From: an uncultured Prevotellaceae bacterium
GTDB lineage: Bacteria; Bacteroidota; Bacteroidia; Bacteroidales; Bacteroidaceae
Direction of reading: 5' to 3'
DNA length: 64,000 nucleotides
Assembly (NCBI GenBank): GCA_946415365.1
Contig: CAMKSE010000003.1
Coordinates: forward strand, 124,001-188,000
In this document: piece after piece, positions 1-64,000 of the stretch
Layout: every line of letters begins with the position of its first letter
Numbering within the stretch: the first letter of the stretch is position 1
Notes under the pieces: generated by a model
What the model was told of the DNA's origin: nothing
Seen by the model: the letters and a program-made list of their open reading frames with translations, nothing else
Databases searched by the model: none
Made by a program: the position numbers and the translations under genes

Positions 1-2
1 CT

Positions 3-743
3 CATTTTGGTGGCAGCTTGTCTTTGGCAGAGATATTAGCGACCTTGTACTCGTTTTTTATCACTTATGATTTAGAGGATTTAGAAAATAGAGACAGGCT
101 GATCTTGAGTAAGGGACATGCAGCCTTAGCTCTTTATTGTGCCTTATTTGAACGAGGTTTTCTTTCTAAAGAAATGCTAGAGAAGTTTGAACAAAATGGT
201 AGTGATATTGTTGCTCATTCCAAGAAAGATCTTCAAAAAGGTTTAGAGTTCTCTGGCGGCAGTCTTGGATTGGGTCTGTCATATGCAGTAGGTGTAGCCT
301 ACGCCTGCAGAAAGAAAGAACTGAAGAATCGCATTTATGTAATTGTTGGTGATGGTGAGCTAAACGAGGGAATCACATGGGAATCTTTGATGTTTGCAGC
401 GCATTACCATTTGGATAATTTGACGGTAATTGTTGACCATAACCATCTTCAGGCAGATGGGTTTATAGAGGATGTGATGAATACATCGCCTTTGGAGGAA
501 AAGTTTATCTCTTTTGGCTTTGATGTAGATATCGTTGATGGTCATTCTGTACAGGATTTATATGAGGCATTAGCAAAAAGGACTGAGAGTTCCCCTAGAG
601 CGATTATAGCGGAAACGGTAAAAGGTAAAGGTGTCTCTTTTATTGAGAATAAAGTTAAGTGGCACCATGGAAGCCTGAATGAACAGCGTTATCTGAAAGC
701 GCTTAAGGAATTAGGAGAGGAGGCTGGCGATGATAGATTATAA
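3..743 (+). CDS. Transketolase N-terminal subunit (5' end outside window)
   Basis: This is the thiamine-diphosphate-binding half of a split transketolase. The open frame runs to the window edge and its first visible residues are HFGGSLS, the typical transketolase N-terminal motif, so the TTG at 18 is not the start and the gene begins upstream. Visible motifs are KGH, the ThDP/metal motif GDGELNEG (visible residues 111-118 counted from position 18) and DHNHLQ. It overlaps the C-terminal-subunit gene by 14 bp. Its neighbours (SDR, acyl carrier protein, MBOAT) point to making a modification group for a surface polymer rather than to the pentose phosphate pathway; that role is inferred. Confidence 0.9.
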   Translation, partial: HFGGSLSLAEILATLYSFFITYDLEDLENRDRLILSKGHAALALYCALFERGFLSKEMLEKFEQNGSDIVAHSKKDLQKGLEFSGGSLGLGLSYAVGVAYACRKKELKNRIYVIVGDGELNEGITWESLMFAAHYHLDNLTVIVDHNHLQADGFIEDVMNTSPLEEKFISFGFDVDIVDGHSVQDLYEALAKRTESSPRAIIAETVKGKGVSFIENKVKWHHGSLNEQRYLKALKELGEEAGDDRL

Positions 744-1695
744 TTTGGAGCCATACGTTGGGCAGGCTCAGTCAACTGCATTATTTGGGATGTATTTGCC
801 CGATCAAATTGAGAACAACCCTAAGGTGAATGTTCTTTCTGCCGATATGTCTGTTGCTGCGAGTCTCGATAGGTTAATCTGTCAATATCCGGAACATTTT
901 ACTGAAATAGGAATTGCAGAACAGAATCTTATAGGCATTGCTGCTGGTATGGCTTCTGAAGGATATGTTCCTGTTGCAGTTGCCCAAGCTGCTTTTATAT
1001 CCATGAGAGCTTTTGAGATGGTAAGGCAGTATCTGGGGTATATGCAGAACAAGGTCGTTCTAATAGGTTTAAATGCAGGATTTTATCTTCAGTATTTTGG
1101 GAATACACATTACTGTATAGAGGATTTGGCAATCCTTAGGAGCATTCCTGGTATGACGGTGTTGTCACCAGCAGATGCGGGAGAAGCCGTTATGGCATTC
1201 CAGGAATCTTTGAGATGTAAAGGATCCGTATATATTCGTCTAACAGGAGGTTCTCAGATACCAGTTGTTTATCATGAAAGATGTGATTTCGAAATAGGGA
1301 AAAATATTGTGTTGCGAGAAGGCTCTGATGTGTGCATATTTGCTACAGGTGCATGTGTAGGGCATTCTTTGCTGGCTGCCGACATTCTAAAAGAATCAGG
1401 AATTGAGGCAAAGGTCGTGGACGTTCATACACTTAAACCTTTTGATAAGGATACGGTAGAATTGTCAAAAAACTGCAAGTTGTTTGTCTCTGTCGAAGAG
1501 CATAATGTGATAGGAGGTCTTGGTAGTGCTATCGCAGATTATATTTCTACGATGAAAGGTTTTCCGCCTCTCCTTAAATTGGGTGTTCACGATACTTTTT
1601 CTAAAGCAGGTGATTATGATTATCTGATGCTCCAACATCGGTTAACGCCAGAAATGATAGCAGAAGATATAAAACGGAAAATAATGTCACTATGA
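730..1695 (+). CDS. Transketolase C-terminal subunit
   Basis: This 321-residue protein carries the pyrimidine-binding and C-terminal domains of a transketolase/DXS-type enzyme and should pair with the preceding N-terminal half. It shows the catalytic glutamate motif GIAEQN (Glu64), the stretch THYCIEDLAILR typical of transketolase C halves, and the SPAD turn. Its start overlaps the upstream gene by 14 bp and its stop overlaps the SDR start as ATGA, so the genes are translationally coupled. Split transketolases are common in bacteria. Placement beside an acyl carrier protein recalls TK-like pairs that deliver a two-carbon hydroxyacyl unit to carrier proteins in some natural-product pathways, but that role is only inference here. 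Confidence 0.9.
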   Translation: MIDYNLEPYVGQAQSTALFGMYLPDQIENNPKVNVLSADMSVAASLDRLICQYPEHFTEIGIAEQNLIGIAAGMASEGYVPVAVAQAAFISMRAFEMVRQYLGYMQNKVVLIGLNAGFYLQYFGNTHYCIEDLAILRSIPGMTVLSPADAGEAVMAFQESLRCKGSVYIRLTGGSQIPVVYHERCDFEIGKNIVLREGSDVCIFATGACVGHSLLAADILKESGIEAKVVDVHTLKPFDKDTVELSKNCKLFVSVEEHNVIGGLGSAIADYISTMKGFPPLLKLGVHDTFSKAGDYDYLMLQHRLTPEMIAEDIKRKIMSL

Positions 1696-2426
1696 AAACA
1701 GTTGTGATTACTGGGTGTAACAGAGGAATTGGGAAGGGACTGATGGAATATTTCGCCTCTCAAGGATGGCATGTCATTGCTATTGTGAGAAAAGCTAGTG
1801 AGGAGTTTCAACAAGAACTCACTAGATTATCTGAAATGTATCAGGTTCCCTTGACACCAGTATTTGCTGACTTAAGCGATAAAGAGTCCTTGACTACTGC
1901 CGTAACAAAGGTCTCTGAAATGGATTGCGCCATTGATGTTCTCATTAACAATGCAGGCATCAATATCAGTAGACCTGTTTTTTATTTGGATTATGAAGAT
2001 GTTGAAAGATCGTTCAAAGTTAATTATTATGCTCCTTTTTTCTTATCAAAGGAGATTGGACGCTTGATGATTGGACAACAGTCTGGGGTTATTCTGAACA
2101 TTACCTCTGTAGCAGGTTTGACAGCGCAACCAGGTGGTGCAGCGTACGATGCCAGTAAAGCTGCCCTAAATATGTTTACAAAGAGTCTTGCTCTAGAATT
2201 GGCTCCATTTGGTGTGCGTGTAAATGCTGTGGCGTGTAGTGTTGTAGAAACGGACATGTACAAAGACCTTAAACCGGAAGTTCAGAAAAAAATCTTAAAA
2301 CGTGTGGCATTAAAAAGACCTTCTACAATTAAAGAAGTGGCTGATGTTATTGATTTTCTTGCTTCCGAGAAAGCATCTTATATGACTGGACAGATAGTTC
2401 AAGTGGATGGAGGGTATACGTTGTAA
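1692..2426 (+). CDS. Short-chain dehydrogenase/reductase, FabG-like
   Basis: A 244-residue classical SDR. The dinucleotide motif TGCNRGIG is at residues 7-14, NNAG at 86-89, and the catalytic set Asn111, Ser139, Tyr152 and Lys156 is complete. The C-terminal MTGQIVQVDGGYTL is typical of FabG-like enzymes. It starts inside the stop codon of the transketolase gene (ATGA) and lies 21 bp before the acyl carrier protein gene, so it probably reduces an acyl group carried on that protein or a precursor of it. The substrate cannot be read from the sequence; other members of this family oxidise sugar or steroid alcohols. Confidence 0.9.
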   Translation: MKTVVITGCNRGIGKGLMEYFASQGWHVIAIVRKASEEFQQELTRLSEMYQVPLTPVFADLSDKESLTTAVTKVSEMDCAIDVLINNAGINISRPVFYLDYEDVERSFKVNYYAPFFLSKEIGRLMIGQQSGVILNITSVAGLTAQPGGAAYDASKAALNMFTKSLALELAPFGVRVNAVACSVVETDMYKDLKPEVQKKILKRVALKRPSTIKEVADVIDFLASEKASYMTGQIVQVDGGYTL

Positions 2427-2447
2427 TTTTTAAATAGCATAAACAAT

Positions 2448-2687
2448 ATGGAAAGGAAAGAAATTTTTGAAAAATTGAATGAAATTTTTAGGAATGTGCT
2501 TGACAATGATGAGATTGAAGTAGGTGAAACTACACGTGCGGATGATATTGAAGAATGGGATTCGCTCAGCCATATTCAGATGATTGTTGCCATTGAGAAG
2601 ACATTCAAACTAAAATTTAATTCACGTGAAGTGATGAAATGGGATAATGTTGGCGAGATGGTTGATACAATTATGAAAAAAATATAA
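2448..2687 (+). CDS. Acyl carrier protein
   Basis: This 79-residue acidic protein has the phosphopantetheine attachment motif DSL with Ser39, and the helical pattern and length of a stand-alone acyl carrier protein. It lies four bases before the MBOAT gene and after the SDR. In the Dlt system a carrier protein, an MBOAT protein (DltB) and DltD transfer an acyl group across the membrane, and the gene order here is similar. A DltA-like ligase is not in the window and may lie upstream. This is a specialised carrier protein, not the housekeeping AcpP, which normally sits with fab genes. Confidence 0.9.
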   Translation: MERKEIFEKLNEIFRNVLDNDEIEVGETTRADDIEEWDSLSHIQMIVAIEKTFKLKFNSREVMKWDNVGEMVDTIMKKI

Positions 2688-2690
2688 GTA

Positions 2691-4175
2691 ATGCTCATCA
2701 ACTCATATAGCTTTTTGCTATTTTTCATAGTAGTATTTTTAATCTACTATTCACCGTTTGTTCGTCAGAAGGCTCAAAGGCAGAATCTATGGATTCTGTG
2801 TTCTAGTTATTTCTTTTATGCCTATGCTGACATTCGGACTATTCCGCTATTAATAGGTTCAACTATAGTTTTCTATCTGTTAGGAGCATGGGTAAAGCGT
2901 CTTGTTGAAAGAGAAGAGTGGGGCTTGGCGTCGGGGGTTACAACTTTTAGTACCTGCCTTGGTGTAGGTATACTCCTGTATTTTAAGTATTTGGGCTTCT
3001 TCGTAGATTCCTTTGCAGACTTGCTCCGTTCTATGGGCTTCCAAGTGTCATGGGGAACGTTACACATTCTTCTTCCTGTTGGGGTTAGTTTCTTCACTTT
3101 CAAGTTGATAAGTTATGTTGTAGAGATCCATCGTGAGCGTTTGGAGCCAAGTAAAGACTTGATAGAGTTTGCTGCCTATGTAGCTTTCTTCCCCACCATT
3201 ATGTCAGGACCTATAGATCGTCCAAACAATTTCCTTCAGCAGCTTCGTCGTAGCCACGATTTCAATTATCCTATGGCAGTCGATGGTTGTAGGCAGATTC
3301 TTTGGGGAATGTTTACCAAGATGTGTATTGCGGACAATGTCGGAACAGTTGTTGACAGTGTCTGGGAAGATTATACTTCTCAAAGTGCAACAGCGCTTGT
3401 CGTGGTAGCTATGTTGTATACCATTCAGATGTATGCTGATTTTAGTGGCTATTCTAATTTGGCAATAGGTGTTGGTAAGTTGATGGGATTCCGTGTCACA
3501 AAGAACTTTGATCATCCTTTCATAGGAAGGAATATGGCAGAGTTCTGGCGTCGTTGGCACATGTCTCTCACATCTTGGATTACCGACTATGTATATCTGC
3601 CGCTTAACTTTGCGTTCCGACGTATAGGAAATTGGGGGGCCATCTTAGCCATCATTATAAATATGATAATTATAGGCTTGTGGCATGGTGCAAGGTGGAC
3701 TTATGGTGTGTTTGGTCTTTATCATGGCCTTTTGTTCATACCATTAGTCCTTATGGGTATATCTAACAAAACGACTAAATTGATTCCTGGTAAATATGGG
3801 TTCCCGAAATTCATCGATTTTCTAGGAATGGTGCTTACTTTCTGCTTATTTACATTGGGAATAACTATCTTCCGGGCCCCGACGTTAGCTGATGCATGGC
3901 AATATTTGGCAGCAATTATTACGCTGCAAAATGGTATTCATCTTGGGCCTGTTGGTACGATGATATTCAGTAATATCTGGGTCTATTTATTTATTGTCGT
4001 TTTGTTGATTTTGGAGTGGACAACACGTCAGGTTGAACATCCTTTGCAGCTCCCAACCAACAGATTCTTTAGTTATCGTGTTGTTCGATGGGGGTTGTAC
4101 TTCCTAATTTTCGTACTAATCTTCCTTTTTACTTTTACAGGTGAAAGTCAAGACTTTTTATATTTTCAGTTCTGA
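2691..4175 (+). CDS. MBOAT-family membrane O-acyltransferase (DltB/AlgI-like)
   Basis: A 494-residue polytopic membrane protein of the MBOAT family, which moves acyl groups from a cytoplasmic donor to an extracytoplasmic acceptor. Family signatures include MYADFSGYSNLAIG (about 247-260), FWRRWHMSLTSW (His290) and GLWHGARWTYG with the conserved His332. It is full length for the AlgI/DltB type. It follows the carrier protein gene by 3 bp and its stop overlaps the start of the SGNH-like gene, so the donor is probably the acyl-loaded carrier protein and the acceptor a surface polysaccharide. Acceptor and acyl group are unknown. Confidence 0.9.
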   Translation: MLINSYSFLLFFIVVFLIYYSPFVRQKAQRQNLWILCSSYFFYAYADIRTIPLLIGSTIVFYLLGAWVKRLVEREEWGLASGVTTFSTCLGVGILLYFKYLGFFVDSFADLLRSMGFQVSWGTLHILLPVGVSFFTFKLISYVVEIHRERLEPSKDLIEFAAYVAFFPTIMSGPIDRPNNFLQQLRRSHDFNYPMAVDGCRQILWGMFTKMCIADNVGTVVDSVWEDYTSQSATALVVVAMLYTIQMYADFSGYSNLAIGVGKLMGFRVTKNFDHPFIGRNMAEFWRRWHMSLTSWITDYVYLPLNFAFRRIGNWGAILAIIINMIIIGLWHGARWTYGVFGLYHGLLFIPLVLMGISNKTTKLIPGKYGFPKFIDFLGMVLTFCLFTLGITIFRAPTLADAWQYLAAIITLQNGIHLGPVGTMIFSNIWVYLFIVVLLILEWTTRQVEHPLQLPTNRFFSYRVVRWGLYFLIFVLIFLFTFTGESQDFLYFQF

Positions 4176-5134
4176 TGAAAGAGATGAGAAAGTTTTTGTT
4201 GAATATATTGGGTTTTGCAGTTTTGTGCGTTGCTGCTATGTTCCTGGTAGAATTGTATTTACTAAATGTTCCCAATCGCTATTCATATAAGTATAATTAT
4301 ATTAAAAATCATAAGAATGAAATTCAGGTCCTACTCTTGGGAAGTTGTCATATTGAGGATGATTTAAATCCCAAACTGCTTGGTGAACATACCTTCAATG
4401 CCGCCATCTCTGGTCGTGAAGAGGTGTATGATGCAGATCTGATTAAGCAGTTCGTTCCCCAGATGAAAAACTTGAAGGTTCTGGTAATGCCTTTGGAGTA
4501 TAGGGATTTTGCTATGGGAAGAGGTAAGAAAAATCCACGTGACCTTAAGAAACATGGCGGTTTTCAGTCTACCTTTAAGTGTATGTATTATAAGTATATG
4601 AACATTCACATTGACCCTTTTTGGTATTGGTCAGAGATTCTGAATTCAGAACTTAATTACAAGGAACGTATTCATATGACATATGCACAACAGATTGAAA
4701 CAGACTCTTTAGGATTTGTGCAACTGCTAGATGCGAACAAAATAGATAAATGGGAGTATTGGGACCTTCCATCTATTTATGATATGTCTCTTCCTATAGA
4801 CTCTAGCAAATATCAACAGATATTTGAAATTTACCATACTGCAGGAAAAATTTGTGCAGATAATGGCGTCAGATTGATTTTGACATCGCTCCCCATGTAT
4901 AAGACTTATCAGGAGGATCTGAACCCTGCAGCTGAGAGGGAAATGCGTGATTTTGTGAAGAGAATCCAGAAAGAGTTTCCTACTGTTGAATATTATAGCT
5001 TTATGCGTGATGAGCGTTTCCTTCCAGAGGATTTCCATGATGCTAGCCATCTTTCGGAGTCAGGTGCACCCAAGTTCTCAAAGATATTTAAAGAAATAAT
5101 AGATGGGAATCCATCTGATAAACTCGATATTTAA
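4175..5134 (+). CDS. SGNH-like/DltD-like protein with Cys at the nucleophile position
   Basis: A 319-residue protein with an N-terminal membrane anchor (about residues 9-30) and an SGNH-hydrolase-like periplasmic domain. Relatives beside MBOAT genes have GSSH or GNSH at the first block; here the motif reads GSCH (residues 56-59), so Cys58 replaces the usual nucleophilic Ser. The C-terminal Asp-x-x-His block is intact (Asp289, His292 in DASH). Such partners of MBOAT proteins are thought to complete acyl transfer outside the membrane (DltD, AlgJ/AlgX). The start overlaps the MBOAT stop by one base. Whether the Cys form is catalytic cannot be told from sequence. Confidence 0.8.
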   Translation: MKEMRKFLLNILGFAVLCVAAMFLVELYLLNVPNRYSYKYNYIKNHKNEIQVLLLGSCHIEDDLNPKLLGEHTFNAAISGREEVYDADLIKQFVPQMKNLKVLVMPLEYRDFAMGRGKKNPRDLKKHGGFQSTFKCMYYKYMNIHIDPFWYWSEILNSELNYKERIHMTYAQQIETDSLGFVQLLDANKIDKWEYWDLPSIYDMSLPIDSSKYQQIFEIYHTAGKICADNGVRLILTSLPMYKTYQEDLNPAAEREMRDFVKRIQKEFPTVEYYSFMRDERFLPEDFHDASHLSESGAPKFSKIFKEIIDGNPSDKLDI

Positions 5135-5195
5135 ATGCAGAATATAGTCTATAAGCTAATGGCATTCACAAAATAGCGAAAAATGGAATAAAGAT

Positions 5196-6968
5196 ATGTC
5201 TTTCCGTTTGCTAAGTTCTAAGATAGTACAACCTGTCATACAGGAGTTGCCGATTATATTGGTTTTTTTCATTTTCATAAAAGCCAATTTGATGGAGTTT
5301 TTCCAAGACAATGATTATGACAGTGTATGGGACTATCTGTCAGTGTTTTCAATTTGGTTTTTATATTCCTATTTTATAGCTGCAATAATATGCATCTTTA
5401 ATAGAACATGGGTCCGTTGGCTATGGTATATATTATTATTGTCCATATATGCCATATCTTGTTTTTTAGCTGCTAATTTTGAGATGAGGATAGGTCCTAC
5501 ATTGATTACACTTTTGGTAGAGACAAACGAACGAGAAGCTGGGGAGTTCATGAGTGTATACTTTCTTACTGCAGCAAGTATAAAAGTCTATATTAAAGTT
5601 GCTATATATATTGCTTTAATATTTTTGGTTGAATTAGGGTATCGAAAATATTGTTTAGAAAGAATAAAACGGTTTAGGAGTATTTATGCGTCAATATTGA
5701 TAATATTCCTGCTGTTTGCTGGAATTATTCGTTGGAGCCATTATTCTGATTATTTCAATTTCAACAAACCAGATGATGAAGATGCGTTAGAATATCCTGC
5801 AAGCGATATATACACAAGATTGTTTTGCTCTTTATGCATAGAATCCAAGCAATCAAGTGTTATCGAAAGAGCCATAGATGTCTCACTGAATGCTGGAAAG
5901 GCCATGGCTACCTATGAAAAAGGCGACTCATTAAATGTGATTTTTGTCATAGGTGAGTCGTTTATTAAGTCTCATGCTAGTTTATATGGCTATCCGCTTG
6001 TTACCACACCGAACCTTCAATTACAGAAAGAGAAAGGTAATTTGTATGCATTTACAGATGTGATTACTCCATATAATTACACTAGTATGTCGGTAAAAAA
6101 CATGATGAGTTGTAACAGTCTGGGCGAATCGGAGAAATGGTTTAACTGTCCCTATTTCCCAGTTTTGTTCAAAAAAGCAGGCTATAATGTGTATTTCTGG
6201 AGTAATCAACATGAAACGACAGATGGTACTGTCTACGAATATGCACTAAACAGCTATTTGTACCATCAGAAGTTTTCTGATTCTATCTATGAGAAGACGA
6301 ATTCTAAGCCATCAGAGTATGATGGACAACTGTTTGATGATTTTAAGGAGTCTTGTATTGATAGCTTAAAAAGCCCAAACAATTTGTTCTTATTCCATTT
6401 AAGTGGTCAGCATATGGTATTTACTATGCGTTTTCCACAGACTGAAGAACATAAGCGTTTCACTTATAAAGATATTCATAATAATCATTCTTATATAAAC
6501 CGGAAGAAGTTGCAGTATATTGCCGACTATGATAATGCAATACTATACGGTGATTATGTATTGGCTGAAATGATGAAGTCGTTTGCTGATTGGAATGCAG
6601 TCCTTGTTTTCTTGTCAGACCATGGCGAAGAGGTTTTTGATTACCGTGACCGTATGGGACGGAGTTATACAGATAAGGTTGATAGCTTATATCTCAAGTA
6701 TCAATATGAGATACCATTTGTCATCTGGTGCTCTGATAGATTCAAGAGCAACTATCCGGATGTGGTAAACAATATCCAGGAATCCGTCAACAAACCATTT
6801 ATGATAGATAATGTTTGCCAATTACTATTTCATCTTGGTGGTTTAAAGACTGATTATTATCATCCGGAGCGGGATATATTGAGTAAGGAATATGTCCCCA
6901 GAGAACGAATAATCCGGGGGGGGGAGATTAATTTTGATGGTTTTTTTAAAAAAAGTGTTATAAATTGA
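5196..6968 (+). CDS. Membrane phosphoethanolamine-transferase-like (sulfatase fold) enzyme
   Basis: A 590-residue protein with about five membrane helices in the first 180 residues, followed by an alkaline-phosphatase/sulfatase-fold domain of the EptA/CptA type. The nucleophile block is VIGES (251-255) with Ser255 where EptA-like enzymes usually have Thr, followed by SLYGY; the metal-binding block LSDHGEE is at 473-479. Family members transfer phosphoethanolamine from phosphatidylethanolamine to lipid A or glycans in the periplasm. It follows the acylation genes in the same orientation, so it probably modifies the same or a related surface molecule. An eight-G tract lies near its 3' end (6917-6924). 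Confidence 0.8.
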   Translation: MSFRLLSSKIVQPVIQELPIILVFFIFIKANLMEFFQDNDYDSVWDYLSVFSIWFLYSYFIAAIICIFNRTWVRWLWYILLLSIYAISCFLAANFEMRIGPTLITLLVETNEREAGEFMSVYFLTAASIKVYIKVAIYIALIFLVELGYRKYCLERIKRFRSIYASILIIFLLFAGIIRWSHYSDYFNFNKPDDEDALEYPASDIYTRLFCSLCIESKQSSVIERAIDVSLNAGKAMATYEKGDSLNVIFVIGESFIKSHASLYGYPLVTTPNLQLQKEKGNLYAFTDVITPYNYTSMSVKNMMSCNSLGESEKWFNCPYFPVLFKKAGYNVYFWSNQHETTDGTVYEYALNSYLYHQKFSDSIYEKTNSKPSEYDGQLFDDFKESCIDSLKSPNNLFLFHLSGQHMVFTMRFPQTEEHKRFTYKDIHNNHSYINRKKLQYIADYDNAILYGDYVLAEMMKSFADWNAVLVFLSDHGEEVFDYRDRMGRSYTDKVDSLYLKYQYEIPFVIWCSDRFKSNYPDVVNNIQESVNKPFMIDNVCQLLFHLGGLKTDYYHPERDILSKEYVPRERIIRGGEINFDGFFKKSVIN

Positions 6969-6997
6969 CGGAAAATCGAATATTCTTTGTACCTTTG
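6965..6997 (+). promoter_or_regulatory. Bacteroidetes-type promoter of the repeat protein
   Basis: TTG at 6965-6967 and the -7 box TACCTTTG at 6990-6997 match the Bacteroidetes housekeeping promoter. It gives the repeat-protein gene its own transcript with a leader of roughly 20-25 nt. Confidence 0.6.
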
Positions 6998-7024
6998 CGT
7001 CCAAATTTAAATTTATAAAAAAGA

Positions 7025-9778
7025 ATGAAGACAAAATTATCAATCACACTGACCGTATTGTTGATGATGATCTGTGTCAGTGTAACTGCACAGTCAGGGG
7101 GGGCATTAAATGGTTATACAGGAAAATCGATCGTCAGCAATACTGACGGTATTGCCTCTGCCATCATGAGGGGCTCTTACCAAAGCGACGTAGATCAAAA
7201 TGGAGATAACAAAGTGAACGCGGTTGACATCGTTCGTTATATTAATATGACGTCTGTGAATATTAAAATAAAAAACAATACTTCTGCAGCCATTTCATTA
7301 AGTCCACGAGTCAAGTTCGTTCTAAGCAGCAAAAGTACTGACGCTGCATGGTTGGGTGCTCCAGGATCTGTTATCTCTATCAATAGTAATGATTTTGTAG
7401 AATTCAAAAACGTATTGATACCCAACAGTAAAAATTTAATAGGACAGACCTTTGCTAATGATTCTGAATTGGAGGGCCTATCAAGCAATGTCATTTTATA
7501 TGATACTCCAGAGAATGGTTGGAATTCAACCACAATAGTTCCTGGAAAGATGGATCCTTCTATTAAGTTTGAGGCAGGAAATAACTATGAAATAAGTATC
7601 GGTTCAAATAGTTCTTCTGATCCTGCTCCTGTTAATCCCCAACCGACAACTGATAATGTCACAGCTTCTGTAACCATTGTGAACAACTCGGGAACTGCTA
7701 AGACGTTCGATGGTAAGATTTGCTTTATCACATATGGTAGCTATCCCGCAATTAATTATACCGGCCATTTCACTGTGGTAGGAACTTGCTCTGGTGCCAG
7801 TTTGACGATTCCGGCTAGTGGCCGTCAGACTTACACTGTAACATTTGCAAAGGACGACAATCAGACTCCTACTGTCGCTTTAGGCATGCCTTTTGCTAGT
7901 CAAGGACAACTTGTGGGATATAGCTCAAACAATGGTTTATATATAAACAATACTTTTACCGCATGTACAAATATTAGTACGAGTACCACGTTTGCGCAAG
8001 GAGGGCAATATACAATGACCATACCTGGATCAGGAAGTACTGTTGATCCTACTCCAGTTGATCCGACTCCGACTCAACCGACAACGGGCAGCGTCACCAC
8101 AACTGTAACTATGGTGAACAACTCGGGAGCAGCTGTGACATTCGATGGTAAGGTATGTTTCTTGACCTATGGAACGTATAGTGGCTATACTGGTTATTTC
8201 ACTGTAAGAGGAACTTGCTCTGGTGCCAGTTTGACGATTCCGGCTAGTGGCCGTCAGACTTACACTGTAACATTTGCAAAGGACAATAGTCAGACTCCCA
8301 CCGTTGCTTTGGGCATGCCTTTTGCTAGTGCAGCACAGATTGCATCGTCATCGTATGGCGCAAATAATGGATATTATGTAAACAATGTTTTCACCGCATG
8401 TACAAATATTAGTACGAGTACTACGTTTTCGCAAGGAGGGCAATATACAATGACCATACCTGGATCAGGAAGTACTGTTGATCCTACTCCAGTTGATCCG
8501 ACTCCGACTCAACCGACAACGGGCAGCGTCACCACAACTGTAACTATGGTGAACAACTCAGGCAGTGCTAAGACGTTTGATGGTAGAGTTTGTTTCATAA
8601 CCTATGGAACGTATAGTGGCTATACAGGTTACTTCAGAATTAAGGGTACCTGCTCTGGTGCCAGTCTCACTATCCCTGCCGGTGGCAGACAGACTTACAC
8701 TATAACATTTGAAAAGAACGATCAACAGACTCCTTCTGTAGCTGTTGGCATGCATTTCGCTAGTCAGGCACAGCGTGCACAGTTCCAGTCCAACAATGGT
8801 TACTATATAAATGGAAGTTGTTATACCTGTAATGATTTTAGCACAAACGATACCTTCAGGAATGGTGGACAGTATACAATGGTTATTCCCGCCAATACGC
8901 ATGAGTGGTCATCAAGTTCAACAGCTACTCCGACTCAACCGACTACAGGCAGTGTTACCACAACTGTAACTATGGTGAACAACTCAGGAAGTGCTAAGAC
9001 GTTTGATGGTAGAGTTTGTTTCATAACCTATGGAACGTATAGTGGCTATACAGGTTACTTCAGAATTAAGGGTACCTGCTCTGGTGCCAGTCTCACTATC
9101 CCTGCCGGTGGCAGACAGACTTACACTATAACATTTGAAAAGAACGATCAACAGACTCCTTCTGTAGCTGTTGGCATGCATTTCGCTAGTCAGGCACAGC
9201 GTGCACAGTTCCAGTCCAACAATGGTTACTATATAAATGGAAGTTGTTATACCTGTAATGATTTTAGCACAAACGATACCTTCAGGAATGGTGGACAGTA
9301 CACGATGGTTATTCCCGCCAATACGCATGAGTGGTCATCAAGTTCAACGGTTACTCCTGTTAATCCGACCCCAACAGCAGGAAGTGTTACCACTACTGTA
9401 ACTATGGTGAACAACTCAGGCAGTGCTAAGACGTTTGATGGTAGAGTTTGTTTCATAACCTATGGAACGTATAGTGGCTATACAGGTTACTTCAGAATTA
9501 AGGGTACCTGCTCTGGTGCCAGTCTCACTATCCCTGCCGGTGGCAGACAGACTTACACTATAACATTTGAAAAGAACGATCAACAGACTCCTTCTGTAGC
9601 TGTTGGCATGCATTTCGCTAGTCAGGCACAGCGTGCACAGTTCCAGTCCAACAATGGTTACTATATAAATGGAAGTTGTTATACCTGTAATGATTTTAGC
9701 ACAAACGATACCTTCAGGAATGGTGGACAGTATACAATGGTTATTCCCGCCAACACGCATGAGTGGTCATCCAATTAA
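7025..9778 (+). CDS. Secreted tandem-repeat protein with single dockerin-like motif
   Basis: A 917-residue exported protein with a signal peptide ending near residue 22 (VTAQ). Next comes one dockerin-like calcium-loop stretch (DQNGDNKVNAVDIV, about 57-70), then one divergent and five related domains of about 125-140 residues joined by Pro/Thr linkers (for example DPTPVDPTPT). Each repeat opens with TVTMVNNSG and has paired Cys residues (GTCSGASLTIP). The last three repeats are nearly identical at the DNA level. I do not recognise the domain; it looks like an all-beta adhesin or binding module. The gene has its own promoter and a downstream terminator. A seven-G tract at codons 25-27, just after the signal peptide, could switch it off by slippage. 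Confidence 0.8.
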   Translation: MKTKLSITLTVLLMMICVSVTAQSGGALNGYTGKSIVSNTDGIASAIMRGSYQSDVDQNGDNKVNAVDIVRYINMTSVNIKIKNNTSAAISLSPRVKFVLSSKSTDAAWLGAPGSVISINSNDFVEFKNVLIPNSKNLIGQTFANDSELEGLSSNVILYDTPENGWNSTTIVPGKMDPSIKFEAGNNYEISIGSNSSSDPAPVNPQPTTDNVTASVTIVNNSGTAKTFDGKICFITYGSYPAINYTGHFTVVGTCSGASLTIPASGRQTYTVTFAKDDNQTPTVALGMPFASQGQLVGYSSNNGLYINNTFTACTNISTSTTFAQGGQYTMTIPGSGSTVDPTPVDPTPTQPTTGSVTTTVTMVNNSGAAVTFDGKVCFLTYGTYSGYTGYFTVRGTCSGASLTIPASGRQTYTVTFAKDNSQTPTVALGMPFASAAQIASSSYGANNGYYVNNVFTACTNISTSTTFSQGGQYTMTIPGSGSTVDPTPVDPTPTQPTTGSVTTTVTMVNNSGSAKTFDGRVCFITYGTYSGYTGYFRIKGTCSGASLTIPAGGRQTYTITFEKNDQQTPSVAVGMHFASQAQRAQFQSNNGYYINGSCYTCNDFSTNDTFRNGGQYTMVIPANTHEWSSSSTATPTQPTTGSVTTTVTMVNNSGSAKTFDGRVCFITYGTYSGYTGYFRIKGTCSGASLTIPAGGRQTYTITFEKNDQQTPSVAVGMHFASQAQRAQFQSNNGYYINGSCYTCNDFSTNDTFRNGGQYTMVIPANTHEWSSSSTVTPVNPTPTAGSVTTTVTMVNNSGSAKTFDGRVCFITYGTYSGYTGYFRIKGTCSGASLTIPAGGRQTYTITFEKNDQQTPSVAVGMHFASQAQRAQFQSNNGYYINGSCYTCNDFSTNDTFRNGGQYTMVIPANTHEWSSN
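7655..9770 (+). repeat. Five tandem domain repeats; last three near-identical
   Basis: Units begin near 7655, 8086, 8518, 8944 and 9382, with periods of about 426-432 bp. Units 3-5 (about 8530-8912, 8956-9338, 9388-9770) differ at very few bases. The Pro/Thr linker at about 8028-8122 is repeated almost exactly at 8460-8555. This pattern favours recombination that changes copy number. Confidence 0.9.
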
Positions 9779-9790
9779 CCACTATTCATG

Positions 9791-9835
9791 AACTAAAAGA
9801 GGAAAGATCATAAAGGTCTTTCCTCTTTTTAGTTT
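9791..9835. terminator. Bidirectional intrinsic terminator
   Basis: A stem of about 17 bp (AACTAAAAGAGGAAAGA pairing with TCTTTCCTCTTTTTAGTT, one-base bulge) lies between the convergent repeat-protein and SGNH genes, with A/T tracts on both sides. Confidence 0.85.
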
Positions 9836-9849
9836 ATATAATGCCCAGA

Positions 9850-10773
9850 CTATTTCAGAATCTTGTTGAGGTCATTACCAACTCTCTTTGAAAACAGATC
9901 ATTACCCTTTGTATTCAAATGGATATCATCCTTAAAATAAGTAGTGTCATTCTCAAACAGATCTTGATAATTCAAAATTGTAAGGTCGTGGCCTTTCGTA
10001 ATGCTGTCTATCAGATTCCAAAAACCATCCATGTCAAAGTAGGTCGAAGCCACTTCAGACATAATGGGGGAGCATATTAACATCAACTTAATATTATTTG
10101 CGGAACAGTCGTCAATGAATTGCTTGAACAAAGAAATGTTTTCTGGTGTACATTCAAACTTCTGTTTACCTCCAATTAATGCATTCTTGTGAAATCCTAC
10201 ATCACCTGATGAGGAGGCATTACCTTGGCTTTCATCCAGATTATCAATCTCGTCAATCACCTTTGTCAATTTCCCCGCATATCTTACAAGCCTGAAGTTG
10301 TCTGAATATGACAACTCAGGAGTTATCTCTTTCAGAAAGCTGAAATTCTCACGTTCTATATAGGGGCACATGTCAATACTGTATCTAGGCATTACATAGT
10401 CAAAGAACGCCCATGGCCCGATCTCTTGTATGATATAGTCAGGACGAGAATTATGGGCTATGTATGTCTCGTACATGATATGATATTGATAAATGAAAGG
10501 GTAACCGGCAAAGCCAATGTTGAAACATTTCATCCCTAACATATGGCTGAGAATGGAATCATTGTAGGCAGAAGCACGTGAGTTGCCCATAATGATCAAT
10601 TTGGCATTGTTACCCTTGGTCTTATAAATCATATTGATTCTGGAATAAGGAGCAGTGCTTTTACATTGATATGCCCTTCGTTCAAACTTTAGTGATATCG
10701 GATATACTACTGCGGAGATGAGTAGCAGTACTATCGAAATAAACAATAACGCATTCTTGAGGAACCTAGTCAT
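9850..10773 (-). CDS. SGNH-like protein, partner of MBOAT
   Basis: A 307-residue protein with an N-terminal membrane anchor (about residues 7-26) and an SGNH-hydrolase-like domain. Block I is GNSR (63-66) with the expected Ser65, and the C-terminal catalytic pair is Asp282-x-x-His285 in KDDIHLNTKG. It lies 12 bp downstream of the MBOAT reading frame and is the last gene of a minus-strand group running MIP18-like gene, lpxH, MBOAT, SGNH. Like its counterpart at 4175 it probably assists O-acylation of a surface glycan. Unlike that counterpart it keeps a normal Ser nucleophile. The acceptor is unknown. Confidence 0.8.
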   Translation of the reverse strand: MTRFLKNALLFISIVLLLISAVVYPISLKFERRAYQCKSTAPYSRINMIYKTKGNNAKLIIMGNSRASAYNDSILSHMLGMKCFNIGFAGYPFIYQYHIMYETYIAHNSRPDYIIQEIGPWAFFDYVMPRYSIDMCPYIERENFSFLKEITPELSYSDNFRLVRYAGKLTKVIDEIDNLDESQGNASSSGDVGFHKNALIGGKQKFECTPENISLFKQFIDDCSANNIKLMLICSPIMSEVASTYFDMDGFWNLIDSITKGHDLTILNYQDLFENDTTYFKDDIHLNTKGNDLFSKRVGNDLNKILK

Positions 10774-10785
10774 GGAGCGTATTCG

Positions 10786-12221
10786 TTAGAATTGGAAATA
10801 TATAAACTTACTGATGCTGTCTGCCATATAGAAGTAGGAGAAAACTGCAATACCAATGCAAATTGCCCATTTGACGAACTGCGATTTTATTCCTTGCATG
10901 AGGAGAACAAAGGGTTTGTCTCTCTGCCACCATTCTATAGTTAAGAAGGCAAAGCATAATATCAATTCCTTTAAGCCGTATAAGGCAGTCGGATTGAAGA
11001 ACTTATTTGTGCAAATGGATTGTAAGAATCCAGAGGCTTGACTCATGGAGTCTGAACGGAAAATAATCCATCCTATAACGACCAAGAAGAATGTAACAAT
11101 CATCTGCATGGCCTCCCTAATGTTTGGCAGATAATGACCAAATGCAACAATGTGCTTATACTTTGAATTGATGCCGAGGATAATGTAGAATGATAGCAGT
11201 GTCGCGTGGAACAATCCCCAGCATACAAATGTCCAGTCGGCACCGTGCCATAATCCACTGACACCCCAGACAATAAAAACATTTCTGATGACCTTCCATT
11301 TCGAGCACCTGCTTCCTCCTAACGGTATGTATATATAATCACGAAACCACGTCATTAAGGATATATGCCATCTGCGCCAGAATTCGGGTATTGATCTTGA
11401 GAAATATGGATTGTCGAAATTCTTTGTCAACTGGATTCCAAATAGTTTTGCGCAGCCAATGGCATGTCACTGTATCCAGAGAAATCACAGTATATTTGGA
11501 AGGTGAATAGAACGCCCAATATGAGAAGTGTCAGTCCCGGTATTTCCTGATACTGGTTCCAGTAAAAATCTACGATGATGGCGCATCTGTCTGCAATCAA
11601 TATCTTTTTCACAAATCCCCATAGAATTTGCTTGCCTCCGTCCACAGCTCTGTCATAGTTGAACGTGCGGCTATGCTGGAACTGTGGCAACAGGTTGGTC
11701 GCTCTTTCAATAGGACCAGCTACCAATTGGGGGAGGAAGCAGATATAGGCAAAGAATTCCACAATGTCGTGAGTTGCAGGCAACTTCTTCTTATAGACGT
11801 CAATGGTGTAGCTGAGTGCCTGGAAGGTATAGAAACTGATTCCCACGGGCAGTATAACGTCCAGCGTCACCCAGTCTATTTGATAGCCAATACTACGGAA
11901 TAACCCCTCAAAACTTTCCATGAAGAAGTTGTAATACTTAAATACACCAAGTATCAACAAATTCAGTGTGATATTGGCAAAACTCACCATCCACTGCCAT
12001 TTCCGTCTCCCCTCGTAACGCTCTAGTAAAATGCCGCTCGCATAACTGCAGATAGATGTGATTGCAATAAGAAACAGGAAGCGCCAATCCCACCATCCAT
12101 AGAATACATAACTTGCTGCTACGAGAAATAAGTTCTGTATTTTCCTTGACTTAAATACGAACCAATAGAGTAAAAAGACTATTGGCAAAAATAGTAAGAA
12201 ATCAAAAGAGTTAAAAAGCAT
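10786..12221 (-). pseudogene. MBOAT O-acyltransferase interrupted by a one-base frameshift
   Basis: Two adjoining frames (11427-12221, 10786-11430) together encode one complete MBOAT protein of about 478 residues. The upstream frame is normal up to DFSGYSDM and then turns into an out-of-frame tail with an early stop. Restoring one base near 11463 (the coding strand reads ATGCCATTGG where ATGGCCATTGG is expected) gives SDMAIGCAKLFGIQLTKNFDNP, which joins smoothly to the second frame. The family blocks FWRRWHISLMTW and GLWHGADWTF are intact. The lesion may be a real inactivation or a sequencing error; the rest of the gene shows no decay. It lies between lpxH and the SGNH partner. Confidence 0.85.
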
Positions 12222-12259
12222 TTCTTCTTATTTATTTCTTTGTGGTTGGTTCACTTTAA

Positions 12260-13024
12260 TTATGGTTTACTTTCTCCCTCGATGTATTGTGACATCAAGA
12301 GATGGTCACCGTCGTAAACAACATAAGTGAACTGATTGATCCAGTCGCCGAGGATGATCATTCGTGCTCTTTTGGTAAGTTGAAGGTCCAACTCGATATG
12401 CCGGTGGCCATAGATAAAATAGTCGACATTGGAGTGATATTGGATATATTTCTTGGTGTAGAGAACCAGATGTTCACGGTTTTCACCCATATAGGCAGGC
12501 TCCTCACCATTATTGTGTTTCAACCTGCTGTGCTTGGCCCAGTTCAGCCCAAGCCACATACCCCAGCGGGGGTGGATTGCTGAGAAACCCCACTGACAGA
12601 AACGTGAGTGGAAAATGGAGCGAATCAGTTTGAATGACTTACTGGGATCGCCCAGCCCGTCGCCATGGGCCAGATAGAACATCTTGCCGTATATCTCTGT
12701 GGTCTCGGGCTGTTTGTGAAGAATCACGCCACATTCCTTTTCCAGATAGTCATAGGCCCAGATGTCGTGGTTACCGATGAAGTAATGTACTTCCACGCCC
12801 ATGTCCGTCAGTTCCGATATTTTTCCTAAGAATCTTGTGAAGCCTTTCGGCACCACGTATTTGTATTCGTACCAGAAGTCGAACATGTCTCCCAGCAGAT
12901 ATATTGCGGCAGCTTTCTCCTTAATGGAGTCAAGGAACCTTACGAGCCTTCTCTCCTGCATCCTTCTGTGTGGGATGGCAAGCGACCCTAAGTGGGCATC
13001 GGATAAAAAGTAGATATTCTTCAT
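12260..13024 (-). CDS. lpxH: UDP-2,3-diacylglucosamine pyrophosphohydrolase LpxH-like
   Basis: A 254-residue calcineurin-type metallophosphoesterase. The metal ligands are readable as DAH (Asp9, His11), GDMFD (Asp46, Asp49), GNHD (residues 84-87) and the late GHRH motif. Length and motif spacing fit LpxH, which cleaves UDP-diacylglucosamine to lipid X in lipid A synthesis at the inner membrane. It follows the MIP18-like gene by 27 bp in the same orientation and precedes the MBOAT gene. Other UDP-sugar hydrolases of the fold cannot be fully excluded, but the match to LpxH is good. Confidence 0.85.
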   Translation of the reverse strand: MKNIYFLSDAHLGSLAIPHRRMQERRLVRFLDSIKEKAAAIYLLGDMFDFWYEYKYVVPKGFTRFLGKISELTDMGVEVHYFIGNHDIWAYDYLEKECGVILHKQPETTEIYGKMFYLAHGDGLGDPSKSFKLIRSIFHSRFCQWGFSAIHPRWGMWLGLNWAKHSRLKHNNGEEPAYMGENREHLVLYTKKYIQYHSNVDYFIYGHRHIELDLQLTKRARMIILGDWINQFTYVVYDGDHLLMSQYIEGESKP

Positions 13025-13051
13025 CTGTGATGATCTTTGTAATCTGTCGCT

Positions 13052-13411
13052 TTAGTCGAAACCGAGTTCTACCCTTGCTTCCTCACTCATCATACTCTGG
13101 TCCCATGCGGGCTCAAAGACAAGATTGACGTTTGACCCCTTGACGCCTTCGACGCTCTCCACTTTCGTGCGTACATCTTCTAAGATATAGTCTGCGGCAG
13201 GGCAGTTGGGGGCTGTGAAGGTCATTTCGAGCTCGACGATGGCATTCGGGCCATCGTCAGGGTCTGTATGATCCACGGAAGCATCTTCTTGCACGTCGAT
13301 TTTGTAGATCATTCCCAGGTCATAGATGTTGACGGGAATCTCGGGGTCGTAGACGGTCTTCAACACATCCACGATCCGCTCTTCTATCTGAGTCTTCTCT
13401 TCTTGTGTCAT
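13052..13411 (-). CDS. MIP18/DUF59 family iron-sulfur assembly protein (SufT-like)
   Basis: A 119-residue protein with the MIP18 signatures DPEIPVNIYDLG (22-33) and TAPNCPAAD, containing the conserved Cys70. The family takes part in iron-sulfur cluster assembly or delivery (SufT, PaaD, eukaryotic Cia2). I chose the ATG at 13411: the upstream in-frame TTG at 13423 falls inside the -7 box TATCTTTG, which is transcribed poorly or not at all. With that promoter the leader is only a few bases, so the mRNA may be nearly leaderless. The gene is followed by lpxH. Three phased palindromes lie upstream at 13471-13526. Confidence 0.85.
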   Translation of the reverse strand: MTQEEKTQIEERIVDVLKTVYDPEIPVNIYDLGMIYKIDVQEDASVDHTDPDDGPNAIVELEMTFTAPNCPAADYILEDVRTKVESVEGVKGSNVNLVFEPAWDQSMMSEEARVELGFD

Positions 13412-13420
13412 AATCGAGTG

Positions 13421-13428
13421 CAAAGATA
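13421..13428 (-). promoter_or_regulatory. -7 box of the MIP18-lpxH operon
   Basis: TATCTTTG on the minus strand ends 9 bases before the start codon at 13411. No good -33 TTTG is visible at the usual distance, which would fit a promoter that depends on an activator. Confidence 0.55.
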
Positions 13429-13470
13429 CGCATTTTTGCTTAATTATTCATAAGTTTGCAGAAAAATGTG

Positions 13471-13526
13471 TGAGTTAACTCAAATCATCGAACGAGTTAA
13501 CTCATTTGATTGAATGAGTTAACTCA
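13471..13526. repeat. Three GAGTTAACTC palindromes with 22-bp period
   Basis: Perfect palindromes TGAGTTAACTCA (13471-13482), GAGTTAACTC (13494-13503) and TGAGTTAACTCA (13515-13526) have centres exactly 22 bp apart. They lie about 45-105 bp upstream of the MIP18-lpxH promoter and downstream of radC. Operator sites for a dimeric regulator, or a 22-bp repeat element as at 46190-46428, are both possible. Confidence 0.85.
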
Positions 13527-13548
13527 GCATTTTTCAGAACCTTTTTAC

Positions 13549-13579
13549 GGTAAGTGTGCTCATGAGCACTTGCTTTACC
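13549..13579. repeat. Inverted repeat downstream of radC
   Basis: GGTAA and TTACC flank the perfect 14-bp palindrome GTGCTCATGAGCAC. No T-tract follows on either strand, so it is not a standard terminator. The rest of the 13527-13692 gap shows nothing recognisable. Confidence 0.6.
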
Positions 13580-13692
13580 AAAACTGACGAGGAAGCCCCT
13601 CCGAAGCTGTCGCACCAATGGATTTATATCCCAGAGGAAACGCAGAAATGTTTCTTTTTCTTAGTTCTATTTATATCTTTGTATCGTGTTTT

Positions 13693-14379
13693 TCAGCACC
13701 GGCCCTGTTCGTGGAAGGAATAGTATTGCCCGTCTGTGACGATGACGTGGTCGAGAAAGTGGATATTCATCACTTCGCAAGCACGATCAAGACTTCTCGT
13801 CAGTATCTCATCGGCCTTGCTGGGGGAGAGATTGCCTGAGGGGTGGTTGTGACAGACGGCGAGGATGGTGCAGTTTGCGAGGACAGCCTCCTTCATGATG
13901 ATGCGGATATCAACGGCTGTCTCCGTGATGCCGCCATGAGAGATGCGCACTTTCTTGATGAGACGGTAGTGCTGGTTCAGCAGCAGTGCCCAGAACTCTT
14001 CAACGTCAAGATCCTGCATAACGGGATGCATGTGGTTGTAGATACGGGTGGCAGTGCCTAAGTCCGGCCGTTCCTCTGGTGTCTCAGCCTGACGGCGCTT
14101 GCCCAGTTCGCAGGCAGCAAGAATGGTGATGGCCTTTGCCTCACCGATGCCGTTGTATTGGCAAAGTTCTCGGATGGTCATCTTACCCAGCGTGTTCAGG
14201 TTGTTGTTACAGTCGGCGAGTAGCCGTTTCATAAGGTCTACGGCACTCTCCTTCTGAGAGCCGGAACCGATAAGGATAGCCAGAAGTTCAGCATTGGTAA
14301 GTGCCTCAGTGCCAGCACTTGCCATTTTTTCGCGTGGACGGTCTTCTTCCGCCCATTGATTGATGTTGAGTTTCTTCAT
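13693..14379 (-). CDS. radC: RadC/JAB-domain DNA repair-family protein
   Basis: A 228-residue RadC-family protein. A helix-hairpin-helix region lies at about 60-85 (CQYNGIGEAKA). The C-terminal JAB/MPN metallo-domain has the HxH...D motif HNHPSGNLSPSKAD with His177, His179 and Asp190. The family is named for DNA repair but its biochemical role is unsettled. The gene is the last of the minus-strand series efp, GT2, radC, 30 bp after the GT2 gene. The plus-strand open frame overlapping its 3' end is a shadow. Confidence 0.9.
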   Translation of the reverse strand: MKKLNINQWAEEDRPREKMASAGTEALTNAELLAILIGSGSQKESAVDLMKRLLADCNNNLNTLGKMTIRELCQYNGIGEAKAITILAACELGKRRQAETPEERPDLGTATRIYNHMHPVMQDLDVEEFWALLLNQHYRLIKKVRISHGGITETAVDIRIIMKEAVLANCTILAVCHNHPSGNLSPSKADEILTRSLDRACEVMNIHFLDHVIVTDGQYYSFHEQGRC

Positions 14380-14409
14380 AGTGTTTAATTTAAGTTTATA
14401 GGGTTTGTG

Positions 14410-15447
14410 TTATTTGTAGAAGTTTTTTTCAAAGGCTGTAAATTCGTCTTGCTTTAGAATACATCGTTTCCACCATGATTCGATGAAGCCCAGTCCGTAG
14501 CCCATCAGTTGGACGAAGGCCGCAGGGACGGAGAGGATGCCCACTCGCAGACTCCGATTCTTGATGGTTGAGTCGATGCAGATGAGCAGACTATATAATA
14601 TAATAGGTATCCAGGGGGCGAAGCACATCCAGTAGAACTGGTCGCGGTCCACATAGTACATCAATGCCCGTCCTACGGCAGAGATAAGTATCAGGGCGAT
14701 GACACCTATGGTGAAGACCGTCGGCAACAGGTGGACGAGTTTCATCGTACCTGGATGGCGCTTTTCGAGATTGATGCGGGCGATGCCGCTGTTATACACC
14801 TGACGGAAGAATTTCCTGAAATCCGTGCGCCGTTTGTGCCACACCCACGCATCAGGGAAGAGTTGCGGTCTGTATCCTGCCTCCACGATGCGGTATGAGA
14901 AGTCGATGTCCTCACCGAAACGCATCTTAGAGAAACCTCCAAGTTGGAGATAGACATCACGGCGAATGCCCATGTTGAACGAGCGGGGATAGAATTTGTC
15001 AAGTTTGGCCTTGCCACCTCTGATGCCGCCGGTCGTGAAGAATGAGGTCATAGAGTAACTGATGGCTTTCTGCACAGGGGTAAAGGAGGGATGTGCCGCA
15101 TCAGGACCGCCAAAGGCTTCTACAGGATTTTGTCTCAATGCATCTTCGACAGCCTGAAGATAGCCTTCAGGCAACACGACGTCGGAGTCAAGAATCAGCA
15201 GATAATCTCCGTTGGCACGCTCTGCACCGTAGTTGCGGCTTTGTCCAGGACCACTGTTCTCCTTGGCGTAATAATACAAAACAAGGATGTCTGCGTATTT
15301 ATCGCAAACATCCTTGCAGGTCTTTACCGATCCGTCCTCCACAATAATGACCTCGAAATCCTTATGTGTCTGATTAGATAGGCTTTCGAGTAGTTCGTCC
15401 ACTTCATCTGGACGATTGAAGACAGGAACGATAATGGAGTATTTCAT
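14410..15447 (-). CDS. Family 2 glycosyltransferase with C-terminal membrane helices
   Basis: A 345-residue GT-A glycosyltransferase. It begins with IIVPVFNRPDE, has the nucleotide-sugar DSD motif at 87-89 and the later GEDIDFSYR block that supplies the catalytic base in GT2 enzymes. Two or three hydrophobic segments follow at about 245-320, so it is probably anchored at the inner membrane and uses a lipid-linked acceptor. Its ATG overlaps the efp stop by one base, indicating translational coupling. Sugar donor and product are unknown. Confidence 0.85.
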   Translation of the reverse strand: MKYSIIVPVFNRPDEVDELLESLSNQTHKDFEVIIVEDGSVKTCKDVCDKYADILVLYYYAKENSGPGQSRNYGAERANGDYLLILDSDVVLPEGYLQAVEDALRQNPVEAFGGPDAAHPSFTPVQKAISYSMTSFFTTGGIRGGKAKLDKFYPRSFNMGIRRDVYLQLGGFSKMRFGEDIDFSYRIVEAGYRPQLFPDAWVWHKRRTDFRKFFRQVYNSGIARINLEKRHPGTMKLVHLLPTVFTIGVIALILISAVGRALMYYVDRDQFYWMCFAPWIPIILYSLLICIDSTIKNRSLRVGILSVPAAFVQLMGYGLGFIESWWKRCILKQDEFTAFEKNFYK

Positions 15448-16013
15448 TATTCCTTCACACGCTGCAGGTAAGAACCGTCGCGGGTGTCAACCTGAATGAG
15501 GTCGCCTTCGTTGATGAACAAGGGAACGCGTACCTCAACACCTGTCTCCAGTGTGGCGGGCTTCAGTGTGTTGGTGGCGGTGTCACCCTTGATACCGGGC
15601 TCTGAGTGAGTAACGCGAAGGACAGTCTTCACAGGCATTTCAGCATAGAGAATGGTGCCGTCAGTGGTGTCGGAAACGACTTCCACGATGTCGCTCTCCT
15701 TCATAAACTCATGACCGATGACGAGTTCGTTGTCGATAGGAATCTGCTCAAAAGTCTCCTGGTTCATGAAGATACGGCCGCTCTGATCCTCGTAGAGGTA
15801 CTGATAGGGACGACGCTCGATGACCACGTCTTCCAGTTTCTCACCGATGTTGAAGCGACGCTCCAGCACACGTCCGTCAGAAACGTTCTTAACCTTGATA
15901 ATCATAATAGTGTTACCCTTGCCAGGTTTGCGGTGCTGGAAATCGATACAAACCCAAATGCCACCGTCCATGCGAATGGCAGTGCCTTTTTTAATGTCTT
16001 GTGAATTAATCAT
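15447..16013 (-). CDS. efp: Translation elongation factor P
   Basis: A 188-residue EF-P with the three OB-like domains of the family. It relieves ribosome stalling at polyproline. The modified-residue loop reads HRKPGKGNT with Lys32 at the tip, and the C-terminal domain block GDTATNTLKPATLETG is typical. No lysylation genes are visible in the window. It has its own promoter (16050-16081) divergent from rpmH, and its stop overlaps the start of a GT2 gene. Confidence 0.95.
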   Translation of the reverse strand: MINSQDIKKGTAIRMDGGIWVCIDFQHRKPGKGNTIMIIKVKNVSDGRVLERRFNIGEKLEDVVIERRPYQYLYEDQSGRIFMNQETFEQIPIDNELVIGHEFMKESDIVEVVSDTTDGTILYAEMPVKTVLRVTHSEPGIKGDTATNTLKPATLETGVEVRVPLFINEGDLIQVDTRDGSYLQRVKE

Positions 16014-16049
16014 ATACCTAAAATGTTACTATTATTTCGTTTTCGGGTG

Positions 16050-16081
16050 CAAAATTAGTGCAAATTGCGCGAAAAACCAAA
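16050..16081 (-). promoter_or_regulatory. efp promoter
   Basis: On the minus strand TTTG (plus 16078-16081) and TAATTTTG (plus 16050-16057) are separated by 20 bp, matching the Bacteroidetes -33/-7 consensus. Confidence 0.65.
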
Positions 16082-16191
16082 TTTTATTTCAGTTTTTCCG
16101 AAATGCAGCCTGATTTCGTGCGATTTCTTGCGCAAAGGTACTGCTTTTTTGGAAAAAAACATAAAAAGTTGCACTAAATTTCGCATATTTC

Positions 16192-16222
16192 TTGCGTAAT
16201 TCAAAAGAAATGAGTACTTTTG
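16192..16222 (+). promoter_or_regulatory. rpmH promoter
   Basis: TTG at 16192-16194 and the -7 box TACTTTTG at 16215-16222 are 20 bp apart and lie 45 bp before the rpmH start. The 16082-16191 stretch between the two divergent promoters is AT-rich with no gene. Confidence 0.65.
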
Positions 16223-16267
16223 CACCCCAAATCGTTGAATTTGAACAAATAAATAAGTATAAAAGCA

Positions 16268-16423
16268 ATGAAAAGAACATTTCAGCCGCACAATCGCCGT
16301 CGCGTGAACAAGCACGGCTTCCGTGAGAGAATGGCCACCAAGAATGGTCGCCGTGTATTGGCTTCCCGTCGTGCTAAGGGTCGCAAGAAGTTAACGGTTT
16401 CTGATGAGAACCACGGCAAGTAA
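16268..16423 (+). CDS. rpmH: 50S ribosomal protein L34
   Basis: A 51-residue, strongly basic protein beginning [19 protein letters not shown] and continuing with the Arg/Lys-rich helix [15 protein letters not shown]. This is the full L34 sequence, a structural component of the large ribosomal subunit, with a short acidic C-terminal extension ending in DENHGK. It has its own promoter and a strong terminator directly downstream, so it is transcribed alone. It is separated from the rnpA/dnaA context seen in many other bacteria. Confidence 0.97.
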
Positions 16424-16450
16424 ATCTGTCGTTTCATAAAGGAAAATCGA

Positions 16451-16501
16451 AAGAAACAGAGTGGAGTGGAGAGTATTCTTCACTTCTTTCTGTTTTTTTT
16501 A
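16451..16501 (+). terminator. rpmH terminator
   Basis: An imperfect hairpin (AACAGAGTGGAGTG with CACTTCTTTCTGTT) is followed by eight T residues. Confidence 0.7.
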
Positions 16502-16506
16502 GTTTA

Positions 16507-16541
16507 TTTGTGCTCACTTAATCGTTTTTTTCGTACCTTTG
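16507..16541 (+). promoter_or_regulatory. Promoter of the PASTA-rluD-ddl operon
   Basis: TACCTTTG at 16534-16541 is a good -7 box; TTTG at 16507-16510 is somewhat far upstream. The block TGCTCACTTAATCG here recurs at 30150-30170 and 30311-30331, each time just before TACCTTTG. Confidence 0.6.
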
Positions 16542-16563
16542 CACATGAGAAATCAATAATCAG

Positions 16564-17208
16564 ATGAAAGCAAAGGAATTCTTCGGTAAGTTTGGGAGTA
16601 CCTTCTTGTGGGCCAACCTGCTGGCAATGCTGCTTGTTATCGTGCTTTTGGCACTAGGTGTTAAGTACGGACTGGACTGGTACACCCGTCATGGAGAGGG
16701 TGTCAAGGTGCCCAAGTTGGAAGGTATGGATATTAATAAAGCGCGCAGTCTGATGGAGGACTACGGACTGAATGTCATGGTCAGCGACTCTGGTTATAAC
16801 AAGCAAATGGCTGCCAATAGTATTCTTATGCAGAATCCTGGAGCAGGTACGATGGTAAAGGGTGGTCATACCATCTATGTGACGGTCAACTCTCCTTCGT
16901 CGCCGTCGTTTCCTATTCCCGATGTGGTAGATAACAGCAGTTACCGTGAGGCTGAGGCCAAGCTGACGGCTTTGGGCTTCAAACTAATGCCGCCTGAGGA
17001 GGTTCCTGGTGAGAAGGATTGGGTCTATGGCATCCTCTGTAAGGGACGTCGGGTGGCGGCTGGCGATCATATATCCATTGACAACCCGCTGACACTGTTG
17101 ATTGGCAGTGGAACCTACGATTCTGACGAAGACATAGACTACATAGAGCCAGAATACCGGATGATGGAGAGTGGTAACATCGATGAGTTTGAAGAGGTGA
17201 TTGAGTGA
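16564..17208 (+). CDS. PASTA-domain membrane protein
   Basis: A 214-residue protein with a short cytoplasmic N-terminus, one membrane helix (about 17-36) and two PASTA domains (about 46-110 and 115-183; VKVPKLEGMDINKARSLM and IPDVVDNSSYREAEAKL). PASTA domains bind peptidoglycan fragments in kinases and penicillin-binding proteins, but this protein has neither a kinase nor a transpeptidase domain. It ends in an acidic tail. It is first in an operon with an RluA-family synthase (ATGA overlap), ddl, an acyltransferase and a lipoprotein, so a cell-wall or envelope role is likely. Confidence 0.85.
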   Translation: MKAKEFFGKFGSTFLWANLLAMLLVIVLLALGVKYGLDWYTRHGEGVKVPKLEGMDINKARSLMEDYGLNVMVSDSGYNKQMAANSILMQNPGAGTMVKGGHTIYVTVNSPSSPSFPIPDVVDNSSYREAEAKLTALGFKLMPPEEVPGEKDWVYGILCKGRRVAAGDHISIDNPLTLLIGSGTYDSDEDIDYIEPEYRMMESGNIDEFEEVIE

Positions 17209-18239
17209 TGGACTTTGAGGAGGACGATGAACAATTGTATGAACACTTCCGTATGGAGGTGGACAAAGGTCAGGAGCCAGTACGTATCGACAAGTTCCTG
17301 TCCGAGCACCAGCCGCATTCCAGCCGTAACAGGATACAGAAGGCTGCCGATGCCGGATTCATACATGTAAACGACCGTCCTGTAAAGAGCAACTATAAGG
17401 TGCGTCCCGGCGACATTGTCACACTGATGCTCGACCGTCCGCACTACGACACTACCATCGAACCTGAGGACATCCCTCTGGATGTGGTATATGAGGACGA
17501 TGACCTGATGGTCATCAACAAACCTGCAGGACTCGTGGTACATCCGGGCTGTGGCAACTTTAGCGGTACGCTGGTGAATGCCATTGCATGGCATCTGAAA
17601 GATCTGGCGAGTTATGACCCTAACGATCCCGAGGTAGGACTAGTCCATCGTATCGACAAGAATACCAGTGGTTTGCTCGTCGTGGCAAAGACGCCCGACG
17701 CCAAGACTTCATTGGGAAAGCAGTTCTTCAACAAGACGACCCACCGTAGTTATAACGCCTTGGTATGGGGCAACTTCGTGGAGGATGAGGGACGTATTGA
17801 GGGTAATATCGGCCGCGACCCGAAGGACCGCCTTCGGATGGAGGTCTTTCCGCCAGACTCCGAGATGGGGAAACCGGCTGTCACCCATTATAAGGTGATG
17901 GAGCGTTATGGCTATACAACCCTTGTGGAATGTGTCTTGGAGACGGGACGCACTCATCAGATAAGAGCACACATGAAGCACATCGGTCACCCGTTATTCT
18001 GTGATGAACGCTATGGTGGCACGGAAATTCTCCGTGGGGAGCGTACGGCCAGCTATAAGGCTTATATCCAGAACTGCTTCAAGCTCTGTCCACGTCAGGT
18101 GCTGCATGCCAGGACTCTGGGTTTTGTCCACCCCACGACTGGCCGTCAGATGGACTTTACTTCAGAGTGGCCGGATGATATGGCAGCCCTCATCGACAAA
18201 TGGCGCAAATATATTCGTCATAACGAAATAACGTCATAA
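17205..18239 (+). CDS. RluA-family 23S rRNA pseudouridine synthase (RluD-like)
   Basis: A 344-residue RNA pseudouridine synthase. An S4-type RNA-binding domain (about 25-75, RIDKFLSEHQPHSSRNRIQ) precedes the catalytic domain. The signature GLVHRIDKNTSGLLVVAKT holds the catalytic Asp151, and RTHQIRAHMKHIGHP is also typical. RluD modifies helix 69 of 23S rRNA; the exact target here is inferred. It starts inside the stop of the PASTA gene (ATGA). Its last codons and stop lie inside an 8-bp ATAACG repeat tract. Confidence 0.9.
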   Translation: MMDFEEDDEQLYEHFRMEVDKGQEPVRIDKFLSEHQPHSSRNRIQKAADAGFIHVNDRPVKSNYKVRPGDIVTLMLDRPHYDTTIEPEDIPLDVVYEDDDLMVINKPAGLVVHPGCGNFSGTLVNAIAWHLKDLASYDPNDPEVGLVHRIDKNTSGLLVVAKTPDAKTSLGKQFFNKTTHRSYNALVWGNFVEDEGRIEGNIGRDPKDRLRMEVFPPDSEMGKPAVTHYKVMERYGYTTLVECVLETGRTHQIRAHMKHIGHPLFCDERYGGTEILRGERTASYKAYIQNCFKLCPRQVLHARTLGFVHPTTGRQMDFTSEWPDDMAALIDKWRKYIRHNEITS

Positions 18240-18249
18240 CGTAATAACG
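18220..18249 (+). repeat. 8-bp iteron (ATAACG) across the rluD stop
   Basis: ATAACG starts at 18220, 18228, 18236 and 18244, an exact 8-bp period. The tract covers the end and stop codon of the pseudouridine synthase gene and the start of the gap before ddl. Confidence 0.85.
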
Positions 18250-18275
18250 AAAAAAATTGTAATATCGAAATAAAA

Positions 18276-19268
18276 ATGAAAAACTTGAAGAGAACTATTG
18301 CCATCGTCTGTGGTGGCGACTCATCTGAACACGATGTCTCACTGCGCTCGGCACAGGGACTTTACTCCTTCTTCGACAAGGAGCGTTACGATGTCTATAT
18401 CGTTGATATCAAAGGTCAGGACTGGCATGTCGAACTGCATGACGGCACGACAACTAAGATTGACCGCAACGATTTCTCCTTCGTCGAGGACGGCAAGGCC
18501 AAATTGTTCGACTACGCCTATATCACCATCCACGGCACACCAGGCGAGAACGGTCTGCTGCAAGGCTACTTCGACCTGATAGATCTGCCATACAGTACCA
18601 GTGGCGTGTTGGTGGAGGCCATGACTTTCGATAAGTTCGTGCTCAATCAGTATCTGCGCAGCTATGGTGTCAGCGTGGCCGACTCCCTGCTGATTCGCCA
18701 GGGCTACGAGGAACTGGTGAGTGATGACGAGATAGAGGAGCGCATCGGTATGCCCTGTTTCGTGAAACCAGCCGCTGACGGTTCGTCGTTTGGCGTTTCC
18801 AAGGTGAAGAACAAGGATCAGTTGGCTCCTGCCATCCGCAAGGCAATGCTGGAGAGTCCTGAGATTATGGTCGAGAGTTATCTTGAGGGAACGGAGATTA
18901 CGCAGGGTATTTACAAGACCCGTGAGAAGACCGTCATCTTCCCCATTACCGAGGTGGTGACGAGCAATGAGTTCTTCGACTACGATGCCAAGTATAATGG
19001 GCAGGTGAAAGAGATCACGCCGGCACGCATTGCTCCTGAGATTGCTGACCGTGTGTCGAAGATTACCAGCCACATCTACGACATCCTCCATTGCAACGGC
19101 ATCATCCGCATCGACTATATCATCTCTCCAGAGGGTAAGATCTCGATGCTTGAGGTGAACACCACGCCGGGTATGACTGCCACCAGTTTCATCCCCCAGC
19201 AGGTGAGGGCTGCTGGCCTGAACATGGCTGATGTCTTGGCCGATATTGTAGAGAATCAATTTTGTTAA
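18276..19268 (+). CDS. ddl: D-alanine--D-alanine ligase
   Basis: A 330-residue ATP-grasp enzyme that joins two D-alanines for peptidoglycan precursors in the cytoplasm. Family features are the N-terminal CGGDSSEHDVSLRSA, the ATP-binding block PCFVKPAADGSSFGVSKV, and the metal/substrate motif LEVNTTPGMT near the C-terminus. It is full length for Ddl. It lies 36 bp after the pseudouridine synthase gene, behind the ATAACG repeat tract, and 17 bp before the acyltransferase gene, in the PASTA operon. Confidence 0.95.
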   Translation: MKNLKRTIAIVCGGDSSEHDVSLRSAQGLYSFFDKERYDVYIVDIKGQDWHVELHDGTTTKIDRNDFSFVEDGKAKLFDYAYITIHGTPGENGLLQGYFDLIDLPYSTSGVLVEAMTFDKFVLNQYLRSYGVSVADSLLIRQGYEELVSDDEIEERIGMPCFVKPAADGSSFGVSKVKNKDQLAPAIRKAMLESPEIMVESYLEGTEITQGIYKTREKTVIFPITEVVTSNEFFDYDAKYNGQVKEITPARIAPEIADRVSKITSHIYDILHCNGIIRIDYIISPEGKISMLEVNTTPGMTATSFIPQQVRAAGLNMADVLADIVENQFC

Positions 19269-19285
19269 GGTATAATAGTCCGTAG

Positions 19286-20428
19286 ATGAGAATTCCAGAA
19301 GAGTTTAACGACATCCGTCCTTATGAGCCGGAAGAGATGAAACAGGCGTTCGATGATTTGTTGAACGACCGCCAGTTTCAGGTGTTGCTGAAGGGCTTTG
19401 TGCCCTGGTTGCCGAAGTCGCTACGCAATGGGCTGTTGCGATTGGCCTTCATTGGCGTGAAGACACCCTTGGATTTTCAACTGCGGTTCATGAAGCCTAT
19501 CGTCAGATATCTCATCCGTAAGCATACTGACGGCTGTACCTTCGATAATCGTTTATTGTCAACTGTAAACCAAAGATACACCTTCGTCAGCAACCATAGA
19601 GATATTGTGCTCGACTCGGCCTTTCTCGATGTCAAGCTGGTGGAGACCGGTCATCCCACGACCGTAGAGATTGGCATCGGTGACAATCTGCTTATTTATC
19701 CTTGGATCAAGAGGCTCGTCCGTATGAACAAGGCCTTTACCGTTCGCCGTGGTCTTTCGCTTCGTGAGACTCTCGCTGCTTCGCAGTTGATGAGCCGTTA
19801 CATCCATTTCGCTGTGACGCAGAAGAAGGAGAATATCTGGCTTGCCCAACGAGAGGGTAGGGCAAAGGACTCCAATGACCGTACTCAGGATTCAGTATTG
19901 AAGATGTTGGCGATGGGTGGTGACCTGAAAGAACTGAATATCGTACCTCTCACCATCAGTTATGAGTACGACCCCTGTGACTACCTCAAGGCACAGGAGT
20001 TCCAGCAGAAGCGCGATAACCCTGCCTTCAAGAAGTCTCGCCAGGATGACCTCGACAATATGAAGACGGGCATCTTCGGCTATAAAGGCCGTGTGTATTA
20101 CCACTGCGCGGCTCCTGTTAACACATGGATCGATGAACTGTCAGGCCTCCCCAAGACCGAATACTATAAGGTACTTGGAGAACGTATGGATCGTGAGATA
20201 CATCGTGGCTATCGGCTTTATCCCTGCAACTATATCGCCCTCGATGAACTGAATGGTGACAATGGTCAGGCTGCCAATTACACGTCAGCCGATAAGAATC
20301 GCTTTGATGACTATCTCTCTGCCCAGCTCTCTAAGATTACCCTTCCCGAGAAGGACGAGCCGTTCCTTCGTGAGTGTATGCTTAAGATGTACGCTAACCC
20401 CCTGCTCAACAAACTTGCCGCCCAATGA
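19286..20428 (+). CDS. PlsC/PlsB-type glycerophosphate acyltransferase family protein
   Basis: A 380-residue protein of the glycerol-3-phosphate/lysophosphatidate acyltransferase superfamily. The catalytic block is SNHRDIVLDS (His104, Asp110; one residue longer than the canonical HX4D). A second block reads REGRAKDSNDRTQDS. There is no clear membrane helix, so it probably binds the membrane peripherally. Its substrate could be lysophosphatidate or an ornithine/glycine-lipid precursor and cannot be settled from sequence. It overlaps the start of the NigD-like gene by four bases. Confidence 0.8.
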   Translation: MRIPEEFNDIRPYEPEEMKQAFDDLLNDRQFQVLLKGFVPWLPKSLRNGLLRLAFIGVKTPLDFQLRFMKPIVRYLIRKHTDGCTFDNRLLSTVNQRYTFVSNHRDIVLDSAFLDVKLVETGHPTTVEIGIGDNLLIYPWIKRLVRMNKAFTVRRGLSLRETLAASQLMSRYIHFAVTQKKENIWLAQREGRAKDSNDRTQDSVLKMLAMGGDLKELNIVPLTISYEYDPCDYLKAQEFQQKRDNPAFKKSRQDDLDNMKTGIFGYKGRVYYHCAAPVNTWIDELSGLPKTEYYKVLGERMDREIHRGYRLYPCNYIALDELNGDNGQAANYTSADKNRFDDYLSAQLSKITLPEKDEPFLRECMLKMYANPLLNKLAAQ

Positions 20429-21129
20429 AGAAACTGTTCCATATCCTTTTTGCATTCATTCTCACTGCTCACTTCTCACTTCTCTATTTGTCCTGCACTC
20501 AGGACGGTTATGAGAAGGGAGATGGTGTCTATTCTCTTATGCAGGGCGATTTCGTTGAGGCTCAAGTGGGAGCAGACAAGAAGATGGTCTCTTTGACTAC
20601 CGACGATGGCGTGACATTGCCACTTACTCAACCCTACACAGCCAGTTGGATTACCAAGGCCGATACGCTCTATCGTTGTATGTTATATTATAATAAGACA
20701 AAAGATGCCCAAGGCCGTACTGCTGCAGAGATCATCTCCATCAGTCCCGTGCCCTGTGCCTCACTCGTGAGCCTGTCAAAGTTCCGGAGCAAGAGAGAGT
20801 TGAAGACCGATCCCGTCAAGCTACAGAGTGTTTGGATGAGTAAGTCGGGAAAGTACCTGAACATGCATCTTCAACTGATGATCGGCAATCCCGATGATAC
20901 AACCGCCATTCAGCAGATTGCGATGGTCTGTGATACTGTTTATGCTTATCCTGACAGTACCCGCACCTGCAGCATTATTCTTCACCATGACCAGAATCAC
21001 CAACTCGAATATTACTCTACCGATGCCTGGCTCAGTTTGCCTGTTACTGGCCTCCCCGTCGACACCTTCCGTCTGTCCGTCAACACATACTCCGGCCCGG
21101 TCGTCAAGACCCTACCCTCTCGGAATTAG
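20425..21129 (+). CDS. NigD-like lipoprotein
   Basis: A 234-residue lipoprotein with signal peptide and lipobox YLSC (Cys24), followed by a small OB-like and a beta-sandwich domain in the style of NigD-like proteins of Bacteroides and Prevotella. The family has no firmly established biochemical function. The start overlaps the acyltransferase stop (ATGA), making this the last gene of the PASTA operon. The NigD assignment rests on overall pattern (length, lipobox, SVWMS...YLNMHLQL), not on a catalytic motif. Confidence 0.6.
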   Translation: MKKLFHILFAFILTAHFSLLYLSCTQDGYEKGDGVYSLMQGDFVEAQVGADKKMVSLTTDDGVTLPLTQPYTASWITKADTLYRCMLYYNKTKDAQGRTAAEIISISPVPCASLVSLSKFRSKRELKTDPVKLQSVWMSKSGKYLNMHLQLMIGNPDDTTAIQQIAMVCDTVYAYPDSTRTCSIILHHDQNHQLEYYSTDAWLSLPVTGLPVDTFRLSVNTYSGPVVKTLPSRN

Positions 21130-21297
21130 TGTATTATTTACATTTATTGACAAAAGGAGCGGTATTTGCTATTGTAGATTGTACACTTAAGGTAGGAAAC
21201 GGTTGCTATTTTTGGTTTTTTAAGTTAAAAAACATGCTTTAGCAAAAAAGTATCACATTTTGTTAAGATAAAATAGTTTATTATTGGAAAATTGTAT

Positions 21298-21515
21298 TAA
21301 TTTTGCGACCAAATTCGAATCAAAAGAATACATAACTAAATATAACTCATTAAAAAAAACTAAAAACGTATGGACCAAAACAACTCCTCTTAACAATTGG
21401 AGAGTCGCGCGTACCTTATTTATATTAATAAGGCGGAAGGACTCAGGTGTGCGTTTACGCCAACAAATTCGAATGTGTTTATTAAACCAATTTAATCTAT
21501 AGTAAATACTTAAGT
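21298..21515 (+). promoter_or_regulatory. SusC promoter and about 205-nt structured leader
   Basis: The -7 box TAATTTTG is at 21298-21305. The leader holds a perfect hairpin CCTTATT-TATATT-AATAAGG (21414-21433), a weaker CTCC/GGAG stem (21384-21402), a GGCG/CGCC pair (21432-21461) and two copies of AAATTCGAAT (21311-21320, 21465-21474). Nothing recognisable lies in 21130-21290. Confidence 0.55.
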
Positions 21516-24500
21516 ATGAATCGAAAATTTAGAAAGACAGCGCTGCTGATGAGTGCCATGGCTCTTTTGGGTCTCGGATACTCATCAAATGCCAATGCCG
21601 CTAGCTCCGTACAGGAAGTTCAGCAGGCAACGAAGAAGATCACAGGTACTGTGGTCGACGCTATGGGTCCCGTCATCGGAGCCAGCGTAGTGGAAAAGGG
21701 TACCACTAACGGTACGGTTACCGACTTTGACGGTAACTTCTCTCTCAATGTGAACCCGGGTGCAACGATCGTTGTGTCGTTCATCGGCTTCGAGACCCAG
21801 GAAATCAGGGTTGGCAATCAGGAAAACTTCAACATCACGATGCAAGATGACAATGCCGTGTTGGAGGAAGTGGTGGTTGTAGGTTACGGTACCCAGAAGA
21901 AGAAGCTGGTGACCGGTGCTACTGTTCAGGTGAAGGGTGAGGACATCGCCAAGCTGAACACGACCAACGCCCTGACAGCCATGCAGGCCAGCACCCCTGG
22001 TGTGAACATCACACAGAGTTCATCTCAGCCGGGTAAGGGCTTCAAGGTTAACATCCGTGGTGTCGGTACTATTGGTGAGAGCTCTCCTCTGCTGATTATT
22101 GATGGTATCACCGCTGGTACGGCTGACGACGGTCTGAATGGTTTGAACCCGAATGATATTGAGAGCATCGACGTGCTGAAGGACGCTGCCTCTGCAGCCA
22201 TCTATGGTGCACGTGCTGCTAACGGTGTGATCCTGGTGACCACCAAGCAGGGTAAGGCTGGCACTCTGTCAATAGAGTACGACGGCTTTGTGGGCTGGTC
22301 TAACGCCTACAAGGTGCCTGGAGTTGTCAATGCCCAGCAGTATATGCAGCTCATCAACGAGACAAACTTCAATACATATGGAACCGCTACCAACTGGTCA
22401 AGCCTCGTTCCCCAGAGCATTCTCGACAAGGTGAACCAGGGTTGGGAAGGCACTGACTGGTTTAAGGAGTATGAGAACAAGAATGCCCTGCAGTTCAGCC
22501 ACGCTGTGACACTGAGTGGCGGTACAGAGCGTTCCAAGTTCTCTATGTCTCTGAACTACAGTTCTAACGAGGGTATCATGGGTGGCGACAATGCCTCTTC
22601 TTACAATCGTTATGGTGGCCGTATCAACTCCGACCATGTTGTGTGGAGAGGTAAGGACCTGCTTGGTGAGGAGCACGATCTGGTGACTATCGGTGAGAAT
22701 GTATCTTACTGGTATCACAAGAGTCACGACCTTGCTGAGAGCAATGGCTATTGGAACATTATGCAGGCAGCTTATATTGCTTCTCCGCTGGTTGAGCCTT
22801 ACGATGCCAACGGCAATTTGGCCAGCTATAAGAATAATGGTGCAGGCTACAGCACAATGATTTATAGTAACCCTCTGAACCACTTCCTGAATGGAGGATT
22901 CAATTCTCTGAATAAGAACCGTGACTTTGGTGTGGGTGCAACTTTCTACTGGATTATCGAGCCGATCAAGAACCTGAAGTATCGTGGACAATTCAACACT
23001 GGCTATAGTGCCGGTAATTACCGCACAGTAGGATATCCCTACTCTTCAAGCTTTACCAGCGCAGGTTCTAACTACACTGTTACTCAGAACAATTCGCAGA
23101 GCTCAAGCTTCTCGATGGATAACACACTATCCTATATCTTGCCGAAGATTGGTAAGAATACCATCGACGTTCTGATTGGTCAGTCGTTTGAGCGCAGTGA
23201 TTGGAGTACAGGTTTGAACGTCTCTGCTACTGTCACAGAAGAAAACCTTAACTCTCTGGTTTTGAAGGGTTGGAATTATAACTCCATTGCCAACTACGAC
23301 TATGCATACCATTCCGCTTCTGGTGGTTACGACTATCCCTCTCAGGGCAGTATCGCTTCGTTCTTCGCACGTGCCAACTGGAACTACGACGAGAAGTATA
23401 TGGCAACAGCCATCATCCGTGCTGACGGTTCTAACATGTTCGCCAGCGGCAAGCGCTGGGGTTACTTCCCCTCATTCTCTGCAGGTTGGGTGATTACGAA
23501 TGAGAAATTCATGGAGAGCACTCGCAGCTGGATGGACTTCTTCAAGCTTCGTGCATCTTGGGGACAGAATGGTAACTGTAACATTCCTGAGGCCTTCGCT
23601 TATCTCTCTAACATAGGCTTCTCCCCCAGCGGTTATCCCGACTATGGCTACAAGTTCTCGAGCGACATGACCGCCACTGTGACCGACAACGTCTATACCA
23701 CTGGTGCTTACGCCAAGAACGTTCCTAACCCCGATGTAACATGGGAGACTTCACAGCAGATCAATATCGGTTTCGATGCACGCTTCATCAGCGGTAAGCT
23801 GGGTGTGAACTTCGACTGGTATAAGAAGACCACGAAGGACTGGCTGGTTGAGGCTCCGATGAATGTGGTGCTTGGATATGAAAAGCCAGCATGGGTAAAT
23901 GCTGGTGACGTGGAGAACACTGGTTTCGAGCTCGCCCTCTCATGGCGCGACAAGATCGGCGGCGACTTCAACTATTTTGCTAATGTCAACGTGGCAACAA
24001 ATAAGAACGAGGTAACCCGTCTGGCCAATAACAATGGTTATATTGATGGTGAAGTCGATGCTATTTTCGAGAACTCTTCATATGTTTCTCGCGTAGAGGT
24101 GGGTCACCCCATCGGCTATTTCACCGGTATGTCTTACAGCGGCATCTGGCAGAATCAGGCTCAGATCGACGCAGCTATTGCTAGTGGTAAGGCCGTATTA
24201 CCAGGTGCACAGCCTGGTGACTGTATCTGGGACGACTGGAATGGCGACGGACTGATTTCTCTGTCTGAGGACCGTCACGAGATCGGTAATCCTCATCCCG
24301 ATGTGACCCTCGGCGTTAGCTTGGGCTTCGACTGGAAGGGTCTGGACTTCGGTGTGACCGGTTCAGGTGCATTTGGACAGCAGGTGATGCAGTGCTATCG
24401 CACCGCTCTGTTGGCTAATCAGTACAACAGCTACACTGTAGATGCATTCGATCGTTGGCATGGTGAAGGCACCAGCAACACAATGCCTCGCCTGGCAGTT

Positions 24501-25286
24501 GGCTCCATCAACGAGCAGTGGGTTTCTACCCGCTATATGCAGGATGCTGACTACTTCAAGATTCAGAACGTGACCTTAGGCTACGACCTGGCCCGTCTTT
24601 GGAAGAACGAGTTGTTCTCCAAGTTGCGCGTCTATGTACAGGCTCAGAACCTCTACACCTTCACCAAGTACACGGGTGTTGATCCTGAAGTCGGTTCTAA
24701 CGGTGGTCATACCGCTTGGGCACGTGGTATCGACGTAGGTCTGTATCCCTCAGCTCGTACTTTCATCGTAGGTGCCAGCATCAACTTCAAGGCTAAGGGC
24801 GAGAAGAAGGCTGCTGCAGCTCCTGCAGCTCCCGTCATCCAGCTGGACAATAGTCAGATTGACCGTCTGAATGCTGAGATTGCCCGTCTGCAGGCTGAGA
24901 ACGATCAGCTCCGCAACCAGAAGCCTGAGAAGGAAGTGGTGGTAGAGAAGGACATCGTGACCTTCCCGTATCTGGTGAACTTCGTAGTTAATACGACTGA
25001 CGTGGTGAACCGTGAGAAGGTGAACCTTGAGACTATCGCCAAGATGATCAAGGCTACTCCTGAAAAGAAATATAGTGTTGTAGGCTATGCTGACATGCAG
25101 ACTGGTACAGCTGAGGGTAATGCCCAGTTGGCACAGGGCCGTGCACAGAACGTGTATGACATCCTCATCAATCAGTATGGTGTGGCTCCTTCACAATTGG
25201 TTAAGGACTCTAAGGGTGGCGTTGACTATATGTACTTCAATGATGAGCAGCTGAGCCGTTCAGTCATCATCTCTGAGGTGAAGTAA
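21516..25286 (+). CDS. SusC/RagA-type TonB-dependent transporter with C-terminal OmpA-like domain
   Basis: A 1256-residue outer-membrane transporter. The signal peptide ends near residue 28. A carboxypeptidase-regulatory-like domain follows (about 41-118, ITGTVVDAMGPVIGASV), then the plug (EEVVVVGYGTQKK, about 117-240) and a SusC barrel ending near 1094 (RTFIVGASINFKAKG). Unlike ordinary SusC proteins it continues with an Ala/Pro spacer, a coiled coil (about 1109-1136, RLNAEIARLQAENDQLR) and an OmpA-like peptidoglycan-binding domain (about 1150-1256). The key Asp1193 (VVGYAD) and Arg1209 (LAQGRAQNV) are present. It is followed by its SusD partner and probably imports a glycan or peptide; the substrate is unknown. 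Confidence 0.93.
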   Translation: MNRKFRKTALLMSAMALLGLGYSSNANAASSVQEVQQATKKITGTVVDAMGPVIGASVVEKGTTNGTVTDFDGNFSLNVNPGATIVVSFIGFETQEIRVGNQENFNITMQDDNAVLEEVVVVGYGTQKKKLVTGATVQVKGEDIAKLNTTNALTAMQASTPGVNITQSSSQPGKGFKVNIRGVGTIGESSPLLIIDGITAGTADDGLNGLNPNDIESIDVLKDAASAAIYGARAANGVILVTTKQGKAGTLSIEYDGFVGWSNAYKVPGVVNAQQYMQLINETNFNTYGTATNWSSLVPQSILDKVNQGWEGTDWFKEYENKNALQFSHAVTLSGGTERSKFSMSLNYSSNEGIMGGDNASSYNRYGGRINSDHVVWRGKDLLGEEHDLVTIGENVSYWYHKSHDLAESNGYWNIMQAAYIASPLVEPYDANGNLASYKNNGAGYSTMIYSNPLNHFLNGGFNSLNKNRDFGVGATFYWIIEPIKNLKYRGQFNTGYSAGNYRTVGYPYSSSFTSAGSNYTVTQNNSQSSSFSMDNTLSYILPKIGKNTIDVLIGQSFERSDWSTGLNVSATVTEENLNSLVLKGWNYNSIANYDYAYHSASGGYDYPSQGSIASFFARANWNYDEKYMATAIIRADGSNMFASGKRWGYFPSFSAGWVITNEKFMESTRSWMDFFKLRASWGQNGNCNIPEAFAYLSNIGFSPSGYPDYGYKFSSDMTATVTDNVYTTGAYAKNVPNPDVTWETSQQINIGFDARFISGKLGVNFDWYKKTTKDWLVEAPMNVVLGYEKPAWVNAGDVENTGFELALSWRDKIGGDFNYFANVNVATNKNEVTRLANNNGYIDGEVDAIFENSSYVSRVEVGHPIGYFTGMSYSGIWQNQAQIDAAIASGKAVLPGAQPGDCIWDDWNGDGLISLSEDRHEIGNPHPDVTLGVSLGFDWKGLDFGVTGSGAFGQQVMQCYRTALLANQYNSYTVDAFDRWHGEGTSNTMPRLAVGSINEQWVSTRYMQDADYFKIQNVTLGYDLARLWKNELFSKLRVYVQAQNLYTFTKYTGVDPEVGSNGGHTAWARGIDVGLYPSARTFIVGASINFKAKGEKKAAAAPAAPVIQLDNSQIDRLNAEIARLQAENDQLRNQKPEKEVVVEKDIVTFPYLVNFVVNTTDVVNREKVNLETIAKMIKATPEKKYSVVGYADMQTGTAEGNAQLAQGRAQNVYDILINQYGVAPSQLVKDSKGGVDYMYFNDEQLSRSVIISEVK

Positions 25287-25329
25287 ACTACACAGCATAA
25301 ACTTAAAAACTCAGAAAATAGAAGATAAT

Positions 25330-27216
25330 ATGAAAAAGATATATTTAATGGCTATCGCGGTTCTCTTCGCTGTAGGTCTTACATCCTGCGAGGACTTCCT
25401 CGAGCGCGAAAACTATACTGAAGCCAATACGAGCAACTATCCTGCTTCTCCTAGTGACCTGAACAAGGAGTTGGCAGCCCTGTATGGCGTGATGAACCAG
25501 ATGAGCACGGCCCCGCTGGAGACCCCCTGGTTTGTGAACTATATTATGTCTGACGATGCCAATGGTGCCGGTGGTACTGGCGACGTTGAGTCTCATGCTG
25601 TTGGTCACCTGATGTCCAACAAAGAAGATCTATATTATGATGCTTGGAAGAATACCTACGTGGGTATCGCCCGTGCCAGTGCTATCATCAGTGCTGTAGA
25701 TGCATTCGACTGGACAGGTCAGGAAACTGCCCGTAACCAGATGTTGGGTGAGGCTTACTTCATGCGTGGTCTGTTATATCTCTGGGGTGTACAGTTCTTT
25801 GGTGATATTCCTGCATATTGGGCTCCTGCAGCTCCCGATCCCTGTCCTCAGCTGAGTGCAGAGAACGAGATCATGCCGCACATTCTGGCTGACTTCGTCA
25901 GTGCTGCTAACCTGATGTCTCACGGTGCAACTACCCGTGGCGACGGTCATGCTACCAAGGGCGCTGCTGAGGGTATGCTGGCTCGCGCCTATATGTTCTA
26001 CGAGGGTTTCTATAAGAAGGCTGGTGAGTTGGCTACTGCCTCTCTCCCCGATGTTCCCTTCGACTTCGAGCAGGAGGCTGCTGGTTCTTCTCTGAGCAAG
26101 TCTCAAGTTGTTGCTTTCCTGGAGGATGCCATCAACAACGGTGGTTACAAGCTGGTTGAGGACTTCCGCTTGCTCTGGCAGTACACCAACGAGCTGACTG
26201 CTAAGGACGGAAAAGATGAAAAAGGCAATGATGTAGCAGGCTATGCATTTGTAAAGGATCTGGCTGATGCAGGAAAGTTCTGGGCTGGTAATGGCAATGA
26301 GGAGGAGATGTTCCAGGTGCAGTACATGAACTCTGGTTCTTGGAATGGTACCATCGGTATGGGCTTCGTTAACCAGGTAGAGCTTTACTGCGCTCTCCGT
26401 TGCGATGACGACGGTGCTGGTACCGCCAATGGTGATCTGAACACCTTCCCATTCGGCCAGGGCTGGGGTCAGGGTACCATCAATGCCACCCTTTGGGACG
26501 AGTGGAGCGACAATGATCCTCGTAAGAGAGCAACCATACTTGATGCACAGGCAGAATGTGAGAAGTTCGTGTTCACGACTTCCTGCTCTGAGGATGCCGG
26601 TTATTATAACAAGAAGTGGATGACCGTTACATGTCCGCAGTCGTCTTGGTCAGACCATAATACTGCATACACATGGTGGGGAGCTTATCGTGTACAGAAC
26701 ACCAGCGCTCCTAACACCAACGGTAACTCTATGCAGGGTGACCACTTCTCTGACATTGTACTGCTCCGTCTGGCCGACGTGATGCTGATGCACTCTGAGT
26801 TGACTGGTGACGCTACACAGATGAATAAGGTACGTGCTCGTGCCGGACTGCCTGCAACAACCTACTCTTGGAAGAACATCAAGGATGAGCGTCGTTGGGA
26901 ATTGGCAGGTGAAGGTCTTCGCTTCAACGACCTGCGCCGCTGGTCAGGTAAGGACGGTGGCAGTTCCTGCGAGGCTGCTGTAGCCCTGCAGAAGCAGGAA
27001 GGATCACGTGTGAACTATTGTGGCACATGGACAAAGATGAGTCATGGTAAGGGCGTTGGTGGCAGCAGCTGGGCTCAGCGCTATGCTGATACTGATGGTT
27101 TCCTGCCGAAGCCGAATTCACAGATAGCCCTCATTAATGATGCTTCTATCCTCAGTCAGAACAAGGGTTGGTACGATGGTACAGCCTGGAGCTTGTCTGG
27201 AACACCAGTTTATTAA
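25330..27216 (+). CDS. SusD/RagB-family surface lipoprotein
   Basis: A 628-residue SusD-like lipoprotein with lipobox GLTSC (Cys20), acidic residues directly after it (EDFLERE) that fit export to the cell surface, and a long helical TPR-like body. The C-terminal DERRWELAGEGLRFNDLRRW block is a strong SusD signature. It acts as the lid that captures ligand over the SusC transporter encoded 43 bp upstream. It is followed after 36 bp by a lipoprotein that probably belongs to the same complex. Confidence 0.93.
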   Translation: MKKIYLMAIAVLFAVGLTSCEDFLERENYTEANTSNYPASPSDLNKELAALYGVMNQMSTAPLETPWFVNYIMSDDANGAGGTGDVESHAVGHLMSNKEDLYYDAWKNTYVGIARASAIISAVDAFDWTGQETARNQMLGEAYFMRGLLYLWGVQFFGDIPAYWAPAAPDPCPQLSAENEIMPHILADFVSAANLMSHGATTRGDGHATKGAAEGMLARAYMFYEGFYKKAGELATASLPDVPFDFEQEAAGSSLSKSQVVAFLEDAINNGGYKLVEDFRLLWQYTNELTAKDGKDEKGNDVAGYAFVKDLADAGKFWAGNGNEEEMFQVQYMNSGSWNGTIGMGFVNQVELYCALRCDDDGAGTANGDLNTFPFGQGWGQGTINATLWDEWSDNDPRKRATILDAQAECEKFVFTTSCSEDAGYYNKKWMTVTCPQSSWSDHNTAYTWWGAYRVQNTSAPNTNGNSMQGDHFSDIVLLRLADVMLMHSELTGDATQMNKVRARAGLPATTYSWKNIKDERRWELAGEGLRFNDLRRWSGKDGGSSCEAAVALQKQEGSRVNYCGTWTKMSHGKGVGGSSWAQRYADTDGFLPKPNSQIALINDASILSQNKGWYDGTAWSLSGTPVY

Positions 27217-27252
27217 TATAGAGTTAATCATTTAGAATTAAGAAATAGCATT

Positions 27253-28785
27253 ATGAAAAAATCAATATTATTGTTCGCAGTAGCGCTGGGTATGCTCACG
27301 GCCTGTGATCCTATCAAGGAAGACGGCGGCATGGACATCGACAGCTTTACCCCTGCCAACCTGCTCGACGGTGCTTCGTTCTCGCAGTATGCTGACGAGG
27401 CTTGTACGACGCCTAAGGCCGACGGAAACTGGATCAAGTACGACATACCCAAGGCCTCTGCTGTCTTCATTTATTATTTGAAGCCCGATGGAACAGAATT
27501 TAAGCTTGCCAGCGGTTCAGCTGGCGGCGTGTTCAACTTCGTGCCTGCACGTGGTTCTGATCCCAATCAGACTGTATATTTCAAGTATATCAATGCCAAC
27601 CTTGAAGAGGTGGTTGCCACTCATGACTTCACGGTTGAGGTCGCTCAAGAGCTGAAGCCTGAGATCCGATTCCTCGCTTCAAACGATTATGGTAAGAAGA
27701 CCTGGAAGTGGGATCCCACTGTCACAGGTGTCGTCTGGGGTAACATGGGTTACTGCGGTGGCGCAGGTGCTGATGTAGGTATCTCTGGTAATGGCCAGTG
27801 GTGGGGTGTTGTTGCTGAGTCTGAGACCGAGGCCGGTAGCGGCAACGGCTTCCTGCAGCAGCTGCAGCACACTCATGATGGTGCTTACCACGGTGATGGC
27901 GATGTTGATAAGTCATACATGATTTTCACCGAGGACGGTATCCTGACTTCTTATGATTCAGGTGGTGGTGTCATCAATACTGATGCTTACGCTGTTGAGA
28001 ACTACAACCCCAATGGTGAGTGGAAGGTCGGTGACCTGGTTACCAAGGCTATCCTCTGGCCGTATGAGATCAACTCTGGCGGTAACATTCCTGGCAGATA
28101 TGAGATCTGTTACCTGACTTCTGACAAGATGACGCTTGTTTATCCCGATGGCGGTGACTTCGGTTCACTCGGTGGCTGGGGTGAGGCAACCTTCTGGCAC
28201 TTCCGCAGCGACAGTGATATCAAGGGTATGGCTTACGGCTATGAGAATGGTAAGGACTGGACCTGGGATTCTGGTGTTGATGCTGACGGCAATGAGCTGG
28301 TCGTTTGGGGTAACATGGGTTACTGCGGTGGCGCAGGTGCTGACGTTGGTATCTCTCATAACGGCCAGTGGTGGGGCGTTGTGGCTGAGACTGAGACCGT
28401 GGCCGGTTCTGGTAATGGCTTCATGCAGCAGCTGCAGCACACCAATGACGGTTCTGCTCACGGTGACGAGAGCATGGATGCCTACTTCACTCTGACTCCC
28501 GACGGTGTCATCACCCGTCATGCCGGTGACGGCTCTGTCATCAACAGCGGTTCGTTCTCTATCGACGAGACTGTTGCCAACGAGTGGAAGGTCGCTGACC
28601 TGCACACGACAGCCGGTACCATCCTGTGGCCGTACGAGATCAACTCTGGCGGTAACATGCCCGAAGTCTTCGAGATGGTCTACCTGACAGGCAGCAAGAT
28701 GTGTCTGGTTTATCCTGACGGTGGTGACTTCAGCACCAACGGCGGATGGGGTGAAGCCAGCTTCTGGCACTTCAAGGCTAAGTAA
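27253..28785 (+). CDS. SusE/F-position lipoprotein with internal duplication
   Basis: A 510-residue lipoprotein (lipobox LTAC, Cys18) in the place where surface glycan-binding proteins usually follow SusD. Residues about 20-135 form an N-terminal beta domain. Then come two copies of a domain of about 170 residues, each containing VVWGNMGYCGGAGADVGIS, NGQWWGVVAE, LWPYEINSGGN and LVYPDGGDF, starting near residues 150 and 350. The Trp-rich repeats suggest ligand binding but I do not recognise the family. A strong terminator follows, closing the SusC-SusD operon. Confidence 0.75.
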   Translation: MKKSILLFAVALGMLTACDPIKEDGGMDIDSFTPANLLDGASFSQYADEACTTPKADGNWIKYDIPKASAVFIYYLKPDGTEFKLASGSAGGVFNFVPARGSDPNQTVYFKYINANLEEVVATHDFTVEVAQELKPEIRFLASNDYGKKTWKWDPTVTGVVWGNMGYCGGAGADVGISGNGQWWGVVAESETEAGSGNGFLQQLQHTHDGAYHGDGDVDKSYMIFTEDGILTSYDSGGGVINTDAYAVENYNPNGEWKVGDLVTKAILWPYEINSGGNIPGRYEICYLTSDKMTLVYPDGGDFGSLGGWGEATFWHFRSDSDIKGMAYGYENGKDWTWDSGVDADGNELVVWGNMGYCGGAGADVGISHNGQWWGVVAETETVAGSGNGFMQQLQHTNDGSAHGDESMDAYFTLTPDGVITRHAGDGSVINSGSFSIDETVANEWKVADLHTTAGTILWPYEINSGGNMPEVFEMVYLTGSKMCLVYPDGGDFSTNGGWGEASFWHFKAK

Positions 28786-28812
28786 GCAAGCGTAAGTCTT
28801 ACATCTTTATAT

Positions 28813-28855
28813 TTCCGCCCTGTAGCGCTCAAAAACGCCACGGGGCGGAATTTTT
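28813..28855 (+). terminator. Terminator of the SusC-SusD operon
   Basis: TTCCGCCC...GGGCGGAA hairpin (with TAGCG/CGCCA inner pairing) followed by five T residues. Confidence 0.9.
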
Positions 28856-28886
28856 ATGGAAGATCATTGTTTTTTCATACGAAAAG

Positions 28887-28918
28887 TTTGCATTTCTGCA
28901 ATTTAAGCTGTATCTTTG
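28887..28918 (+). promoter_or_regulatory. Promoter of the 28949 gene
   Basis: TTTG at 28887-28890 and the -7 box TATCTTTG at 28911-28918 are 20 bp apart. Confidence 0.7.
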
Positions 28919-28948
28919 CAGAGCGAACTGATTAATAATGATTCTAAT

Positions 28949-30136
28949 ATGAGAAAACTGTTTTTTGCCTTTTTGATGCTTTTAGGGATTCTCCCTTTAA
29001 AAGCACAGGTCAACCCTCAGTCTGGTTATGTCATCACCAACGATAATGATACGTTGCGGGGTACCATTGATTATAGGACTGATGCTAAGAATGCGCGATC
29101 CTGTCGTTTTATGGCTGATGGCGAGACGGTCTACAAAGAATATCTCCCCAATGAGATTAAGGGTTATCGGCTGTCGGATACAGGTGCCTGCTACGTGACG
29201 AAAACCTTTCCCGTCGACGGAGAACAGCGAACATTCTTTGCAGAGTATTTGCTGGAGGGTGGAGTGAGCCTTTACCGGCATAAGGAGAGTACGTCGGAAT
29301 ACTTCTATCTGGTTGATGCCGATGGCAAGGTGGCAACCATCCGTGAGACAGGTGATGTGATTCTGCGTCGTGACGACCAGATAACGGCTCAGCGCCAGAA
29401 ACTTTTGGAGGCCACAAGGATCTTCCAGAGGAGTCAGAGTACGCTCAAGCAGTTATGGGCCATGCCACAGGTTAGCGCAGAACAGTTGCTGAAGCTGACG
29501 AAGGCTTATAATAAGGAGTTTTATGCAGAGGCAGGCGAAACGGAATTCTATCAGAAAGATATCAAATCCTCCGACGGCTTAATCGCCCGCTTGCGCTTCG
29601 AAGCCGGCGTGGGCATCAGCAATATGAAGTTCTTCCCGAATAGCCCTCAGTATAACGATCCCATAGAAACGACCTCTCTTATACCTGTCGTTGGTGTGGG
29701 TACTGATATGATTCTCCCACGTCTCAGCAAAAACCTGCTGATGCAGGCGATGTTTTACTATAGTTATAACAAGGGGAAACCGGAAGATATAAAGCATTAT
29801 CCATATACGAGGGAATGGACGTTCCACGATCTGAGTCTGCAGGTTGGTGCAGCCTATAGTTTCATGCCCGAAAAGCGCATCTCTCCGTTGGTGAGGGCAG
29901 GTGTAGCCCTCGACTATCTGTTGGGTTTGAAGACCGAAAACATGAGTGGCTATCATGATACGAATAAAGTTTCAGAAGACAAGAGCTTCAGTCCCAGATA
30001 TTATGTCGGCTTGGGTGCTGAATCTATGGTAGGAAAGCATAAGGTTACTCTGACTGCGAATTTCTGGATGCGTTACTTCGGAACGATAGGCCTCCAGGCA
30101 CCCGTGTTCAGTTTGATGGCTGGTTTCGTATTGTAA
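28949..30136 (+). CDS. Outer-membrane beta-barrel protein, function unknown
   Basis: A 395-residue exported protein. I start it at the ATG at 28949 because it gives the signal peptide MRKLFFAFLMLLGILPLKAQ; the in-frame TTG at 28916 is part of the -7 promoter box. The N-terminal half is beta-rich with DTLRGTIDY. A helical segment follows (about 130-185), and the C-terminal part (about 190-395) alternates like a small outer-membrane barrel and ends FSLMAGFVL. It is a separate transcription unit between the SusC-SusD terminator and the 30145-30331 repeat element. I do not recognise a specific family. Confidence 0.7.
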   Translation: MRKLFFAFLMLLGILPLKAQVNPQSGYVITNDNDTLRGTIDYRTDAKNARSCRFMADGETVYKEYLPNEIKGYRLSDTGACYVTKTFPVDGEQRTFFAEYLLEGGVSLYRHKESTSEYFYLVDADGKVATIRETGDVILRRDDQITAQRQKLLEATRIFQRSQSTLKQLWAMPQVSAEQLLKLTKAYNKEFYAEAGETEFYQKDIKSSDGLIARLRFEAGVGISNMKFFPNSPQYNDPIETTSLIPVVGVGTDMILPRLSKNLLMQAMFYYSYNKGKPEDIKHYPYTREWTFHDLSLQVGAAYSFMPEKRISPLVRAGVALDYLLGLKTENMSGYHDTNKVSEDKSFSPRYYVGLGAESMVGKHKVTLTANFWMRYFGTIGLQAPVFSLMAGFVL

Positions 30137-30144
30137 GATTTTAG

Positions 30145-30331
30145 TTTTTGCTCACTTAATCGTACCTTTGAGCTTCGCTCGAAGATAGGCTGCATCGGTA
30201 ATACCAAAGAAAAACATGTTTTTCTTTGGTATTTCGCTCGATTTGCACTACCTTTGGCTTCACCGAAGGTACTTACGTTCGAAAAAACTCAAATTAATAT
30301 TTGGTTTTTTGCTCACTTAATCGTACCTTTG
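30145..30331 (+). repeat. Palindromic intergenic element flanked by duplicated promoter sequence
   Basis: TTTTTGCTCACTTAATCG followed directly by TACCTTTG occurs at 30145-30170 and again at 30306-30331. Between them lie a CTTCG/CGAAG hairpin (about 30173-30184), a perfect 34-bp palindrome (30200-30233) and a TACCTT...AAGGTA hairpin (about 30250-30272). The second copy, with TTTG at 30300-30303 and TACCTTTG at 30324-30331, serves as promoter for the gene at 30340. It looks like a REP- or MITE-like interspersed element. Confidence 0.7.
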
Positions 30332-30339
30332 CAGCGTTT

Positions 30340-31821
30340 ATGGAAAAGGTGATGGGAAGAAGCTTAGATTGGGGATTGTCGGTGCTGGTCGGCATCGGGA
30401 TATTCCTGTTCTGGTATGTGGCCTATCCCCATGCATTGTCGTATCACGAACAGTATCAATTGTTCCTTTGGACCTGGGACTACTTCGTGGAGCGAATGAG
30501 CCTGCCGGGGGGCTTTGCTGACTGGCTCGGAGAGTTCATCGTGCAGTTCTATTATATAGAATGGTTGGGAGCGTTGCTCTTGGCTTTGCTCTTTGTGGCT
30601 ATGCAGAGACTGGCGACGCGGCTCTTGCCTAAAGGTGCTTTGTGCCTGCTGAGTCTGTTGCCGGTGGTGTTGGTTCTGTGGCTGTTAGGTGACATCAATG
30701 TCTTATTATCGTTGCCCGTAGCAATCATCCTGGCTTTGGCCTTGGCTTGTATTCGGCTGTCGAAACCTCTCTCATGGATAGATCTATTGATAGTACCCAT
30801 CGCCTACTGGCTCATCGGACCAGCGGTATGGATATACGTCATCATCCGCGTCATCCAGCTTGGTTGGAAACACCTCTGGATGGCAGGCTGGCTTCTGGCT
30901 GTGCAGCTGATGGCCTATGCCTGGTTGCTGCCGCAGTGGCCGCTGCAGCAGGTGATGACGGGACTGAACTACTATCGTATTCCGTTGCACTATCCCCAAT
31001 TCAGCGGTTACGATAAAGATATGTACGAACTGATCCGTCAGGACTATCTGGTGAGGAATGAGCGATGGGATGAGATTGTGAAGCGGGCAGGTGACTATCA
31101 GGTGAAGACCCCGTTCTGGTCTAACTGCGTGAATCTGGCCCTGTCTCAGAAACGGCTGTTGGCTGACCGCATGTTCGACTTCTGGCAGAGTGGGGAAGAG
31201 GCACTGATCATGCCAAGGACCAGAGACCTGACCTCGATGCTGCCGTCAGCGGAGGCTTTCTGGCGTCTGGGTATGGTGAACTCGGCACAGCGGTATATGT
31301 TTGATACGCAGGAGTCGATCCTGAACGGCAGGAAGAGTGGCCGCTGTACGAAACGTATTGCGGAATGCATGATCGTCAATGGCCATTATCAAACAGCCGC
31401 GAAGCAACTCGACCTGTTGAAAAAAAGTCTTTTCTATCGCAGTTGGGCTATGGATGCTGAAGCGATGATGAAAAATGAGGCGACCATCAACGATCACCCC
31501 GTTTATGGCAGGCTACGCCGACTGAGATACAAGGAGAACTTCCTCTATAGTTATGAGGAACTGGACAAGATGTTCGGACTGCTTTTTATGAACAATACTG
31601 AGAACAAGATGGCCCTCGACTACTTCATGGCGCAGATGCTCCTTAAAGGAAATCTGCAGGGCTTCCAGCAGAATATGGGTGTGGTGCAGCAGTATGGCGG
31701 TTATCGCCAGATGCCGCTGGGCTATCAAGACGTGATGCGCTGTATCCAGATGCAAGGTCGTGTGCCTGACTCGCCATACGCAAAGTATGTTCAACGGATG
31801 ACGGAAAGGAGGGGGAAATGA
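30340..31821 (+). CDS. DUF6057-family polytopic membrane protein (copy 1)
   Basis: A 493-residue protein with a hydrophobic N-terminal half of about seven or eight membrane helices and a soluble C-terminal half rich in helical repeats (YDLIRQDYLVRNERWDEIV style, TPR-like). I start it at the ATG at 30340, just after the -7 box. It is homologous to the protein at 34031 (shared WDYFVERMSLPGGFA, YRIP, YSYEELDKMFGLLFM) and matches what I know as DUF6057, with no known function. Its stop overlaps the start of the CxxCH lipoprotein gene (ATGA); the second pair repeats this arrangement. Confidence 0.75.
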   Translation: MEKVMGRSLDWGLSVLVGIGIFLFWYVAYPHALSYHEQYQLFLWTWDYFVERMSLPGGFADWLGEFIVQFYYIEWLGALLLALLFVAMQRLATRLLPKGALCLLSLLPVVLVLWLLGDINVLLSLPVAIILALALACIRLSKPLSWIDLLIVPIAYWLIGPAVWIYVIIRVIQLGWKHLWMAGWLLAVQLMAYAWLLPQWPLQQVMTGLNYYRIPLHYPQFSGYDKDMYELIRQDYLVRNERWDEIVKRAGDYQVKTPFWSNCVNLALSQKRLLADRMFDFWQSGEEALIMPRTRDLTSMLPSAEAFWRLGMVNSAQRYMFDTQESILNGRKSGRCTKRIAECMIVNGHYQTAAKQLDLLKKSLFYRSWAMDAEAMMKNEATINDHPVYGRLRRLRYKENFLYSYEELDKMFGLLFMNNTENKMALDYFMAQMLLKGNLQGFQQNMGVVQQYGGYRQMPLGYQDVMRCIQMQGRVPDSPYAKYVQRMTERRGK

Positions 31822-33326
31822 GGAGAGGTTTTTGTTTACAGTTTACAGTTTACAGTTTACAGATGATTACCTGGCAAGCCATTCTGATTGTTGGTATCAT
31901 CTGTATTTCCTGTACATCTTCGCCAAAGGATATTGCCAGGCTTGGGAAGTTGCCGGAGATTTATCCTGACTATATCGGTGTAACGATACCTGCCGACATC
32001 GCACCACTGAATTTTAACTTGACAGATGACACTTTCGACTGTATGGATGTCGTGGCCTTTGGCAGCAAAGGTGGTGAGATCCATACTCATGGTAAGTGGG
32101 CCGATTTCGATATGGACGACTGGCATCAGTTGACGGAGCAGAATAAAGGCGGTAAGATTACATTGACGGTTCGGGTTGAGACAGACGGCCATTGGGCGCA
32201 GTATGACGACTTTGACATCTTTGTCAGTCCTTATCAGCTTGACGACTGGGGCCTGACCTATCGGCGTATCAAGCCAGGCTATGAAGTGGGTGGCGACATC
32301 GGCATCTATCAGCGAGATATCCATACCTTTGATGAGTATGCTATCCTGACGGAGACAGTGGTGCCTGGACGATGTTTCAACTGCCATACGGCCAACCGTA
32401 CGAATCCCGACCGTATCACCTTGCAGATGCGAGGTGAGGGTGGGGGAACCATGATCCAGAAGGACGGCCGGCAGACATGGGTAGAGACGAAGACCGACAT
32501 CACGAAGGCGGCAGGCTCTTACAGCTACTGGCATCCCGATGGTGACTATGTGGCGATGGCAGTTAACTCCGTGCATCAGAGTTTCTTCACAGGAACAGGC
32601 CAGCGCATCGAGGTCTATCATCGTTTCAGCGATGTGGAGGTGCTCGACACCCGTAGCGACGAACTGATCCTCTCACCGTTGTTGTTTACGGACGACCTGG
32701 AGATCTTCCCAGCCTTCTCGGCTGACGGCAAATACATCTATTACAGTACGTCGAAACCCTGTCGGGTGCCTGCTGAATATGAGAAAGTGAAGTGCTCGCT
32801 CTGTAGGATTGCCTTCGATGCGGAGAAGGGAACCTTCGGCGAAACGGTGGATACCCTGCTCAACGGTCCCGCTACGGACAAGAGCTATGTGCTGGCCCGT
32901 CCCTCTTATGATGGCCGCTGGCTGATGTATTGTGTGAGCAGCCGTGGTAATTTCCCCGTCAGCCAGGATGATGCCGACCTGTGGCTGATGGATCTGAAGA
33001 CTGGCGAAAGCCGGGAACTGAAGGAAGTGAACAGCCGTCAGAGCGAGAGCTTCCATAATTGGAGCGAGAATAGTCGTTGGTTCGTCTTCTCCTCCAAGCG
33101 TGAGGACGGCATGTACACCAAACTCTATTTTGCCAGCATTGATGATCAGGGAAACGTGTCAAAGCCGTTTCTCCTGCCCCAGAGGAATCCGAGGAAGTAC
33201 TATCTGGAGATGATGGACGCCTATAACTGTCCTGACTTCACGAAGACGAAGGTGGAACTGGACGCACACGAGGCTTACAGGCAGGTGTTTGACAACCGCA
33301 GAACGGATGTAAAGGTAAAAAGGTAA
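31818..33326 (+). CDS. TolB-like beta-propeller lipoprotein with CxxCH motif (copy 1)
   Basis: A 502-residue lipoprotein. Start at 31818 (ATGA overlap) parallels its paralogue at 35734; the ATG at 31863 is an alternative that skips a TTTACAG repeat tract. The lipobox is ICISC (Cys32). An N-terminal beta domain (YPDYIGVTIPADIAPLNFN) is followed by a CxxCH motif (CFNCH, Cys186, Cys189, His190), typical of covalent heme c attachment. The C-terminal part has WD40/PD40-like blades (FPAFSADGKYIYYS, RPSYDGRWLMY). The domain mix suggests a surface or periplasmic redox or heme-binding protein. The last codons and stop lie in a GTAAAAAG repeat. Confidence 0.75.
   Translation: MRRGFCLQFTVYSLQMITWQAILIVGIICISCTSSPKDIARLGKLPEIYPDYIGVTIPADIAPLNFNLTDDTFDCMDVVAFGSKGGEIHTHGKWADFDMDDWHQLTEQNKGGKITLTVRVETDGHWAQYDDFDIFVSPYQLDDWGLTYRRIKPGYEVGGDIGIYQRDIHTFDEYAILTETVVPGRCFNCHTANRTNPDRITLQMRGEGGGTMIQKDGRQTWVETKTDITKAAGSYSYWHPDGDYVAMAVNSVHQSFFTGTGQRIEVYHRFSDVEVLDTRSDELILSPLLFTDDLEIFPAFSADGKYIYYSTSKPCRVPAEYEKVKCSLCRIAFDAEKGTFGETVDTLLNGPATDKSYVLARPSYDGRWLMYCVSSRGNFPVSQDDADLWLMDLKTGESRELKEVNSRQSESFHNWSENSRWFVFSSKREDGMYTKLYFASIDDQGNVSKPFLLPQRNPRKYYLEMMDAYNCPDFTKTKVELDAHEAYRQVFDNRRTDVKVKR
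31835..31862 (+). repeat. Four TTTACAG heptamers at the gene start
   Basis: TTTACAG begins at 31835, 31842, 31849 and 31856, directly before the in-frame ATG at 31863. Gain or loss of one unit shifts the frame relative to the start at 31818. Confidence 0.9.
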
Positions 33327-33441
33327 AAAAGTAAAAAGGTAAGAAAGTAAAAAAATAAATATGGAAAGAAAAATTTTAAAAACAGTCATGAGGGTAGGCA
33401 AGAAGGTTTTACCTTTTTACCTTTTTACCCTTTTACTTTTA
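33309..33441 (+). repeat. GTAAAAAG iterons and their inverted copies around a start codon
   Basis: AGGTAAAAAGG-type repeats fill 33309-33356, covering the stop of the upstream gene. The complementary ACCTTTTT repeats lie at 33405-33441 inside the next gene. They can pair as a long hairpin with the ATG at 33361 in the loop. Confidence 0.8.
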
Positions 33442-34050
33442 TTTGGCAGTTGCCAGGAGGCTAATGACGGGAAATGCTACGTCGAGGGCGTTGTGAAGGG
33501 TGAGCAGTATGAGGGCAAGCGTATCTTCATCGTACCGCTCTATGGTCCCAAGACAGCTGAGTACGTAGACTCCATGGAGATTACGAATGGTAAGTTCCAC
33601 TTTACAAAAGACACGATGCAGATGTACAAGATCCTGCTCGACTACCATTACCGCATGAATATCCAGCCCTTGCTCGTTGTCGGTGAGCCAGGTACGATAA
33701 AGGTCGTTATCGACAGTGTGAGTCATGCTGTAGGTACGCCTCAGAACGACTCGCTGGAGAAGTGGAAGGTGCGTACTGAGATCCATAATCGTGAGTTGGC
33801 CAAGATGCACAAGTATATCGGCCATCTTCAGAAAGAGGGCGATACAGTGCAGGCCAAGTACATCCGGCAACGGGCTGACAGCTTCCATTTAGTGTATAAG
33901 AACTATACCCGTCGTCTGGTTGAGAACCTGAAAGAAGGTACGTTGCACGACTTCCTGAAGGATCTCTATCCTCTCACCTATAAACGTAAGTATCCTGACG
34001 GTCGCACTGTTACGATCAATGCCGACACGAATGAAGAAATTCCTGAGTAA
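33361..34050 (+). CDS. DUF4369-domain lipoprotein
   Basis: A 229-residue lipoprotein with lipobox LLFGSC (Cys31). The mature part begins with a DUF4369-type beta domain (CYVEGVVKGEQYEGKRIFIVPL...YVDSMEITNGKFHF), which in Bacteroidetes often precedes a TlpA/ResA-like thioredoxin domain. Here no thioredoxin CxxC domain follows; a charged helical region ends the protein. It sits between two DUF6057/CxxCH-lipoprotein pairs. Its signal-peptide core is encoded by the ACCTTTTT repeat, and its 3' end overlaps the next gene by about 20 bp. Confidence 0.75.
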   Translation: MERKILKTVMRVGKKVLPFYLFTLLLLFGSCQEANDGKCYVEGVVKGEQYEGKRIFIVPLYGPKTAEYVDSMEITNGKFHFTKDTMQMYKILLDYHYRMNIQPLLVVGEPGTIKVVIDSVSHAVGTPQNDSLEKWKVRTEIHNRELAKMHKYIGHLQKEGDTVQAKYIRQRADSFHLVYKNYTRRLVENLKEGTLHDFLKDLYPLTYKRKYPDGRTVTINADTNEEIPE

Positions 34051-35737
34051 GCATACACCGCTGTTGTTGACGTTGGTGTTCGGACTGGTAGTGTTTCTCT
34101 TTTGGAGAATCCTCTACCCGTTTGCGCTGACTTATCAGGAGCAGTTGCAGTTGTTCTTGTTCGACGGCGACTATTTCTGTAGCCGAATGGCTGAGCCCGG
34201 CGGCTTTGCCAGATATGTGGCGGAGTTCCTGATGCAGTTCTATAACAGCGTTACCATAGGCGCATTGATAATAGCAGTCCTTTATATGTTGGTGCAGCGG
34301 CTCACTTGGCGTCTGATGGGCTCGGACAGTTACTATGTATGGAGCTTTATCCCCGTCATCATGCTTTGGTATGCGATGGGCGACGAGAGCGTGATGCTGA
34401 CGTATGTCGTAGCCTTGCTGATGGCCTTATCTGCCGCCCTGGCCTGGCGCCTAGTCCAACTAGTCCAACTAGTTCGACTAGGGAAACTAGTCCGCCTAGC
34501 CCTAGTCCTAGTCACCATCCCGCTGCTTTATTGGCTGATAGGGCCGATGGTATTGCTGGTGGCTGTGCTGATGATGCCGTGGGCGGTGGCTGTTCCAGCT
34601 CTTGTCTATGCCTTGGCGCTGATATTGCTGAGTGCCCACTATCTGCCATTCCCGATGTTGAGGGTGGTGCTGGGTATCAGCTATTATCGAATCCCTGAGA
34701 CCATGCCATATATGTTGATGGCTATTCCGGTTGTGATATGGATCATGGCGCTCTTTATCAAGAAACTGCCACAGCCTAAGCCATGGGTGGCCTGTGTACA
34801 GGTGCTTGTCGTGGCGGTGTTGGTGCAGGTGCCCAAGGCGTTTGGATTCGATGCGAGGAAATATGACCTGATAGAGTACGATTATCTGGTGCGTATCGGT
34901 GATTGGAAGGGTGTCATCGCCAAAGCGGAGAAGCGCATGCCGGACCTGCCGATGAGCGTTAGCGCCACTAACCTCGCTTTGGGTATGACGAATCAGTTGG
35001 GTGACCGTGCCTTCAACTTCTATCAGAGGGGTTCGGAGGGACTGTTGCCGAAGTTCGAGCGTAACTTCGCCACATCACAACTGACGGGCGAGATCTATTT
35101 CAATCTTGGTCTGGTGAACACGGCCCAGCGCTTCGCTTTTGAGTCGATGGAGGCCATACCTAATTATAATAAGAGTGCCCGTGTGGTGAAACGTCTGGCA
35201 GAGACCAATCTTATAAACGGCCAGTATGAGGTGGCCAGGAAATATCTGCAGATGTTGGAGAAGACAATTTTCTATCGTCCATGGGCACAGCGCACGATGG
35301 CGATGCTGGGCGACGAGAAGGCAATCGATGCCCATCCGCTCTATGGGAAGTTGCGACAGTATCGTCTGCAGGAGGACTTCCTCTTCAGTGACAGGGAACT
35401 GGACAAGATCTGCGGACTGCTCTTCATGCACAACCAGCAGAATCAGATGGCAGCACAGTATCTGCTCATGATGCCTTTGCTCGACAGGGATATCCCGCGC
35501 TTCATGTCGTATGTCAAGGTGGTGCAGAACCGGATTGGCTATAACCCGCAGCATTGTCAGGAGGGCATCGCCTTTGCCTTCATGCAACAGCGGCAGCAGC
35601 CTCCAAAGGGCGCGGTCAGTCCGTTTGTGCTTCAGCAGATGAACGATTTCGCGCAAACCTATTCTATGGACAAGAGTGCTGCTGGGCTGAATCGGTTCAG
35701 GAATACAGCGTGGTATTATTTAACGGTAGGGAAATGA
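34031..35737 (+). CDS. DUF6057-family polytopic membrane protein (copy 2)
   Basis: A 568-residue paralogue of the 30340 product with more N-terminal membrane helices and the same soluble helical-repeat C-terminal half (YDLIEYDYLVRIGDWKGVI, FSDRELDKICGLLFMHNQQNQ). The ATG at 34031 is preferred to 34019 because the protein then begins MKKFLSKHTPLLLTL, but both are possible. Residues about 140-162 (RLVQLVQLVRLGKLVRLAL) are encoded by a 9-bp CTAG repeat. Its stop overlaps the start of the second CxxCH lipoprotein gene exactly as in the first pair. Function unknown. Confidence 0.75.
   Translation: MKKFLSKHTPLLLTLVFGLVVFLFWRILYPFALTYQEQLQLFLFDGDYFCSRMAEPGGFARYVAEFLMQFYNSVTIGALIIAVLYMLVQRLTWRLMGSDSYYVWSFIPVIMLWYAMGDESVMLTYVVALLMALSAALAWRLVQLVQLVRLGKLVRLALVLVTIPLLYWLIGPMVLLVAVLMMPWAVAVPALVYALALILLSAHYLPFPMLRVVLGISYYRIPETMPYMLMAIPVVIWIMALFIKKLPQPKPWVACVQVLVVAVLVQVPKAFGFDARKYDLIEYDYLVRIGDWKGVIAKAEKRMPDLPMSVSATNLALGMTNQLGDRAFNFYQRGSEGLLPKFERNFATSQLTGEIYFNLGLVNTAQRFAFESMEAIPNYNKSARVVKRLAETNLINGQYEVARKYLQMLEKTIFYRPWAQRTMAMLGDEKAIDAHPLYGKLRQYRLQEDFLFSDRELDKICGLLFMHNQQNQMAAQYLLMMPLLDRDIPRFMSYVKVVQNRIGYNPQHCQEGIAFAFMQQRQQPPKGAVSPFVLQQMNDFAQTYSMDKSAAGLNRFRNTAWYYLTVGK
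34451..34511 (+). repeat. 9-bp CTAGTCCAA repeat inside the DUF6057 gene
   Basis: CTAG occurs at 34451, 34460, 34469, 34478, 34487 and 34496 (9-bp period), then at 34502 and 34508. It encodes a Leu-Val-x repeat inside a membrane helix. CTAG is usually rare in bacterial coding sequence. Confidence 0.9.
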
Positions 35738-37209
35738 GGAAGAAAATTATACTAGTCTTACTAGTGCCACTAGTCATACTAGTTTTACTAGGTTGTACTA
35801 GTCAGGTGAAGAATCCGACGGTTGTCAATGAGCTGCCGAGAATCTATCCTGACTATATCGGTGTGACGGTGCCTGCGGAGATCGCCCCGTTGAACTTCAA
35901 TGCTGTGGATGGCGAAGCCGATGCTCTAGATGTTGTGGTGCGTGGCTCCAAAGGTGGTGAGTTGCATGTCCAGGGTGACTATGCCGACTTCGACATCGAC
36001 GACTGGCACGCTCTGACGACACAAAACAAGGGCGGTGAACTGAAGTTCACGGTCTGCATCAGGAAAGACGGACAGTGGACACAATACAAGGACTTCGCTG
36101 TCAGCATCAGTCCTTATCCTCTCGACGAGTGGGGCCTCACCTACCGCCGCATCGCTCCGGGCTATGAGGTGTTCAGTCACATGGGCCTCTACCAGCGTGA
36201 CCTCTCTACCTTCGATGAATACGCCATTATTGAGAATACCCAGGTGCCGGGTATGTGCGTCAACTGTCACAGTGCTCATCAGACTGATCCCTCGAATTTC
36301 GTCTTTCATGTCAGAGGCGATCATGGGGCCACGATGTTTCAGATGGACGGGAAGCGCGAGTGGCTGAAGGCAAGCAACGAGCGGCTAGGCGGCTCTATGG
36401 TCTATCCTTACTGGCATCCCAGTGGGAAGTATTGTGCCTTCTCCACGAACCAGACGCGGCAGGGCTTCCACAAGGTGGCCAACGAACGCATCGAGGTGTT
36501 CGACCTGTCGAGCGACGTGTTTGTCTACAACCCTGCTACTCATGAGATCCTGACCGACTCGCTCCTGCAGACCAAGGACTGGAGTGAGAATTCTCCTGTG
36601 TTCTCTCCCGACGGGCGTACCTTGTATTATATGACTTGCCTTCAGCAGGACTATCCCTCCCATTACAAGGATGAGAAGTACAACCTCTGTAAGATTGCCT
36701 TTGACCCGGCGACAGGTCAGTTCGGTGAGCAGGTGGATACCATCTTCAATGCCGTGTCGATGGGCAAGAGTCTGACATGGCCGAGACCGTCGTACAACGG
36801 CAAGTATATCCTCTTCACGCTGATGGACTACGGTTATTTCTCCATCTGGCATGAGGAGAGCGACCAGTGGCTGCTGAACCTTGAGACGGGTGAGGCTCAG
36901 GAACTGAAGGAGGCGAACAGCGCGAAGGCCGACAGCTATCATAACTGGAATCTGAATTCCCATTGGATAGTCTTTACCAGTCGTCGTGATGACGGGCTCT
37001 ACAGCCGTCTCTATCTGGCATCGATTGACGACCAGGGCCGTTGTTCCAAGCCGTTCATGTTGCCACAGCGGAATCCGCAGGAATACTATTCAGAGAGCAT
37101 CTACTCCTTCAATACGCCCGACTTCACGAAGACAAAGGTGGACTTCGATGCCTACCAGGCCGGACGTGAGATCACGTCCGACCAGCGCACGGAAACCAAA
37201 GTGCAGTAA
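35734..37209 (+). CDS. TolB-like beta-propeller lipoprotein with CxxCH motif (copy 2)
   Basis: A 491-residue lipoprotein and close paralogue of the 31818 product. The ATG at 35734 overlaps the preceding TGA; the open frame extends further upstream, but only this start gives the signal peptide with lipobox LLGC (Cys21). The CxxCH motif is CVNCH (Cys175, Cys178, His179). The propeller part has SPVFSPDGRTLYYM and RPSYNGKYILF, and the C-terminal FTKTKVDFDAYQAG matches copy 1. It is the last gene of the operon and ends 14 bp from a convergent gene. Heme attachment is an inference from the motif. Confidence 0.75.
   Translation: MRKKIILVLLVPLVILVLLGCTSQVKNPTVVNELPRIYPDYIGVTVPAEIAPLNFNAVDGEADALDVVVRGSKGGELHVQGDYADFDIDDWHALTTQNKGGELKFTVCIRKDGQWTQYKDFAVSISPYPLDEWGLTYRRIAPGYEVFSHMGLYQRDLSTFDEYAIIENTQVPGMCVNCHSAHQTDPSNFVFHVRGDHGATMFQMDGKREWLKASNERLGGSMVYPYWHPSGKYCAFSTNQTRQGFHKVANERIEVFDLSSDVFVYNPATHEILTDSLLQTKDWSENSPVFSPDGRTLYYMTCLQQDYPSHYKDEKYNLCKIAFDPATGQFGEQVDTIFNAVSMGKSLTWPRPSYNGKYILFTLMDYGYFSIWHEESDQWLLNLETGEAQELKEANSAKADSYHNWNLNSHWIVFTSRRDDGLYSRLYLASIDDQGRCSKPFMLPQRNPQEYYSESIYSFNTPDFTKTKVDFDAYQAGREITSDQRTETKVQ
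35751..35802 (+). repeat. 9-bp ACTAGT repeat in a signal-peptide region
   Basis: ACTAG begins at 35751, 35760, 35769, 35778 and 35787 (9-bp period) and again at 35797. It encodes ILVLLVPLVILVLLGC, the hydrophobic core and lipobox of the 35734 product. Confidence 0.9.
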
Positions 37210-37223
37210 CACTTACATCTATT

Positions 37224-38474
37224 TCATTCAGGAAAATCATACTCCAGATACTGCATGTTGGGCTCGATGGGATAGTTCGTGAGCCGTCCGGAGCGTGTCA
37301 CAAACGATAGGATGCCGTTGTAGATGTCGTGGCCGAATGTGTATTGGCCACCGTAGATGTTGATATAGTGAATACGACGGGCATCATAGTTCAGAAGTCG
37401 TTCTATGTCGAAGACTGGCACACCGTCAATCAGCACCAATGACGATAAGATGTTATCGTAGCGGTCCGGCTCTATACGCACCAACAACTTTTGTACGCCA
37501 TTGACTTTCTTTTTCTCAACGCAGACCACATATTCAAGTAGCACCTCCTTGATGGAGAGGAACTGGCGGTACTCGTCAAGATTATAGGTCAGATCTGGCT
37601 TGGTACCAAACGCTGTGTCGTTATAGACTGAAGGCCTGTCGTCAGCATAAGCAATAGCCATCTGATGACGCTGCATGTCCAGGGAACGGGCTTCCACCTC
37701 ATTGCGATTATAATGGAACACGAGATGCGGGAGTCTCTTGGGGAGTAGGGTGGCAAACGGACTGATGATCTCGATGGGCAGACTGACGCCTGTGGATGAG
37801 ACAGCAGAGAGGACTAACGGTTGACGGCCATGGACACCGTAGGTGTAGAAGACAGCCGTGGAGTCATTGACCATCTCTCCCTCAAAATAGTGTATCTGCT
37901 TCCCTACAATACTCATGGACGGAATAATGTCACTGCCCCAGAAATGGTTATCAGTGACATTCTTGACACGTGCCTTGACGATATGGCCTTCCGTCTCGCA
38001 CACATCAACATCCTTCTCTCCTTCTGTCCATTCCACCTCCTCTCCTTTACTATCATAACTCAGAGAGTCGGGATGTGTGATTCTGATCCATTCGATATCG
38101 TCATCCACACGCTTGCGAAGGGGATTGACGATAGCAACGAGCTGGCGGCACACATGGGCGTTGTCACGGGTATAGACTGACAATGCATAGTATCCGCTAT
38201 GGAGATTAGAAGGCAGTTCGATAGAACCTGTTCCCTCTCCCCCCTCCAGACTTACCATGGTGCCAGCTACCAGATTATTTGTGTCACATAATTCGGCGTA
38301 TGCTATCGTGGCATTTTCGGCAGTTATGCTGACCGTCATCGCCTCACCGGCAAGATACCATGTATGGTCGGTTACCACTCTTGCTCCGCTTGCTTGCAAG
38401 GCAAGGACACTTGCAGCAAAGATGCTCGGGGCGAACACCATCGCAACTGTCAGTGACCATATTCTGCTATTCAT
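37224..38474 (-). CDS. MG2-like beta-sandwich protein linked to DUF4249/TonB receptor
   Basis: A 416-residue exported protein; the ATG at 38474 gives the signal peptide MNSRIWSLTVAMVFAPSIFA, while the upstream TTG belongs to a repeat tract. The N-terminal region VVTDHTWYLAGEAMTVSI resembles the MG2 macroglobulin-type domains found in Bacteroidetes proteins that accompany DUF4249 and TonB-dependent receptors. The C-terminal part has a plug-like look (VFDIERLLNYDARRIHYINIYGGQYTFG). It is the last gene of a minus-strand operon running lipoprotein, receptor, DUF4249, this gene. Function unknown. Confidence 0.65.
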   Translation of the reverse strand: MNSRIWSLTVAMVFAPSIFAASVLALQASGARVVTDHTWYLAGEAMTVSITAENATIAYAELCDTNNLVAGTMVSLEGGEGTGSIELPSNLHSGYYALSVYTRDNAHVCRQLVAIVNPLRKRVDDDIEWIRITHPDSLSYDSKGEEVEWTEGEKDVDVCETEGHIVKARVKNVTDNHFWGSDIIPSMSIVGKQIHYFEGEMVNDSTAVFYTYGVHGRQPLVLSAVSSTGVSLPIEIISPFATLLPKRLPHLVFHYNRNEVEARSLDMQRHQMAIAYADDRPSVYNDTAFGTKPDLTYNLDEYRQFLSIKEVLLEYVVCVEKKKVNGVQKLLVRIEPDRYDNILSSLVLIDGVPVFDIERLLNYDARRIHYINIYGGQYTFGHDIYNGILSFVTRSGRLTNYPIEPNMQYLEYDFPE

Positions 38475-38510
38475 CTTCAATCTTTCAATTTTCAATTCTT
38501 CAATCTTAAT
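38475..38510 (-). repeat. TTCAAT iterons before the 38474 start
   Basis: On the minus strand ATTGAA units with 6-8 bp spacing run up to the ATG at 38474. The same word recurs at the next junction upstream (39699-39737). Confidence 0.75.
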
Positions 38511-38529
38511 TACTTACATTTTCATTAAA

Positions 38530-39696
38530 TTACCAATAATAAGGTGCCTCGATATATGCATCTGGATATTTATATCTGACATCAAGTTGTTGTAAGAATG
38601 CCCATGCCGCATGGAGCTTACCGTCAATCGACCTCTCGGGCGTATCCCATTCGCACAAGTACAAGCCTTTCTGAACCATTCGTAAGCAATCTTCCTCGGT
38701 GGGTTCATCGATCCAGATGCGGTTATCTCCTAATGTTGACTGGCGGGCAGCGAATTCTCCGCCATTGAGGAAGAACCTGTAATCACTTGTGTTGAAAGAA
38801 CATCCTATGTATCCGATGACATGCTTGCGTGACGTGAGGCAATGGATATTGGTAGGCAGGGCCGACGGTAGCGGCGTGAACAAGCCACCCATCTCTGAAC
38901 CGGCCTGACGACGGGCCAACTCATACTCGTACTCTGCCTTTGTAATGGCACGTTGATGTACCAGACCGCTATATTTGTAAAAGATGCGCGGATCGTCTCG
39001 GTCAATGTCGTACAACTTGAGTTCCCGGATGTGCTGACCGTCGTAATTGGTGCTGGCACCAACCATGATCGTCGTACCGGAAGCATCCCTCCATCCGCGC
39101 TCTGGAAACTGGTTCAGCTTTTGGACGGGTGTCATCGTGTTAATATCGTAAAACCAAATGGTCTTGCATTCAGGACGCACCTCCCATGTCTCATCGTAAG
39201 TCCATGAGTAGTAATTTGCCTGATCATGCTGAAAAGGATCGTTAGGCGTGATGAGCACGTCGATATTACTTGTCGGCGTGTTCTGAACCCCTCTGATGTC
39301 TGCAATGCTCTCGGTACGCAACGGTTTCTGTGGCTCAGACTCATAGACCTCACCATCTGTCTCGATATGCAGATAGTATTTCACATCAGGCGCGAGAGTG
39401 CCCACCTGGCAGGCGTAATAGTCACCGTAATCCTGCATGGTATATTCTGTGCCGTCGTTCCCTCGTATGGAAACGATGGCTCCCGTTACCATTTGAGGTG
39501 CGTAAGAAGTGTTCAGCGCCTGTGTGCGCGACAGATAGAACTTGTTCAGTTGTGCCGAACAGATCGTGCCTTCAACCACGAGCAGGTTGGAATCCTCTGC
39601 GGAAATATCTGCTTCATATTCTTCAATACAACCCGACAGTGATGCGCCTATCATCAGACATAGCACCCAATATAGCGATTTCTTCAGCTTCATCAT
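38530..39696 (-). CDS. DUF4249 domain lipoprotein
   Basis: A 388-residue lipoprotein with lipobox SLSGC (Cys23) followed by the DUF4249 pattern (DSNLLVVEGTICSAQLNKFYLSRT, then VSIRGNDGTEYTM and YLHIETDGEVYESEP). Such proteins are consistently encoded next to TonB-dependent receptors in Bacteroidetes and are probably surface or periplasmic partners of the receptor. Direct biochemical data are lacking. It lies between the receptor gene and the MG2-like gene, separated from each by a TTCAAT repeat tract. Confidence 0.85.
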   Translation of the reverse strand: MMKLKKSLYWVLCLMIGASLSGCIEEYEADISAEDSNLLVVEGTICSAQLNKFYLSRTQALNTSYAPQMVTGAIVSIRGNDGTEYTMQDYGDYYACQVGTLAPDVKYYLHIETDGEVYESEPQKPLRTESIADIRGVQNTPTSNIDVLITPNDPFQHDQANYYSWTYDETWEVRPECKTIWFYDINTMTPVQKLNQFPERGWRDASGTTIMVGASTNYDGQHIRELKLYDIDRDDPRIFYKYSGLVHQRAITKAEYEYELARRQAGSEMGGLFTPLPSALPTNIHCLTSRKHVIGYIGCSFNTSDYRFFLNGGEFAARQSTLGDNRIWIDEPTEEDCLRMVQKGLYLCEWDTPERSIDGKLHAAWAFLQQLDVRYKYPDAYIEAPYYW

Positions 39697-39698
39697 AT

Positions 39699-39737
39699 CT
39701 TCAATTCTTCAATTTTCAATTTTCAATCTTCAATTGA
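39699..39737 (-). repeat. TTCAAT iterons from receptor stop to DUF4249 start
   Basis: Repeats of TTCAAT with 7-8 bp spacing occupy the whole gap. The receptor stop codon itself lies in the unit TTCAATTGA. Confidence 0.8.
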
Positions 39738-42681
39738 ATCTAATATTAAGTGAGACATAGGGAATGGCCGTACCAAACACAGAGAGTTTATACCCCTTTA
39801 TTTCCTCCCCTTCGGTGACATAGTAGATGTTATAGGCATTCTTACGTGCCAGGGCATTATACACACCGATCGAGAACGACGTGTGTAGGAAACTGGTCAA
39901 CTTATGGGTCGGTTCGATATTAAACGCCAGGTCCAAGCGCATATAGTCAGGAACACGATAGGTGTTACGGTCTGAATAATATGGCATGTATTTATGATTA
40001 CGTCGGTCGTAATACTTACCGGTTGGCAGCGTCGTCGGACGACCGGTGGCATAGTTGAAGTTGCTGGAGAAGCTGTAGCGCTCCGTAAACTTCAGGTTGA
40101 GCACAGCCTTCACCTCGTGGGGCCTGTCGTATTCGGAAGGATACCACTCGCCGTCGTTCAGGGGCATGGCCACCCGTTGGTCATCCTGACGGAGCAAGGA
40201 GCGCGAGAAGGTGTAGCTGACCCAGCCATTCAACTTTCCGAAAGGCTTCTTCGCCTGAAGCTCTATGCCGTAGGCCTGACCCTTGGTGGGGATCACGTCG
40301 GTCTCCAGGTGGTGGTTCATCAGCAGAACGGCCGAACTGCGATAGTTGAGGTAATCGCTGATATGCTTGTAGTAGACCTCTGCCGAGAACTCATAACGCT
40401 TGCCGGCGGTCTCATGATAGATACCGGCAGCCACCTGCCAGCCGTTCTGGGGTTTGATGTTCAGGTCGGAGAGCTTCCAGATGTCGGTCGGTGACATGAT
40501 GGACGTATTCGATACTTTATGGATATATTGGCGCATCGTGTTGAACCCGGCTTTCAAGGAAAGGTTCTCCTGAAGGGCATAACGGGCAGACAGACGCAGC
40601 TCCGGTGCGTGATAGGTCTTGATAACACCTGTTTCGTGACGGGTCTCCAAAAATGTTTCCTCCGACGGCAGCTCATAGTCTTCATAGACATTCACGTCAC
40701 GGGGGCCCAGCACATTGAACATCGAATAGCGCAGACCGGCAGAAACCGACAGCTTCTCTGTGAGCGAACGTTCGTAGTCGATGTAAATGGCACTCTCCAA
40801 GGCCTTCTCCCGCTGCAGCTCATCGGCCTTGATGAATGATCCTGGTCTTGCAGGCTCATACTTACCAGCCTGCACATCATAGCGCTGTACGGACAGACCG
40901 TATGAGAGGACCTGATCCTCAGGCAGACGCTGGCGGATATGCAGCTTACCCCACAGCTGGTCGATGCCGAAGCTCAGACGGGAGGCCATGGAAGGCGTGG
41001 CCCATTCCTCATTGAAGTAGTCGTAGTGGTCGAGGCCGGCGGAAAGGGTAGCGGTCGTTTTTTCGTTCAGGATAGAGCGCCACTCGGCAGAGATATTACG
41101 GTTCTGATAGCCATAATTATCCTCTGAACTGAACGAAAACTTGTCTTTACTCCAATAGCCATGCACTTTCAGGCGATGCAGATTGTTGAGTTTCCATGTC
41201 AGCACACCACCGAAGTCATAGAAGTTCGCTATACCGTTCTTGTAGCCGCTCTTCTCTGGCAATTTCTTGAGGATCCAGTCACTATAGGTCGTACGGCCAT
41301 TCAATAGGAGCGACACATGGTCCTTGACGATGGGAATCTCAAGATTCGCCTTACTGGTCAGCGCACCAATACTGGCCGAACCTGTCAACTTCTGCATGTT
41401 GGCCTCCTTCGAGGTCACCTTCAGCACGCTGCTGATCCTGCCGCCATATTCCACGGGGATACTCGACTTGAACAGCTCCACATCCTCAACGGCATCGGAA
41501 TTGAACGATGTGAACAGTCCGAAGAGATGCGACGGGTTATAGACCGTGCCGCCATTGAACAATATGAGGTTCTGGTCGGTGGCACCACCTCGCACGTTAT
41601 AGCCGCTCGAAGCCTCTCCGACGGTGGTGACGCCAGGCAGCGTGAGCACAATCTTCATGATGTCCGACTCACCGAAGGCCGACGGAATGTTCTTCAGGAT
41701 CTGGGGCTTAAACTTCTCAGCACCGATCATCATGTTTTCCACGGCCGACTGCCGACCACCGACAACGACGATCTCGGCCAGTTCCTGATCATCGGCAATG
41801 CTTGTCTTCGCTTTCTTCACGCCAGGCACTATATAGGTCTTTGTCTGTGACGATCCTGTTGTCATCCTTACAGTATCACTGTCAAGAACGGGGATGCCGG
41901 CAATCAGCTTCTTTTCGTCGATTGACAATGTGTCACGGAGGGAAGTTTTTCTTGCTATACTGCGCGATGTAACAAAAGAACCGTCCCTCTGTGATACTAC
42001 TATCGGAGAGCCGGAAACACTTTCTACTATTTTTGTCAGGCTCTGCTTACGTTCACGTTTGGAGAAGGACAGCCGATTCTGACTGGCAAACTGGCGGATC
42101 TGCCATTTCTGTTCAGGAAAGAGCTTCGCCACATCCGATGCACGCTTCACATGATGCGTTGTTTCGTCTGGCGTCATGAGCGTATAATGCTCTACCGTAG
42201 AAAGCGTCTTTAGGTTCTTCTCTTTATCAAAGATTCTTTCACCAGTATAAATCTTCCATTCACAATGATATAAGCGAATACCATTAGTGCTTCCGTCGCA
42301 AAGCAGATACGCATACCGTGAACTGTCCTCGGGATCATGCACATATCTGTGGCCATCCATCTCAAACCAGTCAATGTATGTCTGGTCTGGCAGGCAACAA
42401 ACATTTCCCACGGGAGAAAGAACAACGACTCTCTGCTTCAATTGGTCAAAACGAAGTAGTACCTGATCATAAACCACGCCATGATAGCTAATACGGCCTT
42501 CATAGAAATTTGTATTGCCTTTATAATAGGGGAGATCATGCCACAATGACAATTGGTATTGTGGTTCAACTGCCCCCACATACAGATGAGCAAAATTTGA
42601 AGCAGAGGGGAATCTCCCCTGAGCTTCAACATCCTGTATGACAGTCATCATACAGACAAATACCAACAAATATTTTTTCAC
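39730..42681 (-). CDS. TonB-dependent receptor with novel N-terminal domain
   Basis: A 983-residue outer-membrane receptor. The signal peptide ends near residue 20. Residues about 21-210 form a domain with FYEGRISYHGVVYDQVLL and YIDWFEMDGHRYVHDP that I do not recognise; it stands where the usual carboxypeptidase-regulatory-like domain would be. A Ser/Thr-rich stretch leads to the plug (about 302-440, IVVVGGR, PGVTTVGEASSGYNVRGG) and the barrel, which ends SLNIRFN. It starts inside the stop of the upstream lipoprotein gene (4-bp overlap) and is followed by DUF4249. The substrate is unknown. Confidence 0.88.
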   Translation of the reverse strand: MKKYLLVFVCMMTVIQDVEAQGRFPSASNFAHLYVGAVEPQYQLSLWHDLPYYKGNTNFYEGRISYHGVVYDQVLLRFDQLKQRVVVLSPVGNVCCLPDQTYIDWFEMDGHRYVHDPEDSSRYAYLLCDGSTNGIRLYHCEWKIYTGERIFDKEKNLKTLSTVEHYTLMTPDETTHHVKRASDVAKLFPEQKWQIRQFASQNRLSFSKRERKQSLTKIVESVSGSPIVVSQRDGSFVTSRSIARKTSLRDTLSIDEKKLIAGIPVLDSDTVRMTTGSSQTKTYIVPGVKKAKTSIADDQELAEIVVVGGRQSAVENMMIGAEKFKPQILKNIPSAFGESDIMKIVLTLPGVTTVGEASSGYNVRGGATDQNLILFNGGTVYNPSHLFGLFTSFNSDAVEDVELFKSSIPVEYGGRISSVLKVTSKEANMQKLTGSASIGALTSKANLEIPIVKDHVSLLLNGRTTYSDWILKKLPEKSGYKNGIANFYDFGGVLTWKLNNLHRLKVHGYWSKDKFSFSSEDNYGYQNRNISAEWRSILNEKTTATLSAGLDHYDYFNEEWATPSMASRLSFGIDQLWGKLHIRQRLPEDQVLSYGLSVQRYDVQAGKYEPARPGSFIKADELQREKALESAIYIDYERSLTEKLSVSAGLRYSMFNVLGPRDVNVYEDYELPSEETFLETRHETGVIKTYHAPELRLSARYALQENLSLKAGFNTMRQYIHKVSNTSIMSPTDIWKLSDLNIKPQNGWQVAAGIYHETAGKRYEFSAEVYYKHISDYLNYRSSAVLLMNHHLETDVIPTKGQAYGIELQAKKPFGKLNGWVSYTFSRSLLRQDDQRVAMPLNDGEWYPSEYDRPHEVKAVLNLKFTERYSFSSNFNYATGRPTTLPTGKYYDRRNHKYMPYYSDRNTYRVPDYMRLDLAFNIEPTHKLTSFLHTSFSIGVYNALARKNAYNIYYVTEGEEIKGYKLSVFGTAIPYVSLNIRFN

Positions 42682-43442
42682 AATCCCCAGTCGTAAGATG
42701 TCCTATACAATGCCCGTCCGGAACGAGCATCGATAACGAGTCCTTCCAAACCGTTTCTCACCTCGTAGGCAAGACGCGGGCCGAATGACTCCCCCTCAGG
42801 AACTCGCACAATCTGCAATTCACATCGGTTCTCGTCATAGTCGTCAAGTTTCATAAACGACTTGAATATCTCTATGGCAACCCCTTTGCTAAAACTCGGC
42901 GTCACGTCGAAGTCCTTGATAGGGAGGTAGTCACAACTCCCCCCAACCATCAGGTCATCAATGAAAGAGATACAGCCCGATGATGTCTTCACTATAACAT
43001 CTTTATAATACTGCTGGTAATAATCGTGCGTTTCAAAATGCATCCCGCTATCCCATTCAGTATGTTGGATGCATCTGAAATAGTCGATTACGCCCTCACC
43101 AAAGTATCTTTCATAGAATTCTGACACTGTTTTGGGACGTTCTTCGGCAGGTGCTCCTGTGAAATCAACTGCTTCAATCGCACCCAAGGAATTACGCATC
43201 ACCTTCAAGTTTCCTTCCTGGATATAACCCTGACCCCACAATGGGGCGTTGGCAAAGCCCCACTCATTACCCGTAAACTCCGTCGTCGTCTGATTGAGTA
43301 GTCCTTCTGGGAAATCTTCTTTAAGCAGTTCCTTATACAACCGATCATCAAAGACGGGGTCATCGTCATCTCTACTGCAACCGCTCAGTCCTGCCGTCAT
43401 CAGGAGCAGCGCGCAAATCCATAAAAAACCGTTCTTCTTCAT
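42678..43442 (-). CDS. Lipoprotein with PepSY/FTP-like C-terminal end
   Basis: A 254-residue lipoprotein. The ATG at 43442 gives a good signal peptide and lipobox LSGC (Cys22), with acidic residues right after it (SRDDDD). The C-terminal RLAYEVRNGLEGLVIDARSGRALY resembles the end of PepSY/FTP propeptide-like domains, as does the lipoprotein at 47074, but no protease is attached. It is first in the receptor operon and is preceded by one of the six shared composite promoters (43460-43537). Function unknown. Confidence 0.65.
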   Translation of the reverse strand: MKKNGFLWICALLLMTAGLSGCSRDDDDPVFDDRLYKELLKEDFPEGLLNQTTTEFTGNEWGFANAPLWGQGYIQEGNLKVMRNSLGAIEAVDFTGAPAEERPKTVSEFYERYFGEGVIDYFRCIQHTEWDSGMHFETHDYYQQYYKDVIVKTSSGCISFIDDLMVGGSCDYLPIKDFDVTPSFSKGVAIEIFKSFMKLDDYDENRCELQIVRVPEGESFGPRLAYEVRNGLEGLVIDARSGRALYRTSYDWGL

Positions 43443-43459
43443 ATACTTTAGTTTGATTG

Positions 43460-43537
43460 CAAAGTAACACCTTTTTTCAATTATATAATATGAGAAAGGC
43501 GAAAATCTTGCATGGGAAGATATGCAATTTAACAAAG
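43460..43537 (-). promoter_or_regulatory. Composite promoter copy i (receptor operon)
   Basis: On the minus strand CTTTGTTAAA (plus 43528-43537), TATATAA (plus 43481-43487) and TTACTTTG (plus 43460-43467) occur in order; the ATG follows after 17 nt. Spacing matches the copies near 45614, 45951, 47841, 53563 and 56103. Confidence 0.7.
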
Positions 43538-43586
43538 TTTTCGATTTAAGGTGCCTCTTTTACTAATTGTAACAAAAGGACTCATC

Positions 43587-44645
43587 TTAACTGAAACTTT
43601 CTATGTACTCCATCACCCGTGCCGTGAAGTCGTCGGTGAACAAGAGATAGACAGTGCCGCCTTCTTCAAACAGGTATTGATTGGGGTGCTCGATATATAC
43701 ATTAACCATTCTCTCCTCTAAGTCGTCTTTGTATGGGAATCCCCCCATGTTGTGGATGACCTTGATGTAAACATACCAGGTTGCCTCTTGGTTGATACCA
43801 CTCCATATCTCTGTGTCTGACAGTTCTATTTCGTTGTTCCTTATACAGGTGTCAAGCATACGCCGAATCTGACTTCTGTTCATCTGGTTGATCACGGCAT
43901 CTTGTGCGAGCATATATTTGAAGACCACTGAGAGCAGAGTATACATTCCTATTTCTATACTCTCCTTGCCTTTCATCAGGTCGGCCTTCTGCCAATTGAC
44001 GTCAAGAAACAAAAGGAACGGCTCTGCCAGATCGTCCCGGCTAAGCAGTTCCCTGAAGCCGTTAAAATTGTTATACAACGCTTTGAAACCTGTTTGGAAA
44101 TCATTGAACGCAAAGAGGTCTAAAGTGAACGGATACTCTAAACACACCTCGATGAGGTCTTCTGTACGCATGCTGCCAAGCAGGTTGTCTGACAGTTGCA
44201 TCCTTGCATGCCTTTCCTGTACGCTCAGGTTTTGCCATTCGTCAGTACCTGCTTTTAACGGATAAGTATATACATGTGTGCAAATCCATGGGGCACCAGT
44301 AGTAACAACGGCGTTAAGATCCTCCTGTGTCGTGATGGTTTGCGGCAGTCCATCCTCATTATACAGCTCAGTTCTGGTCTGCGCCCTGGTGGGATACTCC
44401 AAGAGATAGCGTCCTCCATTGTTGTCGCTATGATATACTTTCAGATAGGGCGTCTCTTTTATCTTTTCTTGCAGCCAAAGTGGTTGTTGGGTATCGTCCT
44501 CAGTGAGATAGAAAGCCTTTTGAAGAGGTGTCGCTGGTACACTCGTTTCGATATCCCTCAGTTCTTCATCATCACTGCTACAACTGCACATGCCGATGAC
44601 CAGCATCAGCGTGGCAGTCATAATAAGACGCAAATCTGTATTCAT
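43587..44645 (-). CDS. Lipoprotein, family not recognised
   Basis: A 352-residue lipoprotein with signal peptide and lipobox GMCSC (Cys22). The mature protein is mostly helical and acidic, with PLWLQEKIKETPYLKVYH near its start, LLEYPTRAQTRTELY at about 80-95, and a long helix-rich middle part. The C-terminal YLFEEGGTVYLLFTDDF looks beta. No catalytic motif is evident. It is the last of three consecutive lipoprotein genes that start at 45596 behind composite promoter copy ii. The role is unknown. Confidence 0.65.
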   Translation of the reverse strand: MNTDLRLIMTATLMLVIGMCSCSSDDEELRDIETSVPATPLQKAFYLTEDDTQQPLWLQEKIKETPYLKVYHSDNNGGRYLLEYPTRAQTRTELYNEDGLPQTITTQEDLNAVVTTGAPWICTHVYTYPLKAGTDEWQNLSVQERHARMQLSDNLLGSMRTEDLIEVCLEYPFTLDLFAFNDFQTGFKALYNNFNGFRELLSRDDLAEPFLLFLDVNWQKADLMKGKESIEIGMYTLLSVVFKYMLAQDAVINQMNRSQIRRMLDTCIRNNEIELSDTEIWSGINQEATWYVYIKVIHNMGGFPYKDDLEERMVNVYIEHPNQYLFEEGGTVYLLFTDDFTARVMEYIESFS

Positions 44646-44664
44646 ACTTTTCGATTTAGAACTC

Positions 44665-45156
44665 TTACCACTCTTTGATGTTGAGTTTGCCCTTCAGACT
44701 ATTATTATAGGAGATGTTGAAGCGGAAACGCTCTTCTGCGTGTTTTGCCGAAGACAAATCATAACCATTGATGAAGACAATAGTGTAATCGCCGTTTTCC
44801 AATGGACCAATCTCGCAATAGAGGTCATAAGGGCAGATGCAATTGGCTCCCGCAAATTGTTCCGTCTCAATGATCATGATTTCATTGCCAGAGATGGTGG
44901 CCTGCATCTTCAGTTCGCCAGGCTCGCAGTTAAAACAAGCATTCACATGATTGATCGACAGGTAGCCGTTGGCCAAGGCCTTGTACTCGATAGATTCCTG
45001 ATGGAGTCCATCTCCCCTTGTGGCAGCCACAGACTTACAACCCGTGTTTGCGAATTCTCTCACATGAAACTGCACAGCTTCATCGCTGCTACAACCGTAC
45101 ATACCCATCATCATAAGGACCAAGCCACAGATGATACTTAATACACTCTTCTTCAT
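44665..45156 (-). CDS. Small cysteine-containing lipoprotein
   Basis: A 163-residue lipoprotein, lipobox MYGC (Cys22). The mature domain has five or six further cysteines, four of them in two clusters (NACFNCEPGEL and NCICPYDLYC), a pattern that suits disulfides or a structural metal site. The C-terminus looks like a small beta-sandwich (ENGDYTIVFINGYDL). I do not know a named family. It lies 8 bp after the 45165 gene and 19 bp before the 43587 gene in a run of lipoprotein genes. Confidence 0.65.
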   Translation of the reverse strand: MKKSVLSIICGLVLMMMGMYGCSSDEAVQFHVREFANTGCKSVAATRGDGLHQESIEYKALANGYLSINHVNACFNCEPGELKMQATISGNEIMIIETEQFAGANCICPYDLYCEIGPLENGDYTIVFINGYDLSSAKHAEERFRFNISYNNSLKGKLNIKEW

Positions 45157-45164
45157 ACTAACAA

Positions 45165-45596
45165 CTATTTTATGTATATACGTTTCATCTTGGGGATTGC
45201 TTCTTCAAATGCCTGTACGAAATCTTCGTCATGAAAATCCAGTTGCTCACCATCTTCATAATAACTATCACAGAAGACACAGGAATTCAAATGGTTGTAA
45301 ATAAAATAAAAGACAGATCCGGCACAAACTCCCCGGAACAATTGTGGATTATCCCCCCATTCTTTATTACCTTCTCGGAAAACAGACTTTTCTCGCCCTC
45401 TTTTTTCCTCAATAGAGGATATCCAGGAAATTAGCCACCCTGGAAGGCTTTCAAGATCTACATACTCGACTTCAGCATTGAGGAAACCTCCATTTCCAGC
45501 CATAACATCAGTTGCCTCATCCGAATTGCTGCAGGCGCTGAACATTCCAAGCGAGAGCAGCATACTCACCATAATAAATAAAAGATTCTTCTTCAT
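45165..45596 (-). CDS. Small lipoprotein of the sigma/barrel locus
   Basis: A 143-residue lipoprotein, lipobox MFSAC (Cys22), whose signal peptide (MKKNLLFIMVSMLLSLGMFS) closely resembles those of the lipoproteins at 51342 and 53729 that follow sigma/barrel genes. The mature part has FRGVCAGSVFYFIYNH and a CVFC motif. It is preceded by composite promoter copy ii (45614-45689), and just upstream by the decayed sigma-barrel gene at 45692, so the position parallels the intact modules. Function unknown. Confidence 0.65.
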   Translation of the reverse strand: MKKNLLFIMVSMLLSLGMFSACSNSDEATDVMAGNGGFLNAEVEYVDLESLPGWLISWISSIEEKRGREKSVFREGNKEWGDNPQLFRGVCAGSVFYFIYNHLNSCVFCDSYYEDGEQLDFHDEDFVQAFEEAIPKMKRIYIK

Positions 45597-45613
45597 ACTT
45601 TTTCTTTTTGTTG

Positions 45614-45689
45614 CAAAAATAATACTTTTTACTAATATAGTGTAAGAAAAGGGCTGAAGACTGCATGGGCAGTCTTATAATTAACATAG
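45614..45689 (-). promoter_or_regulatory. Composite promoter copy ii
   Basis: On the minus strand CTATGTTAA (plus 45681-45689), TATATTA (plus 45633-45639) and TATTTTTG (plus 45614-45621) occur in order; the ATG at 45596 follows after 17 nt. Confidence 0.65.
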
Positions 45690-45691
45690 TT

Positions 45692-45916
45692 TCACCAACG
45701 GAGGCGGATGCCAAGTGGCAGAGTGATGCTTAATGGGTGTTCTGTACGGTAGGTCTTGATATTGCTGCCATCGTCGACAAAGTATTGCAGGCTGGGCTCT
45801 AAATAGATGCCGAGATAGTGCAGACGCAGACGTTCTTGGATATAGGCTTGGCTACTGCCAGTCTTGATAGTGGAACTGAGCCTGTATTGCTGATATAAGC
45901 GCTCATTACTCAGCAT
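45692..45916 (-). pseudogene. Decayed copy of the sigma-TM-barrel fusion gene
   Basis: The 74-residue frame joins three pieces of the intact fusion protein encoded at 51900-53543. Its first residues, SNERLYQQYR, match the sigma N-terminus (residues 9-18). Then comes LSSTIKTGSSQAYIQE, matching barrel residues 412-427, then IYLEPSLQYF...PLGIRLRW, matching 510-547. Two in-frame internal deletions thus removed most of sigma region 2, all of region 4, the membrane helix and most of the barrel. It keeps an ATG and composite promoter copy iii. It is not expected to work. Confidence 0.85.
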
Positions 45917-45950
45917 CGTCGATCTTGCTGGATACTTTAGATATACGTTG

Positions 45951-46027
45951 CAAATTTAATTCTTTCTTCTTATATTGTGTTCAGAAGAGCGGAATGACTG
46001 CATAAGGGAATAAGTATTTTAACAATG
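45951..46027 (-). promoter_or_regulatory. Composite promoter copy iii (before the remnant)
   Basis: On the minus strand CATTGTTAAA (plus 46018-46027), AATATAA (plus 45970-45976) and TAAATTTG (plus 45951-45958) occur in order. The region is closely similar to copy v before the intact fusion gene. Confidence 0.65.
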
Positions 46028-46168
46028 TTTTCGATTTAGGGAGTCTCTTCTACTAATTTTAACAATACAGGGCACCTTTATACCCTCTGTAATATCAGGG
46101 AAAACAGTGTGAAAGTATGCCCCCCTACACCTTTTGGGGCTAATCGACTGATTATCAGCGTAAAATTC

Positions 46169-46428
46169 GGGTGTAGACTTCGTAAAAAGTCTGCACCCAC
46201 TCTACACCCACTCTACACCCTTGCAAAATACTGGTCTGGCATTTGAGTATAGGCAAACAGTCGTTTGGGTATAGCCGAACAACCGTTTGAGTATAGCCGA
46301 ACGGTTGAGAAGGTAGGGTTAACCCCCTGCCAGGATAGGGCTTAACCCCTATCAGGAATGCCTTGTTACCTCGTAAAGGATGCCTTCTTACTCTGTAAAG
46401 AATGCCTTCCACGACCCGAGGAAGGCAT
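46169..46428. repeat. Array of 11- and 22-bp phased hairpin units
   Basis: No credible gene lies in 45917-46436. The region holds TCTRCACCC at 46190, 46201, 46212 (11-bp period); TTTGRGTATAG at 46242, 46264, 46286 (22 bp); GGG(C)TTAACCC at 46316, 46338 and GCCTT at 46360, 46382, 46404 (five units, 22 bp). Most units form stems: 46169-46198 (12 bp, one mismatch), 46281-46306 (7 bp), 46334-46353 (7 bp), 46402-46428 (9 bp). Confidence 0.85.
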
Positions 46429-46436
46429 ATTGTCAA

Positions 46437-47069
46437 TCAGAAATTATAACCAATACTTAGGAAAGCTGATGATTGGAGACATTTCTCTACAGCGATCTCA
46501 TAATTATAATCTACTTCTACTTTACCAGTCTGTTTTATGAGACCGAGATTGATGCCGATGTTTGTATAGAATTTGCCAAACGACATGCCTACCCCTTCAC
46601 GCAACCCCACATCAATTTTCTCATTGGTTATGCCATACGACAGATAGATTCCAGAGAACGGTTGTAGCACCATATTGTTTGTGAGATAGAGGTGATAGCT
46701 TAACCCAACAGGAATCATCAACGAATGGTTGTGCAAAGTATGTGTGATCTTATCTTCCGGACGACCGTTTGGATATTGGATAGAAACCATGTGATATGGA
46801 TGCTTGAAGTCTTTGAACTTCGTACCCAGATCCATGTAATAGACACCCGAATCAAAGTAGAGAGGAATGCTGGCTATCTTATAATCAAAAGCCAGTCCGA
46901 CGACTGGCGTGACCAACGCCCTTGGCTCATCAAGATTATACGTGGAGATACCGACGCCCGCTCTTAATCCGACATGAGTCTTAACTGCGTTTTTGTTTGC
47001 TGCGTTGAACTGAGCAAAACTTAATACGGGCATTGCCAATAGTAAAGACAGAAAACAGATCTTTTTCAT
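46437..47069 (-). CDS. Outer-membrane beta-barrel protein
   Basis: A 210-residue protein starting at the ATG at 47069 (signal peptide MKKICFLSLLLAMPVLSFAQ); the open frame extends upstream into the preceding gene, where it is not credible. The mature part has regular alternating strands (VGLRAGVGISTYNLD, PVVGLAFDYKIASIPLYFDSGVYY, FYTNIGINLGL) and ends SIGYNF with a terminal Phe, typical of small PorT/OmpW-like barrels inserted by BAM. It follows the 47074 lipoprotein gene by 4 bp. The hairpin array at 46169-46428 would form its 3' untranslated region. Confidence 0.75.
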   Translation of the reverse strand: MKKICFLSLLLAMPVLSFAQFNAANKNAVKTHVGLRAGVGISTYNLDEPRALVTPVVGLAFDYKIASIPLYFDSGVYYMDLGTKFKDFKHPYHMVSIQYPNGRPEDKITHTLHNHSLMIPVGLSYHLYLTNNMVLQPFSGIYLSYGITNEKIDVGLREGVGMSFGKFYTNIGINLGLIKQTGKVEVDYNYEIAVEKCLQSSAFLSIGYNF

Positions 47070-47073
47070 AAGT

Positions 47074-47823
47074 TTAGTACTGAGATGGGTATGGAGACCC
47101 GCCAAAATAGGCGATGTGGTAAAGAAGTTGGCCAGTCTGGGCATCAACGTATATAAAATCACCCTCCTCCCATACTTGGCGCTTATAGACATAGACCAGC
47201 CGCGGCTTTAATTCGCCGTTTTCTGGGAATGACATGATGGAAAGATAGATGCGCTTGCCCTCGCCCTCGATGGAATCATGGATATAATTCTTCACGATTT
47301 TCTTGGCAGTGGCCATATTGACAGCAGGATTCACATCCAGTTCTCCGATGGGGATAAACGTGCCAGAGGCACTTTGTATTGTTCCATCCTCATATAAATA
47401 GAAATGCCAGTAGCCCTGTTCAACAGGGACACCCTTGTAAAACTGGAAATAATGCGGGTCATTCCGATAGTCTCTGTCATAGAATACCATCTGATTATCA
47501 GCTGTTACAGGCAGGAACTCGCTGAAGAAATCCTCTGTCGTCTTAGGAGGTGCTGGTGAGGGGGCTGGGTCAACGCCTTGGGAACAGAAGATAATATTGC
47601 GGATGATACCATTAACCTTGCTGATCTTCCAGGTGCCGTTCGTCGTCTCTTCAAAGTCATACGAGATAGCATCGAAATCCTGATAGGTAAACTCTGGCGT
47701 TGTATTTCCGTAAACCAAGGCATAGTCAATGTCATCATCGCTGCAACCCGTCAAGGCCGAGCCCACAAACGCTGTTGCCATGATGATCGGCAGCGTCATC
47801 AGAATCTCAAGAGTCCGTTTCAT
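47074..47823 (-). CDS. Lipoprotein with PepSY/FTP-like propeptide domain
   Basis: A 249-residue lipoprotein with lipobox ALTGC (Cys27). The region FQFYKGVPVEQGYWHFYLYEDGTIQSASGTF (quoted in part: GVPVEQGYWHFYLYEDG) followed by MATAKKIVKNYI resembles the FTP/PepSY propeptide fold, normally an inhibitory chaperone of secreted proteases. Here it stands alone, so a protease-inhibitor or binding role is possible. The C-terminal YVDAQTGQLLYHIAY matches the 42678 product. It is driven by composite promoter copy iv and followed by the 46437 barrel gene. Confidence 0.65.
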   Translation of the reverse strand: MKRTLEILMTLPIIMATAFVGSALTGCSDDDIDYALVYGNTTPEFTYQDFDAISYDFEETTNGTWKISKVNGIIRNIIFCSQGVDPAPSPAPPKTTEDFFSEFLPVTADNQMVFYDRDYRNDPHYFQFYKGVPVEQGYWHFYLYEDGTIQSASGTFIPIGELDVNPAVNMATAKKIVKNYIHDSIEGEGKRIYLSIMSFPENGELKPRLVYVYKRQVWEEGDFIYVDAQTGQLLYHIAYFGGSPYPSQY

Positions 47824-47840
47824 ATTCTTTCGTTAGTTTG

Positions 47841-47917
47841 CAAAATTACACCTTATTCTGCTTATATAATAACCAAAAGGCGAAAATCTTGTAAGGGGAA
47901 CGAATTATTTAACAAAG
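47841..47917 (-). promoter_or_regulatory. Composite promoter copy iv
   Basis: On the minus strand CTTTGTTAAA (plus 47908-47917), TATATAA (plus 47862-47868) and TAATTTTG (plus 47841-47848) occur in order; the ATG at 47823 follows after 17 nt. Confidence 0.7.
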
Positions 47918-47919
47918 TT

Positions 47920-47985
47920 TTACCAACGGAAGCGGATACCGAGAGGTAGAGTGAAACTTTCACTAACCGTCTTTACGTTAATAAA
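47920..47985 (-). pseudogene. 3' fragment of a sigma-barrel fusion gene
   Basis: On the minus strand this piece reads VKTVSESFTLPLGIRFRW and stop, matching the last residues of the 51900-53543 product (SVTLPLGIRFRW) at both protein and DNA level. No upstream reading frame continues. Composite promoter copy iv begins directly after the stop. The remaining gap to 48020 shows no gene. Confidence 0.75.
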
Positions 47986-48020
47986 TCATAAATCATGAGC
48001 CAAATAGTGCAACCTTTACG

Positions 48021-48028
48021 TATTTTTG
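48021..48028 (+). promoter_or_regulatory. -7 box of the 48062 operon
   Basis: TATTTTTG lies 33 nt before the ATG at 48062. No clear -33 box and no copy of the composite promoter is seen on this strand. Confidence 0.45.
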
Positions 48029-48061
48029 TTGTTATAGTTATAGACGAACAAATTATAAAAT

Positions 48062-48859
48062 ATGAAACAGATACGTATGAAACGGTTTGGAATGATTCTA
48101 TTTGCTCTGAGCATGGTATTAGTTATATCATGCTCAAAAGAGGATGTGGAGTCAAATAGTGAACCTGTTATCCCAGTTAAGACAAAGGAGCTGACCGGCA
48201 AGTTCGAGGGAAAGTGGAGTTGCATGTCAGAACCATCAACTGGGACAATTGAAGTGTATGATAATTACTTCATTATTTATGAGTTGCCCACGAAGACCAT
48301 AGTCGACGATGTGGTTCATCCCTTTCGATCTTCTTATTCAGACCATCCGGAGATAAAGGACCAACTGAAGGATTCCATTGGGAATTTCTTCTTCGCATCA
48401 TCTTATCAGTACCCAACTTCATCCCTGAGTTTCAAGTATCAATTGAACTCCTTTTCTGACGAATCCTATTGGGCTTCGATTTCAGACTTGAGAGATAGAT
48501 GGTCATTTATCAGTCTATACATCTATACTGACTCTGGTGAATCCATTTGCATAGGCCCCTCTGCCCCATACAATATCTCGTTTAATGTCGAAGCAGACGG
48601 AGTGTCCTATCGTATAGACATGATCAGTAAGGAACATGAAGTCAGTGCAGAGTTTAACATGAAGACTGGAATGTGGACATTCTATTATTGGTTTAGTTCC
48701 TATAGAATATATAACCTGCAAACAGGTCAACAATATGAATATGGCCTCAAATGGGCATTGGTACCTTCTTATAGGAAAAATAAAGAAGACACCAACTATC
48801 TGAAATTCCAAACTTCAAGAAGGACGGGACCTGTAGATGGTAATATTGTTTATTATTAA
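48062..48859 (+). CDS. Lipoprotein of the sigma module (paralogue 1)
   Basis: A 265-residue lipoprotein, lipobox VISC (Cys24), with SKED directly after it. The mature domain is beta-rich (GKFEGKWSCMSEPSTGTIEVYDNYFIIYELP) and is distantly similar to the next product (GIFEGGWQLS...GEIKVDSDQIIFDVP). It is first in the plus-strand operon with a second lipoprotein, ECF sigma factor, trans-envelope barrel protein and small lipoprotein. It might be the sensor or a target of the pathway; that is only inferred from position. Confidence 0.65.
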   Translation: MKQIRMKRFGMILFALSMVLVISCSKEDVESNSEPVIPVKTKELTGKFEGKWSCMSEPSTGTIEVYDNYFIIYELPTKTIVDDVVHPFRSSYSDHPEIKDQLKDSIGNFFFASSYQYPTSSLSFKYQLNSFSDESYWASISDLRDRWSFISLYIYTDSGESICIGPSAPYNISFNVEADGVSYRIDMISKEHEVSAEFNMKTGMWTFYYWFSSYRIYNLQTGQQYEYGLKWALVPSYRKNKEDTNYLKFQTSRRTGPVDGNIVYY

Positions 48860-48870
48860 AAAAGGCTTTT

Positions 48871-49533
48871 ATGAGACGATTAAGACTGATTCTATTATGT
48901 ATGGGTATGATGCTGGCCTTTTCTTGTTCTAAAGAGGAGGACTACACCTCTGAACCTCAGCATAATAACAATATCATCACCCCGTATGGCATCTTCGAGG
49001 GAGGATGGCAACTGAGCAAATATGGGAGAGACGTTACAGGGGAGATAAAGGTTGATTCGGACCAAATCATATTCGATGTGCCCGCAGACTACCTCCTTTA
49101 CAGATTAGGATTAGCAAACGAAGACTCAAAGTCAGTTTATCCCGATGAGCCTTTCTTTAAGACCACATCCGACTACACGTATTATAACACCACCCAGGTG
49201 ATGCGATATTCTGAGCTGGGGTATTCTGCCACATCCATCTATATTAAGAACGAAAGTATAGACAACCAGACGATGCCCTCTAGAAATAATGCGCTCTCGT
49301 TTTACGTCAAGGCCGATGACACAGATTACTGCATCAGCCTAGCTGGCATCAAGGAACAGCCATCAGGAGTGTTTGATAATATCACAGGTCAATGGCAATT
49401 GGCCATACCCATCGACAAAGCCGTCATATATAATAAGAAAACAGCGATGCAGTTTACCATCATCATGCTTGATGAGGATACGCCAGACGAATCGGCGTGG
49501 TTGTTGGTTTTCAGGGGATATAGAAAGAGATAA
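48871..49533 (+). CDS. Lipoprotein of the sigma module (paralogue 2)
   Basis: A 220-residue lipoprotein, lipobox AFSC (Cys19), similar in layout to the product of the gene 11 bp upstream (GIFEGGWQLSKYGRDVTGEIKV, then a conserved YIKNESIDN region and a C-terminal strand RGYRKR). The shared N-terminal motif G-x-F-E-G-x-W suggests one beta-sandwich family produced by tandem duplication. The gene ends 5 bp before the ECF sigma gene. Function unknown. Confidence 0.65.
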   Translation: MRRLRLILLCMGMMLAFSCSKEEDYTSEPQHNNNIITPYGIFEGGWQLSKYGRDVTGEIKVDSDQIIFDVPADYLLYRLGLANEDSKSVYPDEPFFKTTSDYTYYNTTQVMRYSELGYSATSIYIKNESIDNQTMPSRNNALSFYVKADDTDYCISLAGIKEQPSGVFDNITGQWQLAIPIDKAVIYNKKTAMQFTIIMLDEDTPDESAWLLVFRGYRKR

Positions 49534-49538
49534 CGGTC

Positions 49539-50087
49539 GTGCAGGAGACAGAACGACAGCTGATAGAAGCGATACAGGCTGGTGACAAAGGGGCGTTGCG
49601 ACGCCTCTATGAACGGTTCGCCAGATATGCGATGGGTGTGACGCTGAGGTATGTGCCGACGCGAGACGACGCACTCGACATCGTACAAGACAGCTTTGTC
49701 GGCATCCTCACCAACATCGGTACTTTCAAGTATCAAGGCGAGGGATCCCTGAAGTTCTGGGTGGCGAAGATTGTCAGCAATCAAGCCGTCAACTGGATCA
49801 AGGAACATCAACAGCTATCGTTCTCAGACCTAACGTCTGATGAAATCGAGGACGAAGAGGAGGCTATCGTCGAAAAGGTGCCTCCAGACATATTGAATGG
49901 GATGATAGCCCGGCTGCCCCTGAGATACAGGGTTGTCGTTAACCTACGTACTTTCGAGCAGCTCTCCCATAAAGACGTCGCGCTTAGGCTCGGCATTCCA
50001 GAAAAGACATCCGTCTTACTGTTCCATCGAGCCAAGCGCAAGTTAGAAAAGATGATCAAAGAATACTTAAACTCACAGAGGATATGA
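49539..50087 (+). CDS. ECF-type RNA polymerase sigma factor
   Basis: A 182-residue ECF sigma factor beginning at a GTG codon. Region 2 is at about 22-85 (LYERFARYAMGVTLRYVPT, DDALDIVQDSFVGI) and region 4 at about 120-175 (LPLRYRVVVNLRTFEQLSHKD, VALRLGIPEKTSV, a helix-turn-helix). It ends in KEYLNSQRI with a 4-bp overlap (ATGA) with the next gene, so sigma factor and membrane partner are made together. The partner has a short cytoplasmic head that could hold the sigma factor at the membrane. The module repeats, inverted, at 53729-56020. Confidence 0.92.
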   Translation: MQETERQLIEAIQAGDKGALRRLYERFARYAMGVTLRYVPTRDDALDIVQDSFVGILTNIGTFKYQGEGSLKFWVAKIVSNQAVNWIKEHQQLSFSDLTSDEIEDEEEAIVEKVPPDILNGMIARLPLRYRVVVNLRTFEQLSHKDVALRLGIPEKTSVLLFHRAKRKLEKMIKEYLNSQRI

Positions 50088-51289
50088 AAGAGGAAGAATG
50101 GATAAAACGGTTACACGACCATCTGGCAGACTTCGAAGCGCCTGTCCCTGATGATTTGTGGGATAAAATCGAGGCCCGTCTTCCGAAAGAGCTGGTCGCT
50201 GAGAAGCCCAAGGCCCGCATGGTTCCCTTGTGGGTGAGATGGACGGCAGCCGCCGCTCTTGTAGGCATACTCGTCGCAACGACAGTCCTCCTTTGGCCCA
50301 AACACGCGGAAACGCCAACGGCACCAATGGCCTCAGCCACAAAGGAAGGCTATAAAACACCGATGGAATCGACGAAAACGAATGAATCAGAATCTGTCAG
50401 CCCTGTCGTTGCAAGGAGAACGAAGCTTACCTTCAAACAGCCAACCCTCGCAGAGGCAGAGGTAACAGAGAAAGAGATGACAGAGGCGGAGGTAGCAGAG
50501 ATAGCTTCCACGGTTCAGCCGGAACAATCCTCCACAGAGTCATCGGTAGAGGAAAAGCAGAAGACGGAACCATCGCAGCAGAATTTGATACGTGAACTCG
50601 ATGAGAAGATTGCAGACTACAAGATGCAGCACAAACGTCGAGTGGCTGTCAGCCTCTATGCCTCCAACGGCTTCGGCAACCTGTCGAGCAGAAACGGCGT
50701 GTTGATGAGTGATGAGATGTTGGCTTCCTACGACTATGACAGTCGCATGGGGATAAAGTCCACCCGCAGAGGCGGTGACGTCTACCTCGCCAACTACGAG
50801 GAGCGACAGAACTATTACCAGCCCATCTCCTTCGGACTGACCGCAAATTTCCCCATTTCATCGAAACTGTCATTGTCATCTGGTGTCGTCTATACCCGTC
50901 TTCGCTCAGACTTTACCAATGTGGCGGACTACCTCATCTCTCAGCATCAGACCACGCTCCACTATATCGGCATTCCCCTGAACGTGCAGTATCACGTCTG
51001 GCAGTGGCAGGGGCTGAACGTCTATGCAACGGCAGGCGGACAAGCCGATTTCAACGTGAAAGCGCGTCTGGAGGAAGACGGAGTGGAGCATGACATGCAG
51101 AAAGACCGCACACAGTGGTCTCTGGGTGGTGCGCTGGGCGTACAATACAACTTCATCCCACAGTTGGGCGTTTATATCGAGCCAGGCATCAAATACTACT
51201 TCGACAATGGCAGCAACATACGCAATTACTTCAAATACCGTCCTACGAACTTCAACCTTCAGATAGGTATCAGACTGCAAGGTTTTTAA
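50084..51289 (+). CDS. Trans-envelope anti-sigma-like/beta-barrel protein (copy 1)
   Basis: A 401-residue protein with an unusual domain order. It has a cytoplasmic head of about 50 residues (WIKRLHDHLADFEAPVPDDL, WDKIEARL), one membrane helix at 52-71, a Glu/Thr/Pro-rich linker (72-180) and a C-terminal outer-membrane barrel-like domain (about 186-401) ending GIRLQGF with a terminal Phe. The head is shared with the 54201 product and is probably the sigma-binding part. One polypeptide could thus link the outer membrane to a cytoplasmic sigma factor. The start overlaps the sigma gene (ATGA). Confidence 0.8.
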   Translation: MKEEEWIKRLHDHLADFEAPVPDDLWDKIEARLPKELVAEKPKARMVPLWVRWTAAAALVGILVATTVLLWPKHAETPTAPMASATKEGYKTPMESTKTNESESVSPVVARRTKLTFKQPTLAEAEVTEKEMTEAEVAEIASTVQPEQSSTESSVEEKQKTEPSQQNLIRELDEKIADYKMQHKRRVAVSLYASNGFGNLSSRNGVLMSDEMLASYDYDSRMGIKSTRRGGDVYLANYEERQNYYQPISFGLTANFPISSKLSLSSGVVYTRLRSDFTNVADYLISQHQTTLHYIGIPLNVQYHVWQWQGLNVYATAGGQADFNVKARLEEDGVEHDMQKDRTQWSLGGALGVQYNFIPQLGVYIEPGIKYYFDNGSNIRNYFKYRPTNFNLQIGIRLQGF

Positions 51290-51341
51290 GATTAATAATA
51301 TTGCACAAGAATAATTGTTTAACAAATAAATAGTAAGAATT

Positions 51342-51752
51342 ATGAAGAAAACAGTATTTATTCTGATGAGCGTATTGCTCTCATTAGGAACATTCTGCGC
51401 TTGTGGCAATGATGACAATGCCGTTATCAATCCTAAGACGAGCCAGTTGCCGAAGCAGGCCGACTTCATCAAGACGGTTACCGAAATCGGTTATATGACG
51501 TGCGACGCGGAGGATGGCACGTGGATCATTGACGTACCAACGCCTGTTCCGCCTGGTGAGGTTCTGATCGATGGAGGAACTTTCTATTATCTTTATGACC
51601 TGCCTGAAGAATATCAGAAGAAAGGCCTGAAAGTGAAGGCAACTTTAGATGTCTATATCTGCCACCATTTCGATGAGAAAGAGGTAATTATCAAATATGC
51701 AGGCTGGGATTATTACGATGCAGTTCTCAAACAAATTGAGATTGCAGAATAG
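51342..51752 (+). CDS. Small module lipoprotein (copy 1)
   Basis: A 136-residue lipoprotein, lipobox FCAC (Cys21), paralogous to the 53729 product: nearly the same signal peptide (MKKT-FILMSVLLSLGTFCA), then LADFIKTVTE-like start, the motif YYLYDLPEEYQKKGLKVKA and the end YYDAVLKQIEIAE. It follows the barrel gene by 52 bp as last gene of the operon. The constant position after a sigma/barrel pair suggests it is a module component, perhaps a periplasmic sensor or regulator. Function unknown. Confidence 0.75.
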   Translation: MKKTVFILMSVLLSLGTFCACGNDDNAVINPKTSQLPKQADFIKTVTEIGYMTCDAEDGTWIIDVPTPVPPGEVLIDGGTFYYLYDLPEEYQKKGLKVKATLDVYICHHFDEKEVIIKYAGWDYYDAVLKQIEIAE

Positions 51753-51761
51753 CCATCAGAA

Positions 51762-51854
51762 TTATAGGTCGATTGTAACGATGTTCTGATTCTTGAAGGA
51801 GATGTTGCCGTCGTAATCGGTCCAAACTTCTTGATGATTTGATCCATCGGGATG
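51762..51854 (-). pseudogene. 3' remnant of an unknown gene fused to a truncated promoter
   Basis: On the minus strand this stretch encodes PDGSNHQEVWTDYDGNIS followed by FKNQNIVTIDL and a stop, which looks like the C-terminus of a beta-rich protein. Upstream (plus 51855-51899) it joins sequence matching the upstream half of the composite promoter (CTATGTTAAATAA, TGCAGTCTTC), without TATATAA or -7 box. The promoter core and gene 5' end appear deleted. Confidence 0.5.
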
Positions 51855-51899
51855 AAAAGGGCAGAAGACTGCATCAAGTGCTGTTTATTTAACATAGTT

Positions 51900-53543
51900 T
51901 TACCAACGGAAGCGGATACCGAGAGGTAAGGTGACACTTAGTGGGTGTTCTGTACGATAGGTCTTGATATTACTGCCATTATCGAAGAAGTATTGCAGGC
52001 TGGGTTCCAGATAGATGCCGAGATGCGGCGTAAAGTCGTATTGCAAGCCTATGCCGAGCGTTGTAGATAATTGGTTGGGAGCGTTCAGTGTCGATTCATT
52101 GTGATAGGTGGTGCTGCCGTTGGAAATATGGTTGACATCGGTGGTGCTGCGTATAGGTAATTCCAACATAAGCCCTGCAGAAGAGTAGAGGCTGAGGTGT
52201 GCCCTGCTGTACCACTGCCAACCAAGACGGAATGGAACACCAAGATAATGAATCCGCTGATGTTCCTGGATATAGGCCTGGCTGCTGCCAGTGTTGATGG
52301 TGGAACTGAGCCGTGTGTAACTGAGTCCCGTCTCGAAGGACAGCCGTTGGGAGAGCTGACGGCTGAGAAGCAATTGGATGGTGATAGGCAATTGATGTTC
52401 GTGTTGAGCCTCCATCTTGCCGCCGTTGACGGCAGAGTTTTGGGTAGCGATGTTGATTAGGGAACGGGTTTCCGGATCATCCGATACATAAGGACTGTTG
52501 CTCAGATAGTAATTGTAAACAAACCAATTGTCATATGCATCTTCTGTTGGAATCTGGCTGTTAGTGGCAGCATCAAAACTGCCTTTGCCGACGGTGGTTG
52601 CTGCCAGATAGTCGTCACGCTGGCCTATCTGTCCGTTGTAAGCCAGTTTGAGGTCCCACTTATCTGATGGTTCATACTTCGTAGTTACCGTGAGGTGGTA
52701 TTCTTCGTTGGATGGCAATGGTGGTAATGGTTGATAGATCAGCGTATCTCGAGGAGACTCCTCCTCTTGGGCTGTTTCTGTCAGGGTGTCTGTTCTCTCC
52801 TCAATAGCATGGTAAGGTATAGAGTCAGGCTGGACGACAGCCTCTGTCTGATAGTTGACGGGACTTGATGACGGTCTCTTGCCGGCAGCGGCATAGACAG
52901 GCTTGTCGTTAGGTCTTTCAACGACGGGCTTAGGCTGTTGAGGCTCTGATGAGGTCTTACGGGCTGTCGCAGGTTGTTCGGTAGGCTCTTCTTTCTGCAA
53001 GAGCTTCCAAACTGCCGTAGGAATGGCGATAAGTAATAGGAAAAGTACCCACGACTGACGGATCAGCGCCCTGAGCATTCGTTTGGCGTGAGCGAGCTGT
53101 GAGGAAGATGAGTGAGGGGCTATGCCGAGCAGCTGGCTGATCTCCTGATGCGATAAGCCCTCAAACACAGACAGCCTGAACACCTGCTGATAGCCTTGCG
53201 GCAATTGGGATACGAGTGATTGCAGTTCGTCATAGTCAGGAGCCTGGTTTGTCTCTGCGGTCTCTGGCCTCTCCTGCGCAAAACGTTGAAGTGCCGATTG
53301 TTCCTTATTGAGATGCTGGCGATAGTGGTAGCCCACGTTCCTGACGATAGCCGTCATCCACGACTCTATCTTTTCTGGATCCTCCAACTTGTCGAGCGAG
53401 GTCAGGATAATCACAAAGGCATCATGCAACAGATCTTCCGCCACATCATCCTCTCCTGCATATTCTTTACAGATATTCAGGAGTTTGGGCCTATATTGCT
53501 GATATAAGCGCTCGTTACTCTGTATTGGCGATTTTGTCGGCAA
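51900..53543 (-). CDS. ECF sigma factor fused to membrane helix and outer-membrane beta-barrel
   Basis: A single 547-residue frame with four parts. Residues about 11-80 are ECF sigma region 2 (YAGEDDVAEDLLHDAFVIIL, KIESWMTAIVRNVGYHYRQH). Residues 104-162 are region 4 (LPQGYQQVFRLSVFEGLSHQ, EISQLLGIAPHSSSSQLAHA). Residues 164-180 form one membrane helix. A Pro/Glu-rich linker (181-280) leads to a barrel-like domain (about 285-547) ending LPLGIRFRW with a terminal Trp. The neighbouring modules encode the same parts as separate genes, but here the anti-sigma-like head is absent. The start is a TTG at 53543; the codon aligned with the ATG of the remnant copy is ATA (53523-53525). Confidence 0.88.
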   Translation of the reverse strand: MPTKSPIQSNERLYQQYRPKLLNICKEYAGEDDVAEDLLHDAFVIILTSLDKLEDPEKIESWMTAIVRNVGYHYRQHLNKEQSALQRFAQERPETAETNQAPDYDELQSLVSQLPQGYQQVFRLSVFEGLSHQEISQLLGIAPHSSSSQLAHAKRMLRALIRQSWVLFLLLIAIPTAVWKLLQKEEPTEQPATARKTSSEPQQPKPVVERPNDKPVYAAAGKRPSSSPVNYQTEAVVQPDSIPYHAIEERTDTLTETAQEEESPRDTLIYQPLPPLPSNEEYHLTVTTKYEPSDKWDLKLAYNGQIGQRDDYLAATTVGKGSFDAATNSQIPTEDAYDNWFVYNYYLSNSPYVSDDPETRSLINIATQNSAVNGGKMEAQHEHQLPITIQLLLSRQLSQRLSFETGLSYTRLSSTINTGSSQAYIQEHQRIHYLGVPFRLGWQWYSRAHLSLYSSAGLMLELPIRSTTDVNHISNGSTTYHNESTLNAPNQLSTTLGIGLQYDFTPHLGIYLEPSLQYFFDNGSNIKTYRTEHPLSVTLPLGIRFRW

Positions 53544-53562
53544 CTCTATTAGATATATGTTG

Positions 53563-53639
53563 CAAAATTAATTCAATCTTCTTATATAGTGTTCAGAAGA
53601 GCTGAATGACTGCATGGGAAGACACGTTATTTAACAAAG
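53563..53639 (-). promoter_or_regulatory. Composite promoter copy v (fusion gene)
   Basis: On the minus strand CTTTGTTAAA (plus 53630-53639), TATATAA (plus 53582-53588) and TAATTTTG (plus 53563-53570) occur in order. Confidence 0.7.
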
Positions 53640-53679
53640 TTTTCGATTTAAGGGGTCTCTTTTACTAATCATAACAAAA

Positions 53680-53708
53680 GGGGCACATAGGTGCCCCCCT
53701 GCCAGGTT
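53680..53708 (-). terminator. Terminator after the minus-strand sigma module
   Basis: On the minus strand the hairpin GGGGCAC-CTAT-GTGCCCC (plus 53690-53707) is followed by TTTTGTTA. It separates the 56020-53729 module from the promoter of the fusion gene. Confidence 0.75.
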
Positions 53709-53728
53709 ATAGTATGAATCGAATGGCA

Positions 53729-54151
53729 TTATTCCACAATCTCTATATCCCTGAGGACTGCATCGTAATACTCATAGCCAGCATACCACATATGTTCCAC
53801 TCTCTCATTGAAATGCAGGAAGGTATAGCAATCTAAAGACGCCTTCACTTTCAGACCTTCCTTTTGATATTCTACTGGCAAGTCATACAGATAATAGATG
53901 TTTCCACCATCATATCTTATTTCCTGACCATGATAAGGAGATTTAATGAACCATGTGTTATCCGCTTTATCACACATGAGAACCCCCGTATCTGTAACCG
54001 TCTTGATAAAGTCGGCCAATGCTGGCATTTGACGTGTCGGATGACCAGTTGCGGAATTTTCTGGAGTATCGATATCGTCATCACTGCTGCAAGCGCAGAA
54101 TGTTCCTAATGAAAGCAATACGCTCATCAGAATAAATGCTGTTTTCTTCAT
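53729..54151 (-). CDS. Small module lipoprotein (copy 2)
   Basis: A 140-residue lipoprotein, lipobox FCAC (Cys21), paralogue of the 51342 product. Shared features are the signal peptide, LADFIKTVTDTG, YYLYDLPVEYQKEGLKVKA and the end YYDAVLRDIEIVE. Similarity is strongest in the signal peptide and the YLYDLP region. It is the last gene of the minus-strand sigma/barrel/lipoprotein module, 49 bp after the barrel gene and just before a terminator. Function unknown; a sensory role next to the barrel protein is inferred. Confidence 0.75.
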   Translation of the reverse strand: MKKTAFILMSVLLSLGTFCACSSDDDIDTPENSATGHPTRQMPALADFIKTVTDTGVLMCDKADNTWFIKSPYHGQEIRYDGGNIYYLYDLPVEYQKEGLKVKASLDCYTFLHFNERVEHMWYAGYEYYDAVLRDIEIVE

Positions 54152-54200
54152 AATTCTACTTTTTAATTGTTAAACGATTATTATTGTGCACAATCTTTTC

Positions 54201-55454
54201 TTACTTGATGTTGATTTTCAGACCTACATTCAGGTTAAAACCGAAAGGCTTGTCGCGATAGTAGGTGGGCAGACTGCTGCCGTTGTCGAAGTAATAGCCA
54301 ACGCCAGGCTCTGCATAGATGCTGAACCAGCGGCTGAGATTGAATTCTGCGCCAATGGCTCCGTTCACGGAGAACTGCAGCGGACGAATGGACACACTCT
54401 CCGTCGTCTCCAATTTGTCCTCACTCTCTTCAATATGCAGGCGGCCTTTTACCATCTTTTCTGCCATACCGCCAGCCGTGACATAGAAACTGCCATAATG
54501 ACTTCCCCACAGCTGATAGCTGACATTGGCTGGGATGCCGATATACGACAGCGTCTGTTCTATATTCGAAGTAACGGTCACGTCTGGTTTAAGATCTGTT
54601 GGAAGAGCAGTATGGATGTCAGAACAAAGGCGTGTATAGACCAATCCACTTTCGAGGCTCCATCTGTTGTTGAGGCGATAGCGCAGGGAAAGACCGTAAC
54701 GTATTGGCAAGTTGTGGTATACATCACTCTTTGCAGCACCACTTGCATAATCTGAGAGGCTTCTCGTTGGGACGTCAAGGGGCTTTCCATCTGGACCTAC
54801 AATGACATAATTATAAGTATGAATAATTTCAGTCGGAATGTTATGCTCTGTCTCTTTCATCGCGCCATTCGTCAGATACACCTTTGCCATCAGGCGGTTT
54901 CCTGAAACCGCTGGCTTGCGGATGTCTGTAGGATAGTCAAGTGGAAGAGGCATGGGAGAAGTGTTCGCAATTTGGGTATGAGAGTCTTCGTCGTGTGGGG
55001 CAGAAGATTCTTCCGCCAGCTGAACTGAAAGTTCCTCTTCCTGCTGCAATACTTCCGGCTCCGGCTGAGGCTCTGACGGTAGAGTGTCCGTCGGCAATAC
55101 TTGTGGCTTGTGACTGACAGACAACATCTTAGACTTGTGGCTAACGGATTCTTTTGCGACAATCTTTTCTTCCTTTGGCTGAGGACTTGTCTCCTTGTTA
55201 CTAACCTCAGTCTCCACATTATTCGCTGTTGTAGTATCCTCCTGCTGATTCCATGCCAGATAGCCTGTTGTGACAGCCACCAGCACCACAACGGCTGCCG
55301 CTATCCTGCGAGTCCACATCTGGACTATCCTTGCCTTCGCCTTTTGCCTGTTGTTGGCGAGTGCCTTCTCAATCTCATCCCACGACACCTCAGGGGCGGG
55401 CTGTCTGTAGCCTGCCAACTTCTGTTGCATCTGTTGTATCCATTGTTCTTTCAT
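54201..55454 (-). CDS. Trans-envelope anti-sigma-like/beta-barrel protein (copy 2)
   Basis: A 417-residue protein with the same layout as the 50084 product. A cytoplasmic head of about 48 residues (WIQQMQQKLAGYRQPAPEVS, WDEIEKAL) is followed by a membrane helix at 49-67, a long Pro/Glu/Ser linker (70-185) and a barrel-like domain (about 187-417; WSLESGLVYTRLCSDI, FSIYAEPGVGYYFDNGSSLP). It ends GLKINIK without the usual terminal aromatic. The head motif W-I-x6-L-x5-P-x-P-x3-W-D-x-I-E is common to both copies. The start overlaps the sigma gene (ATGA). Confidence 0.8.
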   Translation of the reverse strand: MKEQWIQQMQQKLAGYRQPAPEVSWDEIEKALANNRQKAKARIVQMWTRRIAAAVVVLVAVTTGYLAWNQQEDTTTANNVETEVSNKETSPQPKEEKIVAKESVSHKSKMLSVSHKPQVLPTDTLPSEPQPEPEVLQQEEELSVQLAEESSAPHDEDSHTQIANTSPMPLPLDYPTDIRKPAVSGNRLMAKVYLTNGAMKETEHNIPTEIIHTYNYVIVGPDGKPLDVPTRSLSDYASGAAKSDVYHNLPIRYGLSLRYRLNNRWSLESGLVYTRLCSDIHTALPTDLKPDVTVTSNIEQTLSYIGIPANVSYQLWGSHYGSFYVTAGGMAEKMVKGRLHIEESEDKLETTESVSIRPLQFSVNGAIGAEFNLSRWFSIYAEPGVGYYFDNGSSLPTYYRDKPFGFNLNVGLKINIK

Positions 55455-56020
55455 CGTGGGTGATATTGTTTGTTGTACTCTTTTATCTTTTTAGCGAGCA
55501 GGTCCTTGGCCCTGCGCAGTAGAGAGGAAGAGGATTTCTCCTTGATGCCAAGTAACTCGGCTATCTCCTTATGGCTCTTGTTCTCGAAGGCATATAGGTT
55601 CAGTGCCGTTCGATAGTTTGTAGGCAACTGGCTTACCATCTGATGGAGCACCTCTGGGGAAATGTCCTCTATCTGTGGCGCTTCCGGCTCTGACTCTTCT
55701 GGCGTGTCTTGTTCCAAGAGTAGCAGTTCTTGCCGTTTGGCTGTCCTCAGGAACTTCAGCGACTCGTTGATCACCACTCTGGTTGCCCAGGCTTCGAGAG
55801 ATCCTTCGCCACGATAGTTGAAGTCGCAGATGTGGGAGATAATGTGTACGAGCGACTCCTGAAACACATCCCTCATGTCTTCCTTATCGACTATATATCG
55901 TGCGCAGACACCCGCCAGTTGCTCTGCATATAGGGTATAGAACTCCTGCATCGCCCCGTTGTCTCCGTTGCGAAGCCGCTTTGCCAAGCGTTGCTCTTTA
56001 TTGATCCCTATCTTAATCAC
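55451..56020 (-). CDS. ECF-type RNA polymerase sigma factor
   Basis: A 189-residue ECF sigma factor. Region 2 lies at about 25-95 (MQEFYTLYAEQLAGVCARYI, DMRDVFQESLVHIISHI, GSLEAWATRVVINESLKFL) and region 4 at about 125-180 (LPTNYRTALNLYAFENKSHK, EIAELLGIKEKSSSSLLRRA). The 4-bp ATGA overlap with the downstream barrel gene mirrors the plus-strand module. It is preceded by composite promoter copy vi with a longer leader of about 80 nt, which fits autoregulation by this or a related sigma factor; that is inferred. Confidence 0.92.
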   Translation of the reverse strand: MIKIGINKEQRLAKRLRNGDNGAMQEFYTLYAEQLAGVCARYIVDKEDMRDVFQESLVHIISHICDFNYRGEGSLEAWATRVVINESLKFLRTAKRQELLLLEQDTPEESEPEAPQIEDISPEVLHQMVSQLPTNYRTALNLYAFENKSHKEIAELLGIKEKSSSSLLRRAKDLLAKKIKEYNKQYHPR

Positions 56021-56102
56021 TTTAGGATTCCTTCTGCCTATTAAATCCAGAAAAGCCTCAAATACTGAGTGGAAAAGAGTTAAAGAATATTAATCCGGTT
56101 TG

Positions 56103-56177
56103 CAAAAGTATACCTTATTCTATTTATATAATAACCAAAAGGCGAAAACCTTGCACGGGAAACGCGTTCTTTAACAT
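56103..56177 (-). promoter_or_regulatory. Composite promoter copy vi (sigma module)
   Basis: On the minus strand TATGTTAAA (plus 56170-56178), TATATAA (plus 56124-56130) and TACTTTTG (plus 56103-56110) occur in order, 82 nt before the sigma ATG. Confidence 0.7.
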
Positions 56178-56248
56178 ATTTTTACCGAAAGAGAGCATGT
56201 TAACCTAAAGATAACATTTAAATAACCTTAAATGCATGTAGTTTTTCA

Positions 56249-56256
56249 TACCTTTG
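56249..56256 (+). promoter_or_regulatory. -7 box of the DUF3836 gene
   Basis: TACCTTTG at 56249-56256 precedes the ATG by 42 nt. The region before it (56180-56240) holds short AT-rich direct repeats (ATAACATTTAAATAACC) and no gene. Confidence 0.6.
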
Positions 56257-56298
56257 CAACGTCTAACAGGCAAACGAACAATTTAAAAGACAAGAGTT

Positions 56299-56793
56299 AT
56301 GGAATCAATTATCACAATCGCAACAGTTTTAACGATGTATTTCAACGCCGCTAACGACGTGAATGCACCCTTTATGTACAACTCTGACCTGGAAGACGGT
56401 GTAATCCACAAGATCGAGGTGTACGAGAAGAAGGCCGAGGGCCAGATGTGCGCCAAGATGGAGTATCGTTATGACTACGACGAGCAGGGCCGCCTGACCA
56501 CTCGTGAGGTAATGCGCTGGGACGACAGCCAGAAACAGTGGGTGAACGACTTCCGTCACACCTACAAATATTATAAGAACGGCTACAACATGGAGACCAG
56601 CAAGTGGGACGCTGCACAAAAAGGCTACGACCTCCCCTTCGAAGTGACGCTCTATCGTGAGGTGGCACCCAACGTGACATCAGTGAAGACATTCAAGATG
56701 AATGAAACCAAGGATAATATGTACCTTGTCAACAGAATGCTCTGCATGGAGCCGCTGGAGGTCATCAGCAACCGTCTTCTGGCTGTGCAGTAA
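56299..56793 (+). CDS. DUF3836-family protein
   Basis: A 164-residue protein with a hydrophobic N-terminus (MESIITIATVLTMYFNAA) that may act as a weak signal peptide. The core MEYRYDYDEQGRLTTREVMR followed by W-x12-W (RWDDSQKQWVND) and YKYYKNGYN is the repeat pattern of DUF3836, a family I know only from Bacteroidales, often in multiple genomic copies and without known function. It is a single-gene unit with its own promoter and terminator. Confidence 0.75.
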   Translation: MESIITIATVLTMYFNAANDVNAPFMYNSDLEDGVIHKIEVYEKKAEGQMCAKMEYRYDYDEQGRLTTREVMRWDDSQKQWVNDFRHTYKYYKNGYNMETSKWDAAQKGYDLPFEVTLYREVAPNVTSVKTFKMNETKDNMYLVNRMLCMEPLEVISNRLLAVQ

Positions 56794-56842
56794 GCAAGGC
56801 TTTCTCTCTCTCATGATATAAAAACCCTTCAAAGGGTAGCAG

Positions 56843-56878
56843 AATCCGTAATCAGCACAACGCGATTACGGATTTTTA
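56843..56878 (+). terminator. Terminator of the DUF3836 gene
   Basis: AATCCGTAATC and GATTACGGATT form an 11-bp stem with a ten-base loop, followed by T residues. Confidence 0.9.
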
Positions 56879-56889
56879 TGGCGAATTAT

Positions 56890-56920
56890 TTTGTGTTTTG
56901 CTCGTTTTGCATTATCTTTG
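56890..56920 (+). promoter_or_regulatory. Promoter of the DUF3737 gene
   Basis: TTTG at 56890-56893 and TATCTTTG at 56913-56920 are 19 bp apart, an excellent match to the Bacteroidetes consensus. Confidence 0.8.
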
Positions 56921-56945
56921 CAGGCGATAATATAACTCCAAGACA

Positions 56946-57800
56946 ATGAAGCTAATCAAAGACCAACAATTCGGAGGCGAGCGACCACTGTTCGCCACAC
57001 ATGACCTGCGGCTTGAGAACGTCACCATCACTGACGGTGAGTCAGGTATCAAACAATGCCAGAATATGGAAGCTTACAACTGTAAGTTCTACGGCAAGTA
57101 TCCTTGGTGGCACGTTGATGGTGCGAAGATCGACAACTGCTACTTCGCCTTAGGCTCCCGTTCTGCCATCTGGTACACGAACGACCTGGTGATGACCAAC
57201 TCACGCATCGACGGGCCGAAGTTCTTCCGTGAGATGAAGAATCTGACATTAGAGAACGTGGAAATCACTGATGCTGACGAGACCTTCTGGAAGGTGGACG
57301 GCATAAGGATCAAGAACGTGAAGCTACATGGTGGCACGTATCCGTTTATGTTCTCAAGCAACATCTATGTGGACGGGTTGGAGAGCGATTCGAAGTACGT
57401 GTTCCAGTATTGCAAGAACGTTGAGGTGCACAATGCCAAGATTCTAACGAAGGATTCGTTTTGGGAGTGCGAGAACGTTGTCATATATGACTCCGTGCTC
57501 GACGGTGAGTATCTGGCCTGGCACTCGAAGAACGTGCGGCTGGTGAACTGCCATCTGGCAGGTGAGCAGCTGCTCTGCTATACAGAGAACCTCGTGCTTG
57601 AGAACTGCACCATCGACAAGATGTGTGACCGTATGTTTGAGTACTCGACGGTCGAGGCCGACATCCGAGGACATATCGAGAACATCAAAAACCCCACCAG
57701 CGGACACATTATTGCCGATTCCATCGGTAGTATCACCATCGATGAGAACGTCCGCCAGCCGAACAATTGCATTATTGAAACAAGAAAAAATTGTTTATAA
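56946..57800 (+). CDS. DUF3737-family right-handed beta-helix protein
   Basis: A 284-residue cytoplasmic-looking protein without signal peptide. It consists of short repeats of the type N-x-x-L/V-x-N-x-x-I/F (LENVTITDGESGIKQCQNME, AYNCKFYGKYPWWHVDGAKI, LVMTNSRIDGPKFFREMKNL), typical of parallel beta-helix proteins of DUF3737. These are widespread in gut bacteria and sometimes annotated as hemolysin-related without evidence. It has a good promoter and is followed by an inverted iteron tract before the aminotransferase gene. Confidence 0.8.
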   Translation: MKLIKDQQFGGERPLFATHDLRLENVTITDGESGIKQCQNMEAYNCKFYGKYPWWHVDGAKIDNCYFALGSRSAIWYTNDLVMTNSRIDGPKFFREMKNLTLENVEITDADETFWKVDGIRIKNVKLHGGTYPFMFSSNIYVDGLESDSKYVFQYCKNVEVHNAKILTKDSFWECENVVIYDSVLDGEYLAWHSKNVRLVNCHLAGEQLLCYTENLVLENCTIDKMCDRMFEYSTVEADIRGHIENIKNPTSGHIIADSIGSITIDENVRQPNNCIIETRKNCL

Positions 57801-57804
57801 AACA

Positions 57805-57869
57805 ACGAATTACACGAATTTCACGAATTGGCTGCGCTTGGAATAATTCGTTTAATTCGTTAAATTCGT
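57805..57869 (+). repeat. Inverted 9-bp iterons (ACGAATT / AATTCGT)
   Basis: ACGAATT begins at 57805 (one base shorter), 57814 and 57823; AATTCGT begins at 57845, 57854 and 57863. Both sets have an exact 9-bp period and face each other around a loop of about 15 bp, forming one long imperfect hairpin between the DUF3737 stop and the aminotransferase start. Confidence 0.9.
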
Positions 57870-57887
57870 TGTCGTAAAAAAAAGAAT

Positions 57888-59036
57888 ATGTTTGATTTCG
57901 ATGAAGTAGTAGAGAGACGGGGCACGGGGTGCGTGAAGTGGGATGAATGCCCAAACGATGGCGTGATTCCCCTGTGGGTGGCAGATATGGACTTCCGTGT
58001 GGCACCAGCCATCCAGAAGGCTCTGCAGCAACGGGTGGAACACGGTGTGTTTGGCTACAACATCGTGCCGGAGAGTTATTACGAGGCAGTCATATCCTGG
58101 TTCCGTCGCCGTCATCAGTGGGAAATCCAGCGCCAGTGGATACTTTACACGACAGCCGTAGTCCCTGCGATGTCTTGTGTCATTAAGGCCTTGACGATGC
58201 CTGGCGAGAAAGTACTGATCCTGTCGCCTGCCTATAACTGTTTCTTCTCCAGTATCAAGAACAATGGCTGCGAGGTGCTGGAGTCTGCTTTGAGGCGTGT
58301 GGACGATACCTTCGAGGTCGATTTCATCGATTTCGAGGCGAAGTGCGCTGACGAAAAGACCACCGTCTTCCTGCTCTGCAATCCTCATAACCCCTGCGGA
58401 CGCGTTTGGTCTCGCGAGGAACTTCAGCGAATGTACGACATCTGTAAGAAGCATGACGTGAAGGTGGTGAGCGATGAGATCCACTGCGAACTCATCATGC
58501 CTGGCTACAAGTTCGTGCCGTTTGGTACTGTCACCGACGATTGCGTGGTGATGAACTCTCCCTCTAAGAACTTCAATACCGCAGGCCTTCAGATAGCCAA
58601 CATCATCTGTTCGCATCCCTCCTGGCGTCGCCGTATTGATCGCGCCATCAACATCAACGAGGTGTGCGACGTGAATCCTTTCGGTATTGTGGCGCTTCAG
58701 GCAGCCTATAACGAGAGCGAGGACTGGGTTGACGGACTCTGTGAATATCTTTGGGGAAATTATCGCGTTTTGTGCGATTTCATCGAGGAAAATATACCCC
58801 AATGGAAGGTCTGCCGACTCGAGGGCACCTATCTTCCCTGGATGGATATCTCTGCGATGGGCATGACTTCGCAAGAATTGGCTGACCGTCTGCTCACAGA
58901 GGCCAAAGTCTGGATTAACCCTGGTACGATGTATGGCCCTTTGACTGGCGAAGGCTACCTGCGTTTTAACATAGCCACCCAGCGCAGCCGTCTGGTGGAG
59001 ACCCTTGAACGCATAGCGAAAGTAATGAAACAATAG
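57888..59036 (+). CDS. MalY/PatB-family PLP aminotransferase (cystathionine beta-lyase type)
   Basis: A 382-residue fold-type I PLP enzyme. The N-terminus IPLWVADMDFRVAPAI is the MalY/PatB signature. NPHNPCGRVW (165-174), SDEIH (Asp196, cofactor N1) and the Schiff-base Lys227 in SPSKNFNTAGLQ are all present, with the C-terminal RFNIA holding the carboxylate-binding Arg. Members cleave cystathionine or other cysteine S-conjugates in the cytoplasm; transamination is also known. It lies 8 bp before the OPT transporter gene, so it may process imported peptide-derived sulfur amino acids. Confidence 0.9.
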   Translation: MFDFDEVVERRGTGCVKWDECPNDGVIPLWVADMDFRVAPAIQKALQQRVEHGVFGYNIVPESYYEAVISWFRRRHQWEIQRQWILYTTAVVPAMSCVIKALTMPGEKVLILSPAYNCFFSSIKNNGCEVLESALRRVDDTFEVDFIDFEAKCADEKTTVFLLCNPHNPCGRVWSREELQRMYDICKKHDVKVVSDEIHCELIMPGYKFVPFGTVTDDCVVMNSPSKNFNTAGLQIANIICSHPSWRRRIDRAININEVCDVNPFGIVALQAAYNESEDWVDGLCEYLWGNYRVLCDFIEENIPQWKVCRLEGTYLPWMDISAMGMTSQELADRLLTEAKVWINPGTMYGPLTGEGYLRFNIATQRSRLVETLERIAKVMKQ

Positions 59037-59044
59037 CATATATT

Positions 59045-61027
59045 ATGGAAGAGATGAAGACACAGTTGCCCGATAATGCTTTTCGGGAATTGAAGGACGG
59101 AGAACGGTATGAACCCATGATGTCGCCTCACGGACAATATCCTGAGGTGAATGCGTGGTCAGTCACCTGGGGTGTGCTGATGGCGATGCTTTTCTCTGCA
59201 GCTGCAGCCTATCTGGGACTGAAGGTAGGACAGGTGTTCGAGGCGGCCATTCCCATTGCCATCATAGCTGTGGGCGTTTCTACAGCCGCCAGGCGTTCGA
59301 AGGCACTGGGCGAGAATGTGATCATCCAGTCGATAGGTGCCTGCTCAGGTGCTGTGGTGGCAGGTGCCATATTCACTTTGCCGGCCATCTATATCCTACA
59401 GGCGAAGTATCCAGAGATGTCGGCTTCATTCCTGAAGATCTTCATCGCCTCATTGCTGGGTGGTATCATCGGCATTCTGTTCCTGATTCCCTTCAGGAAA
59501 TATTTTGTTTCCGACATGCATGGTAAGTATCCCTTCCCAGAGGCCACGGCTACTACGCAGGTGCTTGTCAGTGGTGCAAAGGGCGGCAATCAGGCCAAGC
59601 CTTTGCTGATGGCAGGTTTGGTGGGTGGAATCTACGATTTCATCGTGGCTACCTTCGGCTGGTGGAATGAGAACTTTACTTCACGTGTTGTGGAATGGGG
59701 ACAGACAATGGCTGATCAGGCCAAACTGGTATTCAAGGTGAATACAGGTGCGGCAGTTCTCGGCCTGGGCTATATCATCGGCTTCAGATATTCGCTCATC
59801 ATCACGTTGGGGTCGCTCTCCGTTTGGTGGCTCATCGTGCCTGGCCTTGCACTGTTTTTCGGTTCAGAGGTATTGAACCAGTGGGATCCTTCGATTACGA
59901 CAGCAGTGGGCGATATGTCGCCAGAGCAGATATTCAAGGCCTATGGCAAGTCGATAGGCATCGGAGGCATTGCTATGGCCGGTATTATCGGCATCATCAA
60001 GTCATGGGGTATCATCAAAGGTGCCGTCTCTCTCGCAGCGAAGGAGATGAAGGGTGGTGGTGAGACTGATGTGACTCAGCAGCGTACAGAACGGGATTTG
60101 TCGTTCCGATTTATCGCCATTTCATCTATAGTAACGATACTTCTTACGTTCCTCTTCTTCTGGTTTGGCGTGATGGACGGCAATATGCTGCAGGCGCTGG
60201 TGGCTATTGTTCTTGTGGCTGTCATTGCCTTCCTTTTCACCACCGTTGCTGCCAATGCCATCGCCATCGTAGGATCTAACCCCGTGAGTGGTATGACGCT
60301 GATGACGCTCATCCTCGCTTCTGTGGTGATGGTGGGCGTAGGCTTGCAGGGCACCAGTGGTATGGTGGCCGCACTGATCATGGGTGGTGTCGTCTGTACG
60401 GCGCTCTCAATGGCAGGTGCCTTTATCACCGACTTGAAGATCGGCTACTGGCTGGGTACGACCCCGAGGAAGCAGGAAACCTGGAAGTTCCTCGGCACAC
60501 TCGTTTCAGCTGCTACCGTGGGAGGTGTGATGATGCTGTTGAATGAGACCTATGGCTTTGCCTCTGGACAGCTCGCCGCGCCTCAGGCCAATGCGATGGC
60601 TGCCGTGATAGATCCGCTGATGAACGGCGTGGGTGCGCCTTGGGTGCTCTATGGCATCGGTGCCGCCATTGCCATTGTGCTCACACTCTGCAAGGTGCCG
60701 GCTTTGGCCTTTGCGTTGGGTATGTTCATTCCCTTGGAGTTGAACGTGCCGCTGCTGATAGGCGGCGCCGTACACTGGTTTGTGGAGACACGCTCGAAAG
60801 ACAAGAAGGAGAATGAGGCTCGAAGCGAGAAAGGAACGCTCCTTGCTTCAGGTTTCATTGCGGGCGGAGCCTTGATGGGTGTCGTCAGTGCGTTGCTTCG
60901 TTTCGGAGGTTTCAACCCCGTGAGTGCCGAGTGGTTGGCAAATCCGCTTTCCGAGGTTTGCTCGCTCCTTGCGTACATATTATTAATAGGTTACTTCGTT
61001 CAAGCTACGAAGGTTTCCAGAAAATAA
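59045..61027 (+). CDS. OPT-family oligopeptide transporter
   Basis: A 660-residue inner-membrane protein with about 14-16 membrane helices and the OPT-family landmarks: N-terminal GQYPEVNAWSVTWGVLMAML, GKYPFPEATATTQVLVSG, and the late stretch ALAFALGMFIPLELNVPLLI. OPT proteins import small peptides or metal chelates with protons. It follows the MalY-type gene closely. A bidirectional terminator follows it. Substrate unknown. Confidence 0.92.
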   Translation: MEEMKTQLPDNAFRELKDGERYEPMMSPHGQYPEVNAWSVTWGVLMAMLFSAAAAYLGLKVGQVFEAAIPIAIIAVGVSTAARRSKALGENVIIQSIGACSGAVVAGAIFTLPAIYILQAKYPEMSASFLKIFIASLLGGIIGILFLIPFRKYFVSDMHGKYPFPEATATTQVLVSGAKGGNQAKPLLMAGLVGGIYDFIVATFGWWNENFTSRVVEWGQTMADQAKLVFKVNTGAAVLGLGYIIGFRYSLIITLGSLSVWWLIVPGLALFFGSEVLNQWDPSITTAVGDMSPEQIFKAYGKSIGIGGIAMAGIIGIIKSWGIIKGAVSLAAKEMKGGGETDVTQQRTERDLSFRFIAISSIVTILLTFLFFWFGVMDGNMLQALVAIVLVAVIAFLFTTVAANAIAIVGSNPVSGMTLMTLILASVVMVGVGLQGTSGMVAALIMGGVVCTALSMAGAFITDLKIGYWLGTTPRKQETWKFLGTLVSAATVGGVMMLLNETYGFASGQLAAPQANAMAAVIDPLMNGVGAPWVLYGIGAAIAIVLTLCKVPALAFALGMFIPLELNVPLLIGGAVHWFVETRSKDKKENEARSEKGTLLASGFIAGGALMGVVSALLRFGGFNPVSAEWLANPLSEVCSLLAYILLIGYFVQATKVSRK

Positions 61028-61071
61028 AAGAAAAAGGCAGAGGATTTCACAGATTCTCTGCCTTTTTCTTG
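61028..61071. terminator. Bidirectional terminator between OPT and GH43 genes
   Basis: AAGAAAAAGGCAGAG pairs with CTCTGCCTTTTTCTT around a short loop, giving A/T tracts on both sides between convergent genes. Confidence 0.9.
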
Positions 61072-61079
61072 ATTGTAGC

Positions 61080-63116
61080 TTAGTTGATCAAGAATATCTT
61101 GGTCAGTCCGTTGTACGTGGCTTTGACCGTAGCGCGGCCCTCGACGATGGGACTGATCTCGAATTTCACTCCCGGATTGTTGGAGGTCGCAGTGAGTCTG
61201 GACCCCTCGCCCAACTTGCCATACACCTGATAGCGGGTCTGATCGGTGTAACCGTTGAGATTAGTGAAACGGATGGGTGTTGTAGGAATGACCAGCTTCT
61301 GACCATCGGCCATGATAGTGACCTGTGGCACTTGAGGTGCCTTCAGACTCATGCCTGTCTTCATGAAGCCAATACCATGGAGGTCGAAGAGACCATCAGG
61401 ACGCTGTGGTCCACGAGGACCACCCCAGCGGGGACGCTCAGGTGCCTTTACATCAGGTCCCTCAGCCACGAGGAAGATAGCATGTTTGCCTGTCAGTCCC
61501 TCAACGGCAGGCACATTCTTATGATACAACTTAGCCGTCCGTGAATCGTCTGCAGGGATATCAAAAACCGTGATTTCATCGCCTTTCCAAGGATCATCAA
61601 GACGTACGTGGATCTTGAAGGCACCATGTCTGCCTGGCGTCAGATTCAGATACAGTCCTGTGCCGTCGCCAACCTTCGTACCCTCAAATGCCTTCAAGCC
61701 CTTCGTATCCTGGGCCAGACCACCGAAGCCGAAGTACTTGAAGCCGATGATGCCGCCGTTGGTGATGCCAGCCAGATCCATCGAGTTGTTCCAGATGTCG
61801 TGGTTATCCTGCATCCACTCGTTGCTATTCGTGCCGCCAGCCATGAAACAGGCATAGCCGGCAGAATAGTACTGATAGGGAGGCAGACCGAAAATCTGGA
61901 AGCCCTCGCTGGTCACTTCTGCACCAGAATAGACCATTCCATCGGAGGTTTCAGCCGTCCAGCTCTGGTCTGCGGCATAAGGATCGTAGCCCGTGATCTT
62001 CACGACGCCACCATCAGCCACCTTCTTCTTGTCCCACGTGATCTTTACAGGGGCCACCATTGCCTGACGGGCAAAGCCGAAGCCACGAGGCGGACGATGA
62101 TAGAACACATACCACTGGCCGTTGATCTCCTGCAGCGAGCCGTGGGTGTTGTGGCCTGCATTGGTGGTCATCAGCTGTGAACCGTCCTCGTTGGGCACCA
62201 CGCCACGGGAGTCGACGAGCACACCACCAGAGCGCCAGGGACCTAAGGGTGAGTCGCCAAAGGCATAGCGCAGAGCGGAGTTGGTGTTGCCCAGGCCATA
62301 TTCCTTACCGCTGTAGCCGCTGAACACCATGACGTACTTATTACCCACCTGACGGATGGAAGACGCCTCGAAGAAATTGAAGTCGAGCGGATTCTGGCCT
62401 TTGTAAAGGGCCTTATACTCGCTGCCTTCCTTGTCCAACAGTCTGCCGTCGGCGCTGCTGGCTGGGATAAAGGGGTCGATGAGTTCCGTTCCCTCGCGCT
62501 TGGAGTACATCGTGTTCTGATCGAGTTCACAAGCCGTAGAATGCTGGAAGCCATAGAACACATAGGCCCGGAAGCCCTTGTCGTAGTCGGGATCCTTCTT
62601 GTTGGTAATCGTCTCGATGAAAACGGACGGATCGAAGTCGATGAGTGAGCCAGGCAGGCACTTGCGACCATCCTCTGTGAGGTTGATGGGTGTGAAGGGG
62701 CCGTTGGGACGGTCACTCTTACAGACCATCGCCACACGCTGCCAGCCACGGGAGTGGGGATAGAGGTAATAGGTCTTCTTGTCCGTGGACTTGTCCTTCA
62801 CCTCTACAAGGTCTGGGGCGAACATCGTGTCCCACTGACCATCGACATAATGCGTGAAGATCGGACCTTCGTCGCGCCATTGGCTGAGGTCTTCGACTGG
62901 AGCCGACCACATGCGGATGTCACTACCGCAGTAGGCCGTATAATTGGTGTCGTGTGAGCCGATGATATAGGCACGGAACTTACCTGGCTGGTCGGGATCC
63001 TCGAATACACGGGGTTCGCCGTCAGGCAGATGCTCCCAAAGGGGGAGATATGGGTTCTGCGCTTTCACCGACAAGGCCATCAAGCACAGAATGGGTAGGA
63101 GAAATAATCTTTTCAT
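61080..63116 (-). CDS. Glycoside hydrolase family 43 enzyme with C-terminal beta domains
   Basis: A 678-residue exported protein (signal peptide to about residue 19, VKAQ). The five-bladed GH43 domain occupies about 20-370. Its likely catalytic residues are Asp32 (HLPDGEP), the Asp in TMFAPDLVEV and the Glu in NFFEASSIRQV. The C-terminal part (about 390-560) resembles a carbohydrate-binding beta-sandwich, followed by a small Ig-like domain. GH43 enzymes remove arabinose or xylose from plant glycans. It lies 15 bp after a carboxylesterase gene, suggesting combined action on acylated hemicellulose. Confidence 0.85.
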   Translation of the reverse strand: MKRLFLLPILCLMALSVKAQNPYLPLWEHLPDGEPRVFEDPDQPGKFRAYIIGSHDTNYTAYCGSDIRMWSAPVEDLSQWRDEGPIFTHYVDGQWDTMFAPDLVEVKDKSTDKKTYYLYPHSRGWQRVAMVCKSDRPNGPFTPINLTEDGRKCLPGSLIDFDPSVFIETITNKKDPDYDKGFRAYVFYGFQHSTACELDQNTMYSKREGTELIDPFIPASSADGRLLDKEGSEYKALYKGQNPLDFNFFEASSIRQVGNKYVMVFSGYSGKEYGLGNTNSALRYAFGDSPLGPWRSGGVLVDSRGVVPNEDGSQLMTTNAGHNTHGSLQEINGQWYVFYHRPPRGFGFARQAMVAPVKITWDKKKVADGGVVKITGYDPYAADQSWTAETSDGMVYSGAEVTSEGFQIFGLPPYQYYSAGYACFMAGGTNSNEWMQDNHDIWNNSMDLAGITNGGIIGFKYFGFGGLAQDTKGLKAFEGTKVGDGTGLYLNLTPGRHGAFKIHVRLDDPWKGDEITVFDIPADDSRTAKLYHKNVPAVEGLTGKHAIFLVAEGPDVKAPERPRWGGPRGPQRPDGLFDLHGIGFMKTGMSLKAPQVPQVTIMADGQKLVIPTTPIRFTNLNGYTDQTRYQVYGKLGEGSRLTATSNNPGVKFEISPIVEGRATVKATYNGLTKIFLIN

Positions 63117-63131
63117 TGTTTCTTTGATGTT

Positions 63132-64000
63132 TTATTCAGGAATAATTGGCTCACCCATCTCAGATGCCTCGGCATCCTTGTCATCGAGTTTGAAGAGCAT
63201 GAACTCGGGCTTCTCTGCTGTGCAGGGCTCCCAACCAAGGCTCTTGCCGTCCTTACCGTTGGGATCGCTATATTTGGCGAAGTTCGTCCAGGCAGTGAGC
63301 ATCTTCTCGGCGAGATCCCAGTCACCCTGGGTCCACGGACGCCAACAATGCTTCATACTCTTGAACACATACCAGAGGTCGCTGCTGTGGAAGGCTCCTT
63401 TCAGACGGGCTGTCACCTCAGGATGGCTGCCGTCATCGGGCAACGGACGGGCAAACTCGTAGGCCCAGGCCTTGCCGCCCTTCTCCTGACGGACCTTACA
63501 GAACTCTGCAATGCCAGGTCCCATGGAACCCAGATCGTTCAGGGTGTAGCCAATCATATAGGGCACATCGGCGATAGAACCCTCACGGGCAGCCTCGTCG
63601 AAACTCTTCATGGATACATAACCATCGACAATCGGACGCTCCATCACATAGAGATCGCTCTTGTTCACCATGTTATAGATATTGCACAGGGGGTAGAGAG
63701 TCTCTGTAGAGGCGGCACGCAGCTTGGTGAGATCGGTAAGACCTGCCCAGTCCATCACCTTCTTGGTTTCTGCTTCAGCCTCCTTCAGCGTAGGATTGTA
63801 GGTAAAGAACTTCGCCATCGGCGTAGCCAGCTTGGCTGCCTCGCCATCCTTCGGAGGTACGTTCAGACCACCGCCACTCATAATGACAGCCTTGTGGAAC
63901 AGGCCACGGGCAAGAGGAGACTCACAGATGGTACGCACGCTGCCTGCTCCGGCACTCTGGCCAAAGATGGTCACATTGTCCGGGTCACCGCCAAACTGTG
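63132..64000 (-). CDS. Type-B carboxylesterase (5' part outside window)
   Basis: The frame is open to the window edge and the visible N-terminal residues QFGGDPDNVTIFGQSAGAGS are internal to the alpha/beta-hydrolase fold, so the GTG at 63974 is not the start. The nucleophile elbow GQSAG is present, and a later FHSSDLWYVF carries the likely catalytic His. The protein ends in KDAEASEMGEPIIPE. Family members hydrolyse esters such as acetyl or feruloyl groups. With the GH43 gene downstream it probably removes acyl groups from plant polysaccharide outside the cell or in the periplasm. Confidence 0.88.
   Translation of the reverse strand, partial: QFGGDPDNVTIFGQSAGAGSVRTICESPLARGLFHKAVIMSGGGLNVPPKDGEAAKLATPMAKFFTYNPTLKEAEAETKKVMDWAGLTDLTKLRAASTETLYPLCNIYNMVNKSDLYVMERPIVDGYVSMKSFDEAAREGSIADVPYMIGYTLNDLGSMGPGIAEFCKVRQEKGGKAWAYEFARPLPDDGSHPEVTARLKGAFHSSDLWYVFKSMKHCWRPWTQGDWDLAEKMLTAWTNFAKYSDPNGKDGKSLGWEPCTAEKPEFMLFKLDDKDAEASEMGEPIIPE

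What the first reader, a model, noticed from the sequence alone, without database searches (positions are those of the whole stretch)
51900..53543. Sigma factor, membrane helix and outer-membrane barrel in one polypeptide
The frame encodes complete ECF sigma regions 2 and 4, then directly one membrane helix, a Pro-rich linker of about 100 residues and a beta-barrel-like domain ending in Trp. If expressed intact, it would reach from RNA polymerase to the outer membrane without a separate anti-sigma factor. Activation would probably need cleavage in or near the helix to free the sigma part. I know of membrane-bound ECF factors, but not of a described sigma-barrel fusion. The adjacent split modules make a chance fusion unlikely.
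Basis: partly seen in the sequence, partly recalled or inferred. Interest (0 to 1): 0.95.

Follow-up and report, generated by a model that had tools for sequence, protein, structure and literature searches.

The report
Sigma factor chained to outer-membrane barrel
One unbroken bacterial gene joins a transcription-starting sigma factor to a predicted membrane helix, a long linker and a predicted outer-membrane barrel; the design is already known as Dma3 in Bacteroides, but here we find that the fusion probably arose once, lacks the usual brake domain, and sits behind a conserved promoter-like element that it likely recognises itself and that also precedes neighbouring genes for predicted surface proteins and enzymes.

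Summary
ORF 51900-53543 (-) is one 547-aa frame with ECF sigma regions 2 and 4, one predicted membrane helix, a disordered linker and an OmpA-like barrel ending in Trp. It is no artefact: 115 of the 120 listed homologues cover at least 98% of it, 33 of 151 sampled family genomes carry a fusion, and the fused sigma domains form one clade. The novelty claim is wrong: Dma3 of Bacteroides thetaiotaomicron is a published sigma-barrel fusion (PMC13088901). Added here: fused forms lack the anti-sigma domain, the helix starting 0-15 residues after the recognition helix; 85 of 108 fused helices hold a proline, 3 of 40 split ones do; 83 of 104 fused genes have a TGCAGTC...CTATA-type element just upstream; the same element precedes radical-SAM, lipoprotein and methyltransferase genes, and such families lie downstream of 64 of 101 fused but 0 of 39 split loci. 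Best reading: a membrane-parked ECF sigma factor, likely freed by proteolysis on outer-membrane trouble, driving its own gene and adjacent surface genes. Activation and promoter binding are inferred.

The parts
51900..53543 (-). fused gene: ECF sigma factor - membrane helix - linker - barrel, 547 aa, TTG start
53319..53507 (-). sigma region 2 (residues 13-75)
53073..53231 (-). sigma region 4 (residues 105-157)
52998..53054 (-). predicted membrane helix (residues 164-182), with Pro 175
52674..52994 (-). linker (about residues 184-290), mostly low model confidence
51903..52670 (-). OmpA-like barrel part (residues 292-547), ends in Trp
53583..53616 (-). promoter-like element CATGCAGTCATT ... ACTATATA of the fused gene (matrix score 27.9)
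53676..53697 (-). terminator-like hairpin between the upstream lipoprotein gene and the fused gene (read by eye)
49539..50087 (+). split module 1: ECF sigma gene
50084..51289 (+). split module 1: Dma-like gene (about 50-aa cytosolic domain, helix, linker, barrel)
51342..51752 (+). split module 1: small lipoprotein gene
55451..56020 (-). split module 2: ECF sigma gene
54201..55454 (-). split module 2: Dma-like gene
53729..54151 (-). split module 2: small lipoprotein gene, paralogue of 51342-51752
45656..45667 (-). second promoter-like element of the same type (score 23.4), before a lipoprotein gene; predicted target
45165..45596 (-). 143-aa lipoprotein gene behind that element, head of a same-strand gene string
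45692..46004 (-). internally deleted copy of the fused gene with the same element (score 22.6) and a 74-aa frame

Best explanation
This is a Dma3-type protein, a single chain that holds an ECF sigma factor, a predicted inner-membrane helix, a predicted disordered linker and a predicted outer-membrane barrel, and it likely works as a membrane-parked sigma factor that is freed by cleavage in or near the helix when the barrel end signals outer-membrane trouble. Shown: the intact frame, its conservation as one clade, the missing anti-sigma domain, and a shared promoter-like element before the fused gene and neighbouring genes. Predicted: barrel fold, membrane helix, disordered tether. Inferred: the sigma part is held off because its recognition helix runs straight into the membrane helix; a site-2-type or other protease cuts it; the freed sigma part reads TGCAGTC...CTATA-type promoters, raises its own gene (positive feedback) and turns on adjacent lipoprotein, radical-SAM, oxidoreductase or methyltransferase genes that would change the cell surface.
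For: Domains and frame. 115 of 120 listed homologues cover at least 98% of the query. 107 fused plus 2 broken fused sigma domains form one 109-row clade, SH-aLRT 100, nested in split sigma domains. In 108 fused forms the helix begins 0-15 residues (median 8) after the recognition-helix motif; in 40 split Dma-like proteins it begins at a median of residue 51. Pro in the helix: 85 of 108 fused, 3 of 40 split. C-terminal Trp 89 of 108, aromatic 101 of 108. TGCAGT in 84 of 104 non-redundant upstream regions, 5.4 expected from shuffles; GCAGT 32-79 nt before the sigma domain in 83 of 104. Sister element TGCAGTA before split sigma genes, 19 of 41, 0.4 expected. Matrix sites of 18 or more: 227 in the loci, training sites and overlapping loci included, 3 in one shuffle of them; in the 64-kb window only three sites reach 18. 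Of 126 sites before other frames, 37 precede radical-SAM, 24 lipoprotein, 15 methyltransferase relatives. Downstream families beside 64 of 101 fused, 0 of 39 split loci. Two-part pattern in the own genome: 9 hits, reversed control 1. One M50 protease gene. Precedents: IutY, a sigma factor fused to a membrane anti-sigma part, is freed by Prc and RseP (PMC8999054); a split sigma / barrel-type anti-sigma pair is induced by envelope damage (PMC9308784).
Against: No expression, localisation or cleavage data. 17 of 104 fused upstream regions lack GCAGT, among them this genome's third fusion (C20); in six close relatives of the window protein (L021, L139, L140, L148, L151, L159) the element lies farther upstream, before another gene. 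The link between recognition-helix residues and the base after TGCAGT rests on 3 independent pairs, sign test p 0.5. 23 of 108 fused helices have no Pro. The -35-only pattern is weak genome-wide: 14 hits, 8 in the reversed control. Deleting dma3 did not revert hypervesiculation of dma1 or dma2 mutants and its role is unknown (PMC13088901). The window copy has a TTG start and a shortened first sigma helix. The model's pTM is 0.52 and says nothing on cellular place.
Confidence: 0.5

Rival explanations
1. The fusion acts uncut: the tethered sigma part recruits RNA polymerase at the membrane (as ToxR- or CadC-like membrane activators do with DNA; recalled), and the barrel only anchors or modulates it.
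For: No anti-sigma domain is left to hold the sigma part off. The recognition helix and membrane helix are predicted as one helix, which could point its DNA-reading end into the cytosol.
Against: The membrane-fused ECF factor with a tested mechanism, IutY, needs cleavage (PMC8999054). The fused helix differs in composition from split partners (Pro 4.8% against 0.1%, Leu 32% against 17%), which hints at a role of its own.
Confidence: 0.2
2. The barrel is an assembly reporter: a chain whose barrel fails to seat in the outer membrane exposes its aromatic C-terminus, is cut by periplasmic proteases and frees the sigma part, so each chain reports on its own insertion (a stricter form of the best explanation; DegS reading of unassembled porin ends in E. 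coli is recalled).
For: C-terminal Trp in 89 and an aromatic residue in 101 of 108 fused forms; among split partners Tyr 13, Lys 9, Asp 5, Phe 4 of 40.
Against: A terminal aromatic residue is usual for outer-membrane barrels (recalled) and may serve insertion only. No protease or stress data.
Confidence: 0.2
3. The TGCAGTC element is read by another regulator, for example a split-type sigma factor or a DNA-binding protein, and the fused gene is only one of its targets.
For: Split sigma genes carry a sister element, so cross-reading is possible; dma3 rises in dma1 and dma2 mutants (PMC13088901). No direct binding data.
Against: The element variant follows the sigma type: PH-type helix with C in 64, neither in 22, discordant in 6 of 92 rows. 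The target families lie beside fused loci, not split ones.
Confidence: 0.15
4. The fusion is an artefact or a decaying gene.
For: TTG start; a deleted copy lies 6 kb away; two broken fusions occur in another genus.
Against: 108 distinct intact fused frames, 115 of 120 listed homologues end to end, one clade.
Confidence: 0.02

Closest known systems
Dma3 of Bacteroides thetaiotaomicron (dma3 locus bt_2778-2779; PMC13088901, passages read)
   Same: Sigma domain at the N-terminus of a dual membrane-spanning protein. In B. faecis the fusion is followed by a radical-SAM gene, which fits a two-gene locus (inference).
   Different: BT_2778 itself was not in hand, so identity was not measured. At the window locus no radical-SAM gene follows; in this genome one follows the C2 fusion. 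No promoter or regulon of Dma3 is given in the passages I read.
Dma1 / Dma2 and the split Das-Dma pairs
   Same: Helix, disordered tether and C-terminal barrel (PMC13088901); barrel parts align with the fused ones (hhalign probability 100, E 1e-58); sister promoter-like element.
   Different: Split forms have an N-terminal anti-sigma domain of about 50 residues and a separate sigma gene; fused forms do not. Target families differ.
IutY of Pseudomonas putida (ECF243; PMC8999054, passages read)
   Same: ECF sigma factor in one chain with a membrane part; activated by proteolysis.
   Different: IutY carries a fused anti-sigma part and, in the passage seen, no barrel; the window protein has no anti-sigma part and a barrel.
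ECF52 SCO4117 of Streptomyces coelicolor (PMC8999054, passages read)
   Same: Sigma factor with C-terminal membrane part and a Pro-rich extracytoplasmic stretch.
   Different: The review gives that group a zinc-finger domain and SCO4117 a carbohydrate-binding domain in place of a barrel.

Membership tests
Dma3-type sigma-barrel fusion | N-terminal sigma domain in the same chain | tested here: met
Dma3-type sigma-barrel fusion | transmembrane helix followed by a long disordered tether | tested here: met
   prediction only: hydropathy and low pLDDT 192-289
Dma3-type sigma-barrel fusion | C-terminal beta-barrel | tested here: met
   PF13568 over cut-off; model matches OprF and OmpA barrels
Dma3-type sigma-barrel fusion | not encoded next to a cognate sigma gene | tested here: inconclusive
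   two sigma genes lie within 2 kb of the fused gene's ends, but each is followed by its own Dma-like gene
Dma3-type sigma-barrel fusion | common descent with B. thetaiotaomicron Dma3 (BT_2778) | tested here: inconclusive
   same clade as fusions of the related species B. faecis; BT_2778 itself not retrieved (one search gave no species names)
Dma3-type sigma-barrel fusion | sigma part in the cytosol, barrel in the outer membrane | not testable with these tools
   needs fractionation
Dma anti-sigma factors (Dma1/Dma2 kind) | N-terminal anti-sigma domain | tested here: not met
   helix 0-15 residues after the recognition helix in 108 fused forms; profile comparison aligns only the barrel part
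IutY-type sigma/anti-sigma fusion | anti-sigma part between sigma factor and membrane | tested here: not met
ECF21 sigma group | assignment by ECF classification models | not tested
   no such models at hand; NCBIfam sigma70-ECF (TIGR02937) is over cut-off, Sig70_bacteroi1 (TIGR02985) below
OMP_b-brl_2 barrels (PF13568) | score over the curated cut-off | tested here: met
   34.8 bits against 27

The most novel reading that the evidence does not exclude
A one-molecule outer-membrane alarm: sigma factor, membrane switch, tether and barrel form a single-use device in which the state of the barrel decides whether the same chain is cut and starts transcription. No anti-sigma domain is needed because the DNA-recognition helix itself continues into the membrane. 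A dedicated promoter class (TGCAGTC...CTATA) rebuilds the alarm and remodels the cell surface through lipoprotein, radical-SAM, oxidoreductase and methyltransferase genes.
Probability: 0.3. Interest if true: 0.82.

Novelty: new member of a known kind. Interest (0 to 1): 0.52.

Why it matters
[quoted passage not shown] The promoter-like element and adjacent gene families give the fused type a predicted regulon that one reporter assay can test. If the mechanism holds, it shows how a bacterium can wire the outer membrane to RNA polymerase in a single chain, without a separate anti-sigma factor.

Tried and rejected
Sigma + anti-sigma + barrel in one chain: L061, L062, L063, L064 and L084, taken for their long frames or adjacent parts, have stops between the sigma and Dma-like genes, so they are split pairs. 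Similar long frames in G495 and G425 were not read.

Spread beyond the family: among the matches listed in a 395-genome phylum sample none spans the whole query outside the window's family; that list is cut off and only about 3 candidates per genome were scored. (best 80 of 546 loci kept) shows fusions in records labelled Muribaculaceae and Porphyromonadaceae too.

Helix-to-promoter covariation: 64 rows with a PH-type helix and C, 22 with neither, 6 discordant, of 92; but 3 independent pairs, p 0.5. Not claimed as proof of direct reading.

A second homologue search gave no species names. Rfam found nothing in three loci with short repeated units. A first two-part pattern missed even the fused gene's own site, being written too narrowly. 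The -35 pattern alone is weak in the own genome: 14 hits, 8 for the reversed control; with a -10 part 9 and 1 (the hit on C34 was not examined). The filter put 79 sites before fused or sigma genes and 126 before others; 13 of these 126 are sigma genes too.

Rows dropped: 1 of 108 fused (short sigma match) left out of the tree; 1 lost for length and 3 for redundancy before the 104 upstream regions; 2 broken fusions left out of the 42 split pairs (40 used); loci with under 1.2 kb downstream left out of the neighbour count (101 and 39 counted); members without letters at a site left out of the matrix (76 training sites). The tree is a quick one with long branches.

Literature limits: the paper that founded the Dma family (Pardue 2024), the EcfO paper (2013) and the ECF re-classification paper were not held. 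PMC7366714 (passages) says an EcfO motif is published; I could not compare it. So I cannot say that the element or the regulon is unpublished; I found neither in the searches.

Full report

Surroundings. The gene sits between two mirror-image three-gene modules: sigma 49539-50087, Dma-like 50084-51289 and a small lipoprotein 51342-51752 on the plus strand; sigma 56020-55451, Dma-like 55454-54201 and a small lipoprotein 54151-53729 on the minus strand. The Dma-like proteins have about 50 residues before their helix; the fused protein has no such domain. A terminator-like hairpin at 53676-53697 (by eye) and a promoter-like element at 53583-53616 make the fused gene look like its own transcription unit.

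Relatives. A search of 5.8 billion proteins gave 2502 homologues among 7997 scored candidates; of the 120 listed, 115 cover at least 98% of the query and are 527-615 residues long. Among 151 genomes of the same family, 28 have one alignment spanning the fusion and five more (G008, G092, G126, G140, G150) were confirmed by reading frames: 33. The window's genome has three fusions (C3, C2, C20). Named carriers of full-length matches include Bacteroides salyersiae, B. faecis, Leyella stercorea, Prevotella multiformis, P. denticola, Alloprevotella rava and Segatella baroniae. From the loci fetched by then, 108 distinct fused frames were collected. On a quick tree of 153 sigma domains the fused ones form one clade (SH-aLRT 100) inside the split ones; the two 'split' rows in it are broken fusions. 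One ancient fusion is the simplest reading; the alignment has 174 columns and several long branches.

What the fusion changed. In 108 fused forms the helix starts 0-15 residues (median 8) after the recognition-helix motif; in 40 split Dma-like proteins it starts at a median of residue 51. Pro lies in the helix of 85 of 108 fused and 3 of 40 split forms; Leu makes up 32% and 17%, Ala 7% and 26%. From helix to barrel profile there are 118-244 residues in fused and 137-270 in split forms; this stretch is the least conserved of those measured, which fits a tether across the periplasm (inference). The last residue is Trp in 89 and aromatic in 101 of 108 fused forms. Profile comparison aligns fused and split proteins over the barrel part only.

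A promoter-like element. Upstream of 104 non-redundant fused genes TGCAGT occurs in 84 (5.4 expected from block shuffles) and TGCAGTCT in 65 (0.3 expected). Aligned, sites read CRTGCAGTCTTTT, then mostly 24 nt from the G the C of a CTATA-type -10; 83 of 104 lie 32-79 nt before the sigma domain. Split sigma genes carry a sister element, TGCAGTATTTTT ... CATTTATA, the core TGCAGTA being in 19 of 41 (0.4 expected). Two branches of one sigma family behind two variants of one element suggest that each reads its own promoter; this is inference, and a tree-aware test has too few independent changes. 17 of 104 regions lack the core; in six close relatives of the window protein it lies before an upstream gene, and in L021, L139 and L151 that gene ends just before the fused one.

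A predicted regulon. The matrix finds 227 sites of 18 or more in the fetched loci (training sites and overlapping loci included) and 3 in one shuffle of them. After merging repeats and with later loci there are 205; of the 126 before frames that the filter did not take for sigma genes, 37 precede relatives of a radical-SAM/SPASM enzyme, 24 of a lipoprotein of some 185 residues, 15 of a methyltransferase, 1 of a C25 peptidase, and 13 are sigma genes after all (domains). In B. faecis the order is M23 peptidase, fusion, radical SAM, Gfo/Idh oxidoreductase, C25 peptidase, with further sites before the radical-SAM gene (seen in L118) and the C25 gene. Within 3.5 kb downstream 64 of 101 fused loci have one of four such families; 0 of 39 split loci do. 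In the window three sites reach 18: the fused gene, a deleted copy of it, and a lipoprotein gene followed on the same strand by more lipoprotein-like genes and a gene with a TonB-receptor plug domain. In the whole genome the two-part pattern has 9 hits at 8 places against 1 for the reversed pattern; 7 of the 8 places are two fused genes, two neighbours of the C2 fusion and three repeated units.

Mechanism. A split sigma / barrel-type anti-sigma pair of P. vulgatus responds to envelope damage: the toxin BcpT raises the sigma gene 33-fold (PMC9308784, passages). Dma1 and Dma2 control vesicle formation in B. thetaiotaomicron, and Dma2 also polysaccharide loci (PMC13088901, passages and section 6). 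With no anti-sigma domain, the simplest way to keep a fused sigma factor off is to fix its recognition helix at the membrane, and the simplest way to turn it on is to cut it loose, as Prc and RseP do for IutY (PMC8999054, passages). A Pro in most fused helices and an M50 protease gene in the genome are compatible with that but do not show it. Action without cleavage, an assembly reporter, and another reader of the element stay open.

Known or new. [quoted passage not shown] BT2778, in the dma3 locus, is annotated as a sigma-70 family factor and stands in an iron-response table with a ratio of 2.3 (PMC10434189, passages). The window protein is a further member of that kind by architecture and by clade with the B. 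faecis fusions; BT_2778 itself could not be compared. I did not find the single origin, the loss of the anti-sigma domain, the promoter-like element or the adjacent regulon in the open library, but the founding 2024 paper was not readable here, so they may be in print.

Noticed in passing
window 45692-46004 (-): An internally deleted copy of the fused gene: the same promoter-like element, the first sigma codons and pieces of the barrel in a 74-aa frame.
   Followed up: partly
L205, L209, L214 (own genome C3:62.9 kb, C4:106.6 kb, C11:29.6 kb): Three copies of a unit of about 300 nt: TGCAGTC element, very short frame, conserved tail with a strong hairpin; no Rfam match at gathering scores. Could be a small RNA or a mobile repeat.
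   Followed up: partly
L065 (G074) and L090 (G002): Fusion genes broken between the sigma part and the barrel in two genomes of the group coded g3, to which G541 (identical fusion to B. faecis) also belongs.
   Followed up: partly
L146:8888-11200: In B. faecis a C25-family peptidase gene stands behind a further site of the same type, score 21.6.
   Followed up: no
L164, L165, L195, L166, L198: Sites of the same type before genes that by eye look like serpins or caspase-like peptidases; not searched with a family library.
   Followed up: no
L021, L139, L140, L148, L151, L159: In the window protein's close relatives the element stands before an upstream gene, and the fused gene looks like the second gene of an operon in at least L021, L139 and L151.
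   Followed up: partly
window 37224-45596 (-): Same-strand string of lipoprotein-like genes and a gene with a TonB-receptor plug domain behind the element at 45656-45667; may be one operon.
   Followed up: no
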